The notes beneath the pieces are model-generated. The model did not search any database. It saw only the letters and a list, made by a program, of their open reading frames with translations, and was not told the DNA's origin. Made by a program: the position numbers and the translations under genes. From a virus: DNA of 28,688 nt. Numbering within the stretch: position 1 is the stretch's first letter; the number at the start of each line of letters is the position of its first letter. Shown here piece after piece: positions 1-28,688 of the stretch. The DNA lies in the IMG/VR virus record IMGVR_UViG_3300030451_004595, positions 1,049 to 29,736 of that record. One strand, 5' to 3'.

Positions 1-89
1 ATACCAGTTACATATGCCATTTCACCCCAATTCAAACTCGCTGGTTTTGCGGTACCAGATGATCGTTTGATTCTAATTATACTGGCCAT
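1..89 (-). CDS. Tail-fibre-like structural protein, N-terminus only (runs off the window)
   Basis: Only the first 29 codons lie in the window. The product begins MASIIRIKRSSGTAKPASL and continues with NWGEMAYVTG. This short pattern, a basic beta-strand with KRSSGT followed by P-x-x-L-x-x-GE-x-A-Y, is typical of the N-terminal attachment segment of phage fibre and tropism-determinant proteins, and it occurs at the start of many fibre-like virion proteins in marine T4-like phages. The start at 89 is supported by a GGAGGA Shine-Dalgarno about 10 bases upstream, inside the end of the preceding gene. It lies one base past the TGA of that 76-aa gene, so the two are probably cotranscribed and coupled. 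The rest of the protein, including any receptor-binding part, lies outside the window, so the role is inferred from the N-terminal motif and position. Confidence 0.6.
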   Translation of the reverse strand, partial: MASIIRIKRSSGTAKPASLNWGEMAYVTG

Positions 90-90
90 T

Positions 91-321
91 TCAGAAATTT
101 CCTCCGTTAATGTCTAAATTCTGTGCTGCACCTGGAGTCAACTCCAATGTTGCGTCAAATTGTTTCGTCACACCATTAAACACTAGTACCATACCATTTT
201 GTAAGGTTCCTGGTACATTCACGTCACTTAATTCTGTTAGAGAGAGGGTGCCAGAACCCGCCAGTGATGAAATCACTTTTGTAGCATTCTGTTGTCCTAC
301 CCTGACTTTGATATCTGCCAT
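91..321 (-). CDS. Small virion structural protein (76 aa), fibre-region type
   Basis: The product starts MADIKVRVGQQNATKVISSL and contains the stretch LSDVNVPGTLQNGMVLVFNG. The pattern L-x-D-V...NG-x-V-L-V-(Y/F)-N is a beta-hairpin module repeated in many phage fibre and structural proteins of marine myoviruses. There is no signal peptide, membrane segment or catalytic motif. The gene has its own upstream region with a perfect TATAAATA, separating it from the 67-aa gene, and it is followed one base later by the start of a fibre-like protein. It is probably a minor virion or fibre-connecting protein, judged by its composition and place. I do not recognise a specific T4 counterpart, and no strong Shine-Dalgarno precedes its ATG. 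Confidence 0.7.
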   Translation of the reverse strand: MADIKVRVGQQNATKVISSLAGSGTLSLTELSDVNVPGTLQNGMVLVFNGVTKQFDATLELTPGAAQNLDINGGNF

Positions 322-348
322 CTAAGTTAGCAATTCAGATCTAAAAAG

Positions 349-356
349 TATTTATA
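349..356 (-). promoter_or_regulatory. T4-type late promoter core TATAAATA upstream of the 76-aa gene
   Basis: The minus strand reads TATAAATA here, a perfect match to the core (-10) of T4 late promoters. It lies in the only gap (322-360) between the 67-aa gene and the 76-aa gene, about 28 bases upstream of the ATG at 321. The same octamer sits upstream of gp8 and of gp25. T4 late promoters have no -35 box, and none is seen here. Initiation by the phage late sigma is inferred from family knowledge. Confidence 0.7.
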
Positions 357-360
357 TTTA

Positions 361-564
361 CTATGACGTTATCTTTGAAGCAAGTTCATTTAACAACGAT
401 TTAAGAGTCTCAATCTCCTTTTTCATCTCATCCATTTCTGCCTGTTTATCAGAATTTCTTCTTTTATCAGACAAATAATTAGAATAACCAGCAGTGTCCA
501 TATTAATTATGGCACCCGTTTTTTCATCACGAAATAAATTTTTATGCCCTTCTACTGGTATCAT
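361..564 (-). CDS. Small coiled-coil protein (67 aa) coupled to the DUF4815 gene
   Basis: The N-terminal half (MIPVEGHKNLFRDEKTGAII, then NMDTAGYSNYL) resembles a small conserved protein found beside the late tail genes in marine T4-like phages, with its E/G-x-x-N-L-x-RD-x-x-(T/S)-GAI pattern. The C-terminal half, about residues 38-63, is rich in E, K, M and L with hydrophobic residues at heptad spacing (MDEMKKEIETLKSLLNEL). It should form a coiled coil. Its ATG overlaps the TGA of the 2477-aa gene as ATGA (561-564), which points to translational coupling and perhaps matched production. It could be an assembly factor or a small structural peptide. No function is established from sequence. Confidence 0.75.
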   Translation of the reverse strand: MIPVEGHKNLFRDEKTGAIINMDTAGYSNYLSDKRRNSDKQAEMDEMKKEIETLKSLLNELASKITS

Positions 565-3500
565 GCTAGTGCGAGTGCTCTAAAATCTTTTATTCTTACA
601 GGATAGGATTCATTAGTAGATGTCATCACAATTTTTATTACAAATCCACTAAATTGTTCTAAATCATCTGCAGTAAATTGATACTCTGAGAATTTATCAA
701 ACTCATTAGGAGCAACATACTTATCTGCTCTTCCATCATTTAAAGATAAATCAATCGCAGTATCTCCAAAACCATCACCATCAGTATCAATCATATTTTT
801 ATATCCTGGAAAAGGTCTATAAGTCTGTGAAACTTCACTAGAATCGGCACTGAATAATCTATAATATACTCTGAAGTCTGCTTCAGGTTGGACACTTGCA
901 CCAACTAATACTTTAATTGAAGTAGCTGGTTGCTTCAAATCAACTCTCTCTGATATGAATATAGATCCATGTGGATCATCTTCTATTTGATTAGTTCTAA
1001 CATCAGAAGCATAGTTGTCAGCACCAATCGGATTATTGATTTTATTTCTACCTAAAATAAACGTTGCATTCTTCACATCTAAAACTGGTGATAAGTTAGG
1101 ATCAGAAGAACTCATATTTACGTTAAGAGATAATGATTTATTTCTTGGTAAATTAGATAGTTTCGTTGATTCATTAATTTTTGAAGCAACTAATCTTGGA
1201 GTAGGATAGAATACAGTTTCATTTAAAATTGCAGGTTCAAACCCTTGGTCTACAAATGAAGCCTCAGTTCCATCAGCACTAGTTCCACTGATAGTTCTAG
1301 CAGTTGTATTAACACGGGTGGTGCTACCTGGTGTTATTACATTAAACTGTGGTGTCAAAGTACTAAACTGATGATTTTGTGATATCTTAACGTTACTTCC
1401 ACCTATTCCTTTTTCGTTTGAGAAGCATAGTAGTGATTTACCCGTTCTCGCAGGTGCAATACCAGCAGTATTTACTTCAAGATAATAATTATCAATATTA
1501 GAAGCGTTTCTAAGTGTAGTATTAGTAGGTACTGTGTGTGTAGTATTGATTCCTACCAATGGCATTCCAGCGATTTCATAAGTTTGAATGTTTGAACCTG
1601 TTTCATGAGTAGTTGCTGTTGTATTAAAAATACCTCTTGTCAATGTTAATTGACCTGTACCAACTACATAAGAAACAATTTCCTCACCGATTAAAGCATC
1701 ACCTCTATCAGTTGTCAATCCAGCAAAATTGCTGAATGGAGATGTATTTCCTAAAGATACAGTGGTAGCATCTGCAGTTAAAGCACTTGTGGTTGGAACT
1801 AGAGTTGTGTCTGGTTTAACATTTTTAATTTCAACTTGGTTTGCTACTCCGTGATGTGCATGGTTGTATTGAGTAACCTCTATAACTTTACCTGTATGTA
1901 AGTCACTAATTAAAGATGAACTTCCATCTACTTTGACACCAGGTATAACTGCCCTAGTATTATTATTTGCACCATAAGTAACTAAATCTTCATCATTAAT
2001 AAATGCATCACCTTGAACATCAGTTAAGTATATTGTATCAAACTCAGGGTTAATACCAGTTACAACAACTTTAAAACCAGAACCTCTTTTTACATTAACG
2101 TTTGTATTATCAATTGTGAGCACGTCACCTAGTTGGAATCCAGAACTACCAGATTGTACTGTTATAGATGCAATTTTTTCATCTGCAGTTAAAGTAAAGT
2201 TTGCAGTTGCACTTACTCCATTTCCACTTAGAGAAATTAAAGGAATATTATTTGAAGATGGAGTTAAAGAGTATCCACTACCACTACTTACGATTTCTGT
2301 TTCAGTAATATTAGAACCTTGACCCTCTATAATTCCAGTAATGCTATTATTATCGAGGTCGCCAGCAGATCCAGAACTAATTTTTCTACCAATAGGTAAA
2401 TTAGATACTGTTCTGTTAGCACCAGTTCCATCAATAGATACCTTTAATTTTCTTGGTAGTGTATGAATTGGATTTGTGGGTAGAACTTGGGTATTCAAAC
2501 CACCTGCTTCTACTGGTGTATTATAAAACGTAGTAGTTCCAGAATTTACAAATGAAGCTTTACGTAATTTGAAAGTTAAGTCTTGATATTGACTTGGAGT
2601 CCAAATTGTACCATTTTGAGATTTGAATAAACTTCCTCCAATATACTGTTTAGAGACAACTACATTTTGAACATCTGGTAAATTTGTAGTTCCAACTGTT
2701 TTTTGACCCATTGTAGCAACCCACATTTCATACTTATCTGAAGCAGGTGATAAGAATACTAAAGCATACTCTTTCTCTGGTTCTAGGTATATTGGTGATG
2801 GAAAACTAAGTGTTGTTGGTACCGATGCATCATCAGACAAATTAATATTATTAGGATTGACTGAGATTTGAGCGTAGTCTTGAACAAGATAATTTGTTGG
2901 AGTTCCTAATTCAACTGTTCTTAATTCTACAAATAATTTTGCTAATGGATCTTTTGATTTAAAGTATACATCGAAAGATGTTAAAAATGCACCAGTTTCG
3001 TCTACCGTAAAGGATTGTGCTAATGGATCTCTGTGTGGAGCCTTAAATTTTTCCCCTAATCCTTCTCTATAAACTAAATTTGTTCTAGTTGTAATTTCAC
3101 TTGGACGAGTTCCTGATGGTGGGGGTGGATTTCTCACAGATACATTGCTAGTTACAGTGGTCTGTATTGTACCTGTTCCCGTAAATGTACCAGATGCATC
3201 ACTAGCATGGTCAGTGCTGCCTGGCACTGGTATAGTGCCCTCTGGTGCAGCTGTTACTCTAAATGTTTTTGTTCCTGTAGCGAAAAGAGTAGGTGGTTTA
3301 GGAGTTGTGTTTGGATCTCTAAAGAAAAATGCTCCAAGTAAATCTCCCCAATTATCACTAAACAAATCAATACTACTTACAGTTGCAACAGCACCACTTT
3401 TTTCACCAATAACTTTTGCACCTCTAGTAATATAACCAAAATATTTTTCCATATTCGCAAGTGAAATGGTGTCAATATTTAAAAGTCTTGATGTAGCAGA

Positions 3501-6500
3501 ATAAGAGTCTGATGGAGATGGTCTAGTATTATCATAAGGATCGACTGTATATTCTTCAACTAATACAGAAGGAGATCCTAATCCAGCTCCAACATCGGGT
3601 CTTGATGTATCACCATACTTATGATTTGGTCTTTGTATTTTAATAAATCCAATTTGTTCACCATTTACCTCTATCTTTGCATTTTCAAAAACACTGAAAG
3701 TACCAGATACCATATTAATTTCAACTAGTTTAGGTACAATATCAGGTACACCATTATCAAGATAATGGAAATGTTTAGTTAATGGTCTTAATCCGTTAGC
3801 ATTGAAGAAAACATTTCTAGAACGCATGAAGGGATCTACTTCACTTGTTACTTTTACACTTTCAACATAATCAAATTCTTGACTAGGACCTTGCAATACA
3901 TTTGTAAATGTTGTTTGAATTTTTTGTGTTTGTGAAAATACGTTTTGAACTATTCTCACTCGGTCTCTATAAGATGTGCCTTCGGGGTCTCGAATATCTC
4001 TTCCTGTATTAATATCTTTTCCAGTATCTGTTTCAATTATAGGTCCTATTGGAACTGAGTTTGCTTGTTCAACCCATTTTGCTCCTGATGATTCAGTTCT
4101 CTTATTATTTTTGTAAATGGTACGAGTCCAATTATCAGATGGTGGATCTAGAATAATACCACCCATGAATACAATTACGTTGAATGGGTTTACATTTTCA
4201 ACTTCAGTTGCTTGAGGTTGTATTAACCAATCAACTTCTTCATAATCTAATGTAATTAAATCACCAGTTTTCTTACAATTTGGATCTAATAGTTGTAAAT
4301 TAGAATTTAAATCAGCAGCTTCTATATCAATACTAGGATTCAAAGCTAATTCTGGATTTATTGACCAAAAGTCAACTGCACTAATTAATTCTTTACGATT
4401 TATATCTACATCACATCGGGAACCAGTTTCAGGAGTAAAATCTATAAAGTTTCTGTCAGAGAAACTATTGACGACGAATCCAGTTTTAAATCTATTAAGA
4501 CCATCAGCATCTCTAACCTCAAAGGATTGTGCATTGACTTCAAGAGCATTTAAAGATGTTGTTAACTCTAAATTTTCTATTCTTTTCTCAAGTGCACCAA
4601 TATCCCTCATTGTAAATCTTTTATTATCAGATAATTTTATTTCTGGACCTCTTACAGTATCAAAAAGATATGGAGGTAAAGATATTCTGGCAATTTCCAT
4701 AGAATTGCCAACTTCTGTTGGTGGTGCAGGATCATCCGAAGATTCTCCTTTAATTAATTTTACTTCTTCATATTGATTAATTACTAATTTATCAATTCTA
4801 CCCAAATAATAACTATATCCTAATATTGAACTCTCATTTGGAGTAATTACAAATGGATTTGTAGATTCAAAAGAACGACTTGAAAAGGCAAAAGGAGAAT
4901 CCGATCCACTACCGACTGTAAATGGATTAACCCTTGGTCTAAAATCAAGAATGTCAGTAGTTCTTAAATTTCCTATACTTGGTATATCATTTGTATATCT
5001 TTCTTTAGTATAAGAATTTACGGAGAAAAAGTCCCCTGTATTTCCACTTGCTACTTGATATTGATCAAAAATAATTAATAGTTTTTTAGATGGTATTGCT
5101 GTTTTTGCTTTTCTGACAATTTTAGAATAGTCACAGTATTGAGATTTATGACCTTTATCAAGAGTGTAGTTTTCTGTCCTATCAATAAAGTTTCCAACAG
5201 CTATTTGTTGCAATACGGTCTCTGTTGCAGATTCTTCAAACGTGACAACTTCACCAACAACAAATTTATTTGCATTCAAATAAACAAATTCTATATCAGT
5301 AGTGTTAGGACGATTTACTATCTGTCCAATTGCTCTGCTATCTTGACCAATTATTTTTTCACCTAATATTGCGTTAGTATTTAAATTTAAACCTGATACA
5401 AATTTCAGTGTATCTAAAGTGGGTTTAAGATTGTCTTTTGATTCATAAACAGCAACTATTTTGTTTACATCAGGAACGTTGAGGGATATTTCTTTATCTT
5501 CGACTCTGACACCATAAGCGTTATGTTGACTTAATCCATTTAGAGTATTTACTCCTGAAGTACGAGTTATTTCTAGTTGTTGACTTCTAATATAATCTTT
5601 AGATTTACTAGTTGCTCCTACTTTTTTTAGCGTTACGTTGACGGTAACTGAACTTGCAGTTGTTTTTGATAAACCACTGAAAGTTATATCATTTCCACCA
5701 TTCGTAATTGTAACTTGATCTGATGTAAGAGTTTCGATTGATCCATCTGAGTATGTGATAGAATATTTTTCAGAATCAAAAGGTTCAAAAAAGGCACTAG
5801 TAATTCCTACTGATGCATCTAGTCCCGCTTGAGTGTTTATTGATAAGGAAGAACTTGCAACATTTTGATTTGTTATTTGTCTACTAATTACTAAATTGGA
5901 GCTAGATGTATCAACATTAGAAATTACTCCTCTAGGTAATACTGCATATATGCCTGAATTCTCAACATTTAAGACTCTAGGAACTTTAATTCTAAATGTA
6001 GAGGTGGTTGCTGTTACTGTTCCTGTATTGACACCAACTACGGGTGTGGTAGTACCAAGAGTTAAAACTTTACCTGCATTTGCAGATGGTATCTCTGTTA
6101 TTGTGTTATAAACAACATCTTCATAATTTCCATTATTGTATGCGATTATAGAACCTGTATTAATACCAACTCCAGCAAAACTTCTATTAGGTACACTTGC
6201 AGCAGTACCAACTATGTTAATTTCATCTGTAATTGAAAAATTAGGTAAGACACGATCATAGAGAACTGTATCAGCGTTAAATATAGCTATCCCAGTTTCA
6301 GAATTAGTATCTTGACGTATTGATTTTATATCATCAGTAGTATATTTAATTATTGATTTTATAGAAACGGTTTCTGTTGAAGATCTTTCATTAAATATTA
6401 TTTGCTCTCCAGCTACAAATGTTCCAGTAGTTTGAGACAGAGTTAATTCATTAAAACCAGTAGAATTTGCTTGATAAGCAAGATATCCTATTGCACCACT

Positions 6501-7994
6501 TCCCAATCCTCTAACTCTTGTTCCCTTTATCTTTTCAGTAAAGTTTGTTATTGAGGTTACTCCTATTGTTGTAAATGTTTGAATATCATATAAATTTAAA
6601 TCCCATTCAGTTGTAGCCCCTGAATATGAGGAATTAGCACCAAAAGAATAAACTCTTGCTTCTCCAATCGTTAATCCTGCTCCTACGTTTTGTGAAGTAC
6701 CTTTTCTTGCGTTTCTTAATTCGACAATATTAGTTACGTCTCCACCAATGTTTATAAAAGGAGATCCTGAAACGTTATTAACTTTGATAGTACTACCCAT
6801 ATTAAATGGGACTGATGCTGCTTTTACACTTTTTACATCTCTAGGTTTTTCAACATCAACTACAGTTGTTCCTGGCAAATAAACATCAAAACCTCTGACA
6901 TATGCTTTACCTGGTGATAATTTCACACACATTAAATCGTCTGAAGGATCGTTACCCTTATCAGTTTTTTGATTTGCTGTGTATAAACCACCTGAATCAA
7001 TCTCATCATTTAAAGAATTTTGAGTATTGACTCTAAATGGTTCTATTGAATAGTTACCAGATTCATCATAAGTTCTTTTCGCAAAATACTTTTTGAGTTC
7101 AGAGTATACAGTAGAATCTTGTAATTTTTTAGTATCTCCATTAGAGGTTTTGAATAATTCTACAAAATTAGTATCATCATAGTCGTCTAATGATTTTTTG
7201 GTTAATTTTGCTGTAATTTTAAATCTATCGGCACCTGGAGCAGCAAAATTAGTAAATCCTTTTGCATTATCATATAAAGATGAGTCATCATTAGCGTTAA
7301 TTACTTCTTCTATAATTTCAAAACCAACTCTATATGATGGTGTATTTGAGTATGGTTCTAAGACTATTAGAGAAGTTGGAACATCAACAAAGAGACCACG
7401 CATAAAATAGACACCTTTATTCACACCAAAGGCAGATCCAGTTGCAGTTGCATTTTCAGAAACTAATGTTAAAACAGTTTCCTCAATATTTAAAGTTGTA
7501 TTACCATATGTTAAACTATCCTCAAGTATTAAAACCTCACCATCAGGAAAAGCACCACTTTCTCCATCGTTACCTGATTGATTATATTTTATGAAAATAG
7601 TAATATCATCTACTCCTTCTTCAGGTGGTAAAATAAAATTCTTTATTGTAGCTACTATTCCTGAATTTTGACCTCTTACTCTAGTTCCTTTTCCATCATT
7701 ATTTGAAATAATATTACTTAAATATACAGATACATCTATTCCTAAGTGTGTTGAATTTATTTTTGCTGAAAAATATGTAGGATCATACTCAATACCACCA
7801 GGTATGACCATCGAACCTTCTTTAAATATATGCTTACCAAAACTCTCAACTTGATTTTGTAAAAGTGACTGTAAACCAGTTAACTCTCTTGCCTGTACAG
7901 GATATCCAGGTTTAAATAAAATTTTGTAAAAATTATCGTCCTTATTGAAATCATCATAGTAAGGTGATATATTTAAGTTAGTCTTCTGTGGCAT
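561..7994 (-). CDS. Giant baseplate/fibre-anchoring structural protein with N-terminal DUF4815 (2477 aa)
   Basis: The N-terminus (MPQKTNLNISPYYDDFNKDD, then the PGYPVQARELTGLQSLLQNQ segment and an EGSMVIPGG turn, within the first 70 residues) is the hallmark of DUF4815, found in large tail proteins of marine T4-like phages. The rest is beta-rich, with many T/S/G/N turns and few charged helices. Around residues 1660-1690 there is a DPLAQSFTVDETGAFLTSFD segment, and at about 1735-1810 a beta-sandwich-like region with EKEYALVFLSP and YEMWVATMG. A GSGY-type repeat lies at about 1896-1984, and a DTDGDGFGD acidic loop at 2403-2411. The C-terminus (YPVRIKDFRALALA) is a recurrent ending for this family. 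It follows gp8 after 3 bases, where T4 has gp9/gp10, so it probably forms the baseplate periphery that holds fibres. That role is inferred from position. T4 gp10 itself is about 600 residues and shows no clear similarity that I can see. Confidence 0.85.
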   Translation of the reverse strand: MPQKTNLNISPYYDDFNKDDNFYKILFKPGYPVQARELTGLQSLLQNQVESFGKHIFKEGSMVIPGGIEYDPTYFSAKINSTHLGIDVSVYLSNIISNNDGKGTRVRGQNSGIVATIKNFILPPEEGVDDITIFIKYNQSGNDGESGAFPDGEVLILEDSLTYGNTTLNIEETVLTLVSENATATGSAFGVNKGVYFMRGLFVDVPTSLIVLEPYSNTPSYRVGFEIIEEVINANDDSSLYDNAKGFTNFAAPGADRFKITAKLTKKSLDDYDDTNFVELFKTSNGDTKKLQDSTVYSELKKYFAKRTYDESGNYSIEPFRVNTQNSLNDEIDSGGLYTANQKTDKGNDPSDDLMCVKLSPGKAYVRGFDVYLPGTTVVDVEKPRDVKSVKAASVPFNMGSTIKVNNVSGSPFINIGGDVTNIVELRNARKGTSQNVGAGLTIGEARVYSFGANSSYSGATTEWDLNLYDIQTFTTIGVTSITNFTEKIKGTRVRGLGSGAIGYLAYQANSTGFNELTLSQTTGTFVAGEQIIFNERSSTETVSIKSIIKYTTDDIKSIRQDTNSETGIAIFNADTVLYDRVLPNFSITDEINIVGTAASVPNRSFAGVGINTGSIIAYNNGNYEDVVYNTITEIPSANAGKVLTLGTTTPVVGVNTGTVTATTSTFRIKVPRVLNVENSGIYAVLPRGVISNVDTSSSNLVISRQITNQNVASSSLSINTQAGLDASVGITSAFFEPFDSEKYSITYSDGSIETLTSDQVTITNGGNDITFSGLSKTTASSVTVNVTLKKVGATSKSKDYIRSQQLEITRTSGVNTLNGLSQHNAYGVRVEDKEISLNVPDVNKIVAVYESKDNLKPTLDTLKFVSGLNLNTNAILGEKIIGQDSRAIGQIVNRPNTTDIEFVYLNANKFVVGEVVTFEESATETVLQQIAVGNFIDRTENYTLDKGHKSQYCDYSKIVRKAKTAIPSKKLLIIFDQYQVASGNTGDFFSVNSYTKERYTNDIPSIGNLRTTDILDFRPRVNPFTVGSGSDSPFAFSSRSFESTNPFVITPNESSILGYSYYLGRIDKLVINQYEEVKLIKGESSDDPAPPTEVGNSMEIARISLPPYLFDTVRGPEIKLSDNKRFTMRDIGALEKRIENLELTTSLNALEVNAQSFEVRDADGLNRFKTGFVVNSFSDRNFIDFTPETGSRCDVDINRKELISAVDFWSINPELALNPSIDIEAADLNSNLQLLDPNCKKTGDLITLDYEEVDWLIQPQATEVENVNPFNVIVFMGGIILDPPSDNWTRTIYKNNKRTESSGAKWVEQANSVPIGPIIETDTGKDINTGRDIRDPEGTSYRDRVRIVQNVFSQTQKIQTTFTNVLQGPSQEFDYVESVKVTSEVDPFMRSRNVFFNANGLRPLTKHFHYLDNGVPDIVPKLVEINMVSGTFSVFENAKIEVNGEQIGFIKIQRPNHKYGDTSRPDVGAGLGSPSVLVEEYTVDPYDNTRPSPSDSYSATSRLLNIDTISLANMEKYFGYITRGAKVIGEKSGAVATVSSIDLFSDNWGDLLGAFFFRDPNTTPKPPTLFATGTKTFRVTAAPEGTIPVPGSTDHASDASGTFTGTGTIQTTVTSNVSVRNPPPPSGTRPSEITTRTNLVYREGLGEKFKAPHRDPLAQSFTVDETGAFLTSFDVYFKSKDPLAKLFVELRTVELGTPTNYLVQDYAQISVNPNNINLSDDASVPTTLSFPSPIYLEPEKEYALVFLSPASDKYEMWVATMGQKTVGTTNLPDVQNVVVSKQYIGGSLFKSQNGTIWTPSQYQDLTFKLRKASFVNSGTTTFYNTPVEAGGLNTQVLPTNPIHTLPRKLKVSIDGTGANRTVSNLPIGRKISSGSAGDLDNNSITGIIEGQGSNITETEIVSSGSGYSLTPSSNNIPLISLSGNGVSATANFTLTADEKIASITVQSGSSGFQLGDVLTIDNTNVNVKRGSGFKVVVTGINPEFDTIYLTDVQGDAFINDEDLVTYGANNNTRAVIPGVKVDGSSSLISDLHTGKVIEVTQYNHAHHGVANQVEIKNVKPDTTLVPTTSALTADATTVSLGNTSPFSNFAGLTTDRGDALIGEEIVSYVVGTGQLTLTRGIFNTTATTHETGSNIQTYEIAGMPLVGINTTHTVPTNTTLRNASNIDNYYLEVNTAGIAPARTGKSLLCFSNEKGIGGSNVKISQNHQFSTLTPQFNVITPGSTTRVNTTARTISGTSADGTEASFVDQGFEPAILNETVFYPTPRLVASKINESTKLSNLPRNKSLSLNVNMSSSDPNLSPVLDVKNATFILGRNKINNPIGADNYASDVRTNQIEDDPHGSIFISERVDLKQPATSIKVLVGASVQPEADFRVYYRLFSADSSEVSQTYRPFPGYKNMIDTDGDGFGDTAIDLSLNDGRADKYVAPNEFDKFSEYQFTADDLEQFSGFVIKIVMTSTNESYPVRIKDFRALALA
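762..788 (-). other. Acidic Ca2+-loop-like motif in the DUF4815 protein
   Basis: These codons give D-T-D-G-D-G-F-G-D (residues about 2403-2411), matching the D-x-D-G-D-G-x-x-D loop of EF-hand, dockerin and thrombospondin-type-3 calcium sites. It lies near the C-terminus within a beta-rich region. Metal binding is inferred from the motif alone. Confidence 0.5.
2045..2309 (-). repeat. GGxGY-type beta-module in the DUF4815 protein
   Basis: About 88 residues contain two related half-units. The first is ETEIVSSGSGYSLTPSS...GNGVSATANFTL. The second is KIASITVQSGSSGFQLGDVLTI...GSGFKVVVTGI. The shared pattern is a strand, then (S/G)-G-x-G-(Y/F), then x-x-x-V-x-I, then a glycine turn followed by A-x-(A/V)-x-(F/V). 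The same unit recurs in gp8 and many times in the giant gp7-position protein. Confidence 0.65.
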
Positions 7995-7997
7995 TTT

Positions 7998-9587
7998 TTA
8001 AAATTCCAGTATGATTTTAATGTCTTCTTTTTGTCGAGAGTTCCTCACTATAAGAGGGCGATTATCTAAGTAAACTATTTCACCTGACCCTTTATTTATC
8101 TCAGATTCAGATAACCCCGATACAAAGTTGGTTCCCAAATTTATTAATTTGCTACCAGTAGGGTTAGTTGTGATTCCTGAAAAATTAATTGATATAGATC
8201 CATTAAAGGTAGAGCTAACTCCTTCAATGTTATTTGCAGAAGTCCCTGTCTCAATATCATATGATCTTCCGCTCGTTGATATTCCTGTATAATCAGTATG
8301 ATCGTATGTGGTTCTATTAAATTGTAAAGATCTGTCTTTAAAGTATTTTAAAACTTTAGTTTCAACGTCATAAGAAGCAACGAATCCACTAGCAACTTTA
8401 CCATTATTAGGGGGAGTTGCTAGAACCTGTCTAATTTCCTCACCCACTTGAGGAGTTCCAGATACAGTAGAAAATTTAACTGCTTTTAGTGATGAATATG
8501 TATTATCAGTAAAAGTAACAGATGTTCCTACTTTTGTAGGATTTTTAACAATTCCTACTTGTGCAAATTTAGTATCTATTGGAAAATCTTTTGTTGAATC
8601 ATCAAATCTAGCATAAACAATTACTCTATCAGTCCCTAACTCCGTATATACATCATGACCATGCCCCAATTTAGGAGGTATAATTGGAATTAATTTTGCT
8701 CTATTAGTTGCAGAAACATTACTATTCAAAGTTCCAAGATCTACTAATGCGTAACTGTATCCTTTTCCTCCTGCACTTACAGTAACATCTGTTATAGAAC
8801 CATTAACAACATCAACTCTAGCTTTTGCACCCTCACCATCACCTATAATATCAACTTCTTGACTTAGACCATTTGCATACCCATTTCCAGATTTTTCAAT
8901 GTAAACGTGTTTAATTTGGTTCTCGTTGACAGATGAATCACCATTTTCTCTTACTGCTCTAATTTGAGAATCTGTGCTAGTTGACCAATTATTTGGTACA
9001 GTAATAAATTCAGTTGAGTCGAATTTAATAATATCACTAGGTGAAACAGTGAAAAGATACTTCCAAACATATCCATCACCACTGTTTCCTGCTTTTGAAG
9101 GTTCGAGGTCTGTGAATGTAGGTTCATCTTGGGATACATTTCCAAGAGGGTTAGTTCCCGTTGATCCATTATCAATACAAACGTAAACTTTAAAGTCGGA
9201 ATTAAGTACGTAGTAGTTCGCATCATATAACCTATTTGCTGCTGTTAGTGGACTTGGATTTGAAGCACTATAATCATCTCTATAAATTTCATATCTACTT
9301 CCTGATGTCCAATCTACTCTTCTTATTATTCTTCTTATATTTGCTGATGATACCTTTTTACCAAACATCATAGTGTCACCACTATGAGATCTATATGAAA
9401 AACTATCTGTTGGTGGTGGAGTAGTTGAGTTCCATCCTGATGACCTACCATAACCCACTAAACTTCCTGCTCCTGTTGGATTTGCTAATCCGACAAAAAC
9501 ATAGTAAGAATTATTTGTATTCTCTACTGATTCTACAAAATTATTTGCGTTCAGAATTCTAAATTGGTCAGTAACAATTGCCGACAT
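7998..9587 (-). CDS. 8: Baseplate wedge subunit gp8, enlarged (529 aa)
   Basis: This is a structural subunit of the baseplate wedge. The N-terminus (MSAIVTDQFRILNANNFVES) is followed by a Y-V-F-V-G...GRSSGWN...PPPTDS stretch, then IIRRVDW and GDGYVWKYLF around residue 170. The C-terminus is SGEIVYLDNRPLIVRNSRQK followed by EDIKIILEF. These match T4 gp8 landmarks as I remember them: F(I/V)xxGRSxxW, PPxPTDS, IPRRDW, GDGYVWEYLF, and a C-terminal HSGEMIYMENRPPI...EEINILF. T4 gp8 is 334 residues, so this one is about 195 longer. Part of the surplus is a GGxGY module at about residues 225-288. The gene sits after the gp7-position gene, as in T4, and has its own late-promoter octamer 23 bases upstream of the ATG. 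Confidence 0.93.
   Translation of the reverse strand: MSAIVTDQFRILNANNFVESVENTNNSYYVFVGLANPTGAGSLVGYGRSSGWNSTTPPPTDSFSYRSHSGDTMMFGKKVSSANIRRIIRRVDWTSGSRYEIYRDDYSASNPSPLTAANRLYDANYYVLNSDFKVYVCIDNGSTGTNPLGNVSQDEPTFTDLEPSKAGNSGDGYVWKYLFTVSPSDIIKFDSTEFITVPNNWSTSTDSQIRAVRENGDSSVNENQIKHVYIEKSGNGYANGLSQEVDIIGDGEGAKARVDVVNGSITDVTVSAGGKGYSYALVDLGTLNSNVSATNRAKLIPIIPPKLGHGHDVYTELGTDRVIVYARFDDSTKDFPIDTKFAQVGIVKNPTKVGTSVTFTDNTYSSLKAVKFSTVSGTPQVGEEIRQVLATPPNNGKVASGFVASYDVETKVLKYFKDRSLQFNRTTYDHTDYTGISTSGRSYDIETGTSANNIEGVSSTFNGSISINFSGITTNPTGSKLINLGTNFVSGLSESEINKGSGEIVYLDNRPLIVRNSRQKEDIKIILEF
8725..8915 (-). repeat. GGxGY-type beta-module inserted in gp8
   Basis: Residues about 225-288 of gp8 read HVYIEKSGNGYANGLSQEV...GDGEGAKARVDVVNGSITDV...SAGGKGYSYALVDLG. 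Two G-(N/K)-GY turns flank a GEGAKA-x-V-x-V-x-NG-x-I-x-D-V segment. This is the same unit seen in the DUF4815 and gp7-position proteins, and it has no counterpart that I recall in T4 gp8. Confidence 0.7.
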
Positions 9588-9609
9588 CTTAAAATTTTAC
9601 TTTTCTTTT

Positions 9610-9617
9610 TATTTATA
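9610..9617 (-). promoter_or_regulatory. T4-type late promoter core TATAAATA upstream of gp8
   Basis: The minus strand reads CACTATAAATAAAAAG in the 42-base gap between the gp7-position gene and gp8. It contains a perfect TATAAATA about 23 bases before the gp8 ATG at 9587. This would let gp8, the DUF4815 protein and the 67-aa protein be transcribed apart from the 13-kb gene before them. Confidence 0.75.
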
Positions 9618-9629
9618 GTGGTTATTTAA

Positions 9630-12600
9630 TCAAAGTCCGAACACTCTGATAGCACCAGTCGATCTTAGACCTCTAAGAGATGCTTGTGCATAGTTCTTTC
9701 TTTGAATTGTTGGGAAGGTGGTTAAACCAGAATTTACAGTTAATCCAGTAACTCCTATCGAAATTGGATTATCAGATCTCGTTGCATTATATAATCTACC
9801 CCAACTTAATCGACCCAATGATATTGTATTACCTGTATTGGTAACGCTATGTTTTCCAGTTAAACCAACACCAATTCCAGTTGTGGTTCCATTCAATATG
9901 TTACATGTTATTTCACCATTTTCACTACCAGTTGCCACTCTATCATGAACGATGTAGATATTATCAAGGAAATTAGTTCCAATTCCAACTATAGAATCAT
10001 TATGAGTATCAACAGAAGTAATTCCTGTTCCTACAGTTGTATCAGTAATCATAATTGGATATCCCACCTCTAAGTCATTTGTATTCTCTCCAGCTCTTTC
10101 TGCCCTGAAGAAGAATTTAATTCCAAGTTGACCACTGTTAGTGACTTCTTTAATACCAGTTATAATACCAGTAAATCCTTGAATGTTATCAATAGAGGTT
10201 ATTTTCTCAGTCTGGAATGATGGCTCTTCGATCAACACTTGAGGTGGATTTGATCTTGTATAACCAGCACCAACTCCAGTTAAATTAATATTATCAACAG
10301 TGCCATTTGATAGAGTTGCAGTCGCAAATGCGGTTGCAGCAGTTCCTACAGTTAAACCAGCTCCTACAGGAGGAGTTATACTTACTCTTGGAGTTATTAA
10401 GTACCCTCTTCCATTTTCAGTTATATCAATATTAGATATAGTGCCTGTTGCAGAAACTACAGCAGTTGCAGCAGCACCAACATTTACATGACCAGATGTT
10501 ATTAAAGCATCTATCTCATTAATATTAATATTATATTTCAGATCAGATAGGTCTTCTACATGAGTATTAGGTTCAATATGAGATCCTTCCTCATAGAAGA
10601 ATGAGTCAACATTATCAACAAAGATATTATCTCCTGAATTAGAACCAGAAGTATCAGTCAAATCACCAATTATCTTTGCGGTTGGATATATTTGAGGTTC
10701 GAGTGATGGTCTAGATTTATCAATAATCTCACCATTGACAACTACATCAACTTTTTGTTTTGTCCATCTTATTGGTTTTTCAATAATTTCATCTACACCT
10801 AAACCAGTGTAAATGTTTGTTTCAATTAAATCTGCACCAAGTAAATCTGTAATTACTCTTTCACTTTCTTGTGCTGTTGAAACACCCACAGGTGATTTCA
10901 TTAATCTTATTTCATCACCACGTTTTACTGATTCTTGAACATCAACTAAATCAACATCTATTCCTTCTTGTCCTTTGTAGAAGAAGATATCAACTTTGTC
11001 ATGATCATTTGCACCAGGAGAGGATTCACCTGAAGGTGCTTCTAAGAATGTGAATGTTGTACCACCTTGGAACTGATATGATTCACCTGGTTTCTGTAAA
11101 ACACCATTAACAAATATCAATAATACAGCATCTAAATTAATTAAAGCTGATTGTGAATTTGATAAATCTTTTTCAAAACTTAGTAATTGACCGTTAAAGA
11201 ACAGTGGGAATCTTGTTTTTACACCATCTTGTAAGTTTCTTATATCATCAATAAAATCAAGTTCACCAAACTGCCATGCTGAGAATTGATCGTTAAATAT
11301 TCCAGTAACTTCTAATTCAAATTCATTAATAGGTTGTGATAGATGTGCTGCTGTTACAAGTCCAACAGGTTTGAATTTATCACCAACTTTAAATGAATGT
11401 CCTTGTCTTGCTATTTGGAAGTTAGATATTTCAAAAGTAGTTGAACCGATACCTACTGAAGTTTTTGCTGCACTTACTTGAACATCAATTAATAAATTTG
11501 AGCCTGTATCAGTTGTAGATCCAATACCGAATCTTGAAACACCCACAACAGGTAAATTGTCATAATTGGGTTCTGGAATTATAATTTCTGGATTTATATA
11601 ACTTGTACCAGCAGAAACAATATTGAATGAAAGTGTACCACCTACTCCCACTGTTGCAGTTACTTCTGCACCTGTTCCACCGCCACCACCTTGTCCAACA
11701 AATAAAGTGATTGAGTCAGTTGTAGTTGCAATAATAGCAGTTTGAATTCCAGCAATAGGATCTGAATTAGGGAAACTTGTTTTTGATACTGAACGAGGAT
11801 AAGGGTGATTAGAGAAGAAATTATCTTTTGAACACTTAAATAACAATCCACCAGTATCAATACCAACTGTATCGCTTGTGGATAATCCGTGATTTGGAAT
11901 TGTAAGAACAAGAGTTCCTGTATTTGAGGTATAGACTGCATCTGTCGCTGTAAATGCATTTACACCTGTAGCAGCAAAGTTACCTTTACGGATTGAATTG
12001 ATACCAGCACTAACAAACTTATGTTCATATGCTTGGTCTATAACTTCAATATTAACAGAACCACCACGATATCCTGAACCAAATGTAAGATCTTCAAAGA
12101 ATTCATATGCAACTCCACCACCTTGATAATTATGAGGAATTGTGCTAGGACCAGCTTGTACTTCAAATGATCTATCTGAGACAATACCAACTACGAATAA
12201 TGGTCTCTCATGATCTTGGAATATTGTTGTTGTGACACCTACATATCCACCACCACCAATAGTTTTAACTGCTGTTGCTGTTGCAGACTCAAATTGATGA
12301 ACATAATTATCAGCAGGGTCAGATGCACCAACATTTACTTGGAAAGTATTTTGAGTTACATTACTTACTGTTAAATATTGTCCAGCTGCAGGGTCAGTTG
12401 CACGAGGATAGCAATGAACTGTTGCGAAACTATCTTTATCACATCTAAAACATATTGAACCAATATCAAGTATCACAGCATCATTTTCAACTAAACCGTG
12501 ATTTGCTATTGTAATTACTAATCTACCATTTGTGGGATTATATGTTGCAAATGTAGGTTGTCCTACAACTGTCTTAGGACATGCAAATTCTAAACCTTTG

Positions 12601-15600
12601 AGTTTTACTGTATTTGGTCTTTCTAATGCAAAACCATGAACTTCGTTTGTTGTGACTGTAATAATACCAGATGCATTATCATATACAGCAGTTTGAATTC
12701 CAAGATTGAATCCCGATGAAGTTCCAATACCTACTATACTTGTTAATCCACCATTACTATCTTTAAATGCCTTAACTTTCGCACCTACCAATGGAGCATA
12801 TCCAAGACCAGCTGTAGAACCTAATGAAACAATTATACCCCCTCTAGGCACTTGGTTTTGATTAATATCAGAATCAGATACAATAAATTCTCCGTTTGTT
12901 GATGTAATTCCTGTAAATTCAACTGTAGATATTCCTGCAGTTGTGTCACTTATAAATTCATAATTATTACCAACATTGTTTTGAGTAAGTGGTGTTTGGA
13001 ATACTCCATTTATGAATAGTATACCATTACCAACACCAATACCAGAAGCAGTATTAGCACCACCAACAGTTAGATTATATGTTTTACCGATGCCTGTAAA
13101 ACTATCTGATATGTCATCAAACAACATGTTAGTTGTGTAATTACTTCTTAAGAATGTTCTTCCACTATAATCAGCTTTTACAAATGGTAAATTAGTTTCG
13201 TCTCTTCTTGATCTTGTATTACCTTTTGGTGGATCAGTAAAGAAGATTTTACTATCTACAATATTAAATGAACCTCTATGAACTTTGATTGTTGAACCAC
13301 CAACATGTACAGTTTCAGCTGCTCCTAATTCACCTCTCCTGACCTTCACACAAGGTAAAGTTGCAATACCTAATGAAACGTCAACTGCATCATTAATCGT
13401 TCCTGTAGGTGTGCTAGAGAACCCTACCTCAGTAATGGTCATATATTCATCATCAATCTTTAATATATCGGATGTAGTAATTGAACTAATACCACTTAAA
13501 ATTAATTGTGTAAGACCAATTCCAACCGTGTTGTTGTATGTAAATCCATCAAAGACTCCTAGAGTATGAGTAATAGTTGTGAACGTAATAGGTTGCTGAA
13601 CTACACCATCAAGACCTATAATTGTTTTGCTTAACTGTTTGGTCATTGATAGTTTGTGAGCATTTCCAGAACCACTTCCAGTAAAGGTGACTGCTGCACC
13701 TGTGCCGATATATTCAGGTCGAGTGAATAATTCAAATCTATTTTCATCAATCACTTTTGCAAATACATCACTAGGAAGAATTGTTGTAACTATACCAGCT
13801 GAGTTTGTTGTTGCTCCAATTGAAACAGGAGTAGCAGCGATTCCAATGAAAGTTGATTGTGGTGTATATACTAGTTGTTCATTAGTGTTAAAGAAATGAT
13901 TCGGTATGTTAAATACTCCTGTTGATTTGATGAGACCGACTCCATCTGCTAGTGAATTAATTCCAATAGGATTAAATGTCTTAGAGTAAATTGGAGTTCC
14001 ATCATGAGTTAAATCAAATTCCTTTTTATTTGCTCTCAATCCACTTAAACCATCATAAGTCGATAGAAATACTTTTTGATTAACAGGTCCGTAAATAAGA
14101 TCAGGTGGAGTATTTGCAAAATCATTAGCGGTGTAGAATATTTGGTTATATGCTTGAACTTCGATTAAAGAATCAAACTCGGCATCTGGATAGAATTTTA
14201 AATTGATGTCCGTTCCAGAAATTTCACCACCAAATGTACCAATACCAGTTGTAGAACCTGCAGATACAAATGGATACTGTACTGTTACTGTATCATCTTC
14301 ATCTCTTAGTGATATTACTTGATGTATTGCAGATGTTTCACCACAAGAAACTCTTACTAAAGATTTTACAGAACTATCAATAGTTCTATTAATTGATCCA
14401 TAGATAAGTGGGTTTGATGTTCCTGATACATGATTAGATTCTAATCTAACACTTCTCTCTGATCCAGATGGTTGCCCTGTAACAGAGAATCTATATGTTC
14501 CAATTCCATCAGTTACAGTTCCTAATCCAACTATGTTAGCTCTTACGTTGAGTATATCTAATCTATCATTTTCAATTTGTAATTTAATTAAATCATTTTC
14601 AAAACGGGCAGTTATAACACCGACAACTGAATTACTCAAACCTGGTAATGTATCAATATAAGTTTGTGCTACTGTTGTATCAGTGCCATCAAAGTCAACT
14701 ATGACTTCATTATAATTAATTTCTTTAGTTTTACTATCCTCTACAAAAATATTTGCATAAAGACCATTGAAATCAGTTTTGGGGAATTCAACAATCGAAG
14801 TTGTACTTATTCCAGATAATGCTGTGGTTGCACCTACATTTACACTTCTTAAATCAATATTACCAATTGGAGCACCACCACTAGAAGGTAAGTCTGTATT
14901 AAAGTCAATTTTTAAAATTTTGATATCATGATCCTTTTCAAATTTTTCTGTTGGTGTGAATACTAATGTTTTAACATCATCTATAGAAATTTCAGTTGAA
15001 AAATCACCTAACTTCATTGTTGTGAAGTCTGTTGTCTTTTCAAGAAGATAAGCATTATCAGTAGTAGTTAATACCACTAATTCTGATAGTTGTACATCAA
15101 AAGTATCAGGGTCAACAATTTGAATAATGTAATTTGCATAGTCTTCAGTCAATTCTTCAATGATAGTTTTATTCTCTTGGAATCCTGTGCTTGAGAACTT
15201 ATTACTAATATCATCATGTAGTAATACTCTATTAGTTTTGCATCTTGTAAAGTCTGTTAATGTTTTATTAGATAATTCAACAAATTTAGAACTATTAGTT
15301 CTTGTATCAAAATCTCTTGAAAAATCAAAATTGTTAATTGCATCAACTCTTTGCTTATCTTCTAAACCTAATACATTATTAACATCAAGAACGATTAAAT
15401 CTTTTGTAAGTGCAGTTGTACCAACTCCAACAGTAACTTTACTTTCTATTGAAGTATCTGAGAAATTCCTTAATCCTGCTGGATGAACAAGACGATTTAC
15501 GGGATTTACAAATTTATCCCATTCAACTGAGCTCTTAACAGTGTAAGAGAGATTTTGGTAGTAATCATTATTAGGTATGACCTGATAATCTTGATTCAAT

Positions 15601-18600
15601 TTACCAATATCATCTAACCAACCATATTCTTGTCGATTGGAGAAGTTAGTGGTAAATTTAGCTCTATTTTCTAAAATACTTGTTATCTCTGCTGATACAT
15701 TACTAGATTTACCAATTATTCTATCTCCTGCTTTTACTTCAAATTTTCCATCAATTTTTACATAGTCATCTCTAATTTCTGTTATTCTTAAATCAGTTTC
15801 TTGTCCATTTACAACTAATTTTTCACTTAATTCAAATATTCCTCTTGTTAAATTTGGTCTAAGAATTGGATAGTTTTTCTTATTAACTATAGTTGCATAT
15901 CCAGACTGGAAAGTTTTTGCGATACCTGTATTTGTTGTTAAACCAGATAAGTTAAATTCTAATATCGCTTGAGTTCCAGCAATATAATCTGAAACAGTAA
16001 AGAATTGATAATTATAATTTTCTGAATTAAATCCATCACCACTTACACTAGTTTCTGTTGAAATACCGCCTTGAGTTGCACCGACACCAGTTTCACCTAT
16101 TCTTTGTATTCCTTCAACAAATATTTTGTCTCCTATAGCAAATGGTTGTGGATCTACAAATCCATTCATAGGTGTTTCTAAGAAACAAGTAACTACTCCA
16201 GATTTACTTGTAACTATAGAACCAATTCCAACTCCATTAGAGTTATTAATAGCAACAATTTCATGATTTACTGAATCTAGACCTGTAACTGGTGCTAGAA
16301 CCTTAACCTCAGATATAGTTTGATTAGGTGTTATTGCAACTATGGATGAATTATCCATAACCGCACCAGAAGTAGGGTTAAAGACTATTAAATTAGGTGC
16401 ATTGATATAATTTGTTCCACCACTTATGATATCAACAGTTTCAATTATATCAAGATTATCAATATTTAAAACTGGAGGTATAAATGCCTCTGGACTTAAT
16501 GTCTTATCAGAAGAATATTCATAACCAATATCTACTATTCTTACATCTTTGATTCTACCAATTGAAGTAGATATAGCTACAATATTAGCATTTGTACCAT
16601 TTTCGCTTGTAACAGATTTAAACTTAGGTAGTTTTTTGTAATTAAAACCAGAGGATAAAATTTTGAAATCTTTTATTGCACCTACAACATTGCTTGATTT
16701 TGTAGAATATTCAAGTGTTTCACAATCAGAACTAGAGTAAGACAATAATTCTGGAACTTTTGGTGAAAAATCAAATGTTTCTGATGTTACATTAGATATT
16801 TTATACTCACCATTATAAGTACTATCAACAAATCTTATTTCAGCATAATTTTGCACATCTGTATCAGATGTACTAATGAATCCACCTTTAGAAACTCCAT
16901 AATATAATTTTTCTGGTGTAGATTTTGAAAACTCTACTGATAATCTGCCACCGATAGGATCAGTATTATTAGTGCCAATACCGATGGTTCCAATACCTAA
17001 AACATTAAAGTTAACTGAATCTTGTGAGCTATCATATTCATTCAATAAATCTTTATCATAGAATAATTTAAAATCAAAATTAGCAAGAGAAGTATCTTTA
17101 AGTGAGAATGTTAACTTAGAATTTTTAACAACATTAATTCTTGGATTAATTAAAGCTATTGTTTGATTTGAACCACCAGTATTAGCTGTAATGTTAACTG
17201 TGTTAATTGGAGTGCTACTTAAGTCAGATAAAGTTTCAGCAAGTTGGAAATATCTATCACTTATCTTATTGACAAAGTAAGATCCAGTTGATAAACCAGT
17301 TATACCACCATCATAGAATATTTTATCACCTGTTTTTAATCCATGCCCCTCAATATCAAATTGATTTGTTTCTACGTCTGCTGCTGCAAAAGTTATTGGG
17401 TTAATTAATAATTTTTCAAATTCAGAATTGTAGGCAACTGAAATAGGAGATGTTGTACCAATACCAACAGATAAATTTGGAATAACATTAATTTTAACGA
17501 TATCATTTTCTAAAAGATTATGAGTTGTTGTATCTGCTGCTGAAACATTTGTAATTACTGTGGATGTAACTCTATCAACATCACCTGTTACTTGCTCATA
17601 ATCAGTTTGGAAGTAATATGAACCAGAATTTATGCCTGATAAAGAACCCTTGGAATAAAAATAGAGACCATCGCTAGTGCTTCCTATACCAACTCTAGAA
17701 GTTAATATACCAATAAAATCTTCTCCTTTGTCAATTATGAAAACATCAATCGAATCATCTCCAGAGTAAGGAACTTTAAACTCAGATACTTGTGGAGTAT
17801 TACCAACATCAAATCTATTTGCACCAAGTCTCTTATTTAATTTTACCTTCTGTCCTGTTTTAAATGGATGATTTGGTATACGAATTGTTCTAGTTGGTAT
17901 TGAAACATTCTCTTTAATCTCTCCAATCACAGATTCAACTGTAATAGCACTACCAGGTGTAGTTCCAACTCCTACAGACTGAGGTCCATTGAAGTATATA
18001 ATTTCATTTTTCTTTGAATTAAATTTTCTTGTTTTTGCTGGAATACTTATTCTATTATTTAAAACATCAACTCTAGATCCTAAAGTATGTCCTGCTCCTG
18101 CAAATCTCTCAACTCTTATAACTTTAGGTGTATGATAAAGATTTAAAACTCTTAATGTTTCATTATCAATTCTTAAAGTACCACCAACAGATACAGTATT
18201 AGGAATACTTGAAACAAAAATATCTTCTATTTTTCCAGCTACATTTCCACCTAACATTGTTTTTGCTAGACCGATAGTATCTGTTGAAACTCCTACACTA
18301 AAAGATCCTTCAAGATTTACTATTGCAGTGCTGAGCCCTGTTACTGAAACATAATCTTTATCATTAAGTTCCATAAACGGTAAATAACACGCTTCGACTT
18401 CATTTTCACTCTTCCATTCAAAAACTAAATTCTCAAATCTATGTAAAGTTGTATTGATACTAGATACACCTAATCCAACTATTTCATTTACTTCTGCAGA
18501 AAATCCAGCACCATTTGTTCCTTCATCATCAAAAACAATTAAATCTTTAACTTTGTATCCTGAACCTCCATCTAAAATTTGAAGATTATCAACTCCTCCT

Positions 18601-21600
18601 TTAGTTACAGATTCTATTTTTGATAATTGTCTAATTGTTTCATTTGATTCAATAATAAAATCATTATCAGCATATTCTTCATCAACAGCATAAGGTAATG
18701 TATTCCTTAGTAAATTAGAGTTATTAAAATCAAAATCTTGAGTTAAAACTAGATTGTCATTTATTAATGGTGATCTATAAGTGCGTCCTATGAAATATGG
18801 ATATTTTCCTTCAATTTTATTTGATTCAGTTGATAAACCTACTGATGTAAAATAAGCATAAATTCCATTTGGAAACTCTGGTGTTTTTGCAAATCTACCA
18901 TTGTGTATATCTAAATCACCATCACTATCAAATGAGTAATCTTCAATAAAAAATCCCTCTTTAAATCCAGATGGTCTATTTTTAAGGTTAGAAACATCTA
19001 ATTTGTATGATGAAGAAATAATTTTTAAATCTGAGTTAATATTTGTTGGATCTGAATATCCAAAAGGACCGTATATTGGATTTCCATCATAAGCCCATCC
19101 TATAATTGGTGAATGACTTGTAATTTTATCAAATTCACCATTTTGTTTGACATCGAAACTATTTTCTAATGAACCTGCAAGAGTTTGTGAATATCCTAAA
19201 ATACCAAATGATAAAGAATTTTCTCTGGTGGTTAAGTAATTATTTCCAAATCTACCAGCATCATTTAAAGTTAAACTTCTAACTCTTGCACTGAAAGCAG
19301 CGTTCATACCTCTTGGTAGAACATTGGCATCTACAGTCAGACTACTATATCCTATACCTGATTGTACTACAACTGCATCTTGTATCTTACCATCCTGTAT
19401 GATTGGTCTTACAACTGCACCTGAACCACCTGAAGTATCAGTGATAACTACTTCTGGTGCTGAAAAATATTCACTACCCTTGTTTACAACAGCAACACTA
19501 TCTACTTTTCCATTTACGATGATTGGTTTTAATTCACCATTTCTACCATTCTTTACTTTTATCTCTGGTACTACTTGATGATTAAGTATTGATGAACCAT
19601 AATTAGTTCCCTCTTCGCAAAGATAAACATCAGTGATTCCACCAAGGACTATAGGTGTAATATTAAATGTTCCTGTTACTGTTGATCCATATGATACTTC
19701 AATATTTACTTTAATATCAGGATATTTAAATACATGATCATCAGATCCTGTTGATTGTAAGTCAACGAATTTTCCTCTTTCATAGTCAGATGTAGATGTA
19801 CCTGCAATTCCAGCATCAGCAAGTTTAAATGAATTGTCATCAACCTTGCTAATTATGTAAGATGTTGAAGTGGAAAGACCTTGAATAGGTGTAGATGCGG
19901 AATATTCAATTATTTCACCACTAGAAAATCCATGATTTACAAAATTGATAGTATCATATGAAGTTGAGATGCCAGATGATTTTACTTTTAACTTACGATT
20001 TGTATATCCTGAACCAGACTCTATGACTTTTATTGCACTTAAAGTTGTTTTATTTTCAGTTCTAAATCTATGAATTCCACTTGCAGCTGAATCAGTTGAT
20101 AAACCAACTGTATTAATACCAGCCGAACCTGCTAATGCATCACTTTTAGTGTTAAAAATACGAACAGTTGAAGTATTTACAACTCTAACATAGTAAGGAG
20201 CACCATCAGATAAAGTTCCAGTTATAGTATTTGATAAGTCATATGCGGAACCAATACCGATTGGTGAGTTACCATTGCTACTGTAATATATTAATTGTCC
20301 ATTCTCTAAATTATGTTGTTTTTTGAATGTGATAGTTTCATCTACAATATCAATACCACCATTAAAAAATACATTTCTACTATCAAAATCTAAAAATCTA
20401 TTTCTTATTCCTATAACTGGTTGAAGAACACAACCAGAACCATTACCTCCAGTTAAAGAAACACTTGTAACTGATTCAATATCAAAATCTTGTGGGTCAA
20501 CGATTACTTCTGATACACTTCCACTTAAAACTGGTTCAACTACAGCAGTTGTTCCTGGTGCAGCAGGAGTAGAATTTTCTACTATGACTTGTGGAGGATT
20601 TACAACATCATAATTTTTACCAGAATTTATTACATCTACGGATTCTAGAGGTCCAAAATAAATTTTATTATCTGATATTGGTGATCTTATTTGAACACCA
20701 TCTATTAATATACCTATGTCATTTAAAGGTTGTTCTTGTTTTGATGTAACAAATAAATTTTGAGAAAGGGGTATTCTTCTTAAAATCTTATCAGTTTCTA
20801 ATTTTCTATTTGCATGTCTTTGTAAAATAAAATTATGACCTCCAGCAGTTCCTAATCCAATTTGAACTGTGCTTGCAGTACCAATTTGGTTTGCTGATTC
20901 GTATAATGCTATCTTTGATATACTCTGGTTTGCAGGTGGAATTATTGGATCTACGTAATAAGTTCTTCCAGATTCTAATCCTGATAAAACTTCACTATCG
21001 GGTGAGTATATAACAGTATCACCTTGTATAAATTTGATGTTTGTATTAGCTGGAGGTGTAAATTGAATATAACTGTATAAACCAGATACAAAATCTCTTC
21101 CATCCAAATTAGATCCAACAGCAGTTTCTTCAATAATGTCAGTATCAATAATATAATTTGGAAGTGAATTAGATGCGACATAACCGTCAGCATCTCCATC
21201 TGTATATACATTTAATACATCAGATATAAGGACATCATTTCCTTGTTTTATTTCTACTCCAGTGCTAGATGCAGTCTCATATTTTCTTCTAATATCATAA
21301 GCTTCATTAGGATCTTGAGTAAAACCAGCAATATTACTTGCGGTAATTTGATTTAAATTTGTGTCTATGCTAGAAACTTGACCACTACCTACTATAACCT
21401 GCTCACCTCTTTTCAAGATATCAAAATTATCACCTACTTTCAAGTTAGATTTATCAATTATAGTATTAAAACTAAATGTGGAACCATTTATACCAACTTC
21501 AAATCTAGAACTGGTATTATACTTCCATGAATTTGCAAATATTTGTTTATAAGTTTCACCTTTATTTTTTATTTTTTCACCTACATTTTTTACAAATATA

Positions 21601-22865
21601 CTTTCACCCTCTCTAACAAGTCTGACATCATTCACAGGTACAAGTTCAGAGAGAACACCAGTAATTCTTAAATCAATTCTCTTTGTTAAATCTCCATTTT
21701 CATAACCAAAAATAGTTTCATCAGATCTAATATCATCAGCAGTTTCAATTCTTAGACCTATACCAGTACATCCAAAAAATTGATTAAGTGTTTTAGATGT
21801 ATAATCAATTCTATTTTGACCACTAATTATTGTACCAGTTGTTCCAAACCCAACAGTCGAGTCTACAGATATGACTGATGCACTTGGCGGTGCTACAGAT
21901 AAAGCTTTTGTTTTACCTGGTATTGTAAAAACACCTTCAATTAGATCACGGTCACTAAAACCAACAAACAAAGATATTTTATAGTAATTTTTACCACCTC
22001 TGTTTAATATTTCAACTTCAGATACCGATGCGTTTGTAGATGTATCGGTTGACTTAAATATTGTTTGTCCAACTAAGTGTTGTGGTTGACCTGTAGGAGT
22101 GATTAAGTCAGCTACAATAACTTCTCTACGAATAAACTCCGCACCTGAAGGTTTAATAAGATTACCTTCTAAATCCAATACAGTTGATTCAACACCATAT
22201 AGTATTTTAAATAATATTCTTATTGATTCCTCAATACCTTTTGACTGATAAAAAGAACGTGCAAATTTAACAAAATTTCCTACATCAAGATCAGATGAAA
22301 AATCATTATCTTCTAATCCTGGTAAAAAAGTTTTCTTTAATTTTTTATAAAATTCTTGTAAAAATAAAACTGATAAATTAATAATTTTATCACCAGAAGC
22401 ATGAGAGGATGCTGTTGTATCTTCAAATATAAGACTTTCACGATTTATCTCTAATAATGAAGAACTTATTCCAACATTGTGACCAGAGATTCCACTAAAA
22501 CCACGAATACATCCTGTAAATGATGTTGGAGTTATTCCTGTATATGTTATAATCTCATCGTTAATTTTTAAAAGTCCATACTCAGATGGAAAACCTTTTG
22601 TACTTGGTACTGATATAGTTGTATCTTCTGAATTTATTGTAGATGATAAAGTTGTTTCTCCAACAACAACTTCAGGCACTAAATTATCTGGTTTAATATA
22701 TTGATCAAAATTACTGATTAAATCAACAGGACCACCTTGGAATTCCTGAGAGATGTAATATTGTTTAAAAAATTCTATTGCATTAGGAAAATCTGCCAGA
22801 ATAAACTCAGGCAAATGGCTTTCAATAACGGTATTGACTTTTATTCGTTTGTCAATTTGAGACAT
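9630..22865 (-). CDS. 7: Giant baseplate wedge protein at the gp7 position (4411 aa)
   Basis: This 13.2-kb reading frame lies between gp6 and gp8, where T4 has gene 7 (about 1030 aa). Residues about 194-226 contain FARSFYQSKGIEESIRILFK followed by ILYGVE. Residue about 263 begins LVGQTIF, and residues about 2433-2467 contain DYYQNLSYTVKSSVEWDKF then LVHPAG. These parallel T4 gp7 landmarks as I remember them: STKGIEASYKFLFKVLY, DLVGQTIY and RSYYVMKI...W...RFVHPVG. The gaps between them are greatly expanded with beta-rich modules. These are GGxGY repeats, HGL/TGD repeats (about 840-1020 and 1840-1890), a YHYH-type domain (about 1249-1362), FVNGV(L/F)Q repeats, and a duplicated Cys/His module (about 3440-3700). 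G-I-G-(T/S) turns recur throughout. No enzyme motif is seen. The start at 22865 follows the gp6 stop by 3 bases, with an AGAGGA Shine-Dalgarno inside the gp6 end. The wedge role is inferred from synteny and these landmarks. Confidence 0.85.
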   Translation of the reverse strand: MSQIDKRIKVNTVIESHLPEFILADFPNAIEFFKQYYISQEFQGGPVDLISNFDQYIKPDNLVPEVVVGETTLSSTINSEDTTISVPSTKGFPSEYGLLKINDEIITYTGITPTSFTGCIRGFSGISGHNVGISSSLLEINRESLIFEDTTASSHASGDKIINLSVLFLQEFYKKLKKTFLPGLEDNDFSSDLDVGNFVKFARSFYQSKGIEESIRILFKILYGVESTVLDLEGNLIKPSGAEFIRREVIVADLITPTGQPQHLVGQTIFKSTDTSTNASVSEVEILNRGGKNYYKISLFVGFSDRDLIEGVFTIPGKTKALSVAPPSASVISVDSTVGFGTTGTIISGQNRIDYTSKTLNQFFGCTGIGLRIETADDIRSDETIFGYENGDLTKRIDLRITGVLSELVPVNDVRLVREGESIFVKNVGEKIKNKGETYKQIFANSWKYNTSSRFEVGINGSTFSFNTIIDKSNLKVGDNFDILKRGEQVIVGSGQVSSIDTNLNQITASNIAGFTQDPNEAYDIRRKYETASSTGVEIKQGNDVLISDVLNVYTDGDADGYVASNSLPNYIIDTDIIEETAVGSNLDGRDFVSGLYSYIQFTPPANTNIKFIQGDTVIYSPDSEVLSGLESGRTYYVDPIIPPANQSISKIALYESANQIGTASTVQIGLGTAGGHNFILQRHANRKLETDKILRRIPLSQNLFVTSKQEQPLNDIGILIDGVQIRSPISDNKIYFGPLESVDVINSGKNYDVVNPPQVIVENSTPAAPGTTAVVEPVLSGSVSEVIVDPQDFDIESVTSVSLTGGNGSGCVLQPVIGIRNRFLDFDSRNVFFNGGIDIVDETITFKKQHNLENGQLIYYSSNGNSPIGIGSAYDLSNTITGTLSDGAPYYVRVVNTSTVRIFNTKSDALAGSAGINTVGLSTDSAASGIHRFRTENKTTLSAIKVIESGSGYTNRKLKVKSSGISTSYDTINFVNHGFSSGEIIEYSASTPIQGLSTSTSYIISKVDDNSFKLADAGIAGTSTSDYERGKFVDLQSTGSDDHVFKYPDIKVNIEVSYGSTVTGTFNITPIVLGGITDVYLCEEGTNYGSSILNHQVVPEIKVKNGRNGELKPIIVNGKVDSVAVVNKGSEYFSAPEVVITDTSGGSGAVVRPIIQDGKIQDAVVVQSGIGYSSLTVDANVLPRGMNAAFSARVRSLTLNDAGRFGNNYLTTRENSLSFGILGYSQTLAGSLENSFDVKQNGEFDKITSHSPIIGWAYDGNPIYGPFGYSDPTNINSDLKIISSSYKLDVSNLKNRPSGFKEGFFIEDYSFDSDGDLDIHNGRFAKTPEFPNGIYAYFTSVGLSTESNKIEGKYPYFIGRTYRSPLINDNLVLTQDFDFNNSNLLRNTLPYAVDEEYADNDFIIESNETIRQLSKIESVTKGGVDNLQILDGGSGYKVKDLIVFDDEGTNGAGFSAEVNEIVGLGVSSINTTLHRFENLVFEWKSENEVEACYLPFMELNDKDYVSVTGLSTAIVNLEGSFSVGVSTDTIGLAKTMLGGNVAGKIEDIFVSSIPNTVSVGGTLRIDNETLRVLNLYHTPKVIRVERFAGAGHTLGSRVDVLNNRISIPAKTRKFNSKKNEIIYFNGPQSVGVGTTPGSAITVESVIGEIKENVSIPTRTIRIPNHPFKTGQKVKLNKRLGANRFDVGNTPQVSEFKVPYSGDDSIDVFIIDKGEDFIGILTSRVGIGSTSDGLYFYSKGSLSGINSGSYYFQTDYEQVTGDVDRVTSTVITNVSAADTTTHNLLENDIVKINVIPNLSVGIGTTSPISVAYNSEFEKLLINPITFAAADVETNQFDIEGHGLKTGDKIFYDGGITGLSTGSYFVNKISDRYFQLAETLSDLSSTPINTVNITANTGGSNQTIALINPRINVVKNSKLTFSLKDTSLANFDFKLFYDKDLLNEYDSSQDSVNFNVLGIGTIGIGTNNTDPIGGRLSVEFSKSTPEKLYYGVSKGGFISTSDTDVQNYAEIRFVDSTYNGEYKISNVTSETFDFSPKVPELLSYSSSDCETLEYSTKSSNVVGAIKDFKILSSGFNYKKLPKFKSVTSENGTNANIVAISTSIGRIKDVRIVDIGYEYSSDKTLSPEAFIPPVLNIDNLDIIETVDIISGGTNYINAPNLIVFNPTSGAVMDNSSIVAITPNQTISEVKVLAPVTGLDSVNHEIVAINNSNGVGIGSIVTSKSGVVTCFLETPMNGFVDPQPFAIGDKIFVEGIQRIGETGVGATQGGISTETSVSGDGFNSENYNYQFFTVSDYIAGTQAILEFNLSGLTTNTGIAKTFQSGYATIVNKKNYPILRPNLTRGIFELSEKLVVNGQETDLRITEIRDDYVKIDGKFEVKAGDRIIGKSSNVSAEITSILENRAKFTTNFSNRQEYGWLDDIGKLNQDYQVIPNNDYYQNLSYTVKSSVEWDKFVNPVNRLVHPAGLRNFSDTSIESKVTVGVGTTALTKDLIVLDVNNVLGLEDKQRVDAINNFDFSRDFDTRTNSSKFVELSNKTLTDFTRCKTNRVLLHDDISNKFSSTGFQENKTIIEELTEDYANYIIQIVDPDTFDVQLSELVVLTTTDNAYLLEKTTDFTTMKLGDFSTEISIDDVKTLVFTPTEKFEKDHDIKILKIDFNTDLPSSGGAPIGNIDLRSVNVGATTALSGISTTSIVEFPKTDFNGLYANIFVEDSKTKEINYNEVIVDFDGTDTTVAQTYIDTLPGLSNSVVGVITARFENDLIKLQIENDRLDILNVRANIVGLGTVTDGIGTYRFSVTGQPSGSERSVRLESNHVSGTSNPLIYGSINRTIDSSVKSLVRVSCGETSAIHQVISLRDEDDTVTVQYPFVSAGSTTGIGTFGGEISGTDINLKFYPDAEFDSLIEVQAYNQIFYTANDFANTPPDLIYGPVNQKVFLSTYDGLSGLRANKKEFDLTHDGTPIYSKTFNPIGINSLADGVGLIKSTGVFNIPNHFFNTNEQLVYTPQSTFIGIAATPVSIGATTNSAGIVTTILPSDVFAKVIDENRFELFTRPEYIGTGAAVTFTGSGSGNAHKLSMTKQLSKTIIGLDGVVQQPITFTTITHTLGVFDGFTYNNTVGIGLTQLILSGISSITTSDILKIDDEYMTITEVGFSSTPTGTINDAVDVSLGIATLPCVKVRRGELGAAETVHVGGSTIKVHRGSFNIVDSKIFFTDPPKGNTRSRRDETNLPFVKADYSGRTFLRSNYTTNMLFDDISDSFTGIGKTYNLTVGGANTASGIGVGNGILFINGVFQTPLTQNNVGNNYEFISDTTAGISTVEFTGITSTNGEFIVSDSDINQNQVPRGGIIVSLGSTAGLGYAPLVGAKVKAFKDSNGGLTSIVGIGTSSGFNLGIQTAVYDNASGIITVTTNEVHGFALERPNTVKLKGLEFACPKTVVGQPTFATYNPTNGRLVITIANHGLVENDAVILDIGSICFRCDKDSFATVHCYPRATDPAAGQYLTVSNVTQNTFQVNVGASDPADNYVHQFESATATAVKTIGGGGYVGVTTTIFQDHERPLFVVGIVSDRSFEVQAGPSTIPHNYQGGGVAYEFFEDLTFGSGYRGGSVNIEVIDQAYEHKFVSAGINSIRKGNFAATGVNAFTATDAVYTSNTGTLVLTIPNHGLSTSDTVGIDTGGLLFKCSKDNFFSNHPYPRSVSKTSFPNSDPIAGIQTAIIATTTDSITLFVGQGGGGGTGAEVTATVGVGGTLSFNIVSAGTSYINPEIIIPEPNYDNLPVVGVSRFGIGSTTDTGSNLLIDVQVSAAKTSVGIGSTTFEISNFQIARQGHSFKVGDKFKPVGLVTAAHLSQPINEFELEVTGIFNDQFSAWQFGELDFIDDIRNLQDGVKTRFPLFFNGQLLSFEKDLSNSQSALINLDAVLLIFVNGVLQKPGESYQFQGGTTFTFLEAPSGESSPGANDHDKVDIFFYKGQEGIDVDLVDVQESVKRGDEIRLMKSPVGVSTAQESERVITDLLGADLIETNIYTGLGVDEIIEKPIRWTKQKVDVVVNGEIIDKSRPSLEPQIYPTAKIIGDLTDTSGSNSGDNIFVDNVDSFFYEEGSHIEPNTHVEDLSDLKYNININEIDALITSGHVNVGAAATAVVSATGTISNIDITENGRGYLITPRVSITPPVGAGLTVGTAATAFATATLSNGTVDNINLTGVGAGYTRSNPPQVLIEEPSFQTEKITSIDNIQGFTGIITGIKEVTNSGQLGIKFFFRAERAGENTNDLEVGYPIMITDTTVGTGITSVDTHNDSIVGIGTNFLDNIYIVHDRVATGSENGEITCNILNGTTTGIGVGLTGKHSVTNTGNTISLGRLSWGRLYNATRSDNPISIGVTGLTVNSGLTTFPTIQRKNYAQASLRGLRSTGAIRVFGL
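10250..10500 (-). repeat. GGxGY-type beta-modules near the C-terminus of the giant gp7-like protein
   Basis: Two successive half-units are visible: SNIDITENGRGYLITPRVSI followed by TPPVGAG...A-F-A-T-A-T-L-S-NG, then DNINLTGVGAGYTRSNPPQV followed by LIEE. Each has a G-x-GY turn, then P-x-V-x-I, then an alanine-rich strand ending in NG-x-(V/I)-x-x-(I/V). Other copies lie near 20480-20650, 19560-19650, 19280-19480, 18480-18620 and 16280-16690. Confidence 0.6.
11030..11220 (-). repeat. FVNGVLQ-type module, copy B, in the giant gp7-like protein
   Basis: The encoded segment has TRFPLFFNGQLLSFEKDLSN, then VLLIFVNGVLQKPGESYQF and TFTFLEAPSG. The pattern F-(V/I)-NGV-(L/F)-Q-x-P...Y-x-F...F...AP is a recurrent beta-module of fibre and baseplate proteins in marine myoviruses. 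A second copy lies at 12908-13083. Confidence 0.6.
11757..11939 (-). repeat. Duplicated Cys/His module, copy 2, in the giant gp7-like protein
   Basis: The segment has a strand (NTGTLVLTI), then PNHGLSTSDTVGIDTGGL, then LFKCSKDNFFSNHPYPR, ending NSDP. It aligns with copy 1 at 12391-12549 over the pattern NHGL-x-x-x-D-x-V-x-(L/I)-D-x-G...F-(R/K)-C-x-KD-x-F-x-x-x-H-x-YPR...DP. The conserved C, D and H could form a metal site or a surface loop. That is inference. Confidence 0.65.
12391..12549 (-). repeat. Duplicated Cys/His module, copy 1, in the giant gp7-like protein
   Basis: The segment has TNGRLVITIANHGLVENDAV, then ILDIGSI, then CFRCDKDSFATVHCYPR and ATDP. It is the N-terminal partner of copy 2, about 200 residues away. 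This copy has three cysteines near the conserved KD and H, whereas copy 2 has only the central one. Confidence 0.65.
12908..13083 (-). repeat. FVNGVLQ-type module, copy A, in the giant gp7-like protein
   Basis: The encoded segment reads YNLTVGGANTASGIGVGNGI, then LFINGVFQTPLTQNNVGNNY, then EFISDTTAGISTVEF. It shares F-(V/I)-NGV-(F/L)-Q-x-P and the following Y-x-F strand with copy B at 11030-11220. Confidence 0.6.
15465..15570 (-). other. Internal gp7 landmark (SYxVKS...W...VHPAG)
   Basis: Residues about 2433-2467 read DYYQNLSYTVKSSVEWDKF, then VNPVNRLVHPAGLRNF. T4 gp7 has, from memory, a corresponding RSRSYYVMKIKS...W...VIRFVHPVGF segment in its C-terminal third. The segment supports the gp7 assignment. 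Its position, more than 2000 residues after the KGIE...LFK landmark, shows how much has been added between them. Confidence 0.6.
17200..17345 (-). repeat. HGL/TGD beta-module in the giant gp7-like protein
   Basis: The segment reads GHGLKTGDKIFYDGGITGLS, then TGSYFVNKISDRYFQLAETL. The pattern HGL-x-(T/S)-G-(D/E)-x-(I/V)-x-Y...GL-(S/T)-x-x-x-x-Y-x-(V/I)...F-x-LA recurs at 19800-19950 and, more loosely, at 20130-20330. It resembles repeats in large bacterial surface adhesins. Confidence 0.6.
18780..19120 (-). other. YHYH-type domain inside the giant gp7-like protein
   Basis: Residues about 1249-1362 begin SHSPIIGWAYDGNPIYGPFG. They continue with a DSDGDLDIHNGRF segment and TPEFPNGIYAYF, and end near YPYFIGRTY. 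The order GWAYDG-x-PIYGP...DLD-x-x-NGRF-x-x-TPE-(Y/F)-P-x-G-x-Y matches the YHYH domain family. The signature Y-H-Y-H itself is Y-A-Y-F here, so its histidines are lost. Confidence 0.75.
19800..19950 (-). repeat. HGL/TGD beta-module, further copy
   Basis: The segment reads NHGFSSGEIIEYSASTPIQG, then LSTSTSYIISKVDDNSFKLA. It aligns with the 17200-17345 unit over HG-(F/L)-x-(S/T)-G-(E/D)...Y...GLST...Y-x-(I/V)...(S/Y)-F-x-LA. Confidence 0.6.
22190..22285 (-). other. N-terminal gp7 landmark (KGIEES...LFKILY)
   Basis: Residues about 194-226 contain FARSFYQSKGIEESIRILFK, then ILYGVE. T4 gp7 has, from memory, an F-x-x-x-x-Y-D-F-Y-S-TKGIEASYKFLFKVLY segment followed by LVGQTIY. Here LVGQTIF follows at about residue 263. 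This is the strongest sequence argument that the giant protein is a gp7 homologue. Confidence 0.65.
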
Positions 22866-22868
22866 TAA

Positions 22869-24815
22869 TTATTTCCTCTCTAAATCTCCGTTGGAGTAAC
22901 TAGATGTATAATAATCTCTTGTGAATACCACACCTGAAACATCTTCACCAGAAGCGATTACATCCTTAAACATATTTATTGTGCTTTTTGATACGTCAAA
23001 ACTGAGGTATAAATCCTTTAATCCTACAACGTCATTTGACTCAGGGAAAGCTTGTACTTCAATTATATTGTTTTGAGTTGTTGTTGATGTAATATTAATT
23101 GTGTTTAGAATTACTTCACCCTTCATATAATCAACTATACCAGCTTCTTTCATCAAAACAACTTGCTCATTCTTATTATTTTTAGTAACAACACTTAAAG
23201 TTCCTTTCATAGAACCATCAAGATTACCAAAAGCATCTTTATTTGGTACATCTGTTAAATAAGCAGTTTGTCCAGAACCCTGAATAGTGAAACCAGTGCT
23301 CTTTATATTAAATCCTGCTGGATTTATGTAAAAACGATTTCCAAAACATAATTCATACTGAGCAAATTGGTTGAGTAATGCTTTTAAATCTCTTCTTATG
23401 ATAACTTTCGTTATATTAGAGGTAATACCATTATTAACACGGTCAATTAAGGAATTTATTTTACTGTATTTGAATCTTCCACCAAATTTATTGATTTCGA
23501 CATTATTAGAATATTCATTTAAAGAAGTAACGATTTCAGATTTTAAATTAGGTGCTGATGCAACTTGAGCAGGGTTATAATAGATGGTAGAGTTCAATTC
23601 TACATATAGTATTTTTAAATCAACTATTTCTGAATTTATACCAGCGATAGCGTAGTTCTTAAGTTTGTTTTTAATTTGTGTTTTATCAAAATCAGAAACA
23701 TATGTACCATTTTTAGGTTTGATACTAATTTGAACTTGACCAAATTTAGGTGGGTCTAATTCTTCTCCCCCTATAACTGCAACTGACTCAGTTTGAGGAA
23801 AAATAGTCTGAATTATTGCTTCATAATCTCTTGGTGTAACCGCTCTATATTGTGCTGAGTAAAGTCTTGGTGCAAAATACTTAATAGAGGACACATCTTC
23901 TACTTCAGCACCATTAGAAGCGTTTGTGACAGTAGTAATAGTAATATTATCAGAAGGAATAAACATCTGTCCATCACTTTTGATAAATGAACCCTGAAAA
24001 CTGAAATTTGAAGGACCGTTTCCACTTTCACCTTCAGTAACAATGTATTGTGCAGTAATTACTGATTGGTTTTCTAATTTTTTACCAAAAAGTCCATCTC
24101 CAAACAATAATTCATATTTTTCATCTTGAACTTCTTGTGCAAGGTAGATTTCAGAGGTTCCTGATAGATTTAAAATGTTATCTACCATCGAATATTTTCT
24201 ACCAAGTCCAACATCATTGATTCCTTTGACATATACCCTTAAAGTTGAGCTATCAATACCAGGACTGTCAATAATATATCTTTGATCTTGTGATGTATCA
24301 ACTCTATAGACTCTTTGAAGAAGAGTTCCTTCATAAACACTTATGGGATCATCAAATTGAGCAAATGAAGTACCATTGACATCAATTATTCTTGATGATG
24401 TGACTGTATCGGTTGTTGAAAAACGATATGTTGTATTTTGTGAATTTCCAACACATATTAAACCAGCACGTAAGGTCAAAAAACGAGGTGTGCTATCATT
24501 TGTAGTTCCAACATTGATATCATCTAATTTTATAGTTGCTACAGCAGCAGTTTTAGAACGAGGTACATATCCTATGTTACGAGCAAGTGAAACAACGTTC
24601 TCTCTAATTGTTGCAGAGTCTAAGAAAGATTCGTTTGCTACTAAATTTGCGTTAAATGCGTTAATATAGGTATTATATGCTAATGTATCAATTAAAACAG
24701 AAAAATTAGAACCTTCAAAGTCAAAATCAGTAAAATTTGAGTTTGAACGAAGAAAATCTTTGATTTGAACTTTGATTTGGTCAAAGTCTAGATTTGTAAA
24801 CTGAGTAAAGGGCAT
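22869..24815 (-). CDS. 6: Baseplate wedge subunit gp6 (648 aa)
   Basis: The product has the gp6 N-terminus: MPFTQFTNLDFDQIKVQIKD, then a F-x-FEGSNFSVLIDTLAYNT segment, and NANLVANESFLDSATIRENV leading to ARNIGYVPRS (residues about 35-90). Around residue 325-350 it has the YSAQYRAVTPRDYEAII stretch and the FPQTESVAVIGGE strand, conserved in gp6/gpJ-like baseplate wedge proteins. Its length is close to T4 gp6 (660 aa). In T4, gp6 dimers form the continuous inner ring of the wedges and contact gp25, gp53 and gp7. The gene follows gp25 with one base between the stop and the ATG, and is followed 3 bases after its own stop by the gp7-position gene. No oddities are seen. Confidence 0.95.
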   Translation of the reverse strand: MPFTQFTNLDFDQIKVQIKDFLRSNSNFTDFDFEGSNFSVLIDTLAYNTYINAFNANLVANESFLDSATIRENVVSLARNIGYVPRSKTAAVATIKLDDINVGTTNDSTPRFLTLRAGLICVGNSQNTTYRFSTTDTVTSSRIIDVNGTSFAQFDDPISVYEGTLLQRVYRVDTSQDQRYIIDSPGIDSSTLRVYVKGINDVGLGRKYSMVDNILNLSGTSEIYLAQEVQDEKYELLFGDGLFGKKLENQSVITAQYIVTEGESGNGPSNFSFQGSFIKSDGQMFIPSDNITITTVTNASNGAEVEDVSSIKYFAPRLYSAQYRAVTPRDYEAIIQTIFPQTESVAVIGGEELDPPKFGQVQISIKPKNGTYVSDFDKTQIKNKLKNYAIAGINSEIVDLKILYVELNSTIYYNPAQVASAPNLKSEIVTSLNEYSNNVEINKFGGRFKYSKINSLIDRVNNGITSNITKVIIRRDLKALLNQFAQYELCFGNRFYINPAGFNIKSTGFTIQGSGQTAYLTDVPNKDAFGNLDGSMKGTLSVVTKNNKNEQVVLMKEAGIVDYMKGEVILNTINITSTTTQNNIIEVQAFPESNDVVGLKDLYLSFDVSKSTINMFKDVIASGEDVSGVVFTRDYYTSSYSNGDLERK

Positions 24816-24816
24816 A

Positions 24817-25218
24817 TTATCTTGTTGGTTCTAATATAAAGGAGAAAGATTGGACAGGAGCTTCTAATCCGTTTATTTCAAAGATTACTTTTACCTCTAA
24901 TGCGTTGGAATCTGGTGCTGCGTCAATCTCAACACCTACATCACCGACCCTTGGTTCATAATTTCGGAGGGTGCTACGTACCATATCCTCAATTATCATC
25001 ACAGATGAGCCTGTAAAGTTCTCAAATAGCATTGCACGGACATTAGTTCCCAAATTTGAGTCAAAAAACCTCTCTGAAGGTATAGTTTCGACTAAATTTC
25101 TCACTGCTCTTACGATTGCTCGCTCATTTACAAGCACAGGAAGGTCTTTCGTCACTGGATGTGGTGTAAAAGACAAACTTATATCCTTAAATGCTCTTGA
25201 TTTGCGTTGAATCGCCAT
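24817..25218 (-). CDS. 25: Baseplate wedge subunit gp25 (133 aa)
   Basis: The protein is a gp25/GPW-family baseplate wedge subunit, almost the same length as T4 gp25 (132 aa). Visible landmarks are FKDISLSFTPHPVTKDLPVL (residues about 10-29), N-x-x-A-I-x-R-A-V-RNLV, PSERFFDSNLGTNVRAMLFE (about 46-66), and YEPRV (about 87-91). They match the conserved strand, helix and the ERxF...G motif of the family. In T4 it bundles with gp6 and gp53 at the wedge core next to the tube. It opens the gp25-gp6-gp7 unit, and a perfect TATAAATA lies about 19 bases before its ATG. Confidence 0.96.
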   Translation of the reverse strand: MAIQRKSRAFKDISLSFTPHPVTKDLPVLVNERAIVRAVRNLVETIPSERFFDSNLGTNVRAMLFENFTGSSVMIIEDMVRSTLRNYEPRVGDVGVEIDAAPDSNALEVKVIFEINGLEAPVQSFSFILEPTR

Positions 25219-25236
25219 TATTAATGCTTTTAGATT

Positions 25237-25244
25237 TATTTATA
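25237..25244 (-). promoter_or_regulatory. T4-type late promoter core TATAAATA upstream of gp25
   Basis: The minus strand reads GGGATATAAATAAATC in the 31-base gap between the 38-aa gene and gp25. It contains a perfect TATAAATA, about 19 bases before the gp25 ATG. It is the third copy of the octamer in the window and, like the others, lies in a gene gap in the same orientation as the downstream gene. Confidence 0.75.
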
Positions 25245-25249
25245 TCCCA

Positions 25250-25366
25250 TTATGGAGTATATTCATATCCATACTTCTGCAAATATTCTTCAAATAACTC
25301 ATCGGGTACTTTTCCCTCCCAATATTCCTTCTCAGTATACTCTTTTTTAGTTTCTGATGGTTCCAT
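25250..25366 (-). CDS. Small acidic protein (38 aa)
   Basis: The frame reads MEPSETKKEYTEKEYWEGKV, then PDELFEEYLQKYGYEYTP, and stops at TAA. It is rich in E, Y and K, with 11 acidic residues against 5 lysines. The segment EGKVPDELFEEYLQKYGY looks like an amphipathic helix. A clear AGAGGA Shine-Dalgarno lies about 6 bases upstream of the ATG, and the gene overlaps the end of the 151-aa gene by 20 bases. It fills what would otherwise be a gap before the gp25 promoter. No family recognised. The Shine-Dalgarno, packing and non-random composition make it likely real. Confidence 0.65.
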   Translation of the reverse strand: MEPSETKKEYTEKEYWEGKVPDELFEEYLQKYGYEYTP

Positions 25367-25802
25367 AGTCGTCCTCTAATACTTCTTTAAGGTAATTTTC
25401 ATCCCAATAATCATAATAATTGGTTTTCGCAAGTTTTTTTCTTGCTTCAGTTAGTTCTTTTCGTGGTTGACACAAAACTAAGTTATATTTTCCGTTACTT
25501 GTTTGTATTCCCTTTATGTATGTCTTTGTTTTTCCATGATCAGCTATGAATTTGTAGTCTTCATAGTTGCGATTGTAGTCATCAACAGCATCATAAAGAA
25601 AATTTGCACTTAAATTATCTTCAACAACATAAATCACAACATCAAAATCAGGATTCGGTACAATTTGGCATAATTTTTCCTCTTGAATACTAAAATTAGC
25701 ACCTGAAGCATAAGGACAGATGCTAAAATTTCCTAATTCAGGTCTAATTTTTGATATTTGACCAATCCAATGTAAAATATATCTATTTTTTTCCTCGTTC
25801 AT
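25347..25802 (-). CDS. Phage protein of unknown function (151 aa)
   Basis: I do not recognise a family. From the chosen start the product begins MNEEKNRYILHWIGQISKIR. It has a hydrophobic strand DVVIYVVEDN followed by helix-like NFLYDAVDDYNRNYEDYKF, and a strongly charged C-terminus with KELTEARKKLAKT and YYDYWDENYLKEVLEDDYG. It looks like a soluble alpha/beta protein with no signal peptide or membrane span. The frame stays open to an earlier ATG at 25835. I prefer 25802, because the longer version would overlap the upstream gene by 53 bases instead of 20 and its extra residues (MIVTIISGQLL) lie within that gene's coding sequence. It lies between another unknown phage protein and the gp25 unit. 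Confidence 0.8.
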   Translation of the reverse strand: MNEEKNRYILHWIGQISKIRPELGNFSICPYASGANFSIQEEKLCQIVPNPDFDVVIYVVEDNLSANFLYDAVDDYNRNYEDYKFIADHGKTKTYIKGIQTSNGKYNLVLCQPRKELTEARKKLAKTNYYDYWDENYLKEVLEDDYGTIRN

Positions 25803-26439
25803 CAGGAGTTGTCCAGAAATAATCGTCACAATCACCCAATCGACCCCATTTTACACCATTTTCAACTTGATAGTGGTTAGTTGATACCTTAAAGTCAGGC
25901 ATTTTTGCCTCTTGAGGTGTCATTGAGATGTCATACACACGACAACGATTATTTGGATAGAGTGCATACTGCCCATTTTCCAATTCAATCAGATTAAATG
26001 ACTTATGTTCGTCTGGTATTTCGCTTGTACTCGCATCTATCTCATCTAAACTACCATGATAGTTGTCTAAAGTGCAAATATATTGACCTTTTTGTGTTCC
26101 AAAGTGTCTTGAGCGTATTTCCCACTCCATTGAAGCTACAATTTGCTTTACAACAGTGGTTACATTATAGTCCATACAGTTCCAAAACTGTAAATTTGGT
26201 AAATCCAAGTCTGGAGTTGGTGTTTCTGGTCTTGAAACAAATGCACTTATGGGTAATTTATCGTAAATTGCTCCATATTCGGGCAAATAAGTCTCAAAAT
26301 AGAAAGCACGACCAGGTATACTCTTTGCAGTAACCCATATTCCTTCGACAAACTCACCATGTCCATCTTTTAAATCTCTTAAATACTCTTTTCTTACCCA
26401 AACCTTTACAGTCGGTAAATTAGTAAGTAGGCAAGACAT
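25783..26439 (-). CDS. Conserved marine T4-like phage protein of unknown function (218 aa)
   Basis: The N-terminal region contains VKVWVRKEYLRDLKDGHGEF, then VEGIWVTAKSIPGRAFYFET, then YLPEYGAIYDKLPISAFV (residues about 11-69). This block resembles a conserved uncharacterised protein found in late regions of marine T4-like phages. The middle holds LPNLQFWNCMDYNVTTV and helix-like segments. The C-terminus has NLIELENGQYALYPNNRCRV, then YDISMTP and a W-G-R-L-G-D-C-DD-Y-F-W stretch. No catalytic motif, signal peptide or membrane span is seen. Its ATG overlaps the stop of the 48-aa basic gene as TAATG, so the two are probably translated together. A virion or baseplate-assembly role is possible from location alone. 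Confidence 0.8.
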   Translation of the reverse strand: MSCLLTNLPTVKVWVRKEYLRDLKDGHGEFVEGIWVTAKSIPGRAFYFETYLPEYGAIYDKLPISAFVSRPETPTPDLDLPNLQFWNCMDYNVTTVVKQIVASMEWEIRSRHFGTQKGQYICTLDNYHGSLDEIDASTSEIPDEHKSFNLIELENGQYALYPNNRCRVYDISMTPQEAKMPDFKVSTNHYQVENGVKWGRLGDCDDYFWTTPDERGKK

Positions 26440-26585
26440 TAGCGACCCTGCCCTCTATATCTTTTACGAGCCGAGTTACGAGAGGTAGCGGAATACTTTG
26501 AGTGCTTTCCTGTTCCCTGACGAGTTTTTTTAGGTCTTGACTCTGTATAAAAAGTCGCTCCCATCATTCCTGATCTTTTTGCCAT
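26439..26585 (-). CDS. Very basic 48-aa protein
   Basis: The frame reads MAKRSGMMGATFYTESRPKK, then TRQGTGKHSKYSATSRNSAR, then KRYRGQGR, and stops at TAA. Fourteen of 48 residues are K or R, with essentially one acidic residue, and the tail is K-R-Y-R-G-Q-G-R. Small proteins of this make-up ending in YRGQG occur in marine T4-like phages. They are conserved but uncharacterised as far as I know. The gene fills the gap between the DUF6445-like gene and the 218-aa gene. Its TAA overlaps the next ATG (TAATG), and a sigma70-like promoter precedes it. Nucleic-acid binding is plausible from charge, but a structural role is equally possible. Confidence 0.8.
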   Translation of the reverse strand: MAKRSGMMGATFYTESRPKKTRQGTGKHSKYSATSRNSARKRYRGQGR

Positions 26586-26605
26586 ATGTTTTAGTGTTTT
26601 ATAAT

Positions 26606-26633
26606 ATTATAGCATAAATGCTAAATTGATCAA
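26606..26633 (-). promoter_or_regulatory. Sigma70-like promoter with internal dyad, before the 48-aa basic gene
   Basis: On the minus strand TTGATC (26633-26628) is separated by 16 bases from a perfect TATAAT (26611-26606). It lies about 21 bases upstream of the ATG at 26585. Between the boxes lies a perfect dyad TAGCAT-TT-ATGCTA (26623-26610), and the -10 box is part of a 12-bp palindrome TATAATATTATA (26611-26600). The -35 overlaps the stop codon of the upstream gene. It could be an early or middle host-sigma promoter with an operator. The AT-rich setting raises the chance of a fortuitous match. Confidence 0.5.
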
Positions 26634-27196
26634 TATTCTGTATCAAAAAAGAACAGTTGACTTAATCGACCTGTTTCTTGATTATTTCCAAAATAAGTTT
26701 GTGCAGTATGCCATTGATTTGCACGAAAAAGAATCAATCTATTGTATATATTATGGACTTCGGAAACAAGTTCCCACTTTGTCATATCATTACTAAAATC
26801 CCATATATCTTGTGAATCTCCTTGGTTCCAAGTTAAACTGCCATCAATCTTCGAGCGATAAAAACCAGTCCCACTTTCGAGTGGAGCATTTGGAGTCAAA
26901 AATAAAACACCTGCCCAGTTATTATAATTGTCAACATGCACCCAACTTCGTACGATTGCTGTTGCCATGTGAAATGCTCCTGTATATTCACCAACACCAT
27001 CATACCAAGCTGTTACTTTTCCTGCATATGGACGAAGTATTTTTTCAATAGTATGTTTTGTACTCTCGTTTATATGATTAAGTGTACGTACGCCAGGATA
27101 GTTTCCTTTCACACTGAAATTCTGTGAGAGAGCAAACTTACGAACCTCATCTACATTATCATAGAAGTCATCAACAACAATTAAATTTACGTTCAT
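26630..27196 (-). CDS. DUF6445-like protein, probable 2OG-Fe(II) oxygenase fold (188 aa)
   Basis: The product has a double-stranded beta-helix pattern. H87-V-D89 in SWVHVDN is the likely metal H-x-D, followed by WAGVLFLTPNAPLESGTGFY (about 94-113). Then comes RLILFRANQWHTAQTYFG with H163 as the distal histidine, and GRLSQLFFF with R177 as a possible 2-oxoglutarate anchor. The segments W-A-GV-L-(F/Y)-L-TPNAP-L-x-x-GTGFYR and the FFFDTE ending are characteristic of DUF6445, common in marine phages. The catalytic reading is inferred from these residues, and the substrate is unknown. Its ATG overlaps the TGA of the preceding oxygenase gene (ATGA, 27193-27196), so the two are translationally coupled. 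A promoter for the next gene begins at its stop. Confidence 0.8.
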   Translation of the reverse strand: MNVNLIVVDDFYDNVDEVRKFALSQNFSVKGNYPGVRTLNHINESTKHTIEKILRPYAGKVTAWYDGVGEYTGAFHMATAIVRSWVHVDNYNNWAGVLFLTPNAPLESGTGFYRSKIDGSLTWNQGDSQDIWDFSNDMTKWELVSEVHNIYNRLILFRANQWHTAQTYFGNNQETGRLSQLFFFDTEY

Positions 27197-27786
27197 GCCT
27201 TAAACTCTTTTCGATTATTTAATTCTTCAACCTTATCCATGTAACCTTCATCGCTGAGTGACATATAAGTTGCAACTAAAACAACACGACGACCATATGT
27301 CGGATACTGTTGTGCATGAGCTCCTTCAAAGGTAATACAATCATCTTCTTTTGGTAAGTATAACTCTTCTTCAACAAACGTTCCAGCATCGGTGTCTGAA
27401 AAATATATGAGTAAGTTATGATGTTTATAAGGGTGGTCACAATGAAACGTTCCATTACGACGAGTTTTTTCGGGTTGTGGATGTGTTGAGTTCAATGCCA
27501 TTCTGAGAAAGAAATAATCCTCATAACCATTGAAGTTTAATATTTCACTTACAATATCTACAAATTCTTTTGCTCTGAGTGTTCCAGATGTCGTCCAGTG
27601 GTCAATCTCAGGGCGATCCATAATTGCATGAGTATAAGCCCAGTTCGGACGTAGATGAGTATCTATGCCATTATGTACAACATCAGTATTAATATACCAA
27701 GGAATTTCTGGACTTAGAACAAATCGTTTCAGTTCGAGGTACTTTTCGGTCTTAGGATTTCTCAGAATCTTCATGTGCAGGCTCAT
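27193..27786 (-). CDS. 2-oxoglutarate/Fe(II)-dependent oxygenase family protein (197 aa)
   Basis: The protein shows the HxD...H...R signature of 2OG-Fe(II) dioxygenases. H115-C-D117 lies in TFHCDHPYKHHNLLIYFS, followed by SDTDAGTFVEE, with distal H157 in FEGAHAQQYP and R166/R167 in GRRVVLVATY. The H-x-D to H spacing (40 residues) and the H-to-R spacing (about 10) fit the family. Phage members are thought to hydroxylate proteins, nucleobases or small metabolites, but the substrate here cannot be read from sequence. The ATG at 27786 overlaps the 65-aa gene by 35 bases. A second in-frame ATG at 27774 (MKILRNPKTEKY) would still overlap by 23. The gene is coupled to the next oxygenase-like gene by ATGA, so the two enzymes probably act in one process. 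Confidence 0.85.
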   Translation of the reverse strand: MSLHMKILRNPKTEKYLELKRFVLSPEIPWYINTDVVHNGIDTHLRPNWAYTHAIMDRPEIDHWTTSGTLRAKEFVDIVSEILNFNGYEDYFFLRMALNSTHPQPEKTRRNGTFHCDHPYKHHNLLIYFSDTDAGTFVEEELYLPKEDDCITFEGAHAQQYPTYGRRVVLVATYMSLSDEGYMDKVEELNNRKEFKA

Positions 27787-27949
27787 AACTAATATCTTTT
27801 GCGGTCAATTCCTTATTGTAATAAGTTTCAACAGCAAGGTCTTCCATAATATCAAAGAGTTCTCTTTCAGTGACATTCCAGAAGATAACTTTTCCTTTTC
27901 GGAGAATATTATATCTGTCTATTTTTTCTTCTTTTTGCGGTTGTCCCAT
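27752..27949 (-). CDS. Small soluble phage protein (65 aa) overlapping a membrane micro-protein
   Basis: From the chosen start the product reads MGQPQKEEKIDRYNILRKGK, then VIFWNVTERELFDIMEDLAV, then ETYYNKELTAKDISYEPAHE and DSEKS. The core, a strand VIFWNVTE followed by an acidic helix ELFDIMEDLAVETYY, resembles small conserved proteins of marine T4-like phages with an (F/W)-x-NVT-x-x-E-x-FDI-x-(D/E)-DLA pattern. The frame is open up to an ATG at 28042. I reject that start because the extra N-terminus only mirrors the 30-aa membrane peptide and the end of the DUF7936-like gene in another frame. No good Shine-Dalgarno precedes 27949, so coupling or frameshifting from the 30-aa gene may supply ribosomes. 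Function unknown. Confidence 0.7.
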   Translation of the reverse strand: MGQPQKEEKIDRYNILRKGKVIFWNVTERELFDIMEDLAVETYYNKELTAKDISYEPAHEDSEKS

Positions 27950-28011
27950 TGATAGAATATGTAAAGTCCGAGTAGTGTCCAAAAGACGGTTGTAAATCCA
28001 ACGTGGTTCAT
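27919..28011 (-). CDS. 30-aa single-span membrane micro-protein
   Basis: The frame reads MNHVGFTTVFWTLLGLYIFY, then QWDNRKKKKK, and stops at TAG. Residues about 4-21 form one hydrophobic helix, followed by a basic tail (R plus five K). This is the layout of a small inner-membrane peptide with its C-terminus in the cytoplasm by the positive-inside rule. A GGAGGA Shine-Dalgarno lies 11 bases upstream, and its ATG overlaps the stop of the DUF7936-like gene as TAATG. The 65-aa gene starts inside it in the -1 frame. No family is recognised. It could be a membrane anchor, a holin-accessory or superinfection-type peptide, but nothing shows which. Confidence 0.75.
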   Translation of the reverse strand: MNHVGFTTVFWTLLGLYIFYQWDNRKKKKK

Positions 28012-28307
28012 TACCAAGGAGTTCCTCCAATATTCGGGTCAATGTATCGATTTAAATCTTCTTGAAGTGATTCAATCGCACTGGAACCGATGCCTGTCTG
28101 TATCCAACCGATAAGCTGTGATTCGGTCAGGTCGGTGTAAGGAACGAGTGTATCAGGGCGTGAGAACGTACATATACCTGCAAGACTATGACTCATAACT
28201 GAAGTACCTGTGGTAGATACTCCAGTATAAGTGTAGACCGCAGTATGAACGAAACCGTCTGATTCCCGTTCTAAATTTTCGACTTTAAATGTGTAACTTG
28301 TGTTCAT
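28011..28307 (-). CDS. DUF7936-like phage protein (98 aa)
   Basis: The product begins MNTSYTFKVENLERESDGFV, with two to three beta-strands (HTAVYTYTGVSTTGTSVMSH). It then has the YTDLTESQLIGWIQTGIGSS segment at about residues 57-76 and ends in a short helix and GTPW. The pattern (P/Y)-(Y/F)-x-D-LTE-x-Q-(L/V)-(I/V)-GW-(I/V) with a proline-tryptophan ending is typical of the DUF7936 family in marine T4-like phages, where the role is unknown. No signal or membrane segment is seen. It lies four bases after the 25-aa membrane micro-gene and overlaps the start of the 30-aa membrane micro-gene (TAATG), so both of its neighbours are micro-proteins. Confidence 0.8.
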   Translation of the reverse strand: MNTSYTFKVENLERESDGFVHTAVYTYTGVSTTGTSVMSHSLAGICTFSRPDTLVPYTDLTESQLIGWIQTGIGSSAIESLQEDLNRYIDPNIGGTPW

Positions 28308-28311
28308 ATCT

Positions 28312-28389
28312 CTATGTATGGGGATTATAATACTGTAGCATTAATATGAGAATGAATATAATCACGAGTATGGTAATTACTGCCATCAT
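28312..28389 (-). CDS. 25-aa single-span membrane micro-protein
   Basis: The frame reads MMAVITILVIIFILILMLQY, then YNPHT, and stops at TAG. Residues 3-18 are almost all I, L, V, M or F, giving one membrane helix with a short polar tail. The ATG overlaps the TAA of the glycosyltransferase gene as TAATG. A GAGGA Shine-Dalgarno lies 7 bases upstream, inside the glycosyltransferase end. It exactly fills the space before the DUF7936-like gene. No family is recognised, and the extreme hydrophobicity leaves little room for similarity searches. Confidence 0.65.
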   Translation of the reverse strand: MMAVITILVIIFILILMLQYYNPHT

Positions 28390-28688
28390 TAGATAATCCT
28401 CGTCTTTTCATGACCGACACGAACACGAGGGTCGCACCATATATCAAAACCAGCTTCCTTTGCATCTAAGCAAAATGAAACGTCCTCACCACACATATCC
28501 TGTACTTCACCTGATTCAAAGACTTGCATCTTTGGAGCAAACCAAGGATATGGCATTCCTTCATGCTCAAATACACCATTCTTAATTAACAACCAACCAA
28601 AGCCAGTATAGTCTACTGTAAATGGTTTCTTTCTTTTACTAATACTATCTATGGTTTCGTGATTCATCACACCTCCGTTTGTGCGGAA
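28389..28688 (-). CDS. Glycosyltransferase (GT-A type), C-terminal part only
   Basis: The frame is open to the window edge, and at least 99 codons of the 3' part are present. The segment VDYTGFGWLLIKNGVFE is followed by MPYPWFAPKMQVF. The downstream CGEDVSFCLDAKEAGFDIWC then leads to DPRVRVGHEKTRII. These match the C-terminal acceptor-side motifs of family-2-like phage glycosyltransferases, where GED-x-x-F is the usual catalytic/acceptor loop and W-x-D-x-x-x-x-x-GH-x-K the late metal or diphosphate region. The nucleotide-sugar-binding N-terminal half is outside the window. GTG and ATG codons at 28670 and 28667 follow a GGAGG, but I prefer an internal reading because a 92-residue glycosyltransferase would lack its donor site. 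The likely target (virion protein or host surface) is not shown. Confidence 0.8.
   Translation of the reverse strand, partial: FRTNGGVMNHETIDSISKRKKPFTVDYTGFGWLLIKNGVFEHEGMPYPWFAPKMQVFESGEVQDMCGEDVSFCLDAKEAGFDIWCDPRVRVGHEKTRII

Follow-up and report, generated by a model that had tools for sequence, protein, structure and literature searches.

A hidden 30-codon gene of a putative T4-like cyanophage encodes a divergent representative of a predicted single-span membrane micro-protein family

The closest described relatives of the gene analyzed here are cyanophage peptides of 26–40 aa with a single membrane span and the core MNNIGLEVVFWTVLSVYLLAKLGVFKK, which PHROGs groups as phrog_36745, a family of 27 positions listed there with unknown function; PSSP7_053 of phage P-SSP7 lies at the matching position. 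Since the family is already in PHROGs, albeit without a function, the gene is not of a new kind. In the parts of the open-licence literature searched, no family peptide is described, and a 2022 survey of small phage genes by Fremin et al. may list the family. What is new, within the searches made, is a diverged subfamily, its link to phrog_36745, a paired micro-gene, the size of the family, and the variety of its contexts. PetN, PsbT, and KdpF, which are accessory subunits of small size in photosynthetic and respiratory complexes, resemble the micro-protein in length and in having a single helix, a likeness of working only; no such family occurs among its matches at E ≤ 10. Searches of PDB, Pfam, and NCBIfam gave no convincing relative (best single-member match DUF1294, E 0.015) and, at E ≤ 10, no small photosystem or cytochrome subunit, so homology to such subunits was rejected. 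Matches to Sec61 (E 0.6–0.8) span 11 positions and were treated as chance.

The window, the whole stretch of 28,688 nucleotides of viral DNA analyzed here, comes from a 29.7-kb genome fragment that we read as a T4-like cyanophage because the top match of its gp25, at 64% identity, is in Prochlorococcus phage P-SSM5. The genes of interest follow one another on the minus strand, in the order phrog_1574 gene, 25-aa gene, DUF7936 gene, 30-aa micro-gene, and 65-aa gene (Table 1). The micro-gene runs from an ATG at 28011 through 30 codons to a TAG at 27921–27919, and its translation, MNHVGFTTVFWTLLGLYIFYQWDNRKKKKK, is identical to the peptide quoted in the original prediction. As that prediction had stated, a TAATG at 28011 overlaps its start with the stop of a DUF7936-like gene, and the domain assignment is also right (PF25590 at 54.6 bits against a cut-off of 27). 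Another TAATG, at 28389, likewise joins the stop of the phrog_1574 gene, which has 254 aa in relatives L001 and L003, to the start of the 25-aa gene. The GGAGGA proposed as a ribosome-binding signal is present, but it is poor evidence: it lies a rather distant 11 nt upstream of the ATG, encodes DUF7936 residues, and is absent from L001. It also counts for little because Shine–Dalgarno-like motifs occur in just 53 of 159 family neighborhoods.

Table 1. Features of the micro-gene locus (window coordinates).
Feature	Position	Strand	Remark
phrog_1574 gene, C-terminal part, head of block	28389..28670	(-)	cut by window end
25-aa second micro-membrane gene (predicted), MMAVITILVIIFILILMLQYYNPHT	28315..28389	(-)	linked to 30-aa gene
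DUF7936 (PF25590) gene	28011..28307	(-)	between both micro-genes in window clade only
GGAGGA, possible ribosome-binding site	28023..28028	(-)	doubles as DUF7936 codons
30-aa single-span micro-protein gene (predicted)	27919..28011	(-)	diverged phrog_36745 family member
65-aa gene (phrog_3252)	27752..27949	(-)	likely ATG inside 30-aa micro-gene
96-aa frame from TTG 28042	27752..28042	(-)	artefact upstream of 27949

Elsewhere on the minus strand of the window, the neighboring proteins encoded at 27193–27786 and 26630–27196 share phrog_274 (DNA endonuclease V), the latter also containing DUF6445 and having a best PHROG that reads minor coat protein. These PHROG names look unreliable, and both products may be oxygenases. 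Single ORFs of 4411 and 2477 aa at 9630–22865 and 561–7994 (minus strand) are presumably structural genes.

The 96-aa frame that a gene finder was expected to prefer, hiding the micro-gene, does exist. Relatives that keep this frame and break the 30-aa frame were not seen; the pattern is the opposite, with the 96-aa start confined to the window, L002, and L234 among 45 entries (the window plus 44 loci, L263 being left aside) and no broken 30-aa copy among the best 80 of 122 confirmed loci with a relative of the 65-aa gene. Upstream of 27949, the 96-aa frame is an artefact. Given the rarity of its start, comparison of the loci makes the ATG at 27949 the most likely beginning of the 65-aa gene, which would then overlap the micro-gene by 31 nt. 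Many locus variants offer an alternative in-frame start 33 nt earlier, likewise within the micro-gene. Calling the 96-aa frame would extend the 65-aa gene by a spurious N-terminal stretch and erase the peptide, and the locus illustrates how overlapping frames conceal micro-genes.

In those best 80 of 122 loci, the 30-aa gene is intact in 45, and in two more a contig end cuts it inside an intact tail. The relatives L001–L003 retain the peptide with few substitutions. The ratio pN/pS is 0.23 for the four window-type sequences, 0.39 and 0.23 in two other main locus clades, and 0.43 across the whole wider locus clade, where the two alternative frames come to 0.71 and 1.26; over these groupings, one alternative frame gives 0.53–0.84 and the frame of the 96-aa ORF 1.26 or more. 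Together with the homology described below, this purifying selection bears out the proposal of a hidden coding frame for a single-span basic peptide, and we regard the micro-gene, with its predicted peptide, as confirmed by sequence comparison.

The window peptide matches phrog_36745 at E 0.0012 against PHROGs, and the profile match in the window's own genome record has E 1.4e-4. A profile built on 92 canonical peptides, from which window-type sequences were excluded, still gave the window peptide 26.3 bits and L001, L003, and L232 24.3–24.6 bits. The best layout-preserving shuffle reached 17.9 bits (45,815 scored). The best unrelated ORF reached 13.4 bits (n = 9,535; itself fished by the search pattern) and the next 8.3, and the three ORFs scoring above are genuine family members. 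The variant L236, at 18.1 bits, stands barely above the best shuffle. The window type and phrog_36745 have in common MN-x-[IVL]-G, VFWT, L14, Y17, a single span, a basic end, a length of mostly 26–30 aa, and an overlap with the preceding gene. They differ at positions 6–7, with F6-T7 in the window and L6-E7 in the 93 canonical peptides, which were chosen on GLE; in the tail, QWDNRKKKKK in the window and xxGxFKK in the canonical form; and in the overlap with the next gene, 31 nt against a commonest canonical overlap of 4 nt. Because QWDNRKKKKK replaces the C-terminal G-x-F-K, the window type is a diverged variant and an untypical member. Locus variants from IMG/VR contigs, such as MGNYGFTIILWIAIGLFVFNQWENRKKKRK and MGAHTGFT..., occupy the same place, after the phrog_1574 and 25-aa genes and before phrog_3252, and carry a similar W-[ED]-NRKKK tail, but lack VFWT. 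With the canonical-only profile, 21 of 26 locus types score 2.0–6.8 bits, chance level taken alone, so it is intermediates and synteny that tie them to phrog_36745: they would join through the common locus, the resemblance of their tails, and the intermediate forms, namely the window type and that of P-SSM4 (MNNYGLEIAFWVILGLFILTKLKVFKK). A 235.8-kb record with a locus variant has no canonical copy, as expected if the two forms are equivalent.

The idea of a conserved cassette of micro-membrane genes around a DUF7936-like gene stands for the pair of micro-genes but not for DUF7936 as its center. In the best 80 of 122 loci, a 25-aa gene of the M..ITILVIIFILILMLQYYNPH type accompanies the 30-aa gene in 44 of 45 cases, the exception being L256, where just 82 bases upstream of the downstream gene are available; its motif occurs in none of the 35 loci without the 30-aa gene. 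With pN/pS = 0.27 over 37 distinct sequences, the 25-aa gene is, by this measure, under purifying selection, and by their co-occurrence the two genes are a linked pair of predicted micro-membrane genes. The 25-aa peptide is uncharged and very hydrophobic, with a YYNPHT end. It finds nothing better than E 0.1 in PHROGs, and tblastn of a relative's 25-aa sequence against the phage collection gave no match. DUF7936 was ruled out as a conserved partner, being confined, among the window and these 80 loci, to the window and three relatives. Since L232, the closest locus by the 65-aa gene, lacks DUF7936, the domain is most simply read as a later insertion between the paired micro-genes, with loss possible. 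The phrog_1574 gene is still found in 32 of the 35 loci without the pair, in which phrog_3252 follows phrog_1574 directly or after another micro-ORF. For instance, in L283, L288, L290, L291, and L293–L295, where the pair is absent, a different micro-membrane ORF (e.g., MSGVIYIVILVIIFTYLGLSKNDKV in L290) fills the gap before phrog_3252.

One scan of IMG/VR confirmed 487 of 517 stretches as family relatives in viral contigs, of which the best 80 by similarity were sampled; another search gave 14 stretches, three of them window-type loci already in the set. The sets analyzed comprise 159 distinct neighborhoods and, for the canonical form, 132 different coding sequences and 93 different peptides. 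For codons 2–25 of the 132 sequences, dN/dS is 0.09, a value that is biased, as is the canonical uniformity, because the search patterns fix residues (N2, G5, L/F6, F10, W11, and T12), GLE was further selected on, and the loci are the best 80 of 487. At codons free of search patterns the ratio is 0.13, and at canonical codons 13–25 it is 0.15. The free sites L14, Y17, L19, G23, and F25 show no or almost no variation among the 93 peptides. Canonical members are, on these ratios, under purifying selection.

By tblastn, the window peptide matches 15 phage records at E ≤ 10, all cyanophages, each weak singly (E 2–8); in all six records whose annotation was consulted, it falls on a micro-ORF of this kind, wedged between two annotated genes. 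The S-SSM4 form retrieves 40 records at E ≤ 1, again all cyanophages, and the canonical form is present in both cyanomyoviruses and cyanopodoviruses. By name, these 40 records include 22 Prochlorococcus, 11 Cyanophage, and 6 Synechococcus, compared with 34, 74, and 352, respectively, of the 488 found when that collection was queried for talC, which suggests enrichment in Prochlorococcus phages, with the caveats of redundant records and unmatched searches. Thirteen hand-picked cyanophages searched whole, P-SSM5 included, have no family member; thus, some cyanophage lineages do without one. Each of 13 distinct positive records has one convincing copy, a pair of E 0.06 matches, of which one contains a stop, being scored as chance, and the genome fragment that includes the window has one family match. 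Among 12 member-bearing phage records (P-SSM7, P-RSM4, S-SSM4, P-RSM1, P-SSP3, P-SSP2, P-SSP7, P-HM1, P-TIM40, P-SSM4, P-HM2, and metaG-MbCM1), only P-SSP7 (PSSP7_053) and P-TIM40 (PTIM40_24) give the gene its own annotation feature. One strict-pattern scan of cellular genomes found no cellular homologue. It returned four stretches, two by chance and two true members, L213 (NZ_RMVE01000006.1, Nonlabens xiamenensis, 188 kb) and L214 (PAZU01000043.1, a Euryarchaeota MAG). As their neighbor genes match viral-contig loci at 80–93% and 54–70% identity, respectively, both are probably contaminating cyanophage contigs, and a cellular origin was set aside, although a diverged host homologue may exist beyond that strict pattern.

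Family members sit tightly between their neighbors. The upstream stop falls −10 to +12 nt from the micro-gene ATG in 154 of 159 neighborhoods, and the downstream start −35 to +10 nt from its stop in 130. The neighbors themselves fall into 27 upstream and 35 downstream clusters, and those with names are genes of replication and of nucleotide and carbon metabolism, not consistently photosynthetic, including the sliding clamp, transaldolase, and purC. In isolates, the micro-gene adjoins talC (P-SSP7, the cyanopodovirus copies standing beside this gene), CP12 (P-TIM40), a phycoerythrobilin gene (P-HM1), or a methyltransferase (S-SSM4).

AlphaFold, run on the single sequence, predicts one helix over residues 3–28 (mean pLDDT 83), and the most hydrophobic 17-residue stretch begins at residue 4. 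Under the positive-inside rule, the positively charged end of a membrane protein stays cytoplasmic; as the tail bears the net positive charge of the peptide, the topology is probably N-out/C-in, with the basic tail in the cytoplasm. A conserved helix face was not significant (p 0.35–0.69), so a docking surface on the helix is putative.

Because the neighbors are many and varied, and because representatives of 20 of the 62 clusters, when scanned, included none in the lysis category, the simplest reading is an independent, host-directed membrane peptide. Tentatively, and at somewhat less than an even chance, we propose that the predicted helix docks on a host membrane protein or complex during infection and alters its activity. 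The helix (about residues 4–22) would insert in the host membrane with its N-terminus outside or lumenal and its basic tail facing the cytoplasm. It would dock there on a protein or complex that is conserved in the membranes of marine picocyanobacteria, and change the activity of that target while infection proceeds. A first guess for the target, and a guess it is, would be the membranes of energy conversion, the micro-gene then acting like an auxiliary metabolic gene. The neighborhoods, not consistently photosynthetic, the want of a convincing database relative, and the lineages that do without the gene speak against this reading. Placed amid replication and metabolic genes, the micro-gene would be independent of particular neighbors and could therefore ride in many operons. 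In the portion examined of the P-HM2 expression paper (PMC5082946), auxiliary metabolic genes are expressed in the middle cluster only, and the micro-gene is not reported.

Other functions were weighed against this host-directed docking. A small, basic, single-span peptide present in one copy per positive record, patchily distributed, and found in myoviruses and podoviruses that infect the same host genera could instead act in superinfection exclusion or early immunity, as a predicted inner-membrane peptide that blocks the DNA entry of competing phages. We think this unlikely: exclusion genes tend towards diversification, whereas the retrieved sequences are very uniform (in a search that favors similar ones), and no homology was seen to any named exclusion protein. 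About as unlikely, in our view, is a membrane adaptor that recruits phage proteins, at the window locus together with the linked 25-aa micro-protein. The 44/45 linkage would suit such an adaptor, as would the predicted cytoplasmic tail and the K/R-rich ends of the longer members (up to 40 aa), but canonical members occur in the phage collection regardless of the 25-aa gene, which has no match there.

One hydrophobic helix ending in a basic C-terminal tail also recalls a minimal holin or pinholin-like lysis peptide, and the word holin is absent from the main text of the cyanophage genome papers searched, so that, as far as those main texts go, these phages may have a holin that has escaped recognition. 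Lysis is nonetheless an improbable role, with the scanned neighbor representatives free of lysis genes, the named ones belonging to replication and metabolism, and the 13 hand-picked cyanophages doing without the gene. Very improbable is the case of no functional protein at all, either a leader for translational coupling or a module for −1 frameshifting by which the 65-aa protein would be anchored in the membrane. The start/stop overlaps on both sides in most neighborhoods would fit it, and in some relatives an A AAA AAG slippery heptamer leads into the 65-aa frame, but the amino acid sequence is kept across differing neighbors. The lysine tail was rejected as a site of programmed −1 frameshifting into the 65-aa gene, since the heptamer occurs in 11 of 47 entries and not in the window. 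Within the lysine tail it is scattered and unconserved (L001, L003, L236, L239, L267, and L268).

Returning to docking on the host membrane, the more specific claim that a membrane micro-protein of 26–30 residues, shared by viruses that infect the most abundant photosynthetic cells and having crossed contexts as well as podo- and myoviruses, retunes one conserved host membrane complex is rather doubtful. If true, it would be one of the smallest host-takeover genes, overlooked since annotation often skips it. Widespread (487 loci, two morphotypes), constrained, and often unannotated, the family is a candidate host-takeover gene in ocean cyanobacteria.
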